This document shows, one piece after another, positions 1 to 60,995 of a DNA stretch of 60,995 bases. Each line of letters begins with the position of its first letter. Positions within the stretch are counted from its first letter, which is position 1. The stretch lies in the NCBI GenBank assembly GCA_018399995.1, contig JAGYMU010000004.1:1-60995 (forward strand), in the 5' to 3' direction. Made by a program: the position numbers and the translations under genes. This stretch comes from Halanaerobiales bacterium (lineage in GTDB: Bacteria; Bacillota; Halanaerobiia; Halanaerobiales; M55B127). The notes beneath the pieces are model-generated. The model was not told where the DNA came from. It was given only the letters and a program-made list of their open reading frames with translations, and did no database searches.

Positions 1-666
1 ATGAGGGGGCAGCCATAAAAATGGTCGCCCTACTCTATTAATGTACTTCTTAAATTCAAAAGAGAGTAGGAAAATTAGAATTTTATTAATGCTGTTTTTG
101 GTTTTATTACAATAATTTAACAAAGAAGGATCAAATCATCTATAAATCATTGGGTATATTCACCGTAATTGATAGAGTGATTCAGCAGGTAACAATACTG
201 AAATTAGAAAATGAGTATAAATCACTTTAAATAATATGTTTAGTGTAATAGAATTATAATGAAAGGGAGGATTTGTTTAGACTTTAAACCATAAATTTTT
301 TAAAAGCGAATGTTCTATATAGAGTATATAAAATGTGCTGGAAAACTTTTTGAAATGAAATTTATAATAAAATTTAACTGTTTAGATGAAAAGGATTTTG
401 ATTATAATATTTAAATAGCAATAATTATTTTTTCAATCTTTTAAATAACCGATTTGATATGGGGTGTAAAAAAACTGATCGAATTCTATATAAAATCCTA
501 CTGATATTATTTTTGCAGACAACTATATATTAAACCGGATTCAATATAGTAAAAATTGGTTATGGTAAAAGTCAAAAATGGAAACAAATAAACTAATCAG
601 ACCTTTATTTTGATTAAGAAATACAATTTTGTTTTCAACTATAATTAATTTTTAGGGGTGGAAAAA
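1..666. other. Gene-free AT-rich stretch
   Basis: I see no coding region here in either strand. An imperfect GC-rich hairpin near positions 4-30 and an 8-bp inverted repeat at 29-36/63-70 could be the terminator of a gene lying before the window. The rest is AT-rich with no clear promoter. The last bases (about 653-660, AGGGGTGG) are the ribosome site of the next gene. Confidence 0.5.
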
Positions 667-1644
667 ATGAAAATTGTATTGTTTATAATTATATTTGTTT
701 TATTAATTCTTGGAATATATTTTGGATATTATCTAATTAATCCTTCTCAAAAAGGCAAAACAATACTGGACAATTTAAATATACCCCACCCTACTGTTAT
801 TGCACATAGAGGTGCTTCTACGATCGCGCCTGAATCAACTAGACCAGCATATATCAAGGCTGTGCAGTTGGGAGCTGACTATATAGAGGCTGATATTCAT
901 AGAACAAGTGATGGCAAAATAGTTGTTATACATGACAGCACTTTAAAAAGGACTTCCGATATAGAGAATATATATCCAGATCGAGTGAATAAGCACATCA
1001 GTAATTTTACTTATGAAGAACTGTTAAAATTAGATTTTGGCAGCTGGTTTAATAAAAAGTATCCAAAAAAAGCAGATGAAAGTTTTATTGGGCTTGATAT
1101 TATAAGGTTGGAAGAATTAATAGAAATAGTTGAACAAAGCAAAAAATCAACAGGCATTGTTTTGGATATAAAGGATATTAGATATTATCCTAATATTGAG
1201 GATGATATCATAAAGATTTTAAAAAAGAAGGGATGGTATAAAGATTACGAAGATAATATAGATAGTTCAGATCATACTTCTAAGGTATTAATATTTTCTT
1301 TTAATCTCAATACTTTAAAAAATTTTAAAGATCTCGCTCCCAATATTCCCAGGGTCCTTCTGTTAAGCAACAATATGATGGACTGGCAAAAATGGGACAG
1401 ATGGCTTGAGGCTGCTGATGGAAATGTAAATGGTTTGGGGATTAAGGGTTTTATAAGTTGGCCCTGGCATGTTGCAGCTGCTCATAAAAGAGATTTATTT
1501 GTATATCCTTATGTGATAAATGAAATTTGGCAGTTGCAAATTTTAGCTCAGATTGAAACAAGTGGCTATATTACCAATCGACCTCATAGAGTTGTAGAAT
1601 TTTTAGAAAAGTTACCTACTTTGATTGAATTAGAGATCGAATAA
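667..1644 (+). CDS. Glycerophosphodiester phosphodiesterase, membrane-anchored
   Basis: The protein (325 residues) belongs to the GDPD family of TIM-barrel enzymes, which hydrolyse glycerophosphodiesters to an alcohol and sn-glycerol 3-phosphate. A single hydrophobic segment at residues 4-24 should anchor it with the domain outside the cytoplasm. The catalytic HRGA motif is at 47-50, the metal-binding E-A-D pattern at 74-76, and the second active-site His-Asp (HD) at 89-90. An in-frame GTG lies at 658, but it sits inside the ribosome site AGGGGTGG, so I place the start at ATG 667. The DUF1847 gene follows after 44 bases and may be cotranscribed. Substrate is not readable from sequence; phospholipid-derived glycerophosphodiesters are the usual ones. 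The family call is secure. Confidence 0.88.
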   Translation: MKIVLFIIIFVLLILGIYFGYYLINPSQKGKTILDNLNIPHPTVIAHRGASTIAPESTRPAYIKAVQLGADYIEADIHRTSDGKIVVIHDSTLKRTSDIENIYPDRVNKHISNFTYEELLKLDFGSWFNKKYPKKADESFIGLDIIRLEELIEIVEQSKKSTGIVLDIKDIRYYPNIEDDIIKILKKKGWYKDYEDNIDSSDHTSKVLIFSFNLNTLKNFKDLAPNIPRVLLLSNNMMDWQKWDRWLEAADGNVNGLGIKGFISWPWHVAAAHKRDLFVYPYVINEIWQLQILAQIETSGYITNRPHRVVEFLEKLPTLIELEIE

Positions 1645-1688
1645 ATGTAATATATTTAATTTAAAATAAAAGGAAGAAGGTTGAAACC

Positions 1689-2339
1689 ATGAAAAGGAAT
1701 AAAAATAAAAAAAGTTTACATTCTATATGTGCAAAATGTGATAATAAGGTATGTAATAGTGAATCTGTTAATTATCCCGAGTGGTGTCTGCAAAATAAAG
1801 TTGATTGGCTGCCGCAGTTATTAGAAGAGTACAATAAAAAAGAAAATAAAGTTCTGTATAAGACAGCCGCTCATATTGAAACTACTGGTTACAAAGAATG
1901 GCCTCGCTTGAAAGAAATTGCTGAATATGCGCTTTCTGCTGGCTTTAAAAATATAGGTATTGCATTTTGTATAGGTTTATCAAATGAGGCCAAAATAGCT
2001 ACCAGATATTTTGAAAAAAAGGGGTTAAAGGTAAATTCTGCTGTTTGTTGTTGTGGTAGTATTGATAAAGCTAAGCTTGATATCCCACCTGAAGATAGGT
2101 TTTCTTTTAAAGGATTTGAAGCTGGCTGTAATCCGATCGGTCAGGCAAAACTTTTAGCTGAATGTGGAACTGAATTTAATGTAGTATTAGGTCTTTGTGT
2201 AGGTCATGACAGCTTATTTTTTAAGTATTCTAAAGCTCCCACCACTGTTCTTGCGGTTAAAGATAGGGTTTTAGGACATAATCCTCTGGCTGCAGTTTAT
2301 AACTCAGAAAGTTATTATAGCCATCTTTATGAAGAATAA
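1689..2339 (+). CDS. DUF1847 cysteine-rich metal-binding protein
   Basis: This 216-residue protein matches what I know of the DUF1847 family of small putative metal-binding proteins of anaerobes. The N-terminus carries Cys14, Cys17 and Cys22, then another Cys near 33. The middle has a Cys-Cys-Cys cluster around residues 113-115 and further cysteines at about 141 and 164, suggesting a bound metal or Fe-S centre. There is no signal peptide or membrane segment. A strong ribosome site (AAGGAAGAAGG) precedes ATG 1689. No biochemical function is established for the family, and the neighbours do not suggest one. Confidence 0.75.
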   Translation: MKRNKNKKSLHSICAKCDNKVCNSESVNYPEWCLQNKVDWLPQLLEEYNKKENKVLYKTAAHIETTGYKEWPRLKEIAEYALSAGFKNIGIAFCIGLSNEAKIATRYFEKKGLKVNSAVCCCGSIDKAKLDIPPEDRFSFKGFEAGCNPIGQAKLLAECGTEFNVVLGLCVGHDSLFFKYSKAPTTVLAVKDRVLGHNPLAAVYNSESYYSHLYEE

Positions 2340-2631
2340 TATTTAAAAACTAATAATATATTATAATATTTGGGGACTAGAACAGAGAAAGTGGTTTTCA
2401 ATATCCATATAAAAGTAGTATATATAAAATAATCTTAATTTTAGAACAAGAAAATTACAATACATTTTTTTTCTAAAAGACCTCATAAAATGTTTTAAAA
2501 ATATGAGCAAGAAAATTTATATACTGATATAATAAAAGTAGATTGAAAAATTACTCGAGTTACATTTATGAAATCTTTTAAAATTGGATAATTTTTTGTA
2601 AATAAATATATTTTCAAGGGAGTAAAATAAC

Positions 2632-4794
2632 ATGAAAAAGAAAGCAATATATATAATTAGTTTAATAATGTTAATCTCCATATTTTTATCAGGTTGTTCT
2701 AGTGATATACTTGATATTTTTGCTGAATATGATATTTACTTTAGAGTGAAGGATAAAAGTGGGAATCCCATATCGGGGGCTTTAGTAACTTTAGATGGAT
2801 CATCTAAAAGAACTGGAGATGAAGGCAGAGTGAGTTTCAGCAGAGATGATGGAAATTATCATTATAAGGTTATAGCAGAGGGTTATAAAGATGATGGTGG
2901 GAAACTACTGGTGGATGGCAGTAATGTGAGCCTAGATATATCTTTAACTTCAATAAAGTATGATCTTTGGTTTAAAGTAATGGATGAAGATCAAAAAGCG
3001 ATCGAGGGAGCAGAGGTATATTTTAATAATCAAAAAGCATATACTGATGGTAACGGATTGGTAAATTTCTTCCATGAAGAACCCGGTCAATATACTATTG
3101 TTGTAATTTCTTCTGGATACAGTTATTTTAAAGATGATTTTACTCTTAATGAGGACCAGACCATAAATATTAATTTGTCTTCTATATCTGGAAATTCAAC
3201 GATTACAGGTAATATAAGAATATATAACAAAACAGGTCCCCTAACTATTAGTATAGGAAATGATAACCAAGATATAGGATATAAGGAAAACGGAAATATT
3301 AAGGATTATGAAGAATATGAAAAAGATGAAATAATTATAAAATTTAAAAGCCGGCTATCTTCTCAATCAGTTCTTCAGCTGGAAAAGAGCAATAATTTAA
3401 TAAAATTAAGCAGTCTTGATACAAAAGATGGTATTATATTAAGATATAGATTTATAAAAGACAAAAATATCAAGGATCTTCTTGATTATTACAACAATCT
3501 AGAAGAGGTTAAATGGGCAGAACCAAATTATACTGCTTATGCCTTGGCTGTACCTAATGATACTCATTATGATTATCAATGGAGTTTAATCAATTCTAAT
3601 CTTGAAGCAGCCTGGGATAAAAGAGAAGATAGTGGATATATTAAGGTGGCTGTTTTAGATACAGGGATTATACCAAATCACCCTGATTTGATAAACAATT
3701 TGAGCAGTGGTGCAGACTTTGTAGGGGGGGAGAATATGATCAATCCCTATAATTTTGAACCAACCGATGATGATCCTACTGATAAGACAACTCTAGCGAA
3801 TGGCGGCAGCCATGGGACTCATGTAAGTGGTATTATTGGTGCGGTGGGGAATAATAGCAGGGGAATTACGGGTGTGACCTGGAATATAAATATAATACCT
3901 GTTAGAGTTCTCAATGAAGATAAGGTTGGCAACCATTGGGATATTGCGGAAGGCATATATTATGCAGTCAAACATGGAGCAGATATTATAAATTTTAGTT
4001 TGGGAAGTTCTGAGGGGAGCTCTATTTTGGTCAATGCAATACAATATGCTGATTCTGCCGGAGTTGTTATGGTTGCTTCAGCTGGTAACAAAGGTTCAAG
4101 AGGATTATTATATCCGGCAGCCTATTCTGAAACAATAGCAGTGGGAGCTGTTGATTATAAAAATGAGCGAAGTTCTTATTCTAATTATAGCTCTAACCTT
4201 GATATAGTTGCTCCGGGCGGCACCTCAAGTAAAGGCATATATAGTACATGGGGTTATTATAATGAGGGAGTGGTTAATTCTAGTTACAGCTATATGAGTG
4301 GCACATCTATGGCCGCACCCCATGTAAGTGGAGTGGCTGCCTTATTGTTAGCAGAGGGTGTCAATCCGTCTAATATTAAGGGCAGACTTATATCAACAGC
4401 TGTGGACCTGGGTACAGAAGGTAAAGACGATTATTATGGTTATGGATTAGTTGATGCTTATGGGGCTTTACTAAATAAAAAGTTAAAGAATCCTTATGTG
4501 TTTGCAGGTAGCGAAAAATATGATATCAAAAGTGAATTTACCAAAATGAAAGATGATGGTTCATTTATTTTAAATCAGGTTGAAGCAGATGAGGTATATG
4601 TCTATAGCTGGAGAGATGTTAATGAAAACGGGATAATAGATAGTGGAGATTATTATGGGAGGTCAAGTAATTCTTTGAATATAAGTGATAACACTGATCA
4701 TTATGTTGATTTAAATATGTTTTATATTAATGATTCATCAAATTTAAATATAGCTATTCAAGGGCTAAATATTATTAAAGGACAGCTTGATTAG
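2632..4794 (+). CDS. Subtilase (S8) lipoprotein with N-terminal carboxypeptidase-regulatory-like domains
   Basis: This is a 720-residue secreted serine protease. A lipoprotein signal ends at L-S-G-C with the lipidated Cys at residue 22. Two beta-sandwich repeats of the carboxypeptidase-regulatory/PEGA kind follow (about 34-105 and 110-183). A fervidolysin-like inhibitory propeptide spans about 228-300, and the S8 catalytic domain about 310-620. The triad is complete: Asp343 (VLDTG), His394 (SHGTH), Ser559 (GTSMA), with the oxyanion Asn486. The C-terminal 100 residues form another small beta-rich domain. It is predicted to sit on a membrane surface facing outward and degrade protein, perhaps for nutrition or quality control. 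It is preceded by about 290 bases without genes and appears monocistronic or followed by the hydrolase gene 72 bases downstream. Confidence 0.92.
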   Translation: MKKKAIYIISLIMLISIFLSGCSSDILDIFAEYDIYFRVKDKSGNPISGALVTLDGSSKRTGDEGRVSFSRDDGNYHYKVIAEGYKDDGGKLLVDGSNVSLDISLTSIKYDLWFKVMDEDQKAIEGAEVYFNNQKAYTDGNGLVNFFHEEPGQYTIVVISSGYSYFKDDFTLNEDQTININLSSISGNSTITGNIRIYNKTGPLTISIGNDNQDIGYKENGNIKDYEEYEKDEIIIKFKSRLSSQSVLQLEKSNNLIKLSSLDTKDGIILRYRFIKDKNIKDLLDYYNNLEEVKWAEPNYTAYALAVPNDTHYDYQWSLINSNLEAAWDKREDSGYIKVAVLDTGIIPNHPDLINNLSSGADFVGGENMINPYNFEPTDDDPTDKTTLANGGSHGTHVSGIIGAVGNNSRGITGVTWNINIIPVRVLNEDKVGNHWDIAEGIYYAVKHGADIINFSLGSSEGSSILVNAIQYADSAGVVMVASAGNKGSRGLLYPAAYSETIAVGAVDYKNERSSYSNYSSNLDIVAPGGTSSKGIYSTWGYYNEGVVNSSYSYMSGTSMAAPHVSGVAALLLAEGVNPSNIKGRLISTAVDLGTEGKDDYYGYGLVDAYGALLNKKLKNPYVFAGSEKYDIKSEFTKMKDDGSFILNQVEADEVYVYSWRDVNENGIIDSGDYYGRSSNSLNISDNTDHYVDLNMFYINDSSNLNIAIQGLNIIKGQLD

Positions 4795-4866
4795 AAAATA
4801 ATTAGGGCAGTTTACTTTTAAACACCTTTTAAATTTGTAAAATACCTATGTGAGGGAGTTGATATT

Positions 4867-5508
4867 GTGAAAATTAAATGGTGGGGACATGCTTCATTTT
4901 CAATAAGAACTTCTAATGACAGCGTAATTTTTACAGATCCTTATAATGAAGATTTGCCCTATGCTAAAATTAATGAAGAGGCTGATTATGTTACTGTAAG
5001 TCATGAACATTTTGATCACAATGCGGTTGAATTACTGTCAGGTAATCCAAAAATAGTCAAAGAGGTTACAGGATTTCAAAATGATGAGATAAAAATTGAA
5101 GGTATAGAAGTCTATCATGATGATGTTCAAGGAGAGATAAGGGGAAAGAATATAATATTCAACTTTGAATTTGATGGAATAAAAATAAGTCATCTGGGGG
5201 ATCTGGGACATTTATTAGACAAAGAACAAATAGAAAAACTGGCAGATGTAGATATCTTATTAATCCCGGTTGGTGGAAATTATACAATAAATGCAGCTCA
5301 GGCATATGATACAATAAATAAGATCACACCTAAAATAATCTTTCCCATGCATTATAAAACAGATATTTTGGATTTTCCAATCCAAGGCATAGATAAATTT
5401 TTGACTTTTTTTCATGATGAAAGTATAGAAAAAATTAATGGTTGTGAAGTAGAAATAGATGATTTTCCCTCAGAGCAGAAAGTATTTGTACTTGATTATG
5501 TAAAGTAA
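4867..5508 (+). CDS. Metallo-beta-lactamase-fold hydrolase (UlaG/UPF0173-like)
   Basis: A 213-residue cytoplasmic protein of the Lactamase_B_3 group. It shows the zinc-binding motif His46-x-His48-x-Asp50-His51, an early W-G-H-A-S segment typical of the UlaG/UPF0173 branch, a second metal region (HLGDLGH, about 115) and a late H-Y-K at about 163. The start is GTG 4867, set by GAGGGAG just upstream; no alternative ATG is as well placed. UlaG hydrolyses L-ascorbate-6-phosphate lactone, but most members of this branch have no assigned substrate and there are no ascorbate genes nearby, so only the fold and metal dependence are claimed. Confidence 0.85.
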   Translation: MKIKWWGHASFSIRTSNDSVIFTDPYNEDLPYAKINEEADYVTVSHEHFDHNAVELLSGNPKIVKEVTGFQNDEIKIEGIEVYHDDVQGEIRGKNIIFNFEFDGIKISHLGDLGHLLDKEQIEKLADVDILLIPVGGNYTINAAQAYDTINKITPKIIFPMHYKTDILDFPIQGIDKFLTFFHDESIEKINGCEVEIDDFPSEQKVFVLDYVK

Positions 5509-5547
5509 ATATTCTTATTAATATTATTTTATCAAGTCTTCCTCAAG

Positions 5548-5596
5548 AAAAACCTATCTAAATCTGTGATTTAGGTGGAGAAGAATTAAGGTTTTT
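5548..5596. terminator. Compound hairpin after the hydrolase; possible left end of the TnpB element
   Basis: An inner stem CTAAATC/GATTTAG (5558-5564, 5568-5574, loop TGT) sits inside an outer AAAAACCT/AGGTTTTT pair (5548-5555, 5589-5596) followed by a T run. It can act as a rho-independent terminator for the upstream gene. The inner arms also recur at the right end of the decayed TnpB element (6472-6493), so it may be part of the element's left end. Confidence 0.55.
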
Positions 5597-5702
5597 TTGT
5601 TAAATTACTAGAAATTCCTTAGTTTTTTTCTTTACTACCGAACAGACGTTTTGTGTGATTATATTAGTTGAGAGAGATAAAAGACTAATGAAATTATCAT
5701 AA

Positions 5703-6379
5703 AAAGTATATGTAAATTTAAGTCATAGAGAAAAGAAAGTGTTTGATGAACTGATTTGGCATCTAACAAAATTATATAATATTTCTACTTTCCCAATGAG
5801 AGAAAATGAATCCATTTCGTATTCTAAGAATGATAAATTTGCAAATCAAATTTACGTAGTGACTATTTACATGCTCATAACAGGCAACAATTATTTAAAA
5901 AATTAGATAAAGATTGGAAAAGTTATTTTAAAACAATTAAAGAATTTAAAAAGAATAATCCTGAAGGCAATCTATTAATTCTATCACTTGCTAAAAAAAT
6001 AAAAGCTAAATATCAGATAGAAGATATAAAGATAAAACTGACAGAAAGGGTTTTAAAGCTGATAGGCAGTATTAAAAACATTAATTAAGTGATCATTAAA
6101 AAGGATTATTACAGTAATGGCTTTTACTTAAATGTTGTTTACACTAAAGATGAAAAAGAGAAACAAGGATACACAAACATAATGTCTATTGATTTAGGAT
6201 TAGACAATCTCACAACAGTAACCTTTTTAGAAAATGAAGATACTTATATTATTGATGGTAAAAAATTAAAATCTAGAAGAAAATATTTAAAATTAAAATG
6301 TATTCCAAAACTGATACAGACAGTGATGTATAATGGTGTCATGAATGCACCTAAGCGAATAAGTGTGGCCTGCTATTAA
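5703..6379 (+). pseudogene. tnpB: Decayed tnpB (IS200/IS605-family accessory nuclease) remnant
   Basis: Pieces of a TnpB/OrfB protein can be read across two frames. One frame (5703-5906) reads YVNLSHREKKVFDELIWHL and resembles the TnpB N-terminus. A second frame (about 5852-6379) reads LHAHNRQQLFKKLDKDWKS, passes an in-frame stop at 6086, and continues to the RuvC-I-like segment SIDLGLDNLTT. The reading then jumps after about 6330 to a short tail, so the RuvC-II, zinc-finger and RuvC-III regions (about 200 residues) are gone. No TnpA transposase is present. With a frameshift, a stop and a large internal deletion, the gene cannot make an active RNA-guided nuclease. Family assignment rests on motif recognition. 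Confidence 0.8.
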
Positions 6380-6464
6380 TAGGTGCAAAACTTAAATACA
6401 AAACTTTGCTTGAAGCTATCTAGTATGCAGCAGCACTTAGGTTGCTAAAAGTATAGTAAAAGAA

Positions 6465-6507
6465 GCTCCCTCTAAATCTTTTATTTGATTTACTGAGAGA
6501 AGTTCAC
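6465..6507 (+). mobile_element. Right-end hairpin of the TnpB element
   Basis: The segment GCTCCCTCTAAATC (6465-6478) pairs imperfectly with GATTTACTGAGAGAAG (6487-6502) and is followed by TTCAC (6503-6507). A hairpin followed by a TTCAC-like end is what I expect of the right end of IS1341-type elements, where the guide RNA scaffold of TnpB also ends. The mispaired 3' arm fits a decaying copy. The exact boundary needs a comparison with intact copies. Confidence 0.5.
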
Positions 6508-6660
6508 GGAATATGATTTGTATTATATTCTTGAAGTGAGTTTTTATTAAACACTTTTTTAAAATCCAGCTGTTATAATTATAATTAATATCAAGTATTT
6601 ATCCTACATAATTAAGATAATTAGAAAAATAGAAGATATTTGAAAAAATATATTAACTGC

Positions 6661-6698
6661 AAAAACCCCCTTGCTGTATTATAGTCAAGGGGGTTTTT
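6661..6698. terminator. Strong bidirectional terminator
   Basis: A 13-bp perfect stem AAAAACCCCCTTG (6661-6673) / CAAGGGGGTTTTT (6686-6698) with T runs readable on both strands. It lies 34 bases beyond the stop of the last gene of the minus-strand redox operon and most likely ends that transcript, while also insulating it from plus-strand read-through. Confidence 0.9.
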
Positions 6699-6731
6699 AT
6701 CTAGATTACTAAAATTTATGAAGATTTTTGA

Positions 6732-8531
6732 TTAATTTTTTAAAAATTCATCTATGCCCTGTGCAGCATTATGTCCGGTTTTAATTCCATTAATAACATC
6801 TGGTCCTCTGACTATATCTCCACCTGCAAAAAGCCAGGGGAGAGAGGTTTGCTGTTTATCGTTGACTTTTATTCTGGGTCCTTCATATTTTATGTCATAA
6901 TTATCATCTATATAACTATTATCACCGGCCTGTCCAATTGCTTCTACAACCATATCACACTCGTAGTTTTGAATATCCTGGTCATCAAAAGTGGGGTTAA
7001 AGTTCATATCATCATCAAAAACAGAAACACAGCAGTTTGTACATATCTGTGAAATACTTCCATCCTCACTTACAATAATTTCTTTTGGTCCTCTACCAGG
7101 CTCGAAATCAACACCTTCTTCTCGGGCTTCTTCTATTTCTTCTTGATCAGCAGGCATTATATCTTCGGTTTCTAGAGATGTGACTAAAACATTTACTTGA
7201 CCGTATTTCTTTTTCTGTAATCTGGCCAATGATCTGGCAATATCCATAGCCACATTGCCTCCGCCAATAACTACAATTTTTTTAGTTAAGGGAATTTCTT
7301 CTCCCTTTGTGATCTGTTTCAAGAGGTATATAGCTTGATATACATTATTATTTTCAGTACCTGGAATTCTTGTACTGCGTCCATTATGGAGCCCAGTAGC
7401 AGCAAAAACTGCATCATATTCTTTTTTAATATCAGATAGTGAAATATCTTTACCTATCCTGATATTGAATTTGAATTCAACACCCAGATTCTTGATATAG
7501 TTGATATCTTTATCCAGCTTATCATAGGGCAACCTATATTCAGGAATTCCATATCTCATCATTCCCCCGGCTTTACTTTCAGCTTCAAAGACAGTTATCT
7601 GATAACCCATCAATTTAAGATAATGAGCAGCAGATAGACCGGCTGGCCCGGCTCCTATTATTGCCACCTTTTTATCAACCTGATGGATTTTTTCTGTGCC
7701 TAAAATTTTATTATATTCAGCCAAATCTACATTATCAACCGCATATCTTTTTAACCAGCGGATAGAAACTGCTTCTCCTCTATGGCTAATAGAACAAATA
7801 GATTCACAGTTATGGGTACAAATCCTACCACATACTTCAGGTAAGGGGTTATCTTCATAAATTTGTTTAAGAGATTCTTCCAGGTCTTCATCATAAATTC
7901 CCCTAATATATTCCGGTATGTTCATACTGGCCGGACATGCTTCAGTGCAGATATCGCATTCTACACAGCGGGAAGCTTCTTTTTCAGCCTGTTTTTTGGA
8001 AAATCCTTTGACTATTTCCATAAAAGACTGTACTCTACTTTCGGCATCTAGTTCCTGCATTTCAATTCTATAGAGATCCAATAGTTCAGAATCTTGATCT
8101 CTTTCATAACCTATTGCAGATTCAATTTTATTGATATTTTTATTATCAGGAATATAGGAAAAACTTTCAGCATCATGATTAATATAAGTATAATCCTGGG
8201 TAAATTGTAAAGAACCTGTTGTGCAAATGTCAACACATAGCCCACACCAGCAGCAGCGTCCATAATCAATTTTGGGTCGTTCATTGCGTTGACCAAGTTC
8301 TGTTTTTACATTCTCTAGTTCTACCATTTTAATAGCCTTATTATCACATATCTTTGAACAGGTACCACAACCAATACATTTGTCTAGGTCATTAATATGA
8401 AAACCCCTATATCTTTTGGCTGTTTTTTTATTTTCTTCAGGTACTTTAATCGTCTCGGGCTTTTTAAATAAATTTTTAAAAGAAACCGCTGGAGAAAAAA
8501 TACTACTTTTATCTTTGCTCAATATTCTCAC
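6732..8531 (-). CDS. NuoI-like ferredoxin fused to GltD/NfnB-like NAD(P)H:acceptor flavoprotein (MbxN fusion)
   Basis: The 599-residue protein has two parts. The N-terminal part is a NuoI/MbxN-like ferredoxin with Cys52/55/58/62 and Cys93/96/99/103 for two [4Fe-4S] clusters. The C-terminal part (about 140-599) is a GltD/NfnB-like module: Cys189/192/195/199 and Cys234/238/242/246, the FAD-binding GAGPAG (293-298), the NAD(P)H-binding GGGNVAMD (423-430) and the C-terminal FAD motif AGGD (569-572). NADPH-type relatives carry a Y-R-R motif after the GGGNxAMD helix; here the segment reads VTSLETED (about 450-457), which hints at NAD(H). As the last gene of the operon it should dock NAD(H) or ferredoxin chemistry onto the NuoB/C/D-like peripheral arm. 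The domain calls are secure; the electron direction is inferred. Confidence 0.88.
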   Translation of the reverse strand: MRILSKDKSSIFSPAVSFKNLFKKPETIKVPEENKKTAKRYRGFHINDLDKCIGCGTCSKICDNKAIKMVELENVKTELGQRNERPKIDYGRCCWCGLCVDICTTGSLQFTQDYTYINHDAESFSYIPDNKNINKIESAIGYERDQDSELLDLYRIEMQELDAESRVQSFMEIVKGFSKKQAEKEASRCVECDICTEACPASMNIPEYIRGIYDEDLEESLKQIYEDNPLPEVCGRICTHNCESICSISHRGEAVSIRWLKRYAVDNVDLAEYNKILGTEKIHQVDKKVAIIGAGPAGLSAAHYLKLMGYQITVFEAESKAGGMMRYGIPEYRLPYDKLDKDINYIKNLGVEFKFNIRIGKDISLSDIKKEYDAVFAATGLHNGRSTRIPGTENNNVYQAIYLLKQITKGEEIPLTKKIVVIGGGNVAMDIARSLARLQKKKYGQVNVLVTSLETEDIMPADQEEIEEAREEGVDFEPGRGPKEIIVSEDGSISQICTNCCVSVFDDDMNFNPTFDDQDIQNYECDMVVEAIGQAGDNSYIDDNYDIKYEGPRIKVNDKQQTSLPWLFAGGDIVRGPDVINGIKTGHNAAQGIDEFLKN

Positions 8532-8546
8532 CTCACTTTAATACTT

Positions 8547-9656
8547 TTATCTATCAAATTCCGGAGGGCAAATTCCCAGGCTGTGTGCCCAGACTGGAAC
8601 ATCTTCAATTCTACATCCCGGCAGAAGGGTTTCTACTCCATATAATCCCAGGGGAGTAGATGTACCTCTTACATGCACTCTGTAAGGCTTTAACCCACCA
8701 TCAGATACAACATAATAACCATATTCTCCTCGAGAAGATTCAATTTTTACATATGCCTCACCGGCAGGTATTTTATATTTAAGGGCATTACCTAAATTAA
8801 GGCTGACCGGACCAGCCGGAATATTGTTAACTAACTGTCTTATGATCTTAATACTCTGAAAGATTTCATCTTTTTTTAATTTCAATCTAGTCCAGGCATC
8901 CCCATCTTCACCAGTGGGAACCTTAAAATCTACTTGATCATAAGCTGCATAAGGCATTAGTTTTCTTACATCATGTTCAAGTCCTGTTGCACGAAGAGCA
9001 GGGCCTGTTACACCTAAGCTTAGGGCATCTTCCTGGTTTAATACAGCTGTATTTTTCCAGCGTTTTTGAGCTATTGGATTTTCGAAGATTAATTTTTGAA
9101 ATTCGGGCATCCTATTATTCTCTAAGTCATTTAGTAAATCAAGTATTTTCTGAAGAGTTACATCTTCAATATCATGTCTTACCCCACCGGGTCTGATGTA
9201 GATATGATAGACCCTGCCCCCGGTTATTTCTTCAAAGATATCCAAAATATAATCTCGGGTTAATACCCCCCACTGCATGGCTGTATACAAACCGATAGCT
9301 CCACAGTTACCACCTATCGAAAATATATGTGCCTGAATCCTGGCCAGTTCTAAGATTATAGATCTGATATAAGCAGCTCTTTTGGGGATTTTAATCTCCC
9401 CAATTGCTTCAAAACTCATCGCATATACCATTTCATTAATATCGGGTTCCATTACACATATTCGGCAGACAAGAGGCGTGTTTTTAATCCATTCCCGTTC
9501 TTCCATTAGTTTTTCAAAGCCGCGGTGTAAATGTCCAGGGTTGGGTTCGGCAGAAACGACAGTGTCACCTTCATAAAAATAGTTGATCCCATAATTACCA
9601 GGTACGCCTGGATGGTTGGGTCCGAAAAACATTTCTGTCCTTTTACTCTTGCCCAT
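8547..9656 (-). CDS. mbxL: NuoD-like / group 4 hydrogenase large-subunit-like protein (MbxL type)
   Basis: This 369-residue subunit is homologous to NuoD and to the large subunit of group 4 [NiFe] hydrogenases. The N-terminal CxxC (Cys64, Cys67) is present. The C-terminal DPCxxC of true hydrogenases is replaced by SLGICPPEFDR, leaving one cysteine (Cys363). A complete NiFe site is therefore unlikely, as in Mbx/Mbs large subunits. A longer frame begins at 9674, but GGAGG stands seven bases before ATG 9656, so I use that start; it overlaps the NuoC-like gene by 14 bases. It should form the peripheral arm with the NuoB- and NuoC-like subunits and pass energy to the membrane arm. Confidence 0.88.
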   Translation of the reverse strand: MGKSKRTEMFFGPNHPGVPGNYGINYFYEGDTVVSAEPNPGHLHRGFEKLMEEREWIKNTPLVCRICVMEPDINEMVYAMSFEAIGEIKIPKRAAYIRSIILELARIQAHIFSIGGNCGAIGLYTAMQWGVLTRDYILDIFEEITGGRVYHIYIRPGGVRHDIEDVTLQKILDLLNDLENNRMPEFQKLIFENPIAQKRWKNTAVLNQEDALSLGVTGPALRATGLEHDVRKLMPYAAYDQVDFKVPTGEDGDAWTRLKLKKDEIFQSIKIIRQLVNNIPAGPVSLNLGNALKYKIPAGEAYVKIESSRGEYGYYVVSDGGLKPYRVHVRGTSTPLGLYGVETLLPGCRIEDVPVWAHSLGICPPEFDR

Positions 9657-10131
9657 GGTATTGCCTCCAATCATACTTTTTATCTACATATTGACGGGTT
9701 TTAAAGTCTTTTCTCATAGGGGGAATTTCATTCCAATTTTCCAAAATTAATTCGTCCATATTATCATTTCCAGTGAACTTAATACCAAAAAAATCATGTA
9801 TATCACGTTCATAATATTTTGCTACTCCCCAGAGGTTTTTTATAGTGACAAACCTACTTTTTTGTCTGTTTATTTTAGTTTTAACACTTAAGCTTATTTT
9901 ATCTTCATATGAGAACAGGTGATAAATTAGTTCAAATTGATTATCTTCGATCCAATCTACACAACTTATTGTTGCAAGGTGAATATAACTGTGAGATTTT
10001 AAATAGTTTAGACCGGAGACGAGTTCTTCATTTTCAAGTCTTATTGATATATTCTGTTTTCTCAGTTTTTTAACAGAAAGCAAGTTTAAATCTCTGTTGA
10101 GCAGTTCTATAAGTTCATTTTCACTTCTCAT
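9643..10131 (-). CDS. mbxK: NuoC-like subunit (MbxK type)
   Basis: A 162-residue protein of the complex I 30-kDa (NuoC) family. The conserved C-terminal core includes WGVAKYYERDIHDFFGIKF (about 113-131) and a terminal MRKDFKTRQY stretch. It carries no cofactor and bridges the NuoB-like and NuoD-like subunits. It overlaps the NuoB-like gene upstream by four bases (ATGA-type coupling) and the NuoD-like gene downstream, consistent with tightly coupled translation in one operon. Confidence 0.88.
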   Translation of the reverse strand: MRSENELIELLNRDLNLLSVKKLRKQNISIRLENEELVSGLNYLKSHSYIHLATISCVDWIEDNQFELIYHLFSYEDKISLSVKTKINRQKSRFVTIKNLWGVAKYYERDIHDFFGIKFTGNDNMDELILENWNEIPPMRKDFKTRQYVDKKYDWRQYHGQE

Positions 10132-10661
10132 TGTCTTCTTTTGACCTCCCCCAGTACTTTTTCTTGATTTTTCTTATATGTTTCATATTCTTTATTATAC
10201 TTTTTATATCCATCTGCATTGCCTGTTTCTATCTTTTCTTTCAATTTTAAAAATCCCTCTAAAATAGCTTCTGGTCTGGGCATACACCCTGCTATATATA
10301 AATCTACCGGTATATATTTATCAAGTTGTTTGATTGTATTATATGAGTCCCAGTACATTCCTCCATTTATGGTACAAGAGCCAAAACCCATAACAAATTT
10401 GGGATCCTGCATCTGTTCATAAGTATAGATAACTCTTCTGAGGGTCTTGGTGCTTAGATAGCCGGTTATTAATAGTATATCAGCCTGTCTGGGTGTTGCA
10501 GCTGGGCCGATGCCAAATCGGCTCATATCATAACGAGAAGTCATAGTTGGTGGTAGTTCAATTGCCCCACAACCTGTACAGTAATGCAGCATAAAAAGAG
10601 ATCTTTTTTGAACCCAATTAATAACCTCCTGCCATTTATTACTTTCGTATTTATTATTCAT
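10128..10661 (-). CDS. mbxJ: NuoB-like small subunit with [4Fe-4S] site (MbxJ type)
   Basis: A 177-residue homologue of NuoB and of group 4 hydrogenase small subunits. All four expected cluster ligands are present: Cys28 and Cys31 (C-T-G-C), Cys96 (GFGSC) and Cys126 (AGCMPRPEA). The CxxC spacing is of hydrogenase/Mbx type, unlike the tandem Cys-Cys of complex I. It would hold the terminal [4Fe-4S] cluster next to the NuoD-like subunit. The C-terminal 35 residues are charged and probably helical. The next gene starts inside its stop region. Confidence 0.9.
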   Translation of the reverse strand: MNNKYESNKWQEVINWVQKRSLFMLHYCTGCGAIELPPTMTSRYDMSRFGIGPAATPRQADILLITGYLSTKTLRRVIYTYEQMQDPKFVMGFGSCTINGGMYWDSYNTIKQLDKYIPVDLYIAGCMPRPEAILEGFLKLKEKIETGNADGYKKYNKEYETYKKNQEKVLGEVKRRQ

Positions 10662-10678
10662 TTAATGATCACTCCTGT

Positions 10679-11575
10679 TTAAAAAATAATGATAACTGCC
10701 TGTAATAATGCAGCGATCAGAGGCCATCGCCAGTAAAAAAGCACACCTTCTTCAACCTTAAAGCGCGGAAATATTGAACCTATTAAAGCTGCTAAAAGCC
10801 ATACTATTAACATCTTTACAATGAAGATAAAAATATTATTTCCCCCACCCAGAAATAGGTCCACAAAAAGTGCGGTTTTAACCACGACTGAAACTGCATG
10901 CTGCAGCATTATAAAGGCCAGATATTTACCTCCGTGTTCAACAACAGGCCCTGAAGCAATTTCAGATGGAGCAACAGGGGCATCAAAGGGTTTTTTGCCC
11001 ATTAATCCTAAAAGGGCAATAAAAGCAACAGCAGTACCAATAGGTATATTGATTAAATTCCAGTTCATAAAACCACTCTGTTGAGCCTGAACAATCCCAA
11101 TTATTGAAGAAGTATTACTACTATAAATCAATGTTAATAAGACCACTATAAAGGGCAGTTCATAGCCCAACATCTGAGTTAGCGCTCTTGATATACCTAC
11201 TGATGCTAAGGGGTTACCAGAACCAACTGTAGCCATAGCCATGCCTAAATAAGCTACAGCCATTAAATATATTACTAATAATAGAGTTCCATTCATTCCA
11301 TATAAAACAAAGGGACCGACAGGTACAAAAAATAGTGTGGTAATCATTCCACCAAAGGCCATAATTGCACCAAAATCAAAAATAAACCCATGTGTAATAG
11401 AATTTTTGGTAAATAATTTTAATACATCTAAGTAGGGCTGGTAAAAAGGAGGCCCAATTCTTTTTTGTACTCTTGCTACTACTTTACGGGCAATACCAAT
11501 AAACAACAGACCTAAAGCCATGGCACTGAATGCCATCATTAAAAATCCAAATATATTTAAAATCATATTATCCAC
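10679..11575 (-). CDS. mbxM: NuoH-like membrane subunit (MbxM type)
   Basis: A 298-residue, roughly eight-helix membrane protein of the NuoH/HyfC family, which joins the peripheral arm to the ion-translocating arm. Recognisable segments are VQKRIGPPFYQPYLDVLKLF (about 36-55) and PFDAPVAPSEIASGPVVEHGG (about 195-215), the conserved acidic loop. It overlaps the upstream antiporter-like gene by 13 bases and is separated from the NuoB-like gene by 17. Mbh and Mbx complexes carry the same subunit between their Mrp-like and hydrogenase-like modules. Confidence 0.9.
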   Translation of the reverse strand: MDNMILNIFGFLMMAFSAMALGLLFIGIARKVVARVQKRIGPPFYQPYLDVLKLFTKNSITHGFIFDFGAIMAFGGMITTLFFVPVGPFVLYGMNGTLLLVIYLMAVAYLGMAMATVGSGNPLASVGISRALTQMLGYELPFIVVLLTLIYSSNTSSIIGIVQAQQSGFMNWNLINIPIGTAVAFIALLGLMGKKPFDAPVAPSEIASGPVVEHGGKYLAFIMLQHAVSVVVKTALFVDLFLGGGNNIFIFIVKMLIVWLLAALIGSIFPRFKVEEGVLFYWRWPLIAALLQAVIIIF

Positions 11576-13434
11576 CCCGCAAAAGCTAATATAACGATGA
11601 AGAGAATCATATAAAAAGCATAAGTTTGTCCATTACCTGTCACAATTGATTTTCTAAATACATTGCCTAATTTTACTATATTTTGAGCAAAAGTATCATA
11701 AGCAGCCGTCAAACTTCTGGCAGCGAAAGAATCAAATACCCGATCAAAGGGTCTAAAATACTGGTATGCATAGTGGTAGGCTTCTGGATCATCCAGATAT
11801 TCACCTGATGTGTAGGTATCCATTAAACCGACCGGTTTTGATTTTTTTACTGAAATAAATATGATAAAAGCCAGCAGAAATCCACCCACGAAAAGACTAA
11901 AGATAACTAATGAATTCCAGGTTCCAAAAGCACCTGTTATTGAATAGAGAGTGAATCCTACGGGTGTAATATTTAAAAGTTGAGAAATTTGATTTATTAA
12001 ATTCATCTGTAGGCCGGGCAGTATTCCAAATAACAATATCAGAGCCATTAAAACAAACATTGGAAGCTGCATCAAAAAAGGAACCTCTTTTATATTTTCG
12101 TGTTCAGGTTTTAATTGACCTAAAAATATAGTGCTCAAGGGTTTAAACACATACATAAATGAGCCTATACTTCCAAAAAAAGCAGCTACAGAGAGAAAAA
12201 TGTAACCTTTTTCTATTAAGGCCTGGTAAATAACCCATTTTGAAATAAAACCATTAGTAGGTGGTATACCTGCCAGGGCAATGATGGCGATTAAATAAGC
12301 TGCAAATGTAACAGGCATCTTAAATATCAGCCCACCCATTTCTCTCATTTTAGTTGTTTTAGTTCTATAAATTACAGCTGCAATACTTAAAAATATGGTT
12401 GTCTTAAAAATCATGTGGTTCATTAGATGAAGAAGTCCACCTGTAAACCCCAGTGGAGTTGAAATAGCTAGAGCCATGATAATATAACCCATCTGAGAAA
12501 TCGAAGAAAAGGCTACTAACCTTTTAACATCTTCCTGTCTTATGGCTAATACTGTTCCGGTAATAACAGTAACACCGCCAAATATAGCCAGTATATAATT
12601 AAATATTGGTAAACCTCTATAATGGATACTGTCCTTTAAAATATTATAGAGAGGTACAAAGTATAAAAGAAGGATCACTCCATAGATACCAACTTTTAAC
12701 ATTAAACCGGACAAAAAAGGAGAGAATTCCTTGGGAGCATTACTATGAGCTCCATTAACCCAGACATGAAAAGGGAATACACCCGCCTTGATTATAAATG
12801 GAATAGCAAGCATAATAATTAATATAATAGATTCTGTGATAGGAAGCCCACTCAAATGAGCTGCCACCTGACTGTATCTTAGGGTATGGATCTGATTATA
12901 TATTATAAAGATGGCTGTAACCATCAGATAAGCTCCTACAGTACTTAAAATGATGTAGCGAAAAGAGGCTTTTTGAGCGGCTTTTTTTTCACCTGATGAT
13001 ATCAGAAAAAAGGATGACCAGGTCATTATTTCCCAGAATATAAACAGGCTTAAAAAATCACCAGCCAAAACTACTCCGAGTATACTACCAACCAGAATCG
13101 CAAAATTAAGATGAAAGGCAGATCTTAACGTATATTCCTGCTGTGATTTAATCGTAAATATTGCAATTAAAAGACCAGCCCCTGTTGTCATAAATATAAA
13201 CAACCAAGATAATGGAGTTAATTGAAAGATCAGCTGTACTTCTCGATCAAATATATAATATGTTATGGACTCATAAGGTATATCCCACTGACCATAGAGA
13301 CGGCTAATTTGATAAAATAGATAAGCAAAAACAACACTGTTTAAAATAGCTAAGGATAACTTGATTTTTTTATTTAAAAAATAAGCTATAAAAGCTATAA
13401 TTATCGGAATAAAGGTATAGTAGAAAAGTGACAT
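11563..13434 (-). CDS. Large NuoL/MnhA-like antiporter subunit (second antiporter-like subunit, MbxH' type)
   Basis: A 623-residue polytopic protein of the proton-conducting antiporter family (NuoL/MnhA/MnhD). The core has the TM5 glutamate (IFWEIMTWSSFF, about 133-144), a charged loop, the TM7 lysine (PFIIKAGVFPFHVWVNGAHSNAP) and TM12 histidine (HLMNHMIFK). About 150 extra C-terminal residues include further hydrophobic segments and a charged stretch around 520-570. Its start abuts the stop of the MnhD-like gene. Mbx/Mbs complexes have two antiporter-like subunits and Mbh has one, so its presence favours the Mbx type. Confidence 0.88.
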   Translation of the reverse strand: MSLFYYTFIPIIIAFIAYFLNKKIKLSLAILNSVVFAYLFYQISRLYGQWDIPYESITYYIFDREVQLIFQLTPLSWLFIFMTTGAGLLIAIFTIKSQQEYTLRSAFHLNFAILVGSILGVVLAGDFLSLFIFWEIMTWSSFFLISSGEKKAAQKASFRYIILSTVGAYLMVTAIFIIYNQIHTLRYSQVAAHLSGLPITESIILIIMLAIPFIIKAGVFPFHVWVNGAHSNAPKEFSPFLSGLMLKVGIYGVILLLYFVPLYNILKDSIHYRGLPIFNYILAIFGGVTVITGTVLAIRQEDVKRLVAFSSISQMGYIIMALAISTPLGFTGGLLHLMNHMIFKTTIFLSIAAVIYRTKTTKMREMGGLIFKMPVTFAAYLIAIIALAGIPPTNGFISKWVIYQALIEKGYIFLSVAAFFGSIGSFMYVFKPLSTIFLGQLKPEHENIKEVPFLMQLPMFVLMALILLFGILPGLQMNLINQISQLLNITPVGFTLYSITGAFGTWNSLVIFSLFVGGFLLAFIIFISVKKSKPVGLMDTYTSGEYLDDPEAYHYAYQYFRPFDRVFDSFAARSLTAAYDTFAQNIVKLGNVFRKSIVTGNGQTYAFYMILFIVILAFAGWII

Positions 13435-14889
13435 TTACATCCCCCCTAAGACATTTGAAATATAATCTGATCTGGATAACAATTCACCTGCAGCCTGATT
13501 TAATGGTTTTATGATTAATTCAGGATAAATTCCTAACAAAAAAACGACAGTGATTAAGACTATGATTGGTACATAAGCCTTGACTATCTTATGGGGATTA
13601 ATACTTATCTTTCCAAAGAAGATCTTTTGTATTACCTTTAGATAATAAGCCATCTCGATGACTGTAGCAAATAAAATTAAAAATGTTAATAGATACTCAC
13701 CTGCATTAAGAGAACCGTTAACTATCATAATCTTACTTACAAAACCATTAAAAAAAGGAACACCTAATATTCCCAGAGATCCTACGGAAAATCCAACAGC
13801 AATCAAAGGTATCTTTTTAGCTATTCCTCCTAAATTAGAAATATCTCTACTACCTGCATATTTAATCATCAAACCAGCTGTTAAAAAAAGAAGTGTTTTT
13901 AAAATTGCATGGTTAAAGAGCTGGAATAAGCCACCGCTTATCGCGTATTTAGTGCCAACACTGATGATAGTTAAAACCAGACTCATCTGCGCAATACTTG
14001 AATAAGCCAGCATTCTTTTAATATCGTCTTGCTGATAAGCAATTAATTCTCCGATGACCAGACTAATTGCGCCGATAATCATCAGATATATATATAAGCT
14101 GGGATTAACAAATAAACTAAAGAAAATCTTAATAAGAGCAATAATTCCAGCTAAAAATACCAGGCCACTTAAAGTAGAACTTACTGCAGAAGGTGCTATT
14201 GAATGTACATCTGGGACCCAGATGCTTAAAGGTAAGATGCCTGCTTCAAAAGCAATTCCAACAAAAAACAAAAGGGAGATTATCTTGATTAAGTCTGGGT
14301 TTATTAGATGTGAAGCAGCAGCGATGAACGCCATGTTCAAACTTCCAACTGCTGAATAAGTAAAACCTATTGCCATTAATAAAAACACAGAACTTATCGA
14401 GCCGATAATTATATATTTGATAGCTGCTTCATACCCCTTATCTTTATTAAAAGTGGTTAATCCATAAGCAGCGACTGTGGTTATTTCTATGAACACAAAT
14501 AAATTAAAAATATCTCCGGTCATCACAATTCCATAAATACCCGCTATAATTATCAAATACAAGGTGTGGAATTTACTTTCTGATGCAAAATTACTGTGAT
14601 TTAAATTATATACAGCTAAAATCAAAGATATTATACTGATCACAGTTATTGAAATCAGCTCTAATGTTCCCACATATAAGTTGATAGCAAAGGGTGCTTG
14701 CCAGCTGCCCAGTTCAATGATTACCGGTTCTAAAATTATTTGATTATAATTTATAATAATTATTAATAGATTTATTGCAGTTGTTAAAACAACAACAACT
14801 GAGGGTAGTTTTTTGTTTATATAGTTAAATAAGGGTATAAGAAATGCAGTTAAAAGAGGTAGTGCAATAATTAATATTATATTCACCAT
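13435..14889 (-). CDS. mnhD: MnhD/NuoN-like antiporter subunit (MbxH type)
   Basis: A 484-residue polytopic protein (about 14 helices) of the Mrp antiporter subunit D family. The TM5 glutamate is in IFNLFVFIEITTVAAYGL (about 128-145). The TM7/8 region reads FEAGILPLSIWVPDVHSIAPSAVS, the equivalent of the usual KAALFPLHFWLPDAH with the Lys replaced by Glu-Ala. A TM12 histidine is in LFQLFNHAILKTLLF. It should conduct Na+ or H+ in the membrane arm. The start overlaps the MnhC-like stop by seven bases. Confidence 0.88.
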   Translation of the reverse strand: MVNIILIIALPLLTAFLIPLFNYINKKLPSVVVVLTTAINLLIIIINYNQIILEPVIIELGSWQAPFAINLYVGTLELISITVISIISLILAVYNLNHSNFASESKFHTLYLIIIAGIYGIVMTGDIFNLFVFIEITTVAAYGLTTFNKDKGYEAAIKYIIIGSISSVFLLMAIGFTYSAVGSLNMAFIAAASHLINPDLIKIISLLFFVGIAFEAGILPLSIWVPDVHSIAPSAVSSTLSGLVFLAGIIALIKIFFSLFVNPSLYIYLMIIGAISLVIGELIAYQQDDIKRMLAYSSIAQMSLVLTIISVGTKYAISGGLFQLFNHAILKTLLFLTAGLMIKYAGSRDISNLGGIAKKIPLIAVGFSVGSLGILGVPFFNGFVSKIMIVNGSLNAGEYLLTFLILFATVIEMAYYLKVIQKIFFGKISINPHKIVKAYVPIIVLITVVFLLGIYPELIIKPLNQAAGELLSRSDYISNVLGGM

Positions 14890-15248
14890 TTCAACCCCCT
14901 TATTTTAGAAATATCAAGCGTATTATATTTTTCATATATTTTAATGATTACTCCTAAACCCAGTGCTAGAACAGCCACACCGATTACAATGGATGTAAGA
15001 ACCAGGGCTTGAGGAATAGGATCGACAAAGTTATAAGAATTATTGTTTATTGTAGAAGTAATAATTGGTGCAAAGCCCCCTTTTACATAGCCTAAGGAGA
15101 CTAATAGAACATTGATGCCTGTATCCATTAAACTCAGTCCAATAAAAATCTTAATTAGATTCTTTCTGGTAATTACCCCATAAAGGCCGATTAAGATAAG
15201 GAGAATAGAACCACCAAAAAAAGACCATTTTTCCAGAAAGTCAATCAT
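14883..15248 (-). CDS. mnhC: MnhC/NuoK-like membrane subunit
   Basis: A 121-residue protein with three predicted helices, of the NuoK/MnhC family. The N-terminal helix is followed by GVITRKNLIKIFIGLSLMDTGINVLLV (about 24-50), and the third helix by PIPQALVLTSIVIGVAVLALGLGV, the PLPQALVLTAIVI signature of the family. It is part of the ion-translocating Mrp module. There is a 33-base gap to the preceding gene, with a visible purine-rich ribosome site. Confidence 0.9.
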   Translation of the reverse strand: MIDFLEKWSFFGGSILLILIGLYGVITRKNLIKIFIGLSLMDTGINVLLVSLGYVKGGFAPIITSTINNNSYNFVDPIPQALVLTSIVIGVAVLALGLGVIIKIYEKYNTLDISKIRGLKW

Positions 15249-15281
15249 TTAGATCACATCCCTTTTAAAATTACTTTTCAA

Positions 15282-16043
15282 TTATGCTTTCATTAAATCA
15301 TTTATTATATTCGTAAGTTCTACAGCTACTTTCAAACCTATTGTAATATATAATATGGGGACGATTCCTCCACTAAATAAATTAGCAATAGTACCGGTTT
15401 CTAAAAAATTCGTTAAAAAAGATCCTTCTGCATATAATCCATAAAGGCCTATACTAACAAAACTGACTCCGGCAGTAACTTCAATTGCTTTTAATTTATT
15501 TTCATCTAACTCATACTCTTTACTACTTAACAATTTAAGTAAAAGGGCAGTTGCGATTACTGCACCCCCTTGAAAACTCCCGCCGGGACTTAGGTGTCCA
15601 TAAATTATTATATAAGAACCTGCCAGGATTAATAGAGGGAAAAGTATCTTTATACCATTTTTTAGTATAAATGAACCTTCCTTTACTACAAAATTATTTT
15701 TTGCATGTTTCTTATTATAGAGTATGGCACTTAATCCGGTTGCTGCTAAAAAGAGAACTGTTACTTCCCCTAGAGTATCAAGGGCACGGTAATTTGCCAC
15801 AATGGAAGTAACTATATTTGCAGAACCACTTTCTTTATCTTTACTTTCCTTATATATTACTTCCTCATTAGGAGAGTTAACGCTTTTATCTATATATAAT
15901 TGGGCTGTTCTGTTTTCTATATCTGCTTTCCCAAAATTATTTAGAGCGATTTCCCCTTTTTCAGGAGAAATCAAAAAGGCCTGCAAAATAAAAATACCCA
16001 ATAAAATAACCGTCATTAAGGCCAATATCTTGCGAAAATTCAC
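15282..16043 (-). CDS. Fused MbxE-MbxF (MnhA C-terminal-like plus MnhB) subunit
   Basis: A 253-residue membrane protein made of two units that are separate genes in archaeal Mbh/Mbx clusters. Residues 1-110 have an N-terminal helix, a soluble charged stretch, and the signature NYRALDTLGEVTVLFLAATGL (about 88-108), typical of the MbhE/MnhA C-terminal family. Residues 120-250 are MnhB-like, with YGHLSPGGSFQGGAVIATA (about 148-166). The start is GTG 16043, whose G is shared with the TAG stop of the preceding gene; GGAGGG lies just upstream. Confidence 0.85.
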   Translation of the reverse strand: MNFRKILALMTVILLGIFILQAFLISPEKGEIALNNFGKADIENRTAQLYIDKSVNSPNEEVIYKESKDKESGSANIVTSIVANYRALDTLGEVTVLFLAATGLSAILYNKKHAKNNFVVKEGSFILKNGIKILFPLLILAGSYIIIYGHLSPGGSFQGGAVIATALLLKLLSSKEYELDENKLKAIEVTAGVSFVSIGLYGLYAEGSFLTNFLETGTIANLFSGGIVPILYITIGLKVAVELTNIINDLMKA

Positions 16044-16282
16044 TAATTTTCCCTCCCTTCAGTTTTATATAAGGTTATGATAAAGATAGCTGTGGATAGT
16101 CCTGCTCCGATAGCTGCCTCAGCCATTGCTACATCAGGGGCTCTTAAAAAATAGAACAAAAATGCAGCAATTAGACTAACCATACCCGCTGAAATTATTG
16201 AGTTAACAAGTTTATCAAAAATAAGAGCAGCTATCCCACTAATTAACATTAGCAAAATTAAAAAACTATAAAGCAGAGTCAT
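16043..16282 (-). CDS. DUF4040 (MbxD/MnhA-fragment) membrane subunit
   Basis: A 79-residue, three-helix protein of the DUF4040 family, corresponding to a segment of the large MnhA subunit. The identifying stretch is LRAPDVAMAEAAIGAGLSTA (about 46-65), where the acidic residues line the ion path in Mrp-type modules. It overlaps MnhG upstream by 17 bases and the fused MbxE-F gene downstream by one base. Confidence 0.87.
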   Translation of the reverse strand: MTLLYSFLILLMLISGIAALIFDKLVNSIISAGMVSLIAAFLFYFLRAPDVAMAEAAIGAGLSTAIFIITLYKTEGREN

Positions 16283-16631
16283 TTATATCACCACTTTTGT
16301 TATACAGAACATCCTCATTATATTTATTTACAGTAGTTAATTTTGAAACTTTAATTCCATTTTTTATAGAGGAGCGTGCTATAGTTTGACTTCCAATTGG
16401 ATTGGTCATAACAATAAACAAGGCTATAATTAAAGTTTTTAAAAACCAGGAGGGCTGGATAAGTCCTACCCCAATTATTGTAGAAAGAGCACCAAGTGTA
16501 GTAGCCTTAGTACCAGCCTGGATTCTATTGTATAGATCAGGCATCCTGATTAGTCCTAAAGAACCTAAAAATAAGAAGACCGCACCGATACTTATCAAAA
16601 AGTAACCGATTACCTTAAGTAGTATTAACAT
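16266..16631 (-). CDS. mnhG: MnhG-like membrane subunit
   Basis: A 121-residue protein of the Mrp subunit G family, with three helices. The family signature LIRMPDLYNRIQAGTKATTLG is at about 27-47. The C-terminal 30 residues are hydrophilic and unlike the core. It is a small structural subunit of the Na+/H+ module. It starts three bases after the MnhF stop and overlaps the next gene. Confidence 0.9.
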   Translation of the reverse strand: MLILLKVIGYFLISIGAVFLFLGSLGLIRMPDLYNRIQAGTKATTLGALSTIIGVGLIQPSWFLKTLIIALFIVMTNPIGSQTIARSSIKNGIKVSKLTTVNKYNEDVLYNKSGDINDSAL

Positions 16632-16634
16632 AGA

Positions 16635-16883
16635 TTAACCACTTCCTTCAATATAACGGGCTATGATTATAACACTTGTGAAAGATAAGGCTGCAAATAC
16701 TAAAGAGATATCTAAATAAATATTGTTCTTGAAAAATAAAGCAACTAAGACAAGTAGGGAACTGATAACTGTTGTGATAGTATCAAGGGCAACCGTTCTA
16801 TCGGCTGAGCTTGGTCCTTTAATTAGTCTAATAGTTCCCAATATTAAAGCTAGTGATAATATTAAGAAAACTAAATTAAGCAA
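16635..16883 (-). CDS. mnhF: MnhF-like membrane subunit
   Basis: An 82-residue, three-helix protein of the Mrp subunit F family. The signature RLIKGPSSADRTVALDT is at about 19-35. It begins one base after the MnhE stop. Small size and signature leave little doubt about the family. Confidence 0.9.
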   Translation of the reverse strand: MLNLVFLILSLALILGTIRLIKGPSSADRTVALDTITTVISSLLVLVALFFKNNIYLDISLVFAALSFTSVIIIARYIEGSG

Positions 16884-17375
16884 CTAAAATACCCCCTTTA
16901 AAATACCCGTAAATTTACCGGTAATTAATTTTTTCTGTAACTTAGGCTGATTACTTTTGAAATCTATCCAATGGATGTATAACAAATCATCTATAACATC
17001 TATTGTGAGGGTGCCTGGGGTTAAAGTTATTGAGTTAGCCAAAAATAGTTTTGCGTAATCAGACTTTAATTCAGTAGAAATTTTTACTATGCCGGGGTTT
17101 ATAGGTAGATTGGGATTTATTACGCGGCGAGCGACATCAATATTTGCTTTGATCATCTCAATGATGAAAACTGGTATATATCTTAATAGATTGAAAATGC
17201 GGACAAAAATATTATTATCACTGCTTTTTTGACTAAAGCTTTTGTATGTAAAAAACGATAATAATATTGAGATGGTGATACCTGCAAGCATTTCTTGCAT
17301 GGCTAGGCTGCCTGTATAAGCCAGCCAGAAGAGAAAATAGATAATAAGAGTAGAAAAATATCTTCTAAAATCCAA
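16884..17375 (-). CDS. mnhE: MnhE-like membrane subunit, first gene of the Mbx-like operon
   Basis: A 163-residue Mrp subunit E protein with N-terminal helices and a soluble C-terminal domain containing LANSITLTPGTLTIDV (about 113-128), the family hallmark. The start is TTG 17375; AAAGGAGG seven bases upstream decides it. This is the promoter-proximal gene of the operon, preceded by the promoter and palindrome described at 17426-17470. Confidence 0.9.
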   Translation of the reverse strand: MDFRRYFSTLIIYFLFWLAYTGSLAMQEMLAGITISILLSFFTYKSFSQKSSDNNIFVRIFNLLRYIPVFIIEMIKANIDVARRVINPNLPINPGIVKISTELKSDYAKLFLANSITLTPGTLTIDVIDDLLYIHWIDFKSNQPKLQKKLITGKFTGILKGVF

Positions 17376-17425
17376 TTCTGTTCCTCCTTTAAGTTGTGAT
17401 AAAGTTCACTTAGGGTGGCTACCAT

Positions 17426-17470
17426 ATATCATTATATTTAAATATTATGATATTAAGATATGTTTGTCAA
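17426..17470 (-). promoter_or_regulatory. Mbx operon promoter overlapped by a 28-bp palindrome
   Basis: On the minus strand TTGACA (17465-17470) is followed after 17 bases by TAATAT (17442-17447); CATAAT at 17444-17449 with 15-base spacing is an alternative -10. Over the -10 lies a palindrome at 17426-17453: outer arms ATATCAT and ATGATAT, and a central ATATTTAAATAT. Its two halves match at 26 of 28 positions. A long dyad on the -10 is the expected site for an ArsR-type repressor, and such a gene lies 340 bases away, divergently. The pairing of regulator and site is inference. Confidence 0.72.
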
Positions 17471-17732
17471 ATATAATTTTTGGTTCTTCTCCAAACGAGT
17501 GGGTCAATTTATGATTATACATAAAATTATCTATAGTCATTTTCTTTAATTGATGGGCTTTTTAATAATAAAAGGATAATATAAATATCGTATAAAAAAC
17601 CTATTTAATTAAGAAGATAGCCACTAATCAGTGTAGCAAACAAACTTCACATATTTTACCCACGGAAATGGAGAAGATCCGAGTTTATAAATCACCTTTA
17701 TTTTTTGACATAAAGCTTTAAATAATTCATAC

Positions 17733-17761
17733 TTGACTTAATCAAATTAATTTCATAATAT
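17733..17761 (+). promoter_or_regulatory. Promoter of the ArsR-type regulator
   Basis: TTGACT (17733-17738), a 17-base spacer and TAATAT (17756-17761) form a good sigma-A-like promoter 33 bases before the gene. The -10 area reads ATTTCATAATATAAA, which matches the half-site ATATCATAATATTTA of the operon palindrome at 12 of 15 positions. This suggests autoregulation. Together with 17426-17470 it accounts for the gene-free stretch 17376-17793; the DNA in between shows nothing else clear. Confidence 0.6.
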
Positions 17762-17793
17762 AAAGGTAGAGTGATAAATAAGGAGGTTAAATA

Positions 17794-18087
17794 GTGGAAG
17801 AGATTACTAAAGATATGGATGAAATTAAAAGCAAAGCTAAATTACTAAAGGTCATATCACATCCTATTCGATTATGTGTGGTCAAGGGGTTAATGGAGAG
17901 TGAAGGATATAATGTAACTAAAATTCAGAACTGTCTTAATATACCTCAGTCCACTCTTTCCCAGCATTTAAGTAAACTAAAAGACTTAGGTATAATTGAA
18001 GGAACACGCAAGGGAGTAGAAATAGAATATCATGTGAAAAATGATGACATAAAAAAGATAATAAACACAATATTTAATGATAAATAA
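17794..18087 (+). CDS. ArsR-family winged-helix regulator
   Basis: A 97-residue DNA-binding protein. The recognition region VTKIQNCLNIPQSTLSQHLS (41-60) followed by KLKDLGIIEGTRKG is typical of ArsR/SmtB proteins. The classic metal motif ELCVCDL is absent; the two cysteines are Cys28 (IRLCVV) and Cys47 (in the HTH), so a thiol or redox signal is as likely as a metal. GTG 17794 is chosen because AGGAGG lies seven bases before it. It is divergent from the Mbx-like operon and faces its palindromic operator. In Pyrococcus the ArsR-like, redox-sensing SurR controls mbh and mbx; a comparable role here is inference. Confidence 0.85.
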   Translation: MEEITKDMDEIKSKAKLLKVISHPIRLCVVKGLMESEGYNVTKIQNCLNIPQSTLSQHLSKLKDLGIIEGTRKGVEIEYHVKNDDIKKIINTIFNDK

Positions 18088-18122
18088 CAAGAGATCCTTC
18101 TTTATTAAGAGGGATTTTTGTT
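18086..18122 (+). terminator. Terminator of the regulator gene
   Basis: The sequence AACAAGAGATCCTTCTT pairs with AAGAGGGATTTTTGTT across a short TATT loop, with a T run in the 3' arm. It begins at the stop codon and is positioned to end the regulator transcript. Confidence 0.8.
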
Positions 18123-18131
18123 ATTAATATT

Positions 18132-18158
18132 ATAATTTCATAATAGAGATGAAATTAT
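18132..18158. promoter_or_regulatory. 10-bp perfect inverted repeat
   Basis: ATAATTTCAT (18132-18141) and ATGAAATTAT (18149-18158) are perfect inverted copies with seven bases between them. The left arm continues into TTTCATAATA, as in the regulator's own promoter. It lies upstream of the DUF427 pseudogene. It may be a further operator; it is too AT-rich and lacks a T run for a terminator. Confidence 0.4.
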
Positions 18159-18326
18159 TTTCTTGTCGTGTATGGGATAAGAGCTGTGATGAATTATATT
18201 TTTTTATAAATATATAAATGATCAACAATTAGGATTAATTTAATTTTATCTTTAACAAAAAAGCAGGTAAAATAATAAGATTATTGAATTATATAATAAT
18301 AAGATGTTGTAAAAAGAAGGATAAAA

Positions 18327-18608
18327 ATGGTTAAAATATTTTAACAGGAGAAAAAAATTGCAAATTCTGACAAGACTGAAGTAATTGAAGGTAATAATTA
18401 TTTTTCTCCAGAGTCTGTTAAAATGAAGTATTTTAAAAAAATGACAAATACTCAACAGATCCATGGAAGGGGGCAAACTACTATCACTTAAAAGATGGTG
18501 AAAAAAAGGCTAATAATGCAGCCTGGTTTTACCCAGAACCTAAAAACCTTTGAAAGAATAAAAGATAAGATTGCTTTTTATTCTAACAAAGTTGATATTG
18601 TTGAGTAA
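18327..18608 (+). pseudogene. DUF427 protein, broken by a stop and two frameshifts
   Basis: A full-length DUF427-type protein (about 93 codons) can be read only by switching frames. ATG 18327, after AGAAGG, gives MVKIF, then a TAA at 18342. The same frame continues ANSDKTEVIEGNNYFSPESV. Near 18435-18445 (an A7 run) the frame shifts, giving STDPWKGANYYHLKDGEKK and AAWFYPEPK. At an A5 run near 18542-18546 it shifts again to FERIKDKIAFYSNKVDIVE and ends at 18606-18608. The conserved WKG and WFYPEPK motifs identify the family. Both shifts lie at A runs, so sequencing error is possible, but the extra in-frame stop argues for true decay. Confidence 0.8.
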
Positions 18609-18668
18609 TTGCCAAATGGTGGTAAGAAGCTAATATAAATCTAAAATAATTCAAGGGGGATGATGTTT

Positions 18669-20318
18669 GTGAAAAAAAGATTTCTTATTGTTACTATGGT
18701 TTTTGTATTAATGTTTTCATTAATAGGGACAGCCTTAGCTCAAGAAATGGATTTTACAGTATTATTTACAAACGACACACATGGGAGGGTTGAAGAGGGA
18801 GGATATGCTGGTATGGGCTTTCCCAAACTGGCTACTCTAATAAAAGAGTATCGCAGTGAGGGTAATGTTTTACTTTTGGATTCCGGAGATACTTTCCACG
18901 GTCAAACAATTGTTAACTTAAATGAAGGTGAAGCAATTGTCAATATTATGAACGAAATGGGTTATGATGCACTGACTTTGGGTAACCATGATTTTAACTT
19001 TGGTCAAGAGAGGATTAAAGAGTTGGATGAAATGTCAGATTTCCCATTGTTAGCTGCAAATCTGGATCCACTACTGGTAGAGCCCTATGTAATTAAAGAA
19101 ATTGAAGGCATGAAAATAGGTATATTTGGTCTTGCCACTCCTGAAACTACTTATAAAACACACCCCAAAAATGTAGAAGGATTAACTTTTAGAGATCCAG
19201 CAGTTGTAGCACAGGAAATGGTTGATGAGTTATCAGGACAGGTAGATATGATTATCGCCCTGGCTCACCTGGGCATATCTGAAGAAAGTGAATTTACAAG
19301 CCGTAAAGTTGCTGAAAATGTTTCTGGTATTGATTTAATTGTTGATGGCCACAGTCACCATGCTCTAGAAGAAGGCATGATGGTTAATGATACATTAATA
19401 GTGCAGGCAGGAGAATATGATAAGAATTTAGGAGTAGTTGAAGTTAAAATGGTAGACGGTGCAGTTGAAGATCTAAAGGCAAGTTTAGTCACAAAAGAAG
19501 AAGCAGAAGATGTAGAAAAAGATCCAGATATTTTAGCACAAATTGAAGAAATAAAAGCAGAAAATGAAGAGATAACATCAGCTGTAGTAGGTAAAACTTC
19601 TGTAGAATTAAATGGTGAACGTGAATATGTAAGAACTGGCGAAACCAATTTGGGTAATCTATTAACAGATGCTATGTTAGCTAAGGTCGATGCAGATGTT
19701 GCAATAACTAATGGTGGAGGTATTAGAGCATCAATAGATGAAGGAGAAATAACCAAGGGTGAGATAATCACTGTACTGCCTTTTGGTAATACCACTATAG
19801 TCAAGAAATTAACTGGTGCTCAACTATTAGATGTTGTAGAACATGGAGTTTCTCAATATCCTGCTCACGAAGGATTATTCCCACAGGTTGGCGGAATAAG
19901 GATAATATTTGATGGTGAACGACCAGCAGGAGAAAGGGTAATTGATCTTAAAGTACAGGGAGAGCCCATAGAATATGATGATGTTTATCATGTAGCAACC
20001 AATGACTTCATGGCTGCTGGAGGAGATGGTTATGAGACATTTGCTAATACAGAAACTGTAGTTGAAGCAGGTGGCCTGGAAGAAGTTCTTATGGAATATA
20101 TCAGTAATAAAGGAACTGTAGCACCCGTTAGAGAGGGTAGAATTATTGAAGTTGATAAAGAAGGCAACAATTATATCTATGATGTACGCAAAGGAGATTA
20201 TCTTGCTAAGATTTCCAAAATGTTTAATGTTAAGATAGATGCTATAATGGAAGCTAATAATATAGAAAGTGCCAATATGATCTATGCTGGTCAAGAAATA
20301 GCAATACCAATGGATTAA
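18669..20318 (+). CDS. Secreted 5'-nucleotidase / 2',3'-cyclic phosphodiesterase (UshA-like) with C-terminal LysM
   Basis: A 549-residue exported enzyme. The signal peptide ends at ALA-QE (about residue 26). The calcineurin-like metallophosphatase domain has NDTHGR, DSGDTFHG, GNHDFNFG and DGHSHH metal motifs (about 33-230). The 5'-nucleotidase C-terminal domain (about 290-480) contains NGGGIRASI and NDFMAAGGDGY. A single LysM domain (about 503-548) should hold it to peptidoglycan. Two ATG codons (18660, 18663) lie on or too near the AAGGGGG ribosome site, so GTG 18669 is the best start. The likely role is scavenging nucleotides outside the cytoplasm. A terminator follows directly. Confidence 0.92.
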   Translation: MKKRFLIVTMVFVLMFSLIGTALAQEMDFTVLFTNDTHGRVEEGGYAGMGFPKLATLIKEYRSEGNVLLLDSGDTFHGQTIVNLNEGEAIVNIMNEMGYDALTLGNHDFNFGQERIKELDEMSDFPLLAANLDPLLVEPYVIKEIEGMKIGIFGLATPETTYKTHPKNVEGLTFRDPAVVAQEMVDELSGQVDMIIALAHLGISEESEFTSRKVAENVSGIDLIVDGHSHHALEEGMMVNDTLIVQAGEYDKNLGVVEVKMVDGAVEDLKASLVTKEEAEDVEKDPDILAQIEEIKAENEEITSAVVGKTSVELNGEREYVRTGETNLGNLLTDAMLAKVDADVAITNGGGIRASIDEGEITKGEIITVLPFGNTTIVKKLTGAQLLDVVEHGVSQYPAHEGLFPQVGGIRIIFDGERPAGERVIDLKVQGEPIEYDDVYHVATNDFMAAGGDGYETFANTETVVEAGGLEEVLMEYISNKGTVAPVREGRIIEVDKEGNNYIYDVRKGDYLAKISKMFNVKIDAIMEANNIESANMIYAGQEIAIPMD

Positions 20319-20335
20319 CGGTTAATTATTAATGG

Positions 20336-20370
20336 AGGGACAGCTTTTAAGCTGTCCCTTTATTTTTTTT
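20336..20370 (+). terminator. Terminator after the 5'-nucleotidase gene
   Basis: AGGGACAGCTT (20336-20346) pairs perfectly with AAGCTGTCCCT (20349-20359), followed by a T-rich tract to 20370. It ends the nucleotidase transcript and separates it from the mscS-corA pair. Confidence 0.9.
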
Positions 20371-20391
20371 ATAAAAAGGGGGTTGGTATTT

Positions 20392-21189
20392 GTGGAATAT
20401 GTTGATCGATTTACTGATTTAGCAATTCGTTATGGGGTTAAACTAATAATAGCATTAATTATAGTATTTATCGGGATGAAGATTATCAAATATATAGTAA
20501 ATCAATTTGGAAAATCTTTTAAAGATAAGATGGAACCCACATTACTTAATTTTTTAAAATCGGTATTTAAAAGCCTTTTAAATATTCTATTATTTTTATC
20601 AGCAGCTTCAACACTCGGCATTCAAATGACTTCATTTGTTGCTGTGCTGGGTGCTATGTCTTTTGCGATTGGTTTGGCATTACAGGGTAGCCTGGCCAAT
20701 TTTGCCGGGGGAGTATTAATATTACTGGCAAAACCATTTAAAGCAGGGGACTTTGTAGAAGCGGGGGGAAATAAAGGAACTGTGCAAGAAATTCAAATAT
20801 TGTATACTGTTCTTAATACTCCTGATAATAAAAAAGTTGTGATTCCCAATGGGGATTTAAGCAATTCAGACATAACGAACTATTCTGCCTATGATCAGAG
20901 AAGATTGGACTTAAGCTTTGGTATAGGTTATGACGATGATTTACTAAAAGCAAAAGAGGTTTTACGTGATATAGTTGAAAAAAAGGATGTGATATTGAGT
21001 AGTCCAGAACCAGTTATTAAGGTAGGAGAATTGGCAGGGAGTTCTGTAAATTTTGATGTTAAAGTATGGGTTAATTCTAAAGATTACTGGAATGTATATT
21101 ATGAGATGAAGGAAGAGGTCAAATTAAGATTTGATGAAGAGGGTATAGGTATTCCCTATCCACAAATAGATATTCATCTGGACAAATAA
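20392..21189 (+). CDS. mscS: Small-conductance mechanosensitive channel (MscS family)
   Basis: A 265-residue MscS channel with three N-terminal helices. The pore helix region reads AIGLALQGSLANFAGGVLILLAKPFKAGDFVE (about 98-130). The beta domain and C-terminal alpha-beta cage follow. A longer reading begins at 20332, but it would run through the upstream terminator; GTG 20392 with AAGGGGG about ten bases before it is the real start. It releases solutes on hypo-osmotic shock, a role suited to a halophile. It probably forms an operon with corA, 14 bases downstream. Confidence 0.9.
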   Translation: MEYVDRFTDLAIRYGVKLIIALIIVFIGMKIIKYIVNQFGKSFKDKMEPTLLNFLKSVFKSLLNILLFLSAASTLGIQMTSFVAVLGAMSFAIGLALQGSLANFAGGVLILLAKPFKAGDFVEAGGNKGTVQEIQILYTVLNTPDNKKVVIPNGDLSNSDITNYSAYDQRRLDLSFGIGYDDDLLKAKEVLRDIVEKKDVILSSPEPVIKVGELAGSSVNFDVKVWVNSKDYWNVYYEMKEEVKLRFDEEGIGIPYPQIDIHLDK

Positions 21190-21203
21190 CGGGGGTCTAT
21201 ATT

Positions 21204-22262
21204 TTGAAAGAATTTCATAAAAAATCAATTGATGATAGTGCCAGCTTGCCAGGTAAATTGCAATATGATGAAAAAGTTCAAGAAGAAGATGTAAATATCA
21301 GAGTATTTACTTATAATTATGATGAAATATATGAAGAAGAATATGAAGAGATAAACCAAGAAGTATTTGAAAAAAAAGAGGGATATAAAAAATGGATTGA
21401 TATTGATGGGGTTCATAATAGAGAAGTGATTTCTCAAGTGGGGTCCTATTTTAACTTACATCCCCTCGTTCTAGAGGATATATGGAATACCAGACAGAGA
21501 CCCAAACTTGAAGAGCAAGAAAAGGCAACAGTAATAATTTTAAATTCTCTTTTTCTAAAGAATACTGAAGTTAATACAGGTCAGATTAGTTTAATCATAA
21601 GTAATGATATTGTTATTTCTTTTCAGGAGAAGGGGATAAGTTCACTTGATCCAATTCGAGAGAGAATTAGGATGATGAAAGGGAAGATCAGGAGTTTTGG
21701 TAGTGATTATTTAGCATATACTTTAATAGATGCAATAGTTGATAAGTATTTGGAAGTCTTAGAAGAACTAGGAAATTTAATTGAGAAATTGGAAGATAAA
21801 TTAATAGAAGATCCTGAACAAGAAGATTTGGAAAAGATTCAAGAATTGAAAAAGGAAATGATATTTTTAAGAAAAATAGTATGGCCTTTAATACAGATCG
21901 ATAATATGCTTATCAGAACAAAAAGTGATTATATAAAGGACAGCACAGAAATTTACTTAAGAGATGTATATGATCACCTGACACAGGTTATTGATGAGAT
22001 CGAAGTTCTGAGAGATATGTTAAGTTCTATGCTGGATATTTATATGACAGGTTCTACAAATAAGATGAATGAAGTGATGAATGTATTAACTATTGTGGCA
22101 ACCATCTTTATACCACTGACCTTTATAGCGGGTATATATGGTATGAATTTTAGTTATATGCCAGAATTAGAAATGAAAATGGGTTATCCAATTGTATTAA
22201 CTGTTATGTTAACAATTGCTGTCTTTATGTTAATATTTTTTAAATGGAAGGATTGGTTGTAG
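21204..22262 (+). CDS. corA: CorA-like Mg2+/Co2+ channel
   Basis: A 352-residue protein with a large cytoplasmic N-terminal domain rich in acidic residues and long helices, then two C-terminal membrane helices. The first ends in the selectivity motif YGMNF (about 313-317). The last residues (FKWKDWL) are basic, as usual. The start is TTG 21204, preceded by a G-rich site. It imports Mg2+ or other divalent ions. Co-transcription with mscS is likely. Confidence 0.92.
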   Translation: MKEFHKKSIDDSASLPGKLQYDEKVQEEDVNIRVFTYNYDEIYEEEYEEINQEVFEKKEGYKKWIDIDGVHNREVISQVGSYFNLHPLVLEDIWNTRQRPKLEEQEKATVIILNSLFLKNTEVNTGQISLIISNDIVISFQEKGISSLDPIRERIRMMKGKIRSFGSDYLAYTLIDAIVDKYLEVLEELGNLIEKLEDKLIEDPEQEDLEKIQELKKEMIFLRKIVWPLIQIDNMLIRTKSDYIKDSTEIYLRDVYDHLTQVIDEIEVLRDMLSSMLDIYMTGSTNKMNEVMNVLTIVATIFIPLTFIAGIYGMNFSYMPELEMKMGYPIVLTVMLTIAVFMLIFFKWKDWL

Positions 22263-22302
22263 ATTTTAAAATTAAATTACAGATATAATAAAACAGATAA
22301 GT

Positions 22303-22338
22303 AAAAAGAGTAGCCATTTAATTAGACTACTCTTTTTT
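22303..22338. terminator. Bidirectional terminator between convergent genes
   Basis: AAAAAGAGTAG (22303-22313) pairs with CTACTCTTTTT (22327-22337), with T runs on both strands. It serves corA (+) and the MFS gene (-), whose stop codon region overlaps it. Confidence 0.85.
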
Positions 22339-23470
22339 CTGTTTTACTGAGAAAAATATAATAACCAAGTCCGGCAGTAAAAGCAAGAGCTGCCCATGTC
22401 AAATACATTATATCACCGCCCAGCTTATCAAAAATTACTCCTCCTACCATGTTGCCTACAATGCTACCCAAACCGATATATACTGAGGTAAAAACATTTT
22501 GGGCGGTAGCTTTGATTTCATCTTTGGTTACTTTGTTAATAAAGTTTACACAAGTAACATAAAAAAGTCCGAAGGATAAGCTATGTAATATTTGTGAACT
22601 TAAAAATATAATTCTTATTGGGTATAAGCCTAAAAGTATCCATCTTATAACAAAAGCGGAGGAAGATACTGCAAATATGTGTTTGATGTTAAATCTATCG
22701 AGAATTTTATCAGAGAAAAGCAAGATCAGAATTTCACTGATAGAGCCGACCATTTTAGTTAAACCAAATAAGCCTTCTTTACCACCATATTCTAATACAT
22801 ATAAGGGGAAATAAGTTAAGTTACCATTCATTGTTATCTGCATAAAGAAAACATATATTAAAAAGGCAACAAATAGTTTGTTTTTAAACAACAGACCAAT
22901 ATTAGCAAATCTTCCTTGATCATTATCATTATCTATACTCTTTTGAATTTCGTTTTCGGGTAATTTCATACTGATTAATAATGTTAGAAATAAAAGGGCT
23001 GATAAAATATAAAAAGTATTGGAAACATTTGTGTTCTCAAAAAAGAAACCAAGTATTGGTACAATTATTGAATAACCAAGAGAGCCCCATAGTCTAAAAC
23101 GGCCATATTTGTTTTCCTGGTCTCCTAAAAAACCAAAAAGGAGATTGTCGTATAAAGGTCGAATTGGGTTCATAAAAGAAGCCAAAAATACCATGAGCAC
23201 GATAATAATTATCAGATTAGAAGTTGTTAAAAACATTAAACTAAACACCATAGTACCGATGACAGCAAACTGTAGCACCCTCTTATTTGCCTTAAGGCTG
23301 TCTGAGGCTATCCCCCAGAAAGGTAAGATGAATAGGGCTACTCCTCGGGCAATTGAATTTATAAGGCCAATCTGGGTTGATGTGTAACCCAAATTGCTGA
23401 AGTGAATATTAAAAAATGATTTTGCTGCAAAAGACATATAGTAAATAAAATTAAATAATTTAAAATGCAT
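22322..23470 (-). CDS. MFS transporter (MFS_1-like / nucleoside-sugar symporter type)
   Basis: A 382-residue, 12-helix transporter. The N-terminus (FNFIYYMSFAAKSFFNIHFSNLGYTSTQIGLINSI) is typical of the MFS_1-like branch, which includes LacY/NupG-like proteins. The loop-2/3 signature is FWGIASD (about 51-57). ATG 23470 follows AGGAGGTGAGATC. It lies just downstream of the molybdenum hydroxylase operon on the same strand, separated by a terminator, so it may import that enzyme's substrate (for example a purine or aromatic heterocycle). That link is only positional. Confidence 0.8.
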   Translation of the reverse strand: MHFKLFNFIYYMSFAAKSFFNIHFSNLGYTSTQIGLINSIARGVALFILPFWGIASDSLKANKRVLQFAVIGTMVFSLMFLTTSNLIIIIVLMVFLASFMNPIRPLYDNLLFGFLGDQENKYGRFRLWGSLGYSIIVPILGFFFENTNVSNTFYILSALLFLTLLISMKLPENEIQKSIDNDNDQGRFANIGLLFKNKLFVAFLIYVFFMQITMNGNLTYFPLYVLEYGGKEGLFGLTKMVGSISEILILLFSDKILDRFNIKHIFAVSSSAFVIRWILLGLYPIRIIFLSSQILHSLSFGLFYVTCVNFINKVTKDEIKATAQNVFTSVYIGLGSIVGNMVGGVIFDKLGGDIMYLTWAALAFTAGLGYYIFLSKTEKRVV

Positions 23471-23538
23471 GATCTCACCTCCTGATTAAGTAAACAATTA
23501 TTACCAATAAAACATATCACATATATTATTATAATGCA

Positions 23539-23560
23539 AAAAACCCCCTTTTAAAAGGGG
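23539..23560 (-). terminator. Terminator of the molybdenum hydroxylase operon
   Basis: A self-complementary CCCCTTTTAAAAGGGG (23545-23560) is followed, on the minus strand, by a further G and a T6 run. It lies just past the stop of the Fe-S subunit gene. Confidence 0.8.
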
Positions 23561-23568
23561 ATAAAAAT

Positions 23569-24039
23569 TTATCTATTATCGATAACTTTATTTACCGCTC
23601 TTTCTATTCCTTCATATCCAGTACACCTACATAAATTGCTGTTCAGCCACTCCTTTATTTGTTGTTCATTGGGTTTTTTATATTTATCTAAAAGTGCATA
23701 AGCATTTACAATAAAACCAGAAGTACAATAGCCGCACTGGTATCCTTCTTTATCAATAAAAGCTTTTTGAATTTCGGTTTTCTTAAGTCCTTCTATAGTT
23801 GTAATATCGTTACCTTCCATTTCTACTGCTAAAGCCATACATGATTTGAAAGGTTTATCATTGATTAGAACGGTACAGGCTCCACAGTCCCCATTTTCAC
23901 AGCCTGCTTTTGGGCCGGTTAATTCTAATTTATCTCTCAATATATTTAATAATGTTTCATTAGGCTTTACTACAACTTTGTATATTTCATTATTGATCTT
24001 TAGTGAAATTTCTTTATTACCTTTGTATGTTATCATCAT
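23569..24039 (-). CDS. Molybdenum hydroxylase, [2Fe-2S] subunit (XdhC/CoxS/HcrC type)
   Basis: A 156-residue protein with two [2Fe-2S] domains. The N-terminal plant-type site has CENGDCGACTVL (about 43-54) plus a later Cys near 67. The C-terminal site has CGYCTSGF (about 107-114) and CRCTGYEGI (about 138-146). It passes electrons from the molybdenum subunit to FAD. It overlaps the FAD subunit gene by four bases and is the last gene of the three-gene operon. Confidence 0.92.
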   Translation of the reverse strand: MMITYKGNKEISLKINNEIYKVVVKPNETLLNILRDKLELTGPKAGCENGDCGACTVLINDKPFKSCMALAVEMEGNDITTIEGLKKTEIQKAFIDKEGYQCGYCTSGFIVNAYALLDKYKKPNEQQIKEWLNSNLCRCTGYEGIERAVNKVIDNR

Positions 24040-24875
24040 ATCTCACTCCCCAATTGATCTAAACATGAATTTAAGGAATTTCTAAAAAGCATTTCTTTAT
24101 AATCTTTACCACCACGATAATTAGAACTAATAGGAACCGGCAGGTTATTTACTACTTGGTCTATTTTTTCCAGGCGTGTTAATTTATTATCATTGATGAT
24201 AGTTTCTAAATCTTTATCGCGAAATGGAAAGGCACAGAGTGAACTTAAGGATGTTTTAATTTTGTCATTTTGTTTGAGGGCAACCAGATGCATAATAGGG
24301 TAATCGATTTCACTTTGTTTAACTTCTCTTATCTGAAAATAAGGTAGATCGATAACACCTTTATCAATATGAATCTGTAATAAAATATCTTCCGGTTTAA
24401 GCTGTAATCTTTTGTCAAATAATTGAGTTATTTTTTTGATTGTGATTCCATTTTGAGTCATAACTTTAAGGTTTGCATTCGCCACTAATAAAGATAAAAC
24501 AGCTTCTTTATAAGGGAGCTTGCCTGCCAAATTACCCCCTATAGTAATTTGGTTTCTGGTGGTATGATCGGCTATACCTCTGCAGGAATTACTTAATAAA
24601 GGGAAATAATTTTTTTCTATTATCATATTTAATGGTACCGAAGATCCAATAATAATCTGTTTTTCATTGGATTTTAATACAGAACATTCCGGGATATTTT
24701 GTATATCAATCAAAGCAGAAAATTTAATTTTATTTTTTCGGGCATATGTAACTATTTCTGTACCACCATTGTAATATAATACATTTTGATTTTGTTCTGA
24801 TAGTTCGAGATATTTATGAAGTGCCTCTTTTGCATTTTCTGCTCGGTAATAGTCAAAGTCAAAACTAATCATCAT
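24036..24875 (-). CDS. Molybdenum hydroxylase, FAD-binding subunit
   Basis: A 279-residue protein of the CoxM/XdhB family. The FAD pyrophosphate motif appears as YNGGTEIVTYARKNKI (about 35-50) and the second as TIGGNLAGKLPYKEA (about 111-125). The C-terminal CO-dehydrogenase flavoprotein domain spans about 170-275. It would hand electrons to NAD+ or ferredoxin. It overlaps the molybdenum subunit upstream by 11 bases. Confidence 0.9.
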   Translation of the reverse strand: MMISFDFDYYRAENAKEALHKYLELSEQNQNVLYYNGGTEIVTYARKNKIKFSALIDIQNIPECSVLKSNEKQIIIGSSVPLNMIIEKNYFPLLSNSCRGIADHTTRNQITIGGNLAGKLPYKEAVLSLLVANANLKVMTQNGITIKKITQLFDKRLQLKPEDILLQIHIDKGVIDLPYFQIREVKQSEIDYPIMHLVALKQNDKIKTSLSSLCAFPFRDKDLETIINDNKLTRLEKIDQVVNNLPVPISSNYRGGKDYKEMLFRNSLNSCLDQLGSEI

Positions 24876-27198
24876 TATGACCCTCCTTTACATTTTTATA
24901 AATCAACTCAGGTATTAAGGGCAATTCCTTAATTTCTTGATTAACTGCATTTGAAATAGCATTGGCTAGAGCTCCTGGCATACCGATAACTCCTTGTTCA
25001 CCCAGGCCTCTAGCCCCAAATGGCCCATCACCCTGTGGTGTTTCTATAAATTCAACATAATAATTGGGGTGTTCACCATATCTTAATATCTTATAGTCTC
25101 TCAGTGTATCATTTTGTACTAGATTTGATGAATTAAAAGAAAACCCCTCACTGCGGGCAAAACTAAGACCCATAGCCATCGCTCCTGTCACTTGTCCACG
25201 TGCTAAATCCGGATTAATAACTTTACCCACATCCATTGTCGAAGCAGCTTTTTTTATTTCATAGGAGTAATTACGTAAATTAAATTCTATTTTAACTGCT
25301 TGGGCCCCTAAAGTCCATTCTAAGGCAGGTCTTCCTTCACCTGTTTTAGGGTCCATACTGCTTAATTTACGGGCAATATAATTACCTCGTCCTATTATTT
25401 GACCCCCTATTGCATTACCATTTTCATAAACATAACCCAGACAGAGATCTCTTACTTTAATAAAAATGTTTGGTTCATCAGTCATAAAAACTTTTTGTTC
25501 AGCAACTGTTAAGTCTTCTACAGGACATCTTAAAACTCTTGCCGCTGTATTTTTTAATTGCTGTATGGCGTCTTCAGAGGCATTAATAGCTGCGCGACCA
25601 GCCATCATAAGACTGCGGCTGGCTGCAGTTGCCCAATCATGGGGTCCTGTTTTAGTATTTACTTCTGAAGTGATGTGAACTTTATTTAAAGGCATTTGCA
25701 GTTTTTCTGCAACGATCTGTCTCAAAGCGGTTTTTGTACCCTGACCAATTTCAACAATTGAATTATGTAAATTTACACTTCCATCATTGTTGAAGGTTAA
25801 AATAGCTCCAGCATCAGTATTTGTAGGCATAGCAGGTGATTTCCAGAGTAATCCCATGCCCCGCGCAATTACTTTATCATTATCAATTTTTACTACTGAA
25901 CCCTGATCCCAGTTTATCAATTCAGCAGTTTTATTAATACAGGCTTTCAAATCCCCTGTGTTATTGTCCATCAAACTTCTGGTAGGAGTTGTATCGCCTT
26001 TTGAGATAGCATTAATTAGTCTTAATTTTACAGGGTCAATATCAATTTTTTTTGCTAAAATATCTATACTCCGCTCTATCACATAGGCTAGTTCTATATG
26101 TCCAAAACCCCTATAGGCTGTTGCAAAGGGATGATTTGTATATAAACAGTATGAATCACAATTTAGATTGTCAACCCTGTAAGGTCCAGTGGCAGATATA
26201 GCTGCAGCTCTGCTCACATTGACGGCATAATCTGCATAAGCACCTGCATCAAAATAGTACTGTAGGTCCATTCCTGTTATATTTGCCTGCTCATCTGCTG
26301 TGATGGTGACATTTGCCTCTAGACCTATATGTCCAGGTGAAGAGACCATATCATCTTCTCTTTTATTAACTATTTTAACTGGTTTTCCGCCTACAGATTT
26401 GGATAATATATAGGCTAATCCCTCTAGTTGCAGGCCGGCTTTTCCTCCAAATCCCCCTCCAATAGGAGGGGCTATAACATTGATCTTCCCAGTTGGAATA
26501 TCAAAATTAAAAGCCAGCAATTCTTTGACAACAAAAGGAGCCTGAGTAGTAGAATAAATTTGCACATCACCATTTGCTTTAATTTCAGCAACAGCAGATC
26601 TGTTTTCCATAGCAACATGGTCACCGGGAGGGAATTTAAATTTTTCCTTTATTACATATTTTGCTTCTTTAGCTGCTTTTTGGTAATTTCCTTTTCTTAT
26701 TTTAGTTAAATTTGCTATATTGCTGTTAGGTTGGGGAACAACATCAGGAATATGATTATAATTCTTAAGATTCTGATGCAGAATAGGAGCTTCTTTTTTT
26801 AGGGATTCCCGGGATGAGCTAACAGAATTAAGTTTTTTATATTTAACCCTTATCTTCTGAACAGCTTTTTCTGCATCTGCTTTACTTTTTGCAATTACAG
26901 CAGCTACAGGTTCACCATAGTACCTTACTTTTTGAACTGCCAGGGGTGGTTTATCTCCCAGATAAAGACCCATAGCATGAGGATGATAATCACCTGTAAG
27001 CACTCTTTTAACACCAGGTGAATTTTCTGCCTCTTTTATATCAATATTTAGGATTTCAGCATGGGCATGAGGGCTGCTCAAGATTGATGCATAAAGCAAA
27101 CCACCAAATTTCAAATCATCTAAATATTTCTGGTCACCACTAATCTTATCCAGACCATCATTTCTTTTAATTGATTTGCCGACAAAACTTTTTGTCAA
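24865..27198 (-). CDS. Molybdenum hydroxylase, molybdopterin-binding large subunit (xanthine dehydrogenase family)
   Basis: A 777-residue catalytic subunit. The N-terminal a/b hammerhead domain is at about 10-115. The cofactor-binding motif PIGGGFGGKAG is at about 244-254, TAYRGFGHIEL at about 360-370, and the catalytic glutamate in FGARGLGEQG near residue 740. The start is TTG 27198, supported by AGAGGTGG. Such enzymes hydroxylate purines, nicotinate, 4-hydroxybenzoyl-CoA or aldehydes. The sequence alone does not settle the substrate, and no purine or nicotinate pathway gene is adjacent. No XdhC-like insertion chaperone or cofactor gene lies in the window. Confidence 0.9.
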   Translation of the reverse strand: MTKSFVGKSIKRNDGLDKISGDQKYLDDLKFGGLLYASILSSPHAHAEILNIDIKEAENSPGVKRVLTGDYHPHAMGLYLGDKPPLAVQKVRYYGEPVAAVIAKSKADAEKAVQKIRVKYKKLNSVSSSRESLKKEAPILHQNLKNYNHIPDVVPQPNSNIANLTKIRKGNYQKAAKEAKYVIKEKFKFPPGDHVAMENRSAVAEIKANGDVQIYSTTQAPFVVKELLAFNFDIPTGKINVIAPPIGGGFGGKAGLQLEGLAYILSKSVGGKPVKIVNKREDDMVSSPGHIGLEANVTITADEQANITGMDLQYYFDAGAYADYAVNVSRAAAISATGPYRVDNLNCDSYCLYTNHPFATAYRGFGHIELAYVIERSIDILAKKIDIDPVKLRLINAISKGDTTPTRSLMDNNTGDLKACINKTAELINWDQGSVVKIDNDKVIARGMGLLWKSPAMPTNTDAGAILTFNNDGSVNLHNSIVEIGQGTKTALRQIVAEKLQMPLNKVHITSEVNTKTGPHDWATAASRSLMMAGRAAINASEDAIQQLKNTAARVLRCPVEDLTVAEQKVFMTDEPNIFIKVRDLCLGYVYENGNAIGGQIIGRGNYIARKLSSMDPKTGEGRPALEWTLGAQAVKIEFNLRNYSYEIKKAASTMDVGKVINPDLARGQVTGAMAMGLSFARSEGFSFNSSNLVQNDTLRDYKILRYGEHPNYYVEFIETPQGDGPFGARGLGEQGVIGMPGALANAISNAVNQEIKELPLIPELIYKNVKEGHNDD

Positions 27199-27896
27199 TT
27201 GTTATCCACCTCTTTTTTAATAAAAACTATTACTAATAATATATATTAGATGGTTATATTCCAATTCCTGCTTTTAATATCTAAATTAGTGTTCTTTTAA
27301 ATAATTAAATTATCAATTAACCAGGGCCGATCAATATAGAATAATTATTTTAATATTTAATAAGCAAGGTGAATCTCTCTGCTCAAATCCAAAACATGAG
27401 TTTGATGGATTTTTTGAGAAACTTTTAAAAAGTATCTTCTTTGTACAGTTTTTCTGGTTTTGTTTCTTTGTTTGGCAGGGAATTTGAAGGCATATGAGCT
27501 ATAGATAAAGCCATGGATTTTTTTAAACATGATCTTCATCACATGATCATAATATTTTTCTAAATATCAAAAAGAACCTACTATAAATCTTAACTTTACT
27601 TATAATAATCGTGAATTTATTAAACTTAAAACCAGCAAAAAACAAAATGGATTTAGACTTTGTCTGTGAAACCGTTATCTTTACAAAGGAAATTAAAGAT
27701 TGTTGTTGAATTATAAAATTAGCTTCATTTCTGTTTTCTAAAATTTTGAGCAGTTTCTCTTGATAATAGAGGAAAAGAGGAGTGAGGTTTTTTATTCATA
27801 TCAATTACTATTAAATTAAAATATATGTTGATGAAATTCGCTTATTTATATAATACTGGGAATAAGGGGCTATAATATTAAAGGAGGGAAAAATAA
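27199..27896. other. Long intergenic stretch with one doubtful ORF
   Basis: This 698-base region separates the molybdenum hydroxylase operon from the sugar kinase. A 61-codon minus-strand frame (27357-27542) has a basic, soluble-looking product with segments such as YSSYAFKFPAKQ, but no ribosome site and no family I recognise; it may be a gene remnant. A weak promoter for the kinase (TTGATG at 27828-27833, TATAAT at 27849-27854, 15-base spacer) is visible, and AAAGGAGGG precedes ATG 27897. Confidence 0.4.
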
Positions 27897-28841
27897 ATGA
27901 ATGGTGTAATAACCCTGGGTGAGGCGCTAATAGATTTTATACCCGTAGACAGTCAAAATAGATTATATAAAAAAAATCCTGGAGGGGCGCCAGCAAATGT
28001 TGCGGTTGGACTTTCCAGACTGGGTAGTGAAACTGCTTTTATAACAAAAATGGGTGATGATGTTCTTGGCAGATATTTATATGAAATATTTGATCTAGAA
28101 GAAATAAATTTGAATAATATGTTATTAACTGATCAGGCTAGAACGCAATTATCGATAGTGACTTTAAATAAATCGGGAGATAGGAAATTTGATTTCTTTG
28201 TAGAAAAAAGTGCTGACAAATTATTAAAAAAGGAAGAAATTGATCAGAAAATTTTCGAAAAATACAAGATATTTCATTTTGGTTCGATTTCAATGATTGA
28301 TGAAGGGGCAAGAGAGGCCACCTTATATGCCTTAGATCTTGCAGTAGAAAATGGCATGTATGTATCTTATGATCCCAATCTAAGGGAGATATTATGGGGT
28401 GATCTAGATAAAGCGAGAAAAGTAATTAAAACTGTTTTAGGGAAGGTAGATATCTTAAAGGTTTCTCGAGAAGAACTGATTTTTTTAACGCAAGTTGAAG
28501 AATTGAAAAATGGTGTAGAACAAATAAAAAACAAAAATGATATAAAATTAGTATTAATTACAGATGGAGAAAATGGAGCTTATTTTTATAAGGATGAATT
28601 ATACCATGTACCTACAAAAGAGGTAGATGCTGTTGATACAACCGGTGCAGGTGATGCTTTTGTTTCCGCTTTTTTAAATAGAATAGATAAATGCAATCAG
28701 GATTTAGAAGACTTGAACAAAATCAAGATTGAGAAGATTTGTCAGTTTGCAAATCACTGCTCATCTCTCGTAATTACAAAAGAAGGTGCTATGACAAAAC
28801 TACCGTATATAAAAGATGTCAGGGAATTTTTGAAAGTATGA
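27897..28841 (+). CDS. PfkB-family carbohydrate kinase, fructokinase-like
   Basis: A 314-residue ribokinase/PfkB kinase. The first signature GGAPANVAVGLSRLG is at about 30-44, and the second, DTTGAGDAFVSAFL with the catalytic Asp, at about 246-259. The N-terminus VITLGEALIDFIPV is what ScrK-type fructokinases show. It should phosphorylate fructose or a related sugar with ATP. It stands alone with its own strong ribosome site; no sugar transporter is adjacent, so fructose is only the likeliest substrate. Confidence 0.87.
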   Translation: MNGVITLGEALIDFIPVDSQNRLYKKNPGGAPANVAVGLSRLGSETAFITKMGDDVLGRYLYEIFDLEEINLNNMLLTDQARTQLSIVTLNKSGDRKFDFFVEKSADKLLKKEEIDQKIFEKYKIFHFGSISMIDEGAREATLYALDLAVENGMYVSYDPNLREILWGDLDKARKVIKTVLGKVDILKVSREELIFLTQVEELKNGVEQIKNKNDIKLVLITDGENGAYFYKDELYHVPTKEVDAVDTTGAGDAFVSAFLNRIDKCNQDLEDLNKIKIEKICQFANHCSSLVITKEGAMTKLPYIKDVREFLKV

Positions 28842-28878
28842 GTATTTGTATAAATATCTGATAAAATATAGACAAACT

Positions 28879-30057
28879 TCAATCTTTAACAATCAGAGCC
28901 ACACTTTCTATATGGGAAGTATGGGGAAACATATCGATTAGTTTAATATCTTCGATGTGATAGTTATTGTACAGTAATTTCTTTAAGTCTTGTGCCTGAG
29001 TTTTAGGATTACAGGAAATATAAACAATTTCCTTAGGTGACATATCTACTATGCTCTTTATCACTTCTGAATGCAGGCCGGGTCGAGGTGGATCAACCAC
29101 TATCTTTTCTATCTTTATTTCTTTATTATTTAAAATATTTCGCACATCTCCCTGGATGAATTTACAGTTATTTATATGATTTAGTTTCGCATTTTCCCTG
29201 GCGCGTTCTACAGCTGATTGATCGATTTCTACACCAATTATCTTTTCTACATAAGGAGAAATAATTTGAGCAATAGAACCTGTACCTGAATAAAGGTCAT
29301 AGACTTTTTGCAGCGAGTCATTTTTAAAGTAATCAATTACTATCTTCAATAATTTTTCGGCAGCTTTTGTATTTACCTGGAAAAAATCAAGGGGACTTAT
29401 CTTAAATTTATAGTCTAATAATTTTTCAAAAAAGTAATTCCTGCCGTAACAGGTAATAACATGATCAGATTTAACCGCATCTGCATAGTCATCATTAATA
29501 GTATGTATCAGACCAACTAAATTTCCCTTATAATCTAATTTTTTCATCATATCAACGTAGTTTTTTAAATCAACTTCCCTTTGTGAAGTAGTAACTAAGT
29601 TAATCAATATTTCACCGGTATTATGGCCTTTTCTGATCTTTAGATTTCTTAAATAACCTTTCTTCAATTTAACATGATATTTTTTTAACTCAGTTTCTCT
29701 AAAATAATCGACAGTTTTTTTAATTATTTTTCTAAAATCCTGATCGATTATATAACATCCGTCTATGGTCACTACATCATATTGTTTTCCTCTAGGATGC
29801 AAACCCAGTTGAAGTTTTCCATCTATTTCTAAATCACCAAAGCTTAGTTCCATGTGATTTCTATATTCATATATCTGAGGGCTTTCAATAATTTGAGACA
29901 AAGGAAATTCCATTATATTATTATCTAAATAATATTTTTTTACCTTTTCTTTCTTTTCTATGATCTGTTTGGAGTATAATATATCTAATTTACTGCATCC
30001 GCCACATAAGTCATAGTGTTTACATATATTGATATCTTTGCGATAAGTGTAATACAT
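28879..30057 (-). CDS. RlmD/RlmCD-like 23S rRNA m5U methyltransferase, without TRAM domain
   Basis: A 392-residue SAM-dependent RNA (uracil-5-)-methyltransferase. The N-terminus has the [4Fe-4S] cysteines Cys12, Cys18 and Cys21 (CKHYDLCGGC); a fourth further on is less clear. The SAM site is VYDLYSGTGSIAQI (about 250-263). The catalytic region IVVDPPRPGL and YISCNPKTQAQDL carries the nucleophilic Cys near 352. Typical family members are about 450 residues with an N-terminal TRAM domain; it is missing here. GGGAGGC before ATG 30057 supports this start, so the short form appears genuine. Confidence 0.85.
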   Translation of the reverse strand: MYYTYRKDINICKHYDLCGGCSKLDILYSKQIIEKKEKVKKYYLDNNIMEFPLSQIIESPQIYEYRNHMELSFGDLEIDGKLQLGLHPRGKQYDVVTIDGCYIIDQDFRKIIKKTVDYFRETELKKYHVKLKKGYLRNLKIRKGHNTGEILINLVTTSQREVDLKNYVDMMKKLDYKGNLVGLIHTINDDYADAVKSDHVITCYGRNYFFEKLLDYKFKISPLDFFQVNTKAAEKLLKIVIDYFKNDSLQKVYDLYSGTGSIAQIISPYVEKIIGVEIDQSAVERARENAKLNHINNCKFIQGDVRNILNNKEIKIEKIVVDPPRPGLHSEVIKSIVDMSPKEIVYISCNPKTQAQDLKKLLYNNYHIEDIKLIDMFPHTSHIESVALIVKD

Positions 30058-30152
30058 TTAAAGTGCCTCCCGTATTTTAAAAGATTTTTGATAAGATCTT
30101 AGTTATTACCATTATAACATGCCAAGTTTAAGTTAAGGGGAGATTAAAATAA

Positions 30153-31586
30153 TCATCCGTACTTCTTACCTGTCAGTTCTTTACAGACCTCTTTTACTTC
30201 TTTTGATGCTTCATTTTTCAGTCCTCCATTTTTAACCCTTTTGATTTCTGTGAGGATGATTTCCTGCTTTTTTGGTGTAACTTTGTATCTGTGGCTGAAG
30301 AATAATCCGAACAAAATAAGTATCAAAGGCACAAAGACAAAAATATATTTTAAATAAATTAATGTACTTGGATTCTGAGCCTGATTAGGAATATAATTTA
30401 TTAATGTTAAAATAATACCGATAGACCAGAGGGCTATAGCCTGGGCTATTTTTCTGATAAAGGTCATTAGACCTGAGTAAATACCTGTTCTTCTTTTTAA
30501 ACTAATTATCTGATCAATATCTGAAACTGTGGGCAGTATTGCCCAGGGGATCATAACACCGGCTGAAAGTCCCGAACCAATTAAAATACAGATAATTATT
30601 ATAAGATATAAGGGTGTGTTTGAACTTAAAAATAATAAACTGAGCATACCCAGACCCCAGATTGATAAACCAAGGGTATATGCTTTGGACTTACCTTTTT
30701 TGTTACTTATTTTCATATAGAGCGGCAGCATTGAAATTTGGCTTAGTAAGATAGCCAACATACAGAAGGGAAAAATATCAGGTTTTTTGATATAATATGT
30801 GAGATAGTAGATAAAAAGGGCCATTAAAAAGTCCATTGCTAAATAAGCTGAAATATACATCCCCAGATGAATTTTAAATGACTTATTGTAAAACACAGTC
30901 TTATATTTTTTTACCTTATCTATTAATTTAGTTTCTTTATCCACTTCATAAGGTATTTCCCAGGTACCTCTATAAACAATAATCCAAGGTAATGCGTAGA
31001 TTAAAGAAAACACAATTCCCATTATTAAATAACTGTAGTTAGGTGAAATAAGTGTAGATTGATTTAAATATTCTACTAAAAACTTGGGTAAAACCCCAGA
31101 AATAAGGGCTGAGAACTGTGAAAAAGCCATACGAGCTGTGGAAAGTTTTGTTCTGATTTGAAAATTTTCTGATAGCTCAGCATTTAAGGCAGAATAAGGG
31201 ACCATTACCATTGTAAATACTGTTGAAAAAAAGATATAGGCAAAGGTGTAGTATAAAAATAGGATCAGACTGGATTGAGAACTCAAGGGTATCCAGAGGG
31301 CTGTGAAACTTATAATTATAGGGATGATACCGATTAAAAAGAAGATCCTCCTGCGGCCATATTTGGTATCTATATTATCTGAAATATGACCCATTAAAGG
31401 ATCAGATATAGCATCCCAAGCTTTACCTACTACTACCACAGTTCCGGCTAAAGCCGGATTTAATCCTACAATATCTGTTAAAAATATCATATAAAGTGTA
31501 CCTAAGAGCAAAAATGCCCCGCCCCCATAAATATCACCGGCTCCATATGAAATTATATTTTTTTTAGTCACATTTTTTTCTGACAA
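30153..31586 (-). CDS. GPH-type (glycoside-pentoside-hexuronide) cation symporter
   Basis: A 477-residue, 12-helix sugar transporter. The N-terminus KKNIISYGAGDIYGGGAFLLLG and the motif DPLMGHISDNIDTKYGRRR (about 58-76) are hallmarks of the MelB/XynP-like GPH family. A longer frame upstream adds about 45 hydrophobic residues, but AAAGGAG lies six bases before TTG 31586, which I take as the start. It would import a glycoside or pentoside with Na+ or H+. No glycosidase is adjacent. It is divergent from the acyltransferase gene. Confidence 0.85.
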   Translation of the reverse strand: MSEKNVTKKNIISYGAGDIYGGGAFLLLGTLYMIFLTDIVGLNPALAGTVVVVGKAWDAISDPLMGHISDNIDTKYGRRRIFFLIGIIPIIISFTALWIPLSSQSSLILFLYYTFAYIFFSTVFTMVMVPYSALNAELSENFQIRTKLSTARMAFSQFSALISGVLPKFLVEYLNQSTLISPNYSYLIMGIVFSLIYALPWIIVYRGTWEIPYEVDKETKLIDKVKKYKTVFYNKSFKIHLGMYISAYLAMDFLMALFIYYLTYYIKKPDIFPFCMLAILLSQISMLPLYMKISNKKGKSKAYTLGLSIWGLGMLSLLFLSSNTPLYLIIIICILIGSGLSAGVMIPWAILPTVSDIDQIISLKRRTGIYSGLMTFIRKIAQAIALWSIGIILTLINYIPNQAQNPSTLIYLKYIFVFVPLILILFGLFFSHRYKVTPKKQEIILTEIKRVKNGGLKNEASKEVKEVCKELTGKKYG

Positions 31587-31736
31587 GGGATTCTCCTTTA
31601 ATAAAAGTATTTTGATTATTATAAGTACTTTAATTATAATAATTAAAGAAAATTTTATCAAGTAAATTATTATTAGAGGTGTATAAATATTAATATAGAA
31701 TATTATATATATAGCAGCCAATTAATTTCTAAAGAG

Positions 31737-32477
31737 GTGATTACTATATCTAACCCACCACTTGCTTTTATGATTACAAAGATTATTGCTAAAGGTTTAT
31801 TGAGATCTTTATTTAAAATTGAGCTATATGGAAAGGATAATATTCCAGAAGAAAAAAATTATATTATTATTTCCAATCATTTAAATTGGATCGATCCTTT
31901 TTTAATTTTGATGGTTTTTCCCTCTTCTCCTAAGATTATATTTATTGCCGAGAATGAAGGTATTTATGACAGTGAATTTAAAAAAAGTTTCATTAACAAA
32001 ATGGGTAAACCAATAGTACCAATTAATAGAGATGAAGCAAAATCAAGGATTAGAGCAGTTAGAGCTATGATGAAAGTAATAAAATCAAAGAATAATCTGG
32101 CAGTATTTCCCGAAGGAAGGCTGGGTCATGCAGAAGGTCAATTGTTTCCTTTTTATGTAGGTGTGTTTTCTGTAGCTAAAAAGCTGAATACACCTATTTT
32201 ACCGGTTGCTATTTCCGGTACAAAGGTCCTATCTTTCAGAAATCCTTTTAAAATAAATATCGGTGAGTTAAGCTATTGTAAAAAGGCAGAAACAGATGAA
32301 GATTTTGCTAAAAGAATGGCTTTAAGGATGAGGGATATTTTACCTGAATATCCAGGAGAGGGACCTTTTCCCCATAAAATGAATTGGATGACCAATTTAT
32401 TTCAGGAGGGTTTAAGACCTTTTGAGGGAGAATATAATTTGATAATTAAAAGAAATAAGCCCTCTGATAGATATTAG
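31737..32477 (+). CDS. plsC: 1-acyl-sn-glycerol-3-phosphate acyltransferase (PlsC family)
   Basis: A protein of up to 246 residues with the catalytic NHLNWIDPF motif (HX4D, about 46-54) and the phosphate-binding FPEGRLG (about 130-136). It would acylate lysophosphatidate in phospholipid synthesis at the inner face of the membrane. The C-terminal 30 residues are unusual and hydrophilic. The start is uncertain. GTG 31737 lies within the best ribosome site (AGAGGTGAT); ATT 31740 or ATA 31746 would be better spaced, and the first ATG is at 31770, after the family's usual beginning. Confidence 0.88.
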   Translation: MITISNPPLAFMITKIIAKGLLRSLFKIELYGKDNIPEEKNYIIISNHLNWIDPFLILMVFPSSPKIIFIAENEGIYDSEFKKSFINKMGKPIVPINRDEAKSRIRAVRAMMKVIKSKNNLAVFPEGRLGHAEGQLFPFYVGVFSVAKKLNTPILPVAISGTKVLSFRNPFKINIGELSYCKKAETDEDFAKRMALRMRDILPEYPGEGPFPHKMNWMTNLFQEGLRPFEGEYNLIIKRNKPSDRY

Positions 32478-32573
32478 CATACAACATTTATAAAAAAATA
32501 AATTAATATCTTTAAATCAGGATAAATTGATGATAAAATTAAATATAATAAGATTAAGATAAGGAGTGGTAAG

Positions 32574-33005
32574 ATGCCGCGTCCTCCCAAGAGGAGAAGA
32601 ATTAAGAACATCCCCCATATTAGATTTTTTAAACCAGCAGGTATACCCGGCCGTCAGCTGAAAGAAGTTTTATTAAGTTTGGAAGAGGTTGAGGCTTTAA
32701 GATTGAAAGATAGATTGGGATTGAATCAAACAGAGAGTGCAGAAAAAATGAATGTTTCTCGTCCTACTTTTCAGAGGATAATAACAGCTGCTCATGAAAA
32801 AGTAGCTGAAGCACTTTTAGAGGGAAAAGCCTTGAGATTTGAAGGAGGAGATTATGAGCTGGAAAAAGGCTTATATAAATGCAAACAATGTGGGGCAGAG
32901 TTTATATTAAAAATTAATCGCAAAAGAAAACAGAAGTCAGGTCGTAGAGGTGCTAAAATTTGTCCAGAATGTGGTTCGAATTCAGTTATGAAGATATCAG
33001 AATAG
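32574..33005 (+). CDS. DUF134 family helix-turn-helix protein with zinc ribbon
   Basis: A 143-residue protein. The N-terminal 95 residues match the DUF134/UPF0251 family: RRIKNIPHIRFFKPAGIPG then a sigma-70-region-4-like HTH (LGLNQTESAEKMNVSRPTFQR, about 51-71). Family members are usually about 100 residues. Here a C-terminal zinc ribbon is added, with CKQCG (about 102-106) and CPECG (about 131-135). It is presumably a DNA-binding regulator of unknown targets. Confidence 0.87.
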   Translation: MPRPPKRRRIKNIPHIRFFKPAGIPGRQLKEVLLSLEEVEALRLKDRLGLNQTESAEKMNVSRPTFQRIITAAHEKVAEALLEGKALRFEGGDYELEKGLYKCKQCGAEFILKINRKRKQKSGRRGAKICPECGSNSVMKISE

Positions 33006-33112
33006 CTGTTAACGATTTAAAAGATCAATGTATGGTTTGATGATATTTTACTTAGTTGTGCAACACCATTTTAGTTTATAGAACAAAAAACATTAAGAAA
33101 GGAGTGATTATT

Positions 33113-33184
33113 TTGTTAGAAGTTTTAGGTTTGATAGTTGTGATTTGGGCGATTGTGTATTATGTAAATAATATGACTCCATAA
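33113..33184 (+). CDS. 23-residue single-span membrane peptide
   Basis: This very short gene reads MLEVLGLIVVIWAIVYYVNNMTP (split as MLEVLGLIVVIWAIV, YYVNNMTP), a single hydrophobic helix with a short polar tail. TTG 33113 is preceded by AGAAAGGAGTGATTATT, a strong ribosome site at ideal spacing, and the stop is followed by a T run and a hairpin. The ribosome site and the clean amphipathic ends are the reasons to call it real. Function is unknown; such peptides often bind and tune larger membrane proteins. Confidence 0.6.
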   Translation: MLEVLGLIVVIWAIVYYVNNMTP

Positions 33185-33198
33185 TTTTTTTAAAAGAG

Positions 33199-33225
33199 AG
33201 GGAAATAGAATTAAATTATTTCCCT
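33199..33225. terminator. Hairpin between the small peptide gene and the endopeptidase gene
   Basis: AGGGAAATA (33199-33207) pairs with TATTTCCCT (33217-33225). The following T tract is short, so efficiency may be modest, but the hairpin lies between convergent genes. Confidence 0.6.
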
Positions 33226-33252
33226 TTACTACTTGAGTTAGATTTTTAAATA

Positions 33253-34140
33253 TCAGTTTATAATATTATTATTGATAATAGATCTGGGATTTACAAAAAC
33301 ACCATTTATAGTAATCGTCCAATGTAAATGGGGACCGGTTGAAAAACCTGTAGAACCTATTTCTCCAATCTTTTGACCTTTTTCAACCCGGTCTCCTTTT
33401 TTGACTTCAATTTTTGAAAGGTGGCTGTAAGAAGAGAAAATATTCCAGCCATGATCTATGATAACAGTATTACCGGTTATTAATAAATTTGTTGCCAGTT
33501 TGACAATTCCATTATTAGTAGCAGAAACACTTTTACCCTGCTGACAGGCGATATCTATACCTGAATGGCGGCTCTGCAGAGATCCATTTACAAATCTTGT
33601 TGCTCCGAATTCTGTGCTTATGGGACCCTTCACAGGCCATATAAAACTATCTGTCCATAAATTACTAAAAGAACTTTTCTGCCTTGCTTTATTTATTAAT
33701 TTTTGTTCTTCTTTTTTTCTTTGGATAGTTGATTCTTTTTCGGGTCTAATTAAATTTTCTTTTTCTTGATCTACTTCAATATAGCTGTTGGGAAAGTTTC
33801 CTGATAAGACGGTAATCGTTTTTTTGATTTGTTTATTTGGGCCAAATATCTTTAGTATATAATCATTCGGGGTGATCCAATAAGAAACTGGGACTACAGC
33901 AATTTTCATATCCTGGTAATTATTAAAATTATATTTTGTTGTGTTGAAAAGCACTGAGTTTAGAGGGGAAGTGAGGTTTGTTTCAACTATCAAAAAATCA
34001 CCCTGCTGTATACTTTCAGTATTTAAAGAAAAATTTTCATTTAAATCATCGGCGCAAATAAAGGGAGGCATAAAAGAAGTTATTGAGATCAATAATATGA
34101 ATATAATTAGAGTTATTGTATAATTTTTTTTAATATCCAT
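33253..34140 (-). CDS. Secreted M23-family peptidoglycan endopeptidase
   Basis: A 295-residue exported LytM-type metallopeptidase. An N-terminal hydrophobic signal (about 8-27) is followed by a beta-rich domain of about 85 residues, a charged helix (110-150), and the M23 domain (165-290). Zinc ligands are visible in RHSGIDIA (His, Asp) and GPHLHW (His); the conserved SSYSHLSKIEVKKGDRVEKGQ is also present. The start is ATG 34140 because AAGGAGTG lies six bases upstream; an upstream M is less well placed. It should cut peptide cross-links in the cell wall or regulate an amidase. Confidence 0.9.
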   Translation of the reverse strand: MDIKKNYTITLIIFILLISITSFMPPFICADDLNENFSLNTESIQQGDFLIVETNLTSPLNSVLFNTTKYNFNNYQDMKIAVVPVSYWITPNDYILKIFGPNKQIKKTITVLSGNFPNSYIEVDQEKENLIRPEKESTIQRKKEEQKLINKARQKSSFSNLWTDSFIWPVKGPISTEFGATRFVNGSLQSRHSGIDIACQQGKSVSATNNGIVKLATNLLITGNTVIIDHGWNIFSSYSHLSKIEVKKGDRVEKGQKIGEIGSTGFSTGPHLHWTITINGVFVNPRSIINNNIIN

Positions 34141-34279
34141 AAAAAACACTCCTTGATTATTCTTTTGTATCTTTATTATCTGTTTCTCGAAAAAAATAAT
34201 ATTATCCTTTTTTATTTTACAATTTTTTTATTTAAATCTTATTTCAATTCAAACATTAATTGAGCTGTAGGTGAATTAG

Positions 34280-35305
34280 ATGAATAATGTTTCTGTGATA
34301 CTCTCTGTTATAAAAAAAGATATGCAGGAATTTTTTCGTAATAAAACAATTGTTATAGTAATTTTATTACCTTTATTGGCTTCACTTTTTTTTCTGGTGA
34401 TTGAAGATGCCGGTTTAAATAAGGAATTTAAAATTGGACTAATTGATCAAACAAAGAGTGATTTTAAAAGTTATGTAGATCAAAATATAGTCAATTTGAA
34501 TACTGTAAATTTTAATGAAATTAAACAGGCTATACAAAGCATAGGAAGCAATCTCGATGGGGTTATCGAGATCGAAGATAAAAATAATTTTAAAATATAT
34601 TTAGATGCAGCTAATACGAACTCCTACTTTTTTTTACAGAATCAATTAGAGAAAATAATTGATGATTACCTTAATATTAAACCAGAGTATAGTTTAGAAA
34701 TTATTCCCGTTAATAAAATAGAAGGTAGATTGAATTTCCTTCCAATCTGGTTAACTGTTACAATTACCATGATTGGTGTGTTGATAATTTCAGGTAATCT
34801 TGCAGAGGAGAAAGAAAACAAAACTATGGATGCTGTTTATATTTCTCCAGTACATAATTTACTATTTTTAAGCGGGAAAATATTATCTGGAGTAATTTTA
34901 TCAACCATAACTGCCCTAATTATGCTTTTTATTAATGGGTTTTATAAGCAGCCTTTGGTTGATATTGCAATGGTATTTTTAGTGATTTTTATCAGTTCTT
35001 TAATCTTTAATGTAATTGGTTTGATTATAGGTGCTAAATCTGAATCTCAATCTGCAGCCAGATCGATAGGCACTGTTATTTATTTTCCTCTATTGTTTCC
35101 AACTCTAATCTATAATTTATCAGATTTTACAAATTTATTAGCAAAATTTTTTCCTACTTATTATTTGTTCCAGGCTGTAAATGGTTTATTGAGTTTAGAT
35201 GTAGATTACAATTTGATCTGGTATAATATATTTATCTTATTATTATTTGCATTTTTCTTATTATTTATATTATTTTATGTTTTTAGGAAGGTGTATAAAC
35301 AATGA
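34280..35305 (+). CDS. ABC-2 type permease, NatB-like
   Basis: A 341-residue membrane protein. One N-terminal helix (about 25-42) is followed by a large extracytoplasmic domain (to about 155) and five C-terminal helices, the layout of ABC-2 exporters such as NatB and YhaP. It overlaps the next gene by four bases. With the ATPase at 35796 it forms an exporter, possibly for Na+ or a small toxic compound; the substrate is unknown. Confidence 0.85.
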   Translation: MNNVSVILSVIKKDMQEFFRNKTIVIVILLPLLASLFFLVIEDAGLNKEFKIGLIDQTKSDFKSYVDQNIVNLNTVNFNEIKQAIQSIGSNLDGVIEIEDKNNFKIYLDAANTNSYFFLQNQLEKIIDDYLNIKPEYSLEIIPVNKIEGRLNFLPIWLTVTITMIGVLIISGNLAEEKENKTMDAVYISPVHNLLFLSGKILSGVILSTITALIMLFINGFYKQPLVDIAMVFLVIFISSLIFNVIGLIIGAKSESQSAARSIGTVIYFPLLFPTLIYNLSDFTNLLAKFFPTYYLFQAVNGLLSLDVDYNLIWYNIFILLLFAFFLLFILFYVFRKVYKQ

Positions 35306-35790
35306 ATAGTAAAAAATCCAATCTATATATATTGATATTGATATTATTATCAGTATTGTCTTTTTCATTACTTTCGGCAGCCGAACAGCCGTTAGATATC
35401 AAAGAATTTGTCCATCAGATTTATAATAAATATATGGATAATGATTTTCAGGCTGTCTATGAAGTCATCCATCCTCAGATAAAAGAAGTTTTAGATAAAA
35501 AAGAGTATATTGATTTTCAAAAAAAGAATACTGAAAAATATAGCATAGAAATATCTGAAGTTGAGGTTGAAAAGGTTGTTACTTTAGAAAATTTACCTGA
35601 GGGTTTTAAAGAGATATTCAAAGATTATAACTTTGAACATATCTATGAAGTTACGATAGAGTATAAATCTTCTTATATTGTTGCAAAAAATAAGCAGGAA
35701 AAGTTCATTGAGAAAAAAACTTATGTAGTTACCGATAAAAATAAAGACTACTTACTATGGGATCCAGGCATTATAAAAAAAGAAGGCTAA
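35302..35790 (+). CDS. Exported hypothetical protein in the ABC exporter operon
   Basis: A 162-residue protein with a signal peptide (hydrophobic 9-25, cleavage near AAEQP). The mature part is small, acidic and alternately helical and stranded (EFVHQIYNKYMDNDFQAVYEVIHP), resembling NTF2-like or DUF4878-type folds. I cannot assign it to a named family. Its place between the permease and ATPase genes, overlapping the first, suggests it works with the exporter outside the membrane. Confidence 0.75.
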   Translation: MNSKKSNLYILILILLSVLSFSLLSAAEQPLDIKEFVHQIYNKYMDNDFQAVYEVIHPQIKEVLDKKEYIDFQKKNTEKYSIEISEVEVEKVVTLENLPEGFKEIFKDYNFEHIYEVTIEYKSSYIVAKNKQEKFIEKKTYVVTDKNKDYLLWDPGIIKKEG

Positions 35791-35795
35791 AGCAG

Positions 35796-36719
35796 GTGTT
35801 AGGCTTGAATTCACTTCAATATCCAATCAGGATAGAAGAGCTAACAAAAGAATATAATCAAATTAAGGCTCTTAAAGGTATCTCTTTTAAGGTTAAAAAA
35901 GGTGAAATATTTGGCTTTTTAGGCCCCAATGGGGCGGGTAAAAGTACGGCTTTAAATATACTAATTGGAATTTTAAAGCCTACCTCTGGCATAAGTTATT
36001 TATTTGAAGACAACTCAATGGATTTAAGTAAAGAGACAAGGCAGAGATTGGGGGTTGTTTTTGAAGAAAACAATTTATATAAAAGGTTAAGCGGCCGCGA
36101 GAATTTAAAGTTCTTTGCCAGGTTATATAATATTAATAATATTAAGGTAGAGAATTTACTTGACTTATTTGACTTAAGTACTGCTGGAGATAGGCTGGTT
36201 AAAAACTATTCAAAAGGTATGAAACAGAGGTTATTAATTGCAAGAGCGCTCTTGAATGACCCGCAATTACTGATTTTAGATGAGCCGACCAGTGGATTAG
36301 ATCCCCAGTCTGTTGAGTTAATTCATAAAGCTATAGAAGATTTTGCAGCTGAGGGTAAAACAGTATTAATAAGCACCCATTTCATGGAGGAAGCAGATCG
36401 TTTATGTGATGAGATTGCTTTTATCAACAAGGGTCAGATTGTTACTATAACACCACCATCAGAATTAAAAAGTCGCTATGGAGCCAAAATAGTTGAGGTG
36501 GTTATTAAGGAGAAGAACTTAAAGATTGATAACCTGGATAATATAGTTTTAGGGAGGTTTATCAGAGAAGAAGGTGGTAAAATTATAGTTGAAATCCCAA
36601 TAAATGAACTGAAACTGGGTAAAATTATAGATAATTTAAAGAAAGATTTTGAGATCTTAAGTATTCATACTAAAGAAGCTTCTCTTCATCAAGTTTTTTT
36701 AAAGTTAATTAAGCAATAA
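35796..36719 (+). CDS. ABC exporter ATPase, NatA-like
   Basis: A 307-residue nucleotide-binding subunit. Walker A is FLGPNGAGKST, the signature YSKGMKQRL, Walker B LLILDEPTSGLDP, and the H-loop STHFMEEADRLC. The C-terminal 90 residues are the usual extension of exporter ATPases. An earlier in-frame ATG exists at 35757 inside the preceding gene, but GTG 35796, nine bases after AGAAGG, gives a family-typical N-terminus and would be translationally coupled to the preceding stop. Confidence 0.85.
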   Translation: MLGLNSLQYPIRIEELTKEYNQIKALKGISFKVKKGEIFGFLGPNGAGKSTALNILIGILKPTSGISYLFEDNSMDLSKETRQRLGVVFEENNLYKRLSGRENLKFFARLYNINNIKVENLLDLFDLSTAGDRLVKNYSKGMKQRLLIARALLNDPQLLILDEPTSGLDPQSVELIHKAIEDFAAEGKTVLISTHFMEEADRLCDEIAFINKGQIVTITPPSELKSRYGAKIVEVVIKEKNLKIDNLDNIVLGRFIREEGGKIIVEIPINELKLGKIIDNLKKDFEILSIHTKEASLHQVFLKLIKQ

Positions 36720-36733
36720 AGGGGATAAACATA

Positions 36734-37708
36734 ATGGAATTTGTCCGGCCGAAAATAGTAATTAGTAAATGTCTGGGATTTGCTGCCTGTTATTATAGCG
36801 GGCAGATTTTTAATATTGAATTTATTGATAAACTGAGCGAGTTTGTTGAATTTAGACCGGTTTGTCCTGAACTTGAAATAGGTTTAGGTGTACCCCGACC
36901 GACTATAAGAATTGTAAAAGACAAAGACAAAGAAGAGATCAGATTAATTCAACCCAAAACTAAAGAAGATCTTACAAAGAAAATGGATGATTTTTCAGAG
37001 AAATTTTTAAAAGAGTTCGATTATATTGATGGTTTTATTTTTAAGAGTCGTTCGCCTTCCTGTGGTTTTAAGAACATAAAAGTATATTCTGATCTTAATG
37101 GTATGGTTTTAAACAAAGATGGGGTCGGTTTATTTGCACAAAAAGCAATGAATATATATCCCAAAGCAGCAATTGAAAGTGAAGGCAGATTAAATAATCT
37201 TAGATTAAGAGATCATTTTTTATCAAAACTGTATACTCTGGCTGAATTTAGAAAAATCAAAAAGATGAGAAGAATGAAAGATCTTGTCAAATATCATACC
37301 AGGCACAAATATTTATTTATGGCCTATGATCAAGATTTACTTAATGAACTGGGTAAAATTACAGCTAACCATGATAATAAAAAAGTACAAGAAGTATATT
37401 CTTTATATGAAAAACAATTACAGGATATATTTCTAAAACCTCCTAGTTATAAATCTATTATAAATGTATTAAGCCATATTTATGGATATTTTAAAGATAA
37501 ATTAAGTAAAAATGAGAAAAAGTTTTTCATTGATATTGTTGAAAAGTACAGAGATAATAAAGTTAATTTAGCTGTTCCTATCCACCTCCTGCGGGCCTGG
37601 ATAATAGAATATGATGTCAGTTATCTAAAAGAACAGAGTTTTATTAATCCTTTTCCAAAAGAACTGGTTGATCTTACCGATTCCGGGAAAAATAATGACA
37701 GGTTATGA
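36734..37708 (+). CDS. DUF523 / DUF1722 protein (YbgA-like)
   Basis: A 324-residue, two-domain protein. The N-terminal DUF523 domain has ISKCLGFAACYYSG (about 10-23), CPELEIGLGVPRP (about 47-59) and KSRSPSCGFKNIKVY (about 108-122) with conserved cysteines. The C-terminal DUF1722 domain (about 185-305) includes YHTRHKYLFMAYDQ. It follows the ABC ATPase by 14 bases after AAGGGGATA, so it is probably cotranscribed. The usual first motif C-L-G-x-x-V-R-Y-D-G is altered here (CLGFAACYYSG). Molecular function is unproven; DUF1722 proteins have been linked to photolyase-like and DNA-repair contexts. Confidence 0.82.
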   Translation: MEFVRPKIVISKCLGFAACYYSGQIFNIEFIDKLSEFVEFRPVCPELEIGLGVPRPTIRIVKDKDKEEIRLIQPKTKEDLTKKMDDFSEKFLKEFDYIDGFIFKSRSPSCGFKNIKVYSDLNGMVLNKDGVGLFAQKAMNIYPKAAIESEGRLNNLRLRDHFLSKLYTLAEFRKIKKMRRMKDLVKYHTRHKYLFMAYDQDLLNELGKITANHDNKKVQEVYSLYEKQLQDIFLKPPSYKSIINVLSHIYGYFKDKLSKNEKKFFIDIVEKYRDNKVNLAVPIHLLRAWIIEYDVSYLKEQSFINPFPKELVDLTDSGKNNDRL

Positions 37709-37803
37709 TTTTAGATTAATATAGTTGTAAGTATCATACATTTTTCTTGAGAATTTGTTTTATTTTAATTATTGTATAATTATATATCAAAAGGTGATTT
37801 TAT

Positions 37804-38445
37804 ATGTTACAGCCACACTGCATATTATGTAAAAATGAGAATATTTCTTTGATTAATTTAGATGATAAATACTATTATTGTAATCAATGTGGACTTATAT
37901 TTATTGAGCGAGATACCTTGCCAAATAGGAAAACAGAACTTAAAAATTATCGAAAACATGAGAATACGCATGAAAATGAAGGGTATGTCAATATGTTTGA
38001 AGATTTTTATGATACCCTTATAAAAGAACATGTAGATGGGATAAAAGATGTTTTAGAATACGGATGTGGACCTGGACCGGTTTTAGCTGATATCTTGCAG
38101 AAGAAAGGTTTGGATGTTGTCAAATATGATCCTTTTTTCTTTCCAGAACAAAGTTATATTAACAAGAAATATGATTTATTAACTTCAACAGAAGTTTTTG
38201 AACACTTTAGTAATCCCAAAAAAGAAATTAATGGTTTAATTAAGCTGATGAAAACAGGTTCTTTTTTAGCCATAATGACATTATTCCATCCGGGTGTAGA
38301 AAAATTCAAAGGCTGGTGGTATAGAAGAGATAAGACGCATGTAGTATTTTATAATTTAAAAACTTTCCAATACATCGAAAAAAAATACCCTCTAAAAATT
38401 TTAAAAACAGATGGTGAAAGATTAATTTTACTGCAAAAAATCTAG
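37804..38445 (+). CDS. Class I SAM-dependent methyltransferase with N-terminal zinc ribbon
   Basis: A 213-residue protein. A zinc ribbon at the N-terminus has CILC (about 6-9) and CNQCG (about 26-30). The Rossmann methyltransferase domain follows with SAM motif LEYGCGPGPVL (about 86-96) and a later post-motif TSTEVFEHF (about 126-134). The methyl acceptor is unknown. It is monocistronic, in its own promoter context. Confidence 0.82.
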   Translation: MLQPHCILCKNENISLINLDDKYYYCNQCGLIFIERDTLPNRKTELKNYRKHENTHENEGYVNMFEDFYDTLIKEHVDGIKDVLEYGCGPGPVLADILQKKGLDVVKYDPFFFPEQSYINKKYDLLTSTEVFEHFSNPKKEINGLIKLMKTGSFLAIMTLFHPGVEKFKGWWYRRDKTHVVFYNLKTFQYIEKKYPLKILKTDGERLILLQKI

Positions 38446-38901
38446 ATATTCACTTTCTATAGATACATGGTTATATAATAAAAAATAGTGGTGGTTTATT
38501 ATGGTTATTTATTTAAAAGTATACAAATATTTTAATCTAAACAACTATTAAAGAAGGTGTAATCATCAAAAACTTCTGATATTAAAATATCCAAAATCAT
38601 TATTTAAAAGAAAAGTTTGAACACCCAGAATTTTTTTACCAGAGCCGTTGGAGTTTTTTATAAAACAAAAGACAAATAAAACAAAAGTAACTGCAAAGGT
38701 GTATGATTGTTGAATGATCTTTATAATTTGATCAATTCTGAAATTAATAGAATGTGAATGCTTATGTTGCTTTTATTTATATTGTGGTTTTTGGGTATTT
38801 GAAAATATATTTTTGTATATTTGATTGCATATAAAGAGTTGATCTATTTAGTTAATTGTTTTATATAATTAAATAAATGAGTAGAAAGTAGGGAGTATAA
38901 A
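38446..38901. other. Gene-free stretch with a possible gene fossil
   Basis: No intact gene is seen. One short plus-strand frame (38598-38663) translates to a protein-like string (HYLKEKFEHPEFF then YQSRWSFL) closed on both sides by stops and without a start, so it may be the remnant of a lost gene. The rest is AT-rich. The ribosome site of the next gene (AGTAGGGAG) ends the region. Confidence 0.35.
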
Positions 38902-40794
38902 ATGAAAAATGATGAATTACTAACACATCTAGATCTAAACGATCAGGTTAAAAAGATATTTAAAAATTGCCCTAATTATCAAATAGTAGATGATGTTGAA
39001 ACATTAAAAAATTTATCGGTGAGTAATAAGAAAAAAGGTTGGAATAATGTAAAGTATGATATTGGTAATAATCAAGATTATATTGAAACAAGGGTCAGTG
39101 AGGTTAGAAATGGAATAGCAGCAAATTTTATGGAACCTTACATGCGCAGACGTGATCCCAATTGTATGGTTATAGGAGATGATTATCCTACTGACAAGGT
39201 TAGATATAGAGAAAGATTCGGCTCTGATTTTCAAAAAACAAGAAGTGAGACCTTCCAGTGGTTGAAAAAACAGGAACTGGTAGTATTTTTATTTAAAGCA
39301 GGTCCTGAGAACTTAAATTATCCGGTAATGGCTATAGCTCCTGCTAATGCAGGTTTTTTTGCTTTTGGACTTGCTTTACTTCAAGGGATAACAAAGTTAG
39401 AAGATAATGGTGAAAAGATTAAACCTAAGGGATATATTTTTGTGGCTCCTCCTTTTCGTCATACTCATTTTGATGGTAAACAGATTGTAGTTCACAACAG
39501 GTTAAAAGATAATTATGAGTTGTTTAGTTATAATCTTTATCCGGGACCAAGTGCTAAAAAAGGTGTATATAGTATGTTGATTAACCTTGGTGAAAAAAAT
39601 GAATGGCCTACCTTACATTGTTCAGCTGTTCAGGTTGTTACGCCTTATAATAATAAAATAAACATTGCTTATGAAGGTGCAAGTGGAGCCGGGAAATCAG
39701 AAATGTTAGAGGATATGCATAGAGAAAGAAGCGGTAGAATTTTAATGGGTGAAAATATAGTTACTGATGATCAGTATAAAATCACTTTACCACAGGGATG
39801 TAGTCTAAAACCAATTGCAGATGATATGGCTGTGACACCCTCTTATTTACAGAAAGAAAACGGGAAACTGCAGTTAAAAGATGCTGAAAATGCTTGGTTT
39901 GTAAGGGTTGATCATATTGATCAATATGGTGTGGATCCTCATCTTGAATCCATAACCACAAATCCAGAGAATCCTCTTCTGTTTTTAAATATTGATGCCG
40001 CTCCCCAAAGTACGGCATTAATTTGGGAACATATTGAAGATTATCCTAATAAACCCTGTCCAAACCCACGGGTAGTAATTCCTCGCAAAGATGTTCCGGG
40101 TTCATTAAAGAGGGAAGTGGATATTGATGTAAGGGGCTTCGGAGTCAGAACACCTCCCTGTACAAAGGATAAACCCAGCTATGGAATAATTGGTTTATTC
40201 CACGTTCTGCCACCTACTCTGGCCTGGTTATGGAGGTTGGTATCTCCAAGAGGATATGGTAATCCCAGTATTAACGATTCAGAGGGGATGAGTTCTGAAG
40301 GTGTAGGTTCTTATTGGCCATTTGCTACGGGAAGAAGAGTGGATCAGGCCAATATACTCTTAAAACAAATTATTAATTCACCTGAAGTTAAGTATATACT
40401 GTGTCCCAATCAATATATAGGGTCGTGGAAGGTTGGATTTATGCCAGAATGGATAGCGAGAGAATACTTGGCCCGTCGAGGAGGCGCCTGGTTTACAGAA
40501 AAACAAATAGAACCCTCTCGTTCAACTCTGTTGGGTTATAGTTTAAAGAATGTTATGGTTGAAGGCCAGATGATAGAAAGAGAATTATTAAAGGTAGAAA
40601 CACAACCAAAAGTTGGAGTTAAGGCCTATGACCAGGGGGCAGGGATGCTTGAAGAATTTTTTAAAGATTATTTACAAAACTATAACTGTCAAGACTTACT
40701 CCCTTTGGGGAGAGATATTATCGATTGTTTCCTTAAAGATGGATCTCTTCACGATTTTATTTCATTAATGGATTATCCTGTAATAAAAGAGTAA
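38902..40794 (+). CDS. DUF4914 protein with PEPCK-like P-loop
   Basis: A 630-residue cytoplasmic protein that I recognise as DUF4914. Its nucleotide-binding core resembles ATP-dependent phosphoenolpyruvate carboxykinase: a P-loop GASGAGKSE at 259-267 and a kinase-2-like ADDM at 306-309, preceded by an extended beta-rich N-terminal domain with an APPFRHTHFDG segment (182-192). A late region NPSINDSEGM and the C-terminal helical tail have no PEPCK counterpart that I can place. It is probably a kinase or nucleotide-dependent enzyme on an unknown substrate. It is followed after about 55 bases by the FetAB-like pair. Confidence 0.78.
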   Translation: MKNDELLTHLDLNDQVKKIFKNCPNYQIVDDVETLKNLSVSNKKKGWNNVKYDIGNNQDYIETRVSEVRNGIAANFMEPYMRRRDPNCMVIGDDYPTDKVRYRERFGSDFQKTRSETFQWLKKQELVVFLFKAGPENLNYPVMAIAPANAGFFAFGLALLQGITKLEDNGEKIKPKGYIFVAPPFRHTHFDGKQIVVHNRLKDNYELFSYNLYPGPSAKKGVYSMLINLGEKNEWPTLHCSAVQVVTPYNNKINIAYEGASGAGKSEMLEDMHRERSGRILMGENIVTDDQYKITLPQGCSLKPIADDMAVTPSYLQKENGKLQLKDAENAWFVRVDHIDQYGVDPHLESITTNPENPLLFLNIDAAPQSTALIWEHIEDYPNKPCPNPRVVIPRKDVPGSLKREVDIDVRGFGVRTPPCTKDKPSYGIIGLFHVLPPTLAWLWRLVSPRGYGNPSINDSEGMSSEGVGSYWPFATGRRVDQANILLKQIINSPEVKYILCPNQYIGSWKVGFMPEWIAREYLARRGGAWFTEKQIEPSRSTLLGYSLKNVMVEGQMIERELLKVETQPKVGVKAYDQGAGMLEEFFKDYLQNYNCQDLLPLGRDIIDCFLKDGSLHDFISLMDYPVIKE

Positions 40795-40849
40795 AAAGCT
40801 AATAATTAATTTATATTTTATAATGATTGTTTTACTATGGAGGGTAATT

Positions 40850-41476
40850 ATGTTTGAATTACAAAATGTAGTAGTTAAAAACATTTTAACAATAGACTAT
40901 CTGAAAATTAATGAGGGTGAGATTACCTGCATTATAGGAAGAAGTGGTGGAGGGAAAACTACTTTTTTGAAACTTTTAAATAATATGAAAAGCAAAGATG
41001 AGGGTGAGATAAGATATAAAAATAGGAAGATAGAATCATATGATCCTGTTCAATTAAGAAGGGAAGTTTTGATGATGGCACAAAATCCGGTGATTTTTTC
41101 TAAAACTATCCGAGATAATTTTGTAAAAACATTGGAGTATAATAACCAAGCGGAATTTTCTGATCAAAAATATTTAAGGATATTAAATAAAGTGGGATTA
41201 AAAGAAAAAAAACTAGAAGAGAGTGCAGATAAATTATCTGGAGGAGAGAAGCAGAGGCTTGCTTTAGCCCGTATATTAATTTTAGATCCTTATATATTAC
41301 TCTTAGACGAACCCTCTTCAGCTTTAGATAGTGAAACAGAAGAATTAATTATTGATATGGTAGTTAATTGTATTAAAGAAAAAGAGGCTACTTTAATTAT
41401 GGTTACTCATTCTAAAAAAATTGCAGAAAAATATGGAGATCATATAATTACAATCAATCACGGTGAAATTAGATAA
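40850..41476 (+). CDS. fetA: ABC ATPase, FetA/YbbL-like
   Basis: A 208-residue ATPase. Walker A is IGRSGGGKTT (about 31-40), the signature LSGGEKQRLALARIL, Walker B ILLLDEPSSALD. GGAGGG before ATG 40850 decides the start; an upstream in-frame ATG at 40823 is not preceded by a ribosome site. Paired with the FetB-like permease downstream it forms an exporter; FetAB of E. coli exports iron and protects from oxidative stress. Confidence 0.85.
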   Translation: MFELQNVVVKNILTIDYLKINEGEITCIIGRSGGGKTTFLKLLNNMKSKDEGEIRYKNRKIESYDPVQLRREVLMMAQNPVIFSKTIRDNFVKTLEYNNQAEFSDQKYLRILNKVGLKEKKLEESADKLSGGEKQRLALARILILDPYILLLDEPSSALDSETEELIIDMVVNCIKEKEATLIMVTHSKKIAEKYGDHIITINHGEIR

Positions 41477-41499
41477 AATATTGATGAGGAGAGATTTTG

Positions 41500-42285
41500 A
41501 TGAAAGATATAATATTTGACATTTCTCTTATTAATTTAGTTACGGCATATATCTTTGTTTTATTATTGCTCTTAATTGTAAAAAAAGAGAGAATAGGGCG
41601 TGAAAAACAAATATTAATTGCTTCTTTTAGGATGACAGTTCAATTAGTATTAGTCGGCTATCTATTGACCTATGTATTTCAAAATCCTAATCCCTTCATT
41701 ACCTTAATTATAATTTTGTTTATGGAGCTATTTGCTATCTATAATATTTATGCCAGGGTAGAAAGTACATTGTCAAAAAATTTAAAGGTGGTGATAGGAC
41801 TTTCCATGTTGATTGGAACAGTTATTAGTATTTTGTTTTTTCTTTTCATCGTAATAAATATTGACCCCTGGTTTATGCCACAGTACTTCATACCAATTTC
41901 GGGAATGTTAATTGGTAATTCTATGACAGGCATATCTTTGGGGGCCCAGGGTTTAATAAATGGCATGAAAGATAGTAAAGAGAAGATAGAAAATTCTCTC
42001 ATGTTGGGTGCTACTCCTCATCAAGCTACGAAGGATATCCAAAATAGATCTTTTTACAATGCAGTATTGCCTACAATTAATTCCATGATTGGAATGGGAA
42101 TTGTTTTTTTGCCGGGTATGATGACAGGACAAATCCTAGCAGGGGCCGCTCCATTAACAGCTATTAAATACCAGATTGTAGTTATGCTGGGCATTTTGGG
42201 AAGTGTTACTCTAACGGTATATTTAATGGTTAAATGGGGTAGAAAAAGTTTTTTTAATAGCCGGGCACAGATCGAAATTAGTTGA
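41500..42285 (+). CDS. fetB: ABC exporter permease, FetB/YbbM-like (UPF0014)
   Basis: A 261-residue protein with about seven helices. UPF0014 hallmarks are IASFRMTVQLVLVGYLL (about 40-56), the segment GMLIGNSMTGISLGAQGLI (about 134-152), and LPGMMTGQILAGAAPLTAIKYQ (about 207-228). Start ATG 41500 follows GAGGAGAG. It partners the FetA-like ATPase, 23 bases upstream. Confidence 0.87.
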   Translation: MKDIIFDISLINLVTAYIFVLLLLLIVKKERIGREKQILIASFRMTVQLVLVGYLLTYVFQNPNPFITLIIILFMELFAIYNIYARVESTLSKNLKVVIGLSMLIGTVISILFFLFIVINIDPWFMPQYFIPISGMLIGNSMTGISLGAQGLINGMKDSKEKIENSLMLGATPHQATKDIQNRSFYNAVLPTINSMIGMGIVFLPGMMTGQILAGAAPLTAIKYQIVVMLGILGSVTLTVYLMVKWGRKSFFNSRAQIEIS

Positions 42286-42435
42286 TTATTTTGATTAAAA
42301 TTATAATGGCTTTCATATATAAAAAATGTGTTAATATAATTCTGTCTGAAAATCTTGTATAGTTCTGAACTATTTTATGTTTTTATGATGAAAAAGAGGT
42401 GCAACACCTGTTCTATATCAGCTTTGAGGTTTTTG

Positions 42436-42464
42436 TTGACAACCAAGTCTTATTATGTTATATT
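42436..42464 (+). promoter_or_regulatory. Promoter of the cold-shock gene
   Basis: TTGACA (42436-42441), a 17-base spacer, and TATATT (42459-42464) make a near-consensus sigma-A promoter. Transcription from about 42471 gives a leader of roughly 60 bases. Confidence 0.75.
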
Positions 42465-42471
42465 TATGTTG

Positions 42472-42502
42472 TTGAGCAAAAAAAAACAAGTAAGATGCTC
42501 AA
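42472..42502 (+). promoter_or_regulatory. Hairpin in the cold-shock leader RNA
   Basis: TTGAGCA (42472-42478) pairs with TGCTCAA (42496-42502) around a 17-base A-rich loop, right at the 5' end of the predicted transcript. Cold-shock mRNAs often have structured leaders that control stability and translation with temperature. The ribosome site AGGAGG (42515-42520) lies outside the stem. Confidence 0.5.
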
Positions 42503-42531
42503 TAAGAAATTTTTAGGAGGAATAAATTTTA

Positions 42532-42735
42532 ATGACTTACACAGGAACAGTAAAATGGTTTGATGAGAAAAAAGGTTATGGTTTTATTGAGAGAGAAGAT
42601 GGAGACGATGTATTTGTTCACTTTTCAGCTATCCAGGATGATGGTTTTAAGACATTGAATGAAGATCAGGAAGTAGAATTTGAAATCGTGGAAGGCGACC
42701 GCGGCCTACAGGCTGAAAATGTTGTTAAATTATAA
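42532..42735 (+). CDS. csp: Cold-shock protein
   Basis: A 67-residue single-OB-fold protein of the CspA family. RNA-binding motifs RNP1 (KKGYGFIE, about 13-20) and RNP2 (VFVHF, about 27-31) are intact. It acts as an RNA chaperone. It is monocistronic, between its promoter and a strong terminator. Confidence 0.96.
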
Positions 42736-42763
42736 TATATTATTATAAGATATAGCAACTAAT

Positions 42764-42790
42764 CCCGACCGGTTAAAGGTCGGGTTTTTT
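42764..42790 (+). terminator. Terminator of the cold-shock gene
   Basis: CCCGACC (42764-42770) pairs with GGTCGGG (42778-42784) followed by T6. Confidence 0.92.
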
Positions 42791-42811
42791 AATTTACATT
42801 AAATATGAAAT

Positions 42812-42845
42812 GAGAAGCCTACTAATTAAATTTAGTAGGCTTCTC
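42812..42845 (-). terminator. Terminator of the thiolase gene
   Basis: A 14-bp perfect stem GAGAAGCCTACTAA (42812-42825) / TTAGTAGGCTTCTC (42832-42845), 27 bases beyond the thiolase stop on the minus strand. Confidence 0.8.
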
Positions 42846-42871
42846 TTAATTAAACAGTCTTTTTGATCAAA

Positions 42872-44053
42872 TTAAAGAGTTTCTACAAGAGTAGTAACTC
42901 CCATTCCACCACCAACACATAATGAAGCTAATCCTCTTTTAAGTTCTCTTTTTTCCATTTCATATAGTAAGGTTACTAATATTCTGGCTCCACTGGCACC
43001 GATAGGATGTCCTAAAGAAATCGCTCCGCCATTTACATTGACAATTTCAGAATCAAAAGGCAGTTCTTTTAGAACTGATAACGATTGAGCAGCAAAAGCT
43101 TCATTGAGCTCAACTAACTGAATATCTTCAAAACCCCAGTTACTTTTTGCAAGGGCTTTTTTAACAGATGGTACTGGAGCAATACCCATAATTTTTGGAT
43201 CGACTGCAGCTGTTGCATATGAAACAACTCTGGCCAGGGGTTTTACCCCTAATTCATCAGCTTTTTCTTTGCTCATTACTAAAAGAGCAGCAGCCCCATC
43301 ATTAATACCGGAAGCATTACCTGCTGTCACTGTGCCATCTTTTTTAAAAGCGGGTCTAAGTTTGGATAAAGAATCAGCAGTGACGCCTTTACGAGGAAAC
43401 TCATCCTGTTTGAATAATTTTGGTTCACCTTTTCTTTGTGGTATCTCTACAGGTACTATCTCATCTTGGAAACGCTTATTTTTTATGGCATTTATTGCTT
43501 TTTGCTGACTTTGAGCAGCAAATTCATCCTGTTTTTGTCTGTTTATATTATATTTTTCTGCTAAATTTTCAGCTGTAATGCCCATGTGGTATTCATTTAC
43601 AGCACAGGTGAGTCCATCTCTAATCATGGAGTCCACAACTTTACCGTCTCCCATTTTATATCCATAACGTGCTTTTTCTAAAAGATAGGGAGCTCTACTC
43701 ATGCTTTCCATACCACCAGCCACAACAACATCTGTATCACCCAATAATATTTCTTGGACGGCAAGATTAACTGATTTAAGTCCAGAACCACATAGTTTGT
43801 TAATAGACATAGCTGGAATTTTTACATCTAAACCTGCTTTAATTGAAGCCTGACGGGCTGGGTTTTGTCCTTGTCCTGCTTGTAATACAATACCCATAAT
43901 AACATTATCAACTACATCTGGATCTACATCTGCTCTCTCGATAACTGTCTTAATAACTTTAGTTCCCAGGTCAACAACTGGAATGTCTTTTAAACCTTTA
44001 CCAAAAGAACCAATTGCAGTTCTTGTTGCACTAGCTATAACAACTTCTCGCAA
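42872..44053 (-). CDS. Acetyl-CoA C-acetyltransferase (thiolase II type)
   Basis: A 393-residue thiolase. The acylated nucleophile is Cys88 (INKLCGSG), His349 is in GHPIGASG, and Cys379 in CVGGGMG; all three catalytic residues are present. It condenses two acetyl-CoA or, in the reverse sense, cleaves acetoacetyl-CoA or a related 3-ketoacyl-CoA. The start is TTG 44053 after AGGAGGGA. It is divergent from the large activator gene and has in its upstream region the same 20-bp motif found before the operon at 48 kb, so it is probably part of that catabolic regulon. Confidence 0.95.
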
Positions 44054-44120
44054 AAGAATCCCTCCTATATATTTATGTAATCTTTACTTACTATAAGTTT
44101 AATAAATAAGTGTTACCTTT

Positions 44121-44140
44121 AAGTTACAATTGAGTTGCAA
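44121..44140 (-). promoter_or_regulatory. Putative activator site upstream of the thiolase gene
   Basis: On the minus strand the 20 bases read TTGCAACTCAATTGTAACTT. The sequence at 47845-47864 upstream of the KAS III operon is the same at 17 of 20 positions, differing only in the central three. The site is about 70 bases before the thiolase start. A further GTAAC occurs nearby on the same strand. Binding by the adjacent MalT-like/BTAD activator is inference. Confidence 0.6.
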
Positions 44141-44336
44141 TGTTTTAAAATGATAGTATTATCCACAAATTAATCTAATAATATTTGTTGTTAATATTGG
44201 ACTCTCAATAAGAAATATGTCTTATTTTTTTAAATTTTGCTTGTATAATAAATGATTTGTTTATATTATAGAGGATTTTAAATTGATTTATTGAATTTAT
44301 CTTTAACAAGACTTAAAAGAACAGAGGGGTGTAAAA

Positions 44337-47300
44337 GTGTTTGGAAATGTAGTGGTTAAAACTAAATTTCTTCCACAATATTATAAAAGCAAAATATTTT
44401 CTAGAGATGATTTAAAAACCATCGTAAATAAAACTGCTCAGTATCCAGTTTCTATGGTTAAAGCAGGACCTGGTTATGGGAAAAGTGCTTTTTTGACAAA
44501 TGGATTTAAAAATAAGGATTATGTTTTTTGGTATAATGTAAGTACTGGTGATGGGAATGTTTTAACCTTTTTAATTAATTTAATTTATAGTTTTAATACT
44601 ATGGATCCAGAAATAGGTGAAAAGACTTTAAATTTATTAAAAGAAAAGGGAGAAACTAATCAGGAGTGGACACCTGTTTTAAATGCTTTAATTAATGAAA
44701 TTTGGGATAAATATAGATATAAAGAATTATATTTAATAATAGATGACTATCATTTATTAAATAACCAAGCTAAGACGAATAGATTGATTGAACATTTTAT
44801 TGAAAACAGGCCGCCCAATATGCACTTTATTATATCAACCAGAAAAGTCCCAGATATTCACGCTTTAAGTGTTTGGAGGGTTAAAGATCAGATATTAGAA
44901 ATTGATGAAGATGATCTAAAATTAAGTAGAGACGAAATAGAGATTTTTTACAATAAGCATTATGATTATGATCTAAATGATCAAGATCTATCATTAATAT
45001 ATGATTTAACAGAGGGCTGGATTATAGGGGTTGAGATGATAAGACAGAGTATTAAAGAAGGCAATAGTTTAAATCATATTAAGGAACAATCAATGCTCTC
45101 TTTAGAACATCTTTTTAATTATCTAGCTAGCGAAATACTATCTAAACAAAATGAAGAGATAAGAAAATTTTTAATTAAGACTTCTATTTTAAGGGTTTTG
45201 ATTCCCGATGTTTGTAATTTTATACGTGATAAAGATAATAGCGAACAGATATTAAAGTATTTAGTGAAAAATGATCTATTTATTATTCAACTCGATGACC
45301 AAAAATACAGATATCACCATTTATTTCATGATTTTTTGAAAGAACATGCCAAAAAAGAGGTCAAAAATATTGCCCTTCTTCAAAAAGATATAGCCCGCTA
45401 TTTTAAAGAAAACAAACAATATGAAGAAGCGGTTTACCATAATATGGAGAGTGGAGATTACTTTTCCGCCGCACAAATAATTAAAGAAAGAGCTAATAAA
45501 TTATTAACTTCAGGGCGTTTTACAACTTACAATAACTGGTTTGATAAACTTCCGGAAAGAATTATAGAAAATTTCCCCTATTTATACTTGTATAAAGGTG
45601 ACATTGATCGTTTTACATGTAATTATAATCAGGCTTTGGAGTGGTATAATCAGGGCAGAAAGTATTTAAAAAAGCAGAGTGATAACAAAGGAATAAGTGT
45701 GTCTTACCAGAAAATGGCTATGATTTATTTAGATACTGTACAGCCTACTAAAGCAGATAAATATTTAAAAAAGGCTTTGGAACTTAGGGAAAAAGAAAAT
45801 TATTGGGAAGAATCTGTTTTGCTTCGTTTGGTTGCTGAAAATTATTTAAATAGGGGTAATGTCGAAAAAGCTAAAGAAATGCATGGCAAATTAAAGAAAC
45901 TAGACCAGGAAAATACCAGTTATATTCTAGATTCCAGAGTTAAAATTAGAACGGGTAGATTAAAGGAAGCCGAGGAATTATTAGAAGAAGAATTAAAAAA
46001 AGAAGGACTCGTTGATGAAAATAAGGTGGGTAGAGCACACCGCGAAACCATTCTTTTACTTTCTCTGATTGCCTCATTTAAGGGTGATGTAAAAAAAGCT
46101 TTAGAATATGCGAAGATAGGATTGGAAAAATCAAAAAGTTTAGAGTCTTTATTTACCCAGGCAGTTGCCTATATGAGGTTAGGACATGCCTATCAAATTA
46201 ATGGTGAACATTATCAAATGAAAGCAATTCAATCATATGAAAAAAGTTTGGAAATTGTTGATAAGTTAAAAGTTAATAGGGGGCGAGCTGAGGCACTCTG
46301 GGGGTTAACTTTAGTTAATGGTAATTTAGGTTATGAAGAGCAGATGAAAAAATATGGACAGGAAGGTGTCAAAATATGTGAAGAAGCTGGAGATGAATGG
46401 TTGAATTCTTTGATTAAACTTTCTTTGGGTATAGGTTATCATTTTCTAAAAAAATATAAGTTGTCTATAAAGTGGTTAACAGAAGCTGTGAAGTCGTATG
46501 ATTATTGTAATGATATATTTGGTAAGACTATCGGTCAGATATGGCTTACATTAATTGATTGTGAGCTTGGCAATAAGGTTGATTTTAAAAATCGTATCGA
46601 GGAAATTGTTCCTATAATCAAGGAAAATAATATGGAGTTTGTTTTTAAGAAAGTCAATTTAGTAGGTCCACGTGATAAAACAACTTTGATACCTATTTTA
46701 ACAAAGGGTTATAATTTAGATATTGAAAAACAATTTTGTAAATTGATACTTGAGGATTTAGATATTGAGCCAGGCATCAAACATCCCGGTTACAGTTTAA
46801 AAATCAAAACATTAGGTAGGTTTAGCTTGTTAAGAGGGAGAACAGAGATAAAGGATAGTGATTGGAAAAGAAAAAAGGCCAGGACCTTATTTAAAATATT
46901 CTTAACTTATCAAGATGAGTTAATATCAAAAGAAAAACTGGCAGAAATGATCTCTTCTAAAAAAGACAAGAAGACTGCAATTAGGGATTTCAAAGTTGCT
47001 TTAAATGCTTTAAATAATGTTTTGGAACCTAAGAGAGAAGCCCGGGCTACTCCTTTTTTTATCAGAAAAAAAGGAGCTCTTTATGGCTTAAATCCAGATG
47101 CTTCTTACAGTATAGATGTCAATGAATTTGAGTATCTGATTAAAGAAGGTATAAATCAAAAAAACCAAAATAATAGTAATGAGGCTATAGATTATTTTGA
47201 GCGTGCGGATAATCTTTATAATGGAAATTATTTGCCTAACTGTATGTATAAGGATTGGTCCAGAGAAGTCAGAGAAAAGTATAAGCAGCTGTTTATTCAG

Positions 47301-47564
47301 GGTTTAGAACTTTTGGCTGAACTTTACTATGATATGGGGAATTATCATAAAACAATTGAAACAGCAGAAAAACTTATTTCTAAAGAGTCTTCAGTAGAAG
47401 AGGCATATCAGTTAATTATGAAAGCATATAATAAATTAGGTCAACGTACTCAAGCAATTCACACTTACCAACGCTGTGTTAACAATCTAGAAAAAGAGTT
47501 GGGAGTTATTCCAACCCAAAAATCTGTGGAATTATATAAAAAAATTAAGTCAGAACAAAAATAA
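44337..47564 (+). CDS. Large MalT-like NTPase/TPR activator with C-terminal winged-helix and BTAD domains
   Basis: A 1075-residue transcription activator. The N-terminal STAND-type NTPase has a P-loop AGPGYGKSAFL (about 43-53) and a Walker B-like LYLIIDDYHLL (about 129-139), and ends in a winged-helix region to about 340. Degenerate TPR repeats span about 345-790. At about 825-915 is an OmpR/SARP-type DNA-binding domain (LKIKTLGRFSLLRG, WKRKKARTLFKIFL), followed by a BTAD helical domain (925-1070). MalT itself has a LuxR C-terminus; here the domain is SARP-like and C-terminal. GTG 44337 follows AGAGGGGTG. It is divergent from the thiolase and just before the acid-catabolism operon, and likely senses a pathway intermediate. 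Confidence 0.9.
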   Translation: MFGNVVVKTKFLPQYYKSKIFSRDDLKTIVNKTAQYPVSMVKAGPGYGKSAFLTNGFKNKDYVFWYNVSTGDGNVLTFLINLIYSFNTMDPEIGEKTLNLLKEKGETNQEWTPVLNALINEIWDKYRYKELYLIIDDYHLLNNQAKTNRLIEHFIENRPPNMHFIISTRKVPDIHALSVWRVKDQILEIDEDDLKLSRDEIEIFYNKHYDYDLNDQDLSLIYDLTEGWIIGVEMIRQSIKEGNSLNHIKEQSMLSLEHLFNYLASEILSKQNEEIRKFLIKTSILRVLIPDVCNFIRDKDNSEQILKYLVKNDLFIIQLDDQKYRYHHLFHDFLKEHAKKEVKNIALLQKDIARYFKENKQYEEAVYHNMESGDYFSAAQIIKERANKLLTSGRFTTYNNWFDKLPERIIENFPYLYLYKGDIDRFTCNYNQALEWYNQGRKYLKKQSDNKGISVSYQKMAMIYLDTVQPTKADKYLKKALELREKENYWEESVLLRLVAENYLNRGNVEKAKEMHGKLKKLDQENTSYILDSRVKIRTGRLKEAEELLEEELKKEGLVDENKVGRAHRETILLLSLIASFKGDVKKALEYAKIGLEKSKSLESLFTQAVAYMRLGHAYQINGEHYQMKAIQSYEKSLEIVDKLKVNRGRAEALWGLTLVNGNLGYEEQMKKYGQEGVKICEEAGDEWLNSLIKLSLGIGYHFLKKYKLSIKWLTEAVKSYDYCNDIFGKTIGQIWLTLIDCELGNKVDFKNRIEEIVPIIKENNMEFVFKKVNLVGPRDKTTLIPILTKGYNLDIEKQFCKLILEDLDIEPGIKHPGYSLKIKTLGRFSLLRGRTEIKDSDWKRKKARTLFKIFLTYQDELISKEKLAEMISSKKDKKTAIRDFKVALNALNNVLEPKREARATPFFIRKKGALYGLNPDASYSIDVNEFEYLIKEGINQKNQNNSNEAIDYFERADNLYNGNYLPNCMYKDWSREVREKYKQLFIQGLELLAELYYDMGNYHKTIETAEKLISKESSVEEAYQLIMKAYNKLGQRTQAIHTYQRCVNNLEKELGVIPTQKSVELYKKIKSEQK

Positions 47565-47680
47565 GAGTTTTAAAAAAAGGCTTTTAAGTTTTGTTTTTCT
47601 TTGAAGATCAAACAAATTTTTGAATGAAAATAGATTCATTTTTATAATTATCAAATGGGTTTCACCTCTTTTTGTGAGTA

Positions 47681-47707
47681 AATTTTTGTTTTCTGTTAAC
47701 AAAAATT
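47681..47707. repeat. Perfect 10-bp inverted repeat
   Basis: AATTTTTGTT (47681-47690) and AACAAAAATT (47698-47707), seven bases apart, lie about 120 bases after the activator gene. It may be a weak terminator for it or an operator. It has the same 10-7-10 geometry as the repeat at 18132. Confidence 0.45.
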
Positions 47708-47844
47708 AGCAAAAATAGGCGGAACCTTTTTTTGTTATCAATACTGTTAAATTAGGATTAACTTCTTATGAAATATCTTAGTTATTTATACAAAATATGG
47801 AACACATGTCTTTGATATTATGAAAATCTATTAATGGTAAATCA

Positions 47845-47967
47845 TTGCAACTGTTTTGTAACTTTATTTTATTATAATTAAGACAGGCAGATATTTGCTA
47901 TTTGTTTTATTGAGTTAATTATTTGTAACTGCAATGCAACATCTTAGTAACTTTATTTTATTATAAT
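47845..47967 (+). promoter_or_regulatory. Tandem promoter/activator repeats before the KAS III operon
   Basis: Two 32-base direct repeats start at GCAAC (47847-47878 and 47936-47967), identical at 28 positions and 89 bases apart. Each ends in GTAACTTTATTTTATTATAAT-like DNA (shared core GTAACTTTATTTTATT) with a TATAAT -10 but no -35 at proper distance. The -35 space is instead filled by the GCAAC...GTAAC motif, the layout of an activator-dependent promoter. A related motif stands before the thiolase. A third pair of half-sites, GTAACTGCAATGCAAC, lies at 47925-47940. This region and the inverted repeat above are what I see in the stretch 47565-47999. Confidence 0.6.
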
Positions 47968-47999
47968 GTAAATACAAAGATATCAATGGGGGTGAAGAG

Positions 48000-49010
48000 G
48001 TGCAAGAAAATGTAGGGATACTTTCGACCGGTGTTTATATACCGAACAATTATATGGATAGTAAAGAACTAGCTGAAAAAACTGACATACCAGAAGATGT
48101 AATCAGAGAAAAGTTTGGTATAAAGAAAAAACCCATTCCCGGTGAAAATGATCATACTTGTGCAATGGGAATCAAGGCTGCTAATACTGCGATAAGAAAA
48201 GCAGATATTGATCCTAATGACATCGATCTAGTTATCTGGGCAGGGGCAGAACATAAAGAATATCCAATGTGGACTGCTTCTATCAAATTACAGTATGAAA
48301 TTGGCGCTAAAAAAGCGTGGGCTTTTGACATAGCTCTCAGGTGTGGGACCATGATAATGGCGATGAAAGTTGCCAAAGATATGCTATTATCTAATGATAA
48401 TATGGATACAGTTTTAATTGGATCTGGTTATAGAAATGGTGATTTAATAGATTTTGATAATCCTAGAGTATCATTTATGTATAATCTGGGAGCAGGTGGA
48501 ACAGCCGTTATACTTAAAAAAGGTCTTAATAAAAACATAGTTCTGTCTGCAACTGCAGAAACTGATGGATCTCTCTCAGAAACTGTTGTAGTGCCAGCTG
48601 GAGGTACAAAAAAAGAGCTGACAGCTGAAGGTTTAAAAAACAATGAAAACCATTTAGATGTTATAGATAGTGAATATATGAAAGAAAGGCTTAATGAAGT
48701 TTCACTGGAAAATTTTGTAGGGGTTGTAAAGGATTCTGTTAAAAATAGTGGATATAAAATGAACGATGTAGACTATATTGCAATTCTTCATATGAAGTAT
48801 TCAGCTCACAAGTTTATGTTAGATCAACTGGGTTTAACAGAAGAACAAAGTATTTATCTAAATGAATATGGTCATATAGGTCAAAATGATCAGATAATAT
48901 CTTTAGAATTAGCTTTAAATAAAGGTAAAGTGAAGACGGGAGACCTCGTTGTTTTTGTTAGCGCGGGTATTGGTTATGCCTGGAATGCGCTTACCATTAA
49001 ATGGGGATAG
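48000..49010 (+). CDS. KAS III / HMG-CoA synthase-like condensing enzyme, atypical (first of two)
   Basis: A 336-residue thiolase-fold protein of the FabH/KAS III kind. The nucleophile is Cys115 (IALRCGTM). His264 (ILHMK) takes the place of the HQAN histidine. The usual catalytic Asn (YGNTS) is His292 (EYGHIGQND). It therefore has Cys-His-His rather than Cys-His-Asn. It starts at GTG 48000 and is first in an operon with a FabG-type reductase, a CoA-transferase and an ABC importer. It may make or cleave a 3-ketoacyl-CoA in acid breakdown rather than take part in fatty-acid synthesis, since no ACP or other fab gene is present. Confidence 0.82.
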   Translation: MQENVGILSTGVYIPNNYMDSKELAEKTDIPEDVIREKFGIKKKPIPGENDHTCAMGIKAANTAIRKADIDPNDIDLVIWAGAEHKEYPMWTASIKLQYEIGAKKAWAFDIALRCGTMIMAMKVAKDMLLSNDNMDTVLIGSGYRNGDLIDFDNPRVSFMYNLGAGGTAVILKKGLNKNIVLSATAETDGSLSETVVVPAGGTKKELTAEGLKNNENHLDVIDSEYMKERLNEVSLENFVGVVKDSVKNSGYKMNDVDYIAILHMKYSAHKFMLDQLGLTEEQSIYLNEYGHIGQNDQIISLELALNKGKVKTGDLVVFVSAGIGYAWNALTIKWG

Positions 49011-49044
49011 TAAATTTGAAGAATTTAAAAATGGAGGTTTTATT

Positions 49045-49785
49045 ATGAGATTAAAGGATAAGGTTGCAATCATTACAGGTGCTGGAAGTGGTCTGGGAAG
49101 AGCAGGTGCTTTAAGATTTGCAGAAGAGGGTGCAAAAGTAGTTATTGCAGATTATGATAATAAAGCAGGCCAAGAGGTAGAAAAAGAGATTAAAGAGGCT
49201 GGAGGAGAAGCCTGTTTTGTAGAAGTTGATGTATCTAACTGGCAGCAGGTAGAGGATATGGTAGATAAAACAATTGAAAAATATGAAACAGTTGACATAT
49301 TAATTAATAATGCAGGTGTGACTCAGGATTCATTTTTAGTAAAAATGTCTCAAGAACAGTGGGATACAGTTATAGATATAAATCTAAAAGGTGTATTTAA
49401 TTGTACAAAAGCAGTGGCCTCTCTAATGATGGATAAAGGTGAGGGTAAAATTATTAATACCTCTTCTGTTGTAGGTGAGCAAGGTAATGTAGGACAAACT
49501 AATTATTCAGCTACAAAAGCAGGTGTTATTGGAATGACCAAGACCTGGGCAAAAGAGCTTGGTTCTAAAGGTATTAATGTTAATGCAGTAGCTCCAGGTT
49601 ATATAATGACAGAAATGGTCGCAAAAGTTCCTGATAAAATTTTAGAAAAACTCAAAAGCAAAGTACCATTTGGTAAGTTAGGAGAACCAGAAGATATCGC
49701 AAATGCTTATCTATATCTTGCTTCTTCTGAATCAGATTACTGTAATGGAACAATATTAGATGTCAATGGAGGCATTAGTTTATAA
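49045..49785 (+). CDS. FabG-type short-chain dehydrogenase/reductase
   Basis: A 246-residue SDR. The coenzyme motif is TGAGSGLG (about 11-18), NNAG at about 86-89, and the catalytic Ser-Tyr-Lys is in TSSVVGEQGNVGQTNYSATKAG. The segment ADYDN after the second strand, with an Asp, suggests NAD(H). A longer frame reaches back to 48949 inside the previous gene, but AATGGAGG before ATG 49045 decides the start. It would interconvert 3-hydroxyacyl- and 3-ketoacyl-CoA in this cluster. Confidence 0.92.
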   Translation: MRLKDKVAIITGAGSGLGRAGALRFAEEGAKVVIADYDNKAGQEVEKEIKEAGGEACFVEVDVSNWQQVEDMVDKTIEKYETVDILINNAGVTQDSFLVKMSQEQWDTVIDINLKGVFNCTKAVASLMMDKGEGKIINTSSVVGEQGNVGQTNYSATKAGVIGMTKTWAKELGSKGINVNAVAPGYIMTEMVAKVPDKILEKLKSKVPFGKLGEPEDIANAYLYLASSESDYCNGTILDVNGGISL

Positions 49786-49812
49786 TATTGAATTCTGAAA
49801 GGAGGAGGATTA

Positions 49813-51105
49813 ATGGATTTCCAAGAACTATATAAACAGAAATTAATTACAATGCCAGAAGCAGTTTCAAAAGTAAAATCCAACCAAAAAGTATGTACAG
49901 CCATGGCTGCTTCAGAGCCGCAGGGTCTTTTAACTGAACTTGGCAAACACAAAAGTGATTTAGAAAATGTTAATGTAGTTTCCTGTTTAATGATGGGAAA
50001 TTACGAGTTCTTAAAACCCGAAATGAAAGGACATTTTCTAAATGAGACCTGGTTTTATGGTCCCGGTGATAGAGCCAATCACAAACATGGCAATGTGACA
50101 TATATTCCAAATAATCTACACGAAGCGGGCAAGATCAAAATAGAAAATGATAATATCAATATATTTTGGGGTACAGCCACCTCAATGGATAAAAATGGAT
50201 TTTTCTCACTTTCTTTAGGTTTAACATATGAAAAACAGATGGTTGAAAATATTGATGTAGTCATGTTAGAGATTAATGAAAATTTACCCTGGACCTTAGG
50301 TGATACGCAGGTTCATATCTCAGATGTGGATTTTGTGGTAGAAAATAATGCACCATTGATTGAGCTACCCTATATAGAGCCGGGTGAAGTAGAAGAACAG
50401 ATTGGCCAAAATGTTGCGAGTCTAATTGAGGACGGATCAACACTTCAGCTTGGTATTGGAGGAATTCCCAATGCTATTGCTCACCATCTTGATGATAAAA
50501 AGGACCTTGGTATCCATACCGAAATGTTTACAGATGGAATGGTTGATCTTTTTAGAAAAGGCATTATAACAAATAAGAAGAAGACGATTTGGAAGGGTAA
50601 AATGGTGGGTACATTTGCCCTTGGTACTCAAAAACTTTATGACTTTATTGATAAGAATTTAGCTGTAGAGTTCCAACAGGGTAAAGTCACTAATGATCCC
50701 TATATACTTGGTCAAAATAATAAGATGGTCAGTATAAATACTGCCTTACAGGTTGATGTTACCGGTCAGGTCTGTTCAGAAGCGATTGGCAATAAACATT
50801 ACAGTGGGACCGGTGGACAGGTCGATACACATCGAGGTGCCCAGAGATCACCCGGAGGTAAGGGGATTATTGCATTAAGGTCAACAGCTAAAGACGGAAA
50901 ATATTCAACAATATTAGCACAACTACCGATAGGTTCTAAAATAACACTTGGTAGAAATGATATAGACTATATAGTTACAGAATATGGAGTAGCCCATTTA
51001 AAAGGGAAAAGTATAAGAGATAGGGTGGATGAGTTAATTAGTATAGCCCACCCGGATTTTAGAGATGAAATAAGGAGAAAAGCTCAGGAGTTGAAGATCT
51101 GGTAA
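49813..51105 (+). CDS. CoA-transferase of the 4-hydroxybutyrate / acetyl-CoA hydrolase family
   Basis: A 430-residue class I-like CoA-transferase. The CoA-binding region is DGSTLQLGIGGIPNAIAHHL (about 207-226) and the active-site glutamate is Glu237 in IHTEMFTDG. In characterised 4-hydroxybutyrate and butyrate CoA-transferases the catalytic Glu falls at about the same place. It would move CoA from acetyl-CoA to the imported acid, activating it without ATP. AGGAGGAGG precedes ATG 49813. The true acid is unknown. Confidence 0.9.
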   Translation: MDFQELYKQKLITMPEAVSKVKSNQKVCTAMAASEPQGLLTELGKHKSDLENVNVVSCLMMGNYEFLKPEMKGHFLNETWFYGPGDRANHKHGNVTYIPNNLHEAGKIKIENDNINIFWGTATSMDKNGFFSLSLGLTYEKQMVENIDVVMLEINENLPWTLGDTQVHISDVDFVVENNAPLIELPYIEPGEVEEQIGQNVASLIEDGSTLQLGIGGIPNAIAHHLDDKKDLGIHTEMFTDGMVDLFRKGIITNKKKTIWKGKMVGTFALGTQKLYDFIDKNLAVEFQQGKVTNDPYILGQNNKMVSINTALQVDVTGQVCSEAIGNKHYSGTGGQVDTHRGAQRSPGGKGIIALRSTAKDGKYSTILAQLPIGSKITLGRNDIDYIVTEYGVAHLKGKSIRDRVDELISIAHPDFRDEIRRKAQELKIW

Positions 51106-51212
51106 TGATTATTTTGAAAGGATGTGATATAGAATATTAATTAATTACATTTTAGTAAAATAATTTTTGAAGAGTGAAAATTGTAATAATAAAAATTAAG
51201 GGGGATAAAAAA

Positions 51213-52454
51213 TTGAAGAGAAATAGTATTTTAATTTTTTCATTGGTTGTTATCTTAGCCTTTGCTTTTAGTTTGAGTTCATATGCCCAAGATGATCCAA
51301 TTAAAATTGGTGCTGTTAATCCGTTAGGAGATATTACAGGTGATCAATCTACGAAAGCAATGGAGTTAGCTGTTAAAGAAATTAATGACAATGGTGGGTT
51401 ACTGGGTAGACCGGTTGAACTTATTGTAGTAGATAGTGAATTTAAACCTGAAAAAGGTGCTGCAGCAATTGATAAACTTGCTACAGTAGATGAGGTAGAC
51501 TTTTTTGTTGGTGGTATGTCAAGTGGTGTTCACCAGGCTCAAATACCTAGTTTGAAAAAATATAAAAAAATTACTATATGGGCAGGAGCAGCTTCCTATC
51601 TTGCAGAAGAGGCAATAGGGCCAGATGCAGATTGGTATTTTCACTTACACCCCTGGGATTATCAACAGGGAGAAAGTTATGGAATAGGTTGGTCAGATAT
51701 AGCTGAAGCAAGAGAAGAAGTAGAAATTGGCAAGGTATTTTTAGCTTATGAAGAAGGCGGTTTTGGAACAGCTTCTTTTGAATCATATGAAGTTTTAGCT
51801 GATCAAGCTGATGAAGGTGAAGGACCTTATGCTGACATATTATCAGATTTCGAAGGTGGTTCCTTTAAAAGTGCAGCACTAGGTGGAGGCGAATACCGTG
51901 CTCTATTACGTAGGGCTAAAGAATTTGATCCAGATCTATTTATCTGGGCAGGATATGCTGCAGATGCAATACCATTGTTAGCACAATCCAGAGAAGTCGG
52001 TTTTGAACCACCATTATATGTAGGAGCTCCTCCAGGATGGCCTGCTGATTTTGAAGCTAATCCTTTATCAGATAAGGTAGTTCTATATGGTATGTGGGCA
52101 CCTGCATTAAAAGAAGTAAGTGAAGTTGCTGAACATTTCTGGGATGGATATATCAAAATGCATCAGGAAAGACCCGCAACTTACTTTGCCCCATTAGGTT
52201 ATACTAATATTATGTATCTGGCAAAAGCCATTGAAAATGCTGGTACATTAGAAAAAGAAGCCTTAATTGAGTCTTTAGAAAATACAGAATATGACTCACC
52301 ACTGGGGACTACTCTTAAAATTGCACCGAGTAATGTTATCAAACATCAAGGTTTTACAAGACAAAAGATATTACAGTATCAGGATGGTCAACAACATGTA
52401 ATCTGGCCATTTGAAGTATCAACAGCTGAACTAGAATATCCCTTTTCCTGGTAA
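51213..52454 (+). CDS. livK: Periplasmic solute-binding protein, LivK/amino-acid-type (ABC importer)
   Basis: A 413-residue type I binding protein. The signal peptide ends at SYA-QDD (about residue 24) with no lipobox, so a free periplasmic protein is expected. The fold start IKIGAVNPLGDITGDQ and PVELIVVDSEFKPEKGAAAIDKL are typical of LivK/AmiC proteins. An upstream frame from 51174 exists, but AAGGGGGATAAAAAA before TTG 51213 marks the real start. Given the operon, the ligand is more likely the carboxylic acid degraded here than a branched-chain amino acid. Confidence 0.9.
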   Translation: MKRNSILIFSLVVILAFAFSLSSYAQDDPIKIGAVNPLGDITGDQSTKAMELAVKEINDNGGLLGRPVELIVVDSEFKPEKGAAAIDKLATVDEVDFFVGGMSSGVHQAQIPSLKKYKKITIWAGAASYLAEEAIGPDADWYFHLHPWDYQQGESYGIGWSDIAEAREEVEIGKVFLAYEEGGFGTASFESYEVLADQADEGEGPYADILSDFEGGSFKSAALGGGEYRALLRRAKEFDPDLFIWAGYAADAIPLLAQSREVGFEPPLYVGAPPGWPADFEANPLSDKVVLYGMWAPALKEVSEVAEHFWDGYIKMHQERPATYFAPLGYTNIMYLAKAIENAGTLEKEALIESLENTEYDSPLGTTLKIAPSNVIKHQGFTRQKILQYQDGQQHVIWPFEVSTAELEYPFSW

Positions 52455-52464
52455 ATAGACTAAA

Positions 52465-52494
52465 AACAGCCGGGTTATAATATACCCGGCTGTT
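52465..52494 (+). terminator. Intra-operon attenuating hairpin after the binding-protein gene
   Basis: AACAGCCGGGT (52465-52475) pairs perfectly with ACCCGGCTGTT (52484-52494), followed by ATTTTA. It lies between the binding protein and permease genes and probably gives more binding protein than permease by partial termination or RNA protection. Confidence 0.75.
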
Positions 52495-52530
52495 ATTTTA
52501 AAAAAAATATTAAATGGATGGAGGGGAAAA

Positions 52531-53454
52531 ATGTCATTTTCTCTTAATAAATCATATAAGGTATTATTATTATTAGTAATATTTATAGTAATTATTGGCT
52601 TTTGGAATCCTAATGCATTACTCGATGGACTCCAGAGAGGCAGCTTATATTCATTAATAGCACTGCCTTTAGCTTTAGTTTTGGGAATATTAGGGGTTTT
52701 AAATCTTGCACATGGAGAATTCTTGACAGTGGGTTTATACTTTATATTTATGCTAAATAACAGATTTAATTTAGATCCCCTGGTTGCTATTATCCCGACC
52801 GTTATATTTTTACTTATATTAGGAGCTATTATTTATTGGTTGACGATAAAAAGAGTTGTAAAAGAGGGACATTTAAGTCAACTTCTATTAACCTTTGGTA
52901 TATCCTTAATTTTAATTGAAACGATAAATATATTTTGGACTTCAATGGCAAGAAATACTTATACGAGTTATTCATATGCATCAATGGAAGTTGGTGGATT
53001 TAGGTTTGGTACTTATGAACTTCTATATATATTAATTGCAGTTTTAGTTTTGGTAGGTTTACAATTATTTTTGAAAAAAACTCGTTTAGGTCAGGCTACT
53101 TTTGCAGTGGGTCAAAATCCTAAGGGGGCTAAAATAGTAGGTATTAATGTAAATTATGTTTATTTATTTGTTTTTAGTGTTGCTGTAGCAATACTGGGTA
53201 TTGTAGCAGGAGCAATGCTGCCCAGAACAGCGATATTTCCTGAAGTAGGCTCTCCCTTCACACTTAAGTCATTTGCTCTGGCTGCTATGGCAGGTATGGG
53301 TAATTTAAATGGTATATTATTTGCAGGAGTAACTCTTGGAATAGGAGAAGCTGTAATTAATTCAATACCTAATTATGGCGGTTGGTCTGATATCGTATTT
53401 TTTGGAGTACTGATTATAGTCATTATATCACGATCATATCGGGGGGCTAGATAA
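52531..53454 (+). CDS. livH: ABC importer permease, LivH type
   Basis: A 307-residue, roughly eight-helix permease. The signature LAHGEFLTVGLYF (about 64-76) and the cytoplasmic coupling segment GQNPKGAKIVGINV (about 192-205) identify the LivH family. It overlaps the LivM gene by one base (TAATG). Confidence 0.92.
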   Translation: MSFSLNKSYKVLLLLVIFIVIIGFWNPNALLDGLQRGSLYSLIALPLALVLGILGVLNLAHGEFLTVGLYFIFMLNNRFNLDPLVAIIPTVIFLLILGAIIYWLTIKRVVKEGHLSQLLLTFGISLILIETINIFWTSMARNTYTSYSYASMEVGGFRFGTYELLYILIAVLVLVGLQLFLKKTRLGQATFAVGQNPKGAKIVGINVNYVYLFVFSVAVAILGIVAGAMLPRTAIFPEVGSPFTLKSFALAAMAGMGNLNGILFAGVTLGIGEAVINSIPNYGGWSDIVFFGVLIIVIISRSYRGAR

Positions 53455-54407
53455 TGAGAAAAAACTTAATTATATTATTATTATTAATAATTGCACTTAC
53501 TCTGCCCTTATATACAGGTGTTTATATTTTGCATATCTTCAGTTCAATATTAATATTTTTAGCATTGAGTTTAAGCTGGGATATGATGTTAAGAACAGGT
53601 CAACTTTCCTTTGGAACTGCAGGATTTTTTGGTTTGGGAGCATATGCTTCTGTTTTGATCGTTGTTAAAATGGGTTTTAATCCGATTTTAAGCCTGTTAA
53701 TAGGAGCGATATTTTCGGGCCTCATAGCTTTTATTTTAGGGTTCATAGTTTTAAGATTAAGAGAAATATACTTTGCAATTACCACCCTGGCTTTAACCCA
53801 TGTATTTTCTGTAATTATCAGGAATTTTTCTGATTTTACGGGTGGAGCAAGTGGAACAATATTAGCTAATGCAATTTTCGAAGGAGATCCAGTTAAGATA
53901 TATTATCTGATTCTTATAGTTGCAGTTTTAGTTATAATAATTTCTGAAGTCTTTAAAAGAAGTAGGATCCACTATGCTATAAATGCAATTCGTAATGATG
54001 AAATTACGGCTAAGTCCAGTGGTATAAACGTATTTAAATACTTATTATTTGTATTTGTAGTTACTTCAGCCATACAGGGTTTGGTGGGAGCTGTTTATGC
54101 TCATCAATATGCTTTTGTTAATCCTGAAAGCACATTTTCACTTAACTTCTTATTGCTTCCCATTGCCATGGCTTTAGTAGGAGGAATATACAGTACAAAC
54201 GGTCCAATTATTGGAGCATTACTTTTAGGTTTAATTTCAGAGTACTTAAAATTAATTATGCCCTATGGTCACTTGATAGTATATGGATTAATTATTGTTT
54301 TTGTTGTCCTATTTCTCCCTAGAGGGATTTATAGTACAATCCATAATAAGTTGTTAAAGAGTAATATCATTGGGGGGGATAAAAATGCCAATACTGCAAG
54401 CAAATAA
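53454..54407 (+). CDS. livM: ABC importer permease, LivM type
   Basis: A 317-residue permease. LivM features are LSFGTAGFFGLGAYAS (about 50-65) and the coupling segment AIRNDEITAKSSGINV (about 178-193). It overlaps the next gene by 23 bases. Confidence 0.92.
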   Translation: MRKNLIILLLLIIALTLPLYTGVYILHIFSSILIFLALSLSWDMMLRTGQLSFGTAGFFGLGAYASVLIVVKMGFNPILSLLIGAIFSGLIAFILGFIVLRLREIYFAITTLALTHVFSVIIRNFSDFTGGASGTILANAIFEGDPVKIYYLILIVAVLVIIISEVFKRSRIHYAINAIRNDEITAKSSGINVFKYLLFVFVVTSAIQGLVGAVYAHQYAFVNPESTFSLNFLLLPIAMALVGGIYSTNGPIIGALLLGLISEYLKLIMPYGHLIVYGLIIVFVVLFLPRGIYSTIHNKLLKSNIIGGDKNANTASK

Positions 54408-55101
54408 TATATTAAGGAAATTCGGTGGTTTAGTTGCTGTAAATGATTTAAGTTTTAGCATGGAAAAAGGTGAGATACTGGGCATTATTGGCCCCAATGG
54501 TGCTGGAAAAACTACAGTGATAAACTTAATGGCGGGCACCTTAGGAGTTAATAAAGGAACAATAGAATTTAAAGATGAGGATATTACTAAAAATGCTGCC
54601 TATATTAGAAACAGGAAAGGTATTGCAAGAACTTTTCAAATTGTAAGACCGCTTGAGAACTTTACTGCAATTGAAAATATTATGGTGGGGGCTCTTTTTG
54701 GTAAAGGTGATAAATTAAATGAAGCCCGCTCATCTGCCCAAAATATATGTAATTTGTTAAATATTAAAAATGTAAATAAGCATGTTGATGAATTAACTGT
54801 TTTAGAGCTGAAAAAAGTTGAATTAGGTAGAGCGCTGGCCGCAGATCCAGAAGTTCTCTTTTTAGATGAAATAATGGCTGGCTTAACCAGTGATGAAACC
54901 TGGGAGTTAATTGATATAGTAAAATCTTTACAAAAAAAAGATATAGCTATAAGTGTAGTAGAGCATATTATGAAAGTAGTTAAAGAATTAACAGATAGAG
55001 TTATAGTATTGAACAAAGGACAAATAATAGCTCAAGGACCTTATGAGGAAGTATCCGAAAACAAAGAAGTAATAGCAGCTTACCTGGGGGAGGAAGAGTA
55101 A
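54385..55101 (+). CDS. livG: ABC importer ATPase, LivG type, with altered signature motif
   Basis: A 238-residue ATPase. Walker A is IIGPNGAGKTT (about 35-45). The usual LSYGQ/LSGGQ signature reads LTVLELKKVELGRAL, and the Walker B tail reads FLDEIMAGL instead of LDEPxAGL, though the catalytic Glu is kept. I recall such forms in other LivG-like proteins, so this is a family variant more likely than damage. GGGGGG before ATG 54385 sets the start. Confidence 0.9.
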   Translation: MPILQANNILRKFGGLVAVNDLSFSMEKGEILGIIGPNGAGKTTVINLMAGTLGVNKGTIEFKDEDITKNAAYIRNRKGIARTFQIVRPLENFTAIENIMVGALFGKGDKLNEARSSAQNICNLLNIKNVNKHVDELTVLELKKVELGRALAADPEVLFLDEIMAGLTSDETWELIDIVKSLQKKDIAISVVEHIMKVVKELTDRVIVLNKGQIIAQGPYEEVSENKEVIAAYLGEEE

Positions 55102-55102
55102 T

Positions 55103-55810
55103 ATGCTTGAGATCAACAATTTAAATGTCTCATATGGTAAAATTCAGGTGATTTGGGACTTATCTATGGAAATAAAAGAAAATGAAGCAGTCGGTATTTT
55201 TGGTCCCAATGGGGCCGGCAAAAGTACTTTGATAAATGCAATTATTGGTCTGGTAAAAAACAAAGAAGGTAGTATTAAGTTTAATGAAGAGAAAATAATT
55301 GGCTTAGAAACTCATCAGATAATAAAAAAAGGAATAGCTTTAGTACCCCAAAAAAGAGAACTTTTTCCCATTATGACTGTCAAAGAAAATCTTAAATTAG
55401 GCGCAGCATATATTCCGGAAGCACGTGGTGAAATAAAGCAAAATCTAGAGTTTGTCTATAATATTTTTCCTATTCTTAAAGAAAGAGAGAAGCAACTTGC
55501 TGGTACTATGAGCGGAGGTCAGCAAAGGATGTTAGCAGTGGGTAGAGCTTTAATGTCAAGCCCGAAACTACTCATACTTGATGAACCTTCTGTAGGATTA
55601 CAACCCTCATTGGTGACAGACCTGTTCAAAAAATTGAATGAAATAAAAAAAGAGGATGTTTCGATATTATTAGCTGAACAAAACGTAAAACAGGGATTAA
55701 AGGTTATCGATAGGGGTTATGTATTAGAAAATGGCAAAATAGAGTTAGAAGATGATGCAGAGAACTTGACAAAAAATGAACATATACAAAAATCTTATTT
55801 GGGCATCTAA
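55103..55810 (+). CDS. livF: ABC importer ATPase, LivF type
   Basis: A 235-residue ATPase with Walker A FGPNGAGKST, canonical signature MSGGQQRMLAVGRAL and Walker B LLILDEPSVGL. It starts one base after the LivG stop. With LivG it powers import of the LivK ligand. Confidence 0.93.
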   Translation: MLEINNLNVSYGKIQVIWDLSMEIKENEAVGIFGPNGAGKSTLINAIIGLVKNKEGSIKFNEEKIIGLETHQIIKKGIALVPQKRELFPIMTVKENLKLGAAYIPEARGEIKQNLEFVYNIFPILKEREKQLAGTMSGGQQRMLAVGRALMSSPKLLILDEPSVGLQPSLVTDLFKKLNEIKKEDVSILLAEQNVKQGLKVIDRGYVLENGKIELEDDAENLTKNEHIQKSYLGI

Positions 55811-55836
55811 TTTTATTAAAGAAAGGAGTGTTCTAT

Positions 55837-56829
55837 TTGGGTGTTAAATTATTAGCAACCGGTTCTTATGCTCCGGATAATACTTATAGTATTGAAGATA
55901 TGAGTGAAATTGTGGGAGAAGATATAAGTGATTTTATGGAGCCATTGGGTATTAAACAGAGGAATATGACTGAATCAGAGATGAGTTCTGCTGATTTAGC
56001 TGTCCAGGCCGGGAAAAGGGCACTAGAGAAATCCGGTCTTTCAGCTAAAGATCTAGATCTATTGATATTATCTACAGATACTCCGGATATCATATCTCCC
56101 CAGAGCTCAGCCATTGTAGCAAATGATTTGGGAATGAGGGACGGTGCTACTTTTTTTGATTTAAATGGTTCTTGTACTGGATTTGTTTTTGCAACAGAGA
56201 CCGCTAAAAATTGGATAGAAGGTAATTCGGATTATGAAACTGTGATGGTGATTTCTACTTATAATATGACTAAATATGCAGATATGAAGAGAGGTAAATT
56301 TTTCTGTGTGTTTTCAGATGGAGCCGGAGCAGCCATTTATAAAAAAGACGAAGAAAAAAAGGGTGTATTATCTTCACACTTTATAGGGAATGGAGATCAG
56401 TGGATGACACTGGGGATTTATGTAGGAGGAACACGTTTTCCCGCTACAGAAAAGAGGATTCAAGGCAACGGTGAGGTTCAACCTAATTTGACTTTTTGGA
56501 AAGGTGAATTGATGAACCGTAATCCAGAACTGTGGCCTGTTATCATAGAGAAAATGCTTGATAAAAGTGATTATCAATTAGAAGATATTGACAAATTTAT
56601 TTTTACACAGATCAATAAATCAGCTATTGCATTAACCTGCGAAAATTTAGGTATAGAGATGGAAAAGACACATAATGTTATGGACAAATACGGTTATACA
56701 GGTAATGCATGTATTATTATGGCATTGAATGATGCCTTAGAAAAAAAAGAGGTAAAAGAAGGGGATTTAGTTTGTCTTACAGCTTCTGGAGTGGGCTATA
56801 CAATGGCGACAATATTAATTAGAATATAA
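55837..56829 (+). CDS. KAS III-like condensing enzyme, atypical (second of two)
   Basis: A 330-residue thiolase-fold protein. The nucleophile Cys113 (LNGSCTGF) is intact, as in FabH. The HQAN histidine position is Thr257 (IFTQIN), and the YGNTS asparagine is Tyr287 (YGYTGN). With both usual general-base residues lost it probably does not do normal Claisen condensation with decarboxylation. It may be an acyl-CoA transferase/hydrolase-like protein or a partner of the first KAS III-like enzyme, as PqsB/PqsC are partners. TTG 55837 follows AAAGGAGTG. It closes the operon. Confidence 0.82.
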   Translation: MGVKLLATGSYAPDNTYSIEDMSEIVGEDISDFMEPLGIKQRNMTESEMSSADLAVQAGKRALEKSGLSAKDLDLLILSTDTPDIISPQSSAIVANDLGMRDGATFFDLNGSCTGFVFATETAKNWIEGNSDYETVMVISTYNMTKYADMKRGKFFCVFSDGAGAAIYKKDEEKKGVLSSHFIGNGDQWMTLGIYVGGTRFPATEKRIQGNGEVQPNLTFWKGELMNRNPELWPVIIEKMLDKSDYQLEDIDKFIFTQINKSAIALTCENLGIEMEKTHNVMDKYGYTGNACIIMALNDALEKKEVKEGDLVCLTASGVGYTMATILIRI

Positions 56830-56853
56830 GGTATAAAAATATCTATAAGCATT

Positions 56854-56881
56854 ACAAAAGGCCCTTTTAAGGGCCTTTTGT
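56854..56881. terminator. Bidirectional terminator between convergent operons
   Basis: ACAAAAGGCCCTT (56854-56866) pairs perfectly with AAGGGCCTTTTGT (56869-56881). It ends the KAS III/Liv operon (+) and serves the peptide ABC operon (-). Confidence 0.9.
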
Positions 56882-56928
56882 CAATTGTAATCTATTGAAT
56901 AATATCAAAATATTAATATTATCTATTT

Positions 56929-58062
56929 TTAGTTATTTTCAGTTGCCTTAGGGTCTAAGGCATCTCGTAAGCCATCACCCAATAAATTGTAACTCAGTAC
57001 GGCAAAAAATATCATAAAACCTGGTATTAAAAGCCAGGGAAAATTCGTTATTTTGGTTACATTTTGTGCAGCTGTCAGCATGTTACCCCAGCTGGCATTT
57101 GGTTCCTGAATACCCAAGCCTAAAAAGCTTAACCCGGATTCCATTATAATATAACCTGGAATTGATACAGTAGCACGTACTATAACATAAGTTGTTGTAG
57201 TTGGTAGTACGTGTTTTTTAATTATTCTTGGGTCTCGTGCACCGATGGCCTCAGCTGCTAATACATAATCTTCATTTCTAATAGACAAGACCATACCCCG
57301 TATAACACGAGCCATTCCAGCCCAACCTCTGAAGGATAAAATGGATATGATTAAAAAGAACCGTAATGTTGATGAAATACCCATTGGCAAAACAGCTGCT
57401 AGAGCTAGTAACAAATAAAAAGCTGGTATAGACATTATTACTTCTGCAAAGCGCATCAATATGTTGTCTACCCATCCCCCATAATATCCTGCTATACCAC
57501 CCACAATCAAACCTATTATAGTGGTAATGAATATAGCAACAAAACCAATGAACATAGAAACCCTGCCTCCAAACAATATCCGGGTAAAGAGATCCCGTCC
57601 GTAATTATCAGAACCCAGTAAAAACAGATGGGCAGGCTCATCTACCCCAAATAAATGTAGATCAGTTTTAAATAGGCCGAAAAGCTTATATTCATCACCT
57701 TTATGGAAAAATTTTATGGGATATTTTTTATCTTTGATAACTTCATATTCAGCCCAATCGACAGTTTCAGTTCTGTAAACATAAGGACGTGTAAGGCCAT
57801 CTTCATCGAAGAAGTGTACTTTCGTTGGTGGGTGGAAAAAATGTTTTTTAAAGCCATGATAAGGATTATATGGTCCTAAAAATCCTGCAAATATTACAAT
57901 AATATATAAAATTATGACAATAGTTCCACCGATTATAGCCATTTTATGTCTTCTCATTCTACGCCATGTATCATTAAGAAAATCATATTCTTTTTTTTCT
58001 GATTTCTTTTCTTTTGAAATATCAGTATTTTTATCAAAATTTCCTTGGTTTAATCTATTCAT
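56929..58062 (-). CDS. oppC: Peptide-type ABC permease, OppC/DppC
   Basis: A 377-residue permease. After a hydrophilic N-terminus (about 40 residues) comes TM1, then a long extracytoplasmic segment of about 80 residues (GLTRPYVYRTETVDWAEYEV region), about twice the usual loop, before LLGSDNYGRDLFTRILFGGRVS and the remaining five helices. The coupling motif is EAIGARDPRIIKKHVLP (about 265-281). ATG 58062 is used as the start because AGGAGG lies nine bases before it; a GTG six bases upstream sits next to that site. It is the last gene of the operon. Confidence 0.9.
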   Translation of the reverse strand: MNRLNQGNFDKNTDISKEKKSEKKEYDFLNDTWRRMRRHKMAIIGGTIVIILYIIVIFAGFLGPYNPYHGFKKHFFHPPTKVHFFDEDGLTRPYVYRTETVDWAEYEVIKDKKYPIKFFHKGDEYKLFGLFKTDLHLFGVDEPAHLFLLGSDNYGRDLFTRILFGGRVSMFIGFVAIFITTIIGLIVGGIAGYYGGWVDNILMRFAEVIMSIPAFYLLLALAAVLPMGISSTLRFFLIISILSFRGWAGMARVIRGMVLSIRNEDYVLAAEAIGARDPRIIKKHVLPTTTTYVIVRATVSIPGYIIMESGLSFLGLGIQEPNASWGNMLTAAQNVTKITNFPWLLIPGFMIFFAVLSYNLLGDGLRDALDPKATENN

Positions 58063-58072
58063 TTCCACCCTC

Positions 58073-59041
58073 CTAATTATATCGAATTCTTGGATCGCTT
58101 ATTGCCAATAATATATCTGCGATTAGATTACCCAAAATAAGTAAAACACTACCTATCATTAGACCAGCCATTGCTAAATAGAGGTCTTTGGAGCGAACTG
58201 CTGTTAACATCATTTTACCCAAACCAGGCCATCCTGTTACAGTTTCAGTTAAAGCAGCACCACTCAGCAGTGCACTTATTTGGAAACCAAACATTGTAAT
58301 CATTGGATTAATCGCATTTCTGAAGGCGTGTTTATAGACAACCGTTTTGTTTTTCAATCCCTTAGCACGGGCTGTACGTATATAATCCGAGCGCATAGCT
58401 TCTATCATTTGTCCCCTCATAATACGGGTTAAAGAAGCCATACTGGCTGTACCAAGGACAACTGCGGGAACCAGTAAATGTTTCAAAACATCTATAATTT
58501 TACCGGAGAACGATAAATAATCGTACATGATACTTGTCATTCCCGTTATGGGCAAGGGAACATTAAATTTTACTATTAAAAATAAAAGTAAAAGAGCAAA
58601 GAAAAAATTAGGTATAGATAAACCTACAAAAGCCAAACTGGTAAAAATATTATCTCCAATCGTGTATTTGTGAGTTGCCGAATATATCCCAATCGGAATA
58701 GAAAAGCCCCATGCAATAATCATCGCTGCAACAGATAAAATTATAGTATTTAGGGCTCGTGTTTTAATAACATGTGTGACCGGGACTTTATATGTAAATG
58801 ATTCACCGAAGTTACCGTGTAAGATTTGCCAAAGCCAGTGAAAATATTGTTCGGGAATACTTTTATCTAACCCATACTGTTTTTGCATAGTTTCGATTAG
58901 TTCTTCGGATACATCCGGGTTTAGTTTCATAGTATCAAGATAGTTACCCGGAGATAATTGCATTATGAAAAATGATAGTATGGATATTGCTATAAGTAAT
59001 GGTATAGCCTGTAAAAATCTTCTTAATATATATGTGCGCAT
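58073..59041 (-). CDS. oppB: Peptide-type ABC permease, OppB/DppB
   Basis: A 322-residue, six-helix permease. The N-terminus MRTYILRRFLQAIPLLIAISILSFFIMQLSPG (positions 1-32), the LDKSIPEQYFHWL segment, and the coupling motif RTARAKGLKNKTVVYKHAFRNA are typical. AAGGAG before ATG 59041 supports the start. Confidence 0.92.
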   Translation of the reverse strand: MRTYILRRFLQAIPLLIAISILSFFIMQLSPGNYLDTMKLNPDVSEELIETMQKQYGLDKSIPEQYFHWLWQILHGNFGESFTYKVPVTHVIKTRALNTIILSVAAMIIAWGFSIPIGIYSATHKYTIGDNIFTSLAFVGLSIPNFFFALLLLFLIVKFNVPLPITGMTSIMYDYLSFSGKIIDVLKHLLVPAVVLGTASMASLTRIMRGQMIEAMRSDYIRTARAKGLKNKTVVYKHAFRNAINPMITMFGFQISALLSGAALTETVTGWPGLGKMMLTAVRSKDLYLAMAGLMIGSVLLILGNLIADILLAISDPRIRYN

Positions 59042-59102
59042 TAAATAGAAACTCCTTTCAATTACAATAAATTCATTTAAATAATAAACAATTATTTAAA
59101 TA

Positions 59103-59126
59103 GAGAAGGAGGTTGCCCTCCTTCTC
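59103..59126 (-). terminator. Hairpin between binding-protein and permease genes
   Basis: GAGAAGGAGG (59103-59112) pairs perfectly with CCTCCTTCTC (59117-59126). On the minus strand it lies just after the binding-protein gene. The following T tract is broken, so partial termination or 3'-end protection is likelier than a full stop. The Liv operon has the same arrangement. Confidence 0.65.
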
Positions 59127-59157
59127 CTTATAGAACATATATTTTTTATAGCAAAAA

Positions 59158-60885
59158 TTAATCTGCTAAGTATTGTTCATGTATATTCCAGGTTACTCCG
59201 CCATATGCAGTAGCTTCAGTATTTTTTAAGTTATTTCTAATTGCATATAGAGAGTTAGGAGTTACTGTATAAATAACAGGTACTCTATCCGCAATTATTT
59301 CTTGGAATTCATTGTAGTATTTTACTCTTTCTTCTGTTTTTACAGCGCTTGCACCGAGTTCAAATAGTTCATCTATTCTAGCTTCCCATTCAGTAGCAGG
59401 TTCTTCCTGGACGGGATTCCACATGTGTAAATGTCCATGTGAAGGCCATACGTTAGAACCACTATGTGGCTCTACCCCACCGGTTAGACCAATTATAATA
59501 GTATCAAAATCAAATTCACTTGTTAACTGACTAACCAATTTATTGAATTCGATAGGAGTAGAATTTATTTTCATACCTAAAGTACGCAGTTCAGTAGCAA
59601 TTATATTGAGAATTTGTTCTCTTACAGTATTACCTGCATTTGTTACCATATTAAATTCTACTCTTCTGCCATCTTTATCTAACAATTCGTCTTCATTATT
59701 CCATGTAAATCCGCCTTTTTCTAATTCTTCTTTGGCTTTGTCTAGATTATAATGATATTTTGTTACATCTTCATTTAAAAATACTTTGTTAGGAGCACTA
59801 ACAGGGCTCCATTGTTTGGACCCAAAGCCTGCTAAAGCCTGATCAATCATTGTATCTTTATCCATGGAATAAGCAACAGCTTTTCTGAAGTGTATATTAG
59901 TAAACCATTCATATTTCCAGGGTTGATCTTCTAACTTCGGATTACGTGGATTCATATTGAATACTAAAAAGTTTGTAGAAAAAGTAGGTCCGGCATCTAC
60001 CATAGTGTAATTACCACTTTCAGCATCTTCAGCAAAACGTTTGAAATCAATTCCTCTAACAGCATGGAAGTGAGTTTCTCCTTTTTCAAATAAGAGAGCC
60101 TGTGTTTCTTGGCTTTCAGAAATCACTCTAACCCATCTAATAATATAGGGAAGTGGTTTACCTTGAGGATCTCTTCTCCAATGATAGGCATTTCTTGTCA
60201 TTACTACACGTTCACCAGGTTTATAATCTCCTAATGTAAATGGTCCGGTACCAACTATTTCGGAAGGTTCGGTATCAATGCCCCACATATCATTAAAATC
60301 GCCGGCTTTCCAGGCATCATATAATTTGTGTTTTGGAACAATATAAGTTGTCATATTATTGAGGAATGGTGCAAAAGGTTTAGGTATTTCTATTTCCACA
60401 GTATACTTATCAACTTTCCTATATTCTGGGAATTGACCATCCACCATCATGACATCTCTTGTACTTGTGGGTACATCTTCATCTTTTATAACATCGAATG
60501 TAAAGATTACATCATCAGCAGTAAACTCTACCCCATCACTCCACTGTACTCCTCTTCTTAGATGGAAAGTGTAAACTGTACCGTCTTCACTGATTTCCCA
60601 ATCTTTAGCCAATTCAGGGATAAATTCGGTTGTAACCCCATGTCTAGTGACGAGGCCTTCAAAAATGAAACCATCGGTAATATCAGTTGAAGAAGTTTCT
60701 TGTGCTATAATTGTATTAAATGTTTTGGGGTCACCCAATAATGTGGTTATTAAAGTTCCGCCATGTTGACCCTGTTCTTTTTCGGAGACCCAGGGATCTA
60801 ATAGTTCTACATCTTGAGCAAAAAGTCCAGCACTAAAGGTTAATAAAAATACTAAAACTAAAGAAAAAACAGTCAATCTTTTCAT
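59158..60885 (-). CDS. oppA: Periplasmic peptide-type solute-binding protein, OppA/DppA family
   Basis: A 575-residue family-5 binding protein. The signal peptide ends at LFA-QDV (about residue 23), without a lipobox. The domain contains FHLRRGVQWSDGVEFTADDVIFTFD (about 107-131), family-5 style, and ends at YLAD. AAGGAGG precedes ATG 60885. The ligand could be a peptide or oligosaccharide; in anaerobes of this type many family-5 proteins bind glycans. No ATPase genes lie in the window. Confidence 0.92.
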   Translation of the reverse strand: MKRLTVFSLVLVFLLTFSAGLFAQDVELLDPWVSEKEQGQHGGTLITTLLGDPKTFNTIIAQETSSTDITDGFIFEGLVTRHGVTTEFIPELAKDWEISEDGTVYTFHLRRGVQWSDGVEFTADDVIFTFDVIKDEDVPTSTRDVMMVDGQFPEYRKVDKYTVEIEIPKPFAPFLNNMTTYIVPKHKLYDAWKAGDFNDMWGIDTEPSEIVGTGPFTLGDYKPGERVVMTRNAYHWRRDPQGKPLPYIIRWVRVISESQETQALLFEKGETHFHAVRGIDFKRFAEDAESGNYTMVDAGPTFSTNFLVFNMNPRNPKLEDQPWKYEWFTNIHFRKAVAYSMDKDTMIDQALAGFGSKQWSPVSAPNKVFLNEDVTKYHYNLDKAKEELEKGGFTWNNEDELLDKDGRRVEFNMVTNAGNTVREQILNIIATELRTLGMKINSTPIEFNKLVSQLTSEFDFDTIIIGLTGGVEPHSGSNVWPSHGHLHMWNPVQEEPATEWEARIDELFELGASAVKTEERVKYYNEFQEIIADRVPVIYTVTPNSLYAIRNNLKNTEATAYGGVTWNIHEQYLAD

Positions 60886-60995
60886 ATTTTAAATTCCTCC
60901 TTGATAATTATTACTACTCGATAAATATTTTTTTTAAAACTATTAATTAGTTATCTTTATTACTCCCCCCTTTTTTTATTAAAATTAAATAACTG

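Follow-up and report, generated by a model that had tools for sequence, protein, structure and literature searches.

The window analyzed here (60,995 nucleotides, contig G000:C170 of the draft genome, 80% complete, of a halophilic, anaerobic member of the Halanaerobiales) contains an operon of 13 genes homologous to the sulfane reductase MBS of P. furiosus, and the last of these genes joins an MbsN-like ferredoxin to a complete GltD/NfnB-like flavoprotein in a single chain. Its NuoB-like subunit has the residues of a three-cysteine proximal cluster, and the flavoprotein half combines a StnC-type lysine with the loss of the usual NADPH clamp. We give about even odds (a probability of roughly 0.5) to the reading that the complex is an NAD(H)-linked MBS, in which NADH would reduce polysulfide by way of the fused subunit and this electron flow would drive ion translocation.

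All 13 genes are on the minus strand, running from position 17375 to 6732 with intergenic gaps of at most 33 bases or with overlaps. The first gene is mrpE (16884 to 17375; PF01899), followed by genes for MrpF (16635 to 16883; PF04066, E = 1e-15), MrpG (16266 to 16631; family profile matches), MbxD of the MbhD/DUF4040 type (16043 to 16282; PF13244, E = 3e-19), a fused subunit with MbhE-like and MnhB (MrpB) parts (15282 to 16043; PF20501 and PF04039), and MbxG/MrpC (14883 to 15248; family profile match). Next come the antiporter-like subunits MbxH (13435 to 14889; 6u8y_H, E = 1.4e-89) and MbxH' (11563 to 13434; 6u8y_X, E = 2.2e-91; NF006419 above its cut-off), the NuoH-like membrane anchor MbxM (10679 to 11575; family profile matches), the NuoB-like MbxJ/MbsJ (10128 to 10661; 6u8y_J, E = 4.6e-74), the NuoC-like MbxK (9643 to 10131; family profile matches), and the NuoD-like MbxL/MbsL (8547 to 9674; 6u8y_L, E = 2.6e-99); the fused gene (6732 to 8531) is the 13th. 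Upstream of mrpE lies a promoter-like TTGACA-17-TAATAT stretch (17442 to 17470, minus strand), which is a consensus match only; a similar stretch precedes mrpE at the Halanaerobiales loci L006, L008, and L009. Just behind the stop codon of the last gene, a terminator-like inverted repeat with a long GC stem (CCCCCTTG...CAAGGGGG, then TTTTT; 6661 to 6699, minus strand) was read from the sequence, its loop being longer than the hairpin scan allows.

The fused gene is an uninterrupted open reading frame (ORF) of 599 codons that carries both halves. Its first 130 residues are NuoI/MbsN-like, with subunit N of P. furiosus MBS as the best solved match (residues ∼6 to 130; 6u8y_N, E = 2e-29), and two CxxCxxCxxxC sets (C52, C55, C58, and C62; C93, C96, C99, and C103) are predicted to hold two 4Fe-4S clusters. 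Residues ∼155 to 598 match GltD, NfnB, and StnC (4ylf_B, E = 8e-73; 5jca_L, E = 3e-70) and contain eight more conserved cysteines (positions 189, 192, 195, 199, 234, 238, 242, and 246), predicted to bind two further 4Fe-4S clusters, as well as two nucleotide-binding Rossmann sites for FAD and NAD(P)H (Pfam PF14691 and PF07992). The protein therefore has four cluster-binding sites, two in each half. In P. furiosus MBS, subunit N is a plain ferredoxin-like protein of 208 amino acids, whereas its counterpart in the window is fused to an NAD(P)H:flavin module of 440 residues. The listed start codon is a GTG; a TTG a few codons downstream has a better-placed GAGGTGA ribosome-binding site and may be the true start, and the fusion is unaffected either way. 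Full-length homologues with open frames of ∼600 to 627 amino acids occur in Halanaerobiales, Spirochaetaceae, Bacteroidota, and Marinimicrobia and, as found through a family search, in Thermotoga, which argues that the fusion is neither a sequencing artifact nor a chance ORF. In the alignment of the NCBIfam family NF010590 (PRK13984, "putative oxidoreductase") with the window protein, profile positions 7 to 608 of 611 are covered, and the score of 895 bits falls slightly short of the curated cut-off (946 bits), which no Halanaerobiales member and no sampled Bacteroidota member reaches. An AlphaFold2 prediction of the fused protein, made with 12 family members, was poor (mean pLDDT of 62, pTM of 0.50, and pLDDT below 45 in the ferredoxin half), and we therefore took neither a structural search nor cofactor geometry from it.

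When subunits or domains were searched singly, the best solved match was P. furiosus MBS (6u8y) for all five (J, L, H', H, and the ferredoxin half of N). The MBX of P. furiosus has been characterized as the sulfane reductase MBS, which is set apart from MBH and complex I by a shortened proximal-cluster motif in MbsJ (three residues shorter than in MBH), with C28, C93, and C123 as ligands and C25 non-ligating, by the retention of C85 and C385 in MbsL, and by the absence of the quinone ligands Nqo4 H38 and Y87; in all three complexes, redox chemistry is coupled to ion transport at the MbsJ/MbsL chamber (PMC7684303). The J subunit of the window can be aligned with MbsJ along 165 residues with no gaps, placing C28, C31, C96, and C126 on MbsJ C25, C28, C93, and C123; in L, C73 and C369 align with MbsL C85 and C385, and the positions of Nqo4 H38 and Y87 are occupied by P25 and V74. 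At the position of MbsJ C25, the operons from Salinivirgaceae, Marinimicrobia, and divergent Bacteroidota have a glycine, which limits the proximal cluster there to three cysteine ligands. Taken together, the MBS-type cysteine pattern, the gap-free J subunit, and the missing quinone ligands indicate that, judged by its residues, the active-site chamber is MBS-like and neither hydrogenase-like nor quinone-like. Gene content agrees with this subunit homology: Mrp-type subunits, H and H', and NuoH-, NuoB-, NuoC-, NuoD-, and NuoI-like subunits are all present. The operon thus shares with P. furiosus MBS the number of 13 genes, the Mrp-type distal arm, the pump subunits H and H', the NuoH/B/C/D-like subunits, the diagnostic cysteines of MbsJ and MbsL, and the lack of NiFe and quinone ligands. 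A preliminary description of this DNA had proposed an MBX-type complex whose operon ends with a NuoI-like two-cluster ferredoxin fused to a complete GltD/NfnB-like module with two four-cysteine sets and FAD and NAD(P)H motifs, and each of these points is borne out here.

The coenzyme site of the flavoprotein half departs from that of its solved relatives. NfnB and StnC chains of known structure have YRR behind the second strand of the NADPH domain, where it clamps the 2'-phosphate of NADPH; alignment to these chains places VTSLETED at this position (residues 450 to 457; 7161 to 7184, minus strand), which confirms a loop that had been picked out earlier as a sign of NAD(H). Every fused homologue has E454 and lacks YRR, with the exception of one divergent member (L055), which has YRR. 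An acidic residue without an arginine at the clamp position of a Rossmann domain usually means NAD(H), and the lost clamp together with the VTSLETED loop suggests that NAD(H) is preferred over NADPH, although a loop alone is weaker evidence for this than a coenzyme-bound structure would be. A complete MBX operon from a divergent member of the Bacteroidota encodes a fused subunit (L056:9087-10853) that has both a YRR NADPH-type loop and the Stn-type lysine. It offers a natural contrast in coenzyme type, and different lineages may thus use different coenzymes.

This lysine, K261 in the window protein (codon at 7749 to 7751, minus strand), aligns with K170 of StnC, and R333 aligns with StnC R239, giving the strictly conserved lysine and arginine of the StnC type; each of the 14 distinct fused homologues with sequence at this position has a lysine. 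In StnC, K170 ligates the FAD-proximal cluster, and its exchange for alanine or cysteine leads to a severe loss of activity; the FAD of StnC is a non-bifurcating entry flavin, and NfnB has a glutamate at the K170 position (PMC10482914). The stand-alone NfnB-like protein L016 has a glutamate at the K261 position and a YRR loop. The position of StnC C114 is an isoleucine in the window protein, and valine or isoleucine also replaces C114 in two StnC homologues (PMC10482914). By these residues, the flavin site resembles the non-bifurcating electron-entry module of StnC rather than NfnB. StnC (Sporomusa StnABC; PDB 8oh5) likewise joins a GltD-like domain for NAD(P)H and FAD to an Fe-S protein of the complex I type; however, its fusion partner is a NuoG domain, and it uses NADPH, has YRR, and is partnered by StnAB, whereas the window protein has a NuoI-like fusion partner and is encoded with ion-pump subunits. 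NfnB (NfnL) of NfnAB (PDB 5jca) has the same FAD/NADPH fold and two [4Fe-4S] clusters but differs in its glutamate at the proximal cluster and its YRR clamp for NADPH, and it is a soluble protein that bifurcates with NfnA. The fused protein lacks the glutamate at the FAD-proximal cluster, and neither an NfnA/NfnS-like gene nor a second flavin was found in the operon, which places it outside NfnAB.

From these features we infer the donor (NADH), the acceptor (polysulfide), the direction of electron flow, and the pumping of the NAD(H)-linked MBS favored here. NADH would dock on the GltD half and pass a hydride to FAD, from which two electrons would leave singly through the lysine-type cluster and the second [4Fe-4S] cluster. 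They would then cross the two NuoI-type clusters to the site-differentiated proximal [4Fe-4S] cluster in J, where polysulfide or another sulfane sulfur compound would be reduced. This reduction would power the movement of H+ through H and H' and, in the Mrp part, the exchange of Na+ for H+; ferredoxin may also exchange electrons with this wire, in either direction. Indirect support comes from physiology: expression of mbxA in Thermotoga maritima rises 4.4-fold with S0 (PMC9431562), and the genome encodes two full-length proteins that resemble CoA-disulfide/NAD(P)H sulfur reductases (C192:13880-15193 and C57:2158-3459), both below the family cut-off. With NADH at about −320 mV and polysulfide at about −260 mV, little energy would be available, at most about one ion per two electrons and at favorable ratios. 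Published models, in which MBX/MBS depends on ferredoxin, also count against an NADH-linked complex.

Because the driving force from NADH to polysulfide is so small, we do not place the NAD(H)-linked MBS above even odds and keep as a serious rival a dual-donor sulfane reductase, in which NADH and reduced ferredoxin would both deliver electrons to polysulfide, by confurcation or at averaged potentials, and thereby provide more driving force than NADH alone. The conservation of both clusters in the MbsN-like half and of both clusters in the NAD(P)H half, which together form one wire, speaks for such an arrangement. True confurcation is unlikely, since the operon has no second flavin and no NfnA/NfnS-like partner gene and the StnC-type lysine points to a non-bifurcating flavin; parallel use of the two donors is possible. 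As a whole, we regard the dual-donor scheme as unlikely, if worth keeping in view.

The preliminary description had suggested a possible ion-pumping ferredoxin:NAD+ oxidoreductase, an "Rnf-like function from different parts," in which electrons would run from ferredoxin through the NuoI-like half and FAD to NAD+, with Na+/H+ transport by the MBX arm in parallel to Rnf. One chain does combine a ferredoxin-type entry with a flavin of the NAD(H) type, about 160 mV would be available, and the Mbx of P. furiosus has been called a ferredoxin:NADP+ oxidoreductase that may pump ions (PMC6349859). On this route, however, electrons would skip the MbsJ/MbsL coupling chamber, whose residues are nonetheless conserved as MBS type, and the P. 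furiosus complex has been characterized as a sulfane reductase (PMC7684303). Moreover, RnfC is encoded in the same genome, apart from the operon on contig C225, and in all 33 other genomes checked, so that Rnf is present in 34 of 34 genomes searched, including every bearer of the fusion. We looked for a loss of Rnf in fusion-bearing genomes and found none, and thus no substitute for Rnf is needed there. No RnfABCDGE subunit is among the 13 genes of the operon; the Rnf complex is built from unrelated subunits and would share with it only the net reaction proposed earlier. With the coupling chamber bypassed and Rnf already encoded, this proposal does not hold up well, and we judge it to be improbable.

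An NAD(P)H:quinone oxidoreductase that substitutes for complex I, with the GltD-like module in place of NuoEFG, would make use of the complex I-like overall architecture and of the NAD(P)H entry module. The NuoD-like subunit, however, has P25 and V74 instead of the quinone ligands, and the proximal motif of the NuoB-like subunit is the CxxC of MBS and not the CC of complex I, so that the features of a respiratory complex I are missing at both sites and this function is very improbable.

The NAD(H)-linked MBS draws on a fusion that is not peculiar to the window. The nearest named relative of the window is the locus of a Halanaerobiales MAG (L006), with 91 to 98% identity across the operon proteins. 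Whole operons with the fusion beside mnhE-to-nuoD-like genes were found in several phyla: gene order is conserved, with the fused gene last, in Halanaerobium kushneri, H. saccharolyticum MA284_T2, a Spirochaetaceae MAG, a Salinivirgaceae MAG, Marinimicrobia TCS52, a distantly related genome from the phylum of the window (L049), and a divergent Bacteroidota genome (L056). An accidental fusion of a glutamate synthase small subunit that serves nitrogen assimilation, as the family name GltD could suggest, is next to excluded by the conservation of the fusion together with MBX in several phyla, and no full-length GltB large subunit, named earlier as a partner that would overturn the assignment, was found in the 80%-complete genome, the GltB of Halanaerobium being encoded on other contigs.

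The fused family is patchy, with 8 bearers among 38 Halanaerobiales genomes, 2 among 200 sampled across the phylum, and 2 among 297 sampled in the neighborhood of the Salinivirgaceae genome. The J gene is present in 7 of the 38 Halanaerobiales genomes, all 7 of which have the fused gene, and never occurs without it (Fisher P = 6e-7, ignoring shared descent). Only H. saccharolyticum WC1 has the fused gene as an orphan (L011:8753-11800), abutted by a Mutator-family transposase and with the rest of the operon missing; in this copy, the second ferredoxin cluster is short of one cysteine (GRCWCGLC versus GRCCWCGLC). The WC1 orphan, a single genome, fits the idea that the ferredoxin half is kept only where the complex is kept.

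Among 14 named control genomes searched with NF010590 (E up to 1e-150), only T. maritima matched, with a member above the 946-bit cut-off, unlike the window member. This agrees with the link to Thermotogae mentioned in the preliminary description, and T. maritima has a published MBX of 13 subunits, modeled with ferredoxin as the donor (PMC9431562). The T. maritima member shares with the window protein a full-length match over both halves, and its complex has the same number of subunits. Since NF010590 spans both halves and has this member, the fusion, whose novelty had been left open earlier, is already known to databases. We presume that the fused gene of T. maritima is adjacent to its MBX operon. 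In the open papers searched, the fused NAD(P)H module is not described.

MBS, for which ferredoxin is the known donor, is regarded as standing between hydrogenase pumps and complex I. More tentatively than the NAD(H)-linked MBS itself, and at somewhat less than even odds, we propose that the fusion represents a separate route to an NADH-fed relative of complex I, in which a GltD/StnC-type flavoprotein, fused to the wiring subunit of the ancient sulfane-reducing pump, replaced the ferredoxin donor to yield an NADH:polysulfide pump without NuoEFG, the YRR loop of L056 suggesting a change of coenzyme within the family. If this widespread complex is an MBS with its own NAD(H) flavoprotein, some fermenting bacteria could respire sulfur directly from NADH and conserve energy in doing so, and NADH input to the superfamily would have arisen at least twice, from unrelated flavoproteins. 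The flavin-proximal lysine and the coenzyme loop yield clear testable predictions, for which H. saccharolyticum MA284_T2 and H. kushneri are cultivated hosts of the operon and WC1, without the operon, is a natural control.

Several regulators and possible regulatory sites were seen near these operons. An ArsR-type regulator with two cysteines (C28 and C47) is encoded divergently from the operon in the window (17794 to 18087, plus strand) and also at L006:229-522; SurR, which controls MBS in Thermococcales, is ArsR-like too. A Rex-like candidate site in the window has three mismatches and is not conserved in L006, a 95% relative, and we therefore do not claim Rex control of this operon. A Rex-like site with one mismatch lies upstream of the L012 operon. 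In Marinimicrobia TCS52, a gene for a Rex-type (NADH/NAD+-sensing) repressor, preceded by a long palindrome, lies immediately ahead of mrpE and shares its direction (L014:441-1082), a position that would fit an NADH-linked role.

Counting against the NAD(H)-linked MBS, no obvious sulfur genes were found beside the MBX operons except for metA and metY (sulfide-using homocysteine synthesis), which, as seen by eye, converge on the operon end in Halanaerobium (L008 and L009, ∼11930 to 14290). Elsewhere in the window, inspection of the translations revealed a three-gene cluster resembling xanthine dehydrogenase (23569 to 27198), with 2Fe-2S, FAD, and molybdopterin subunits. Also by eye, a set of branched-chain amino acid-type ABC transporter genes, together with genes for a CoA transferase-like protein and a short-chain dehydrogenase, is flanked by two genes of the ketoacyl-ACP synthase III type (48000 to 49010 and 55828 to 56829).
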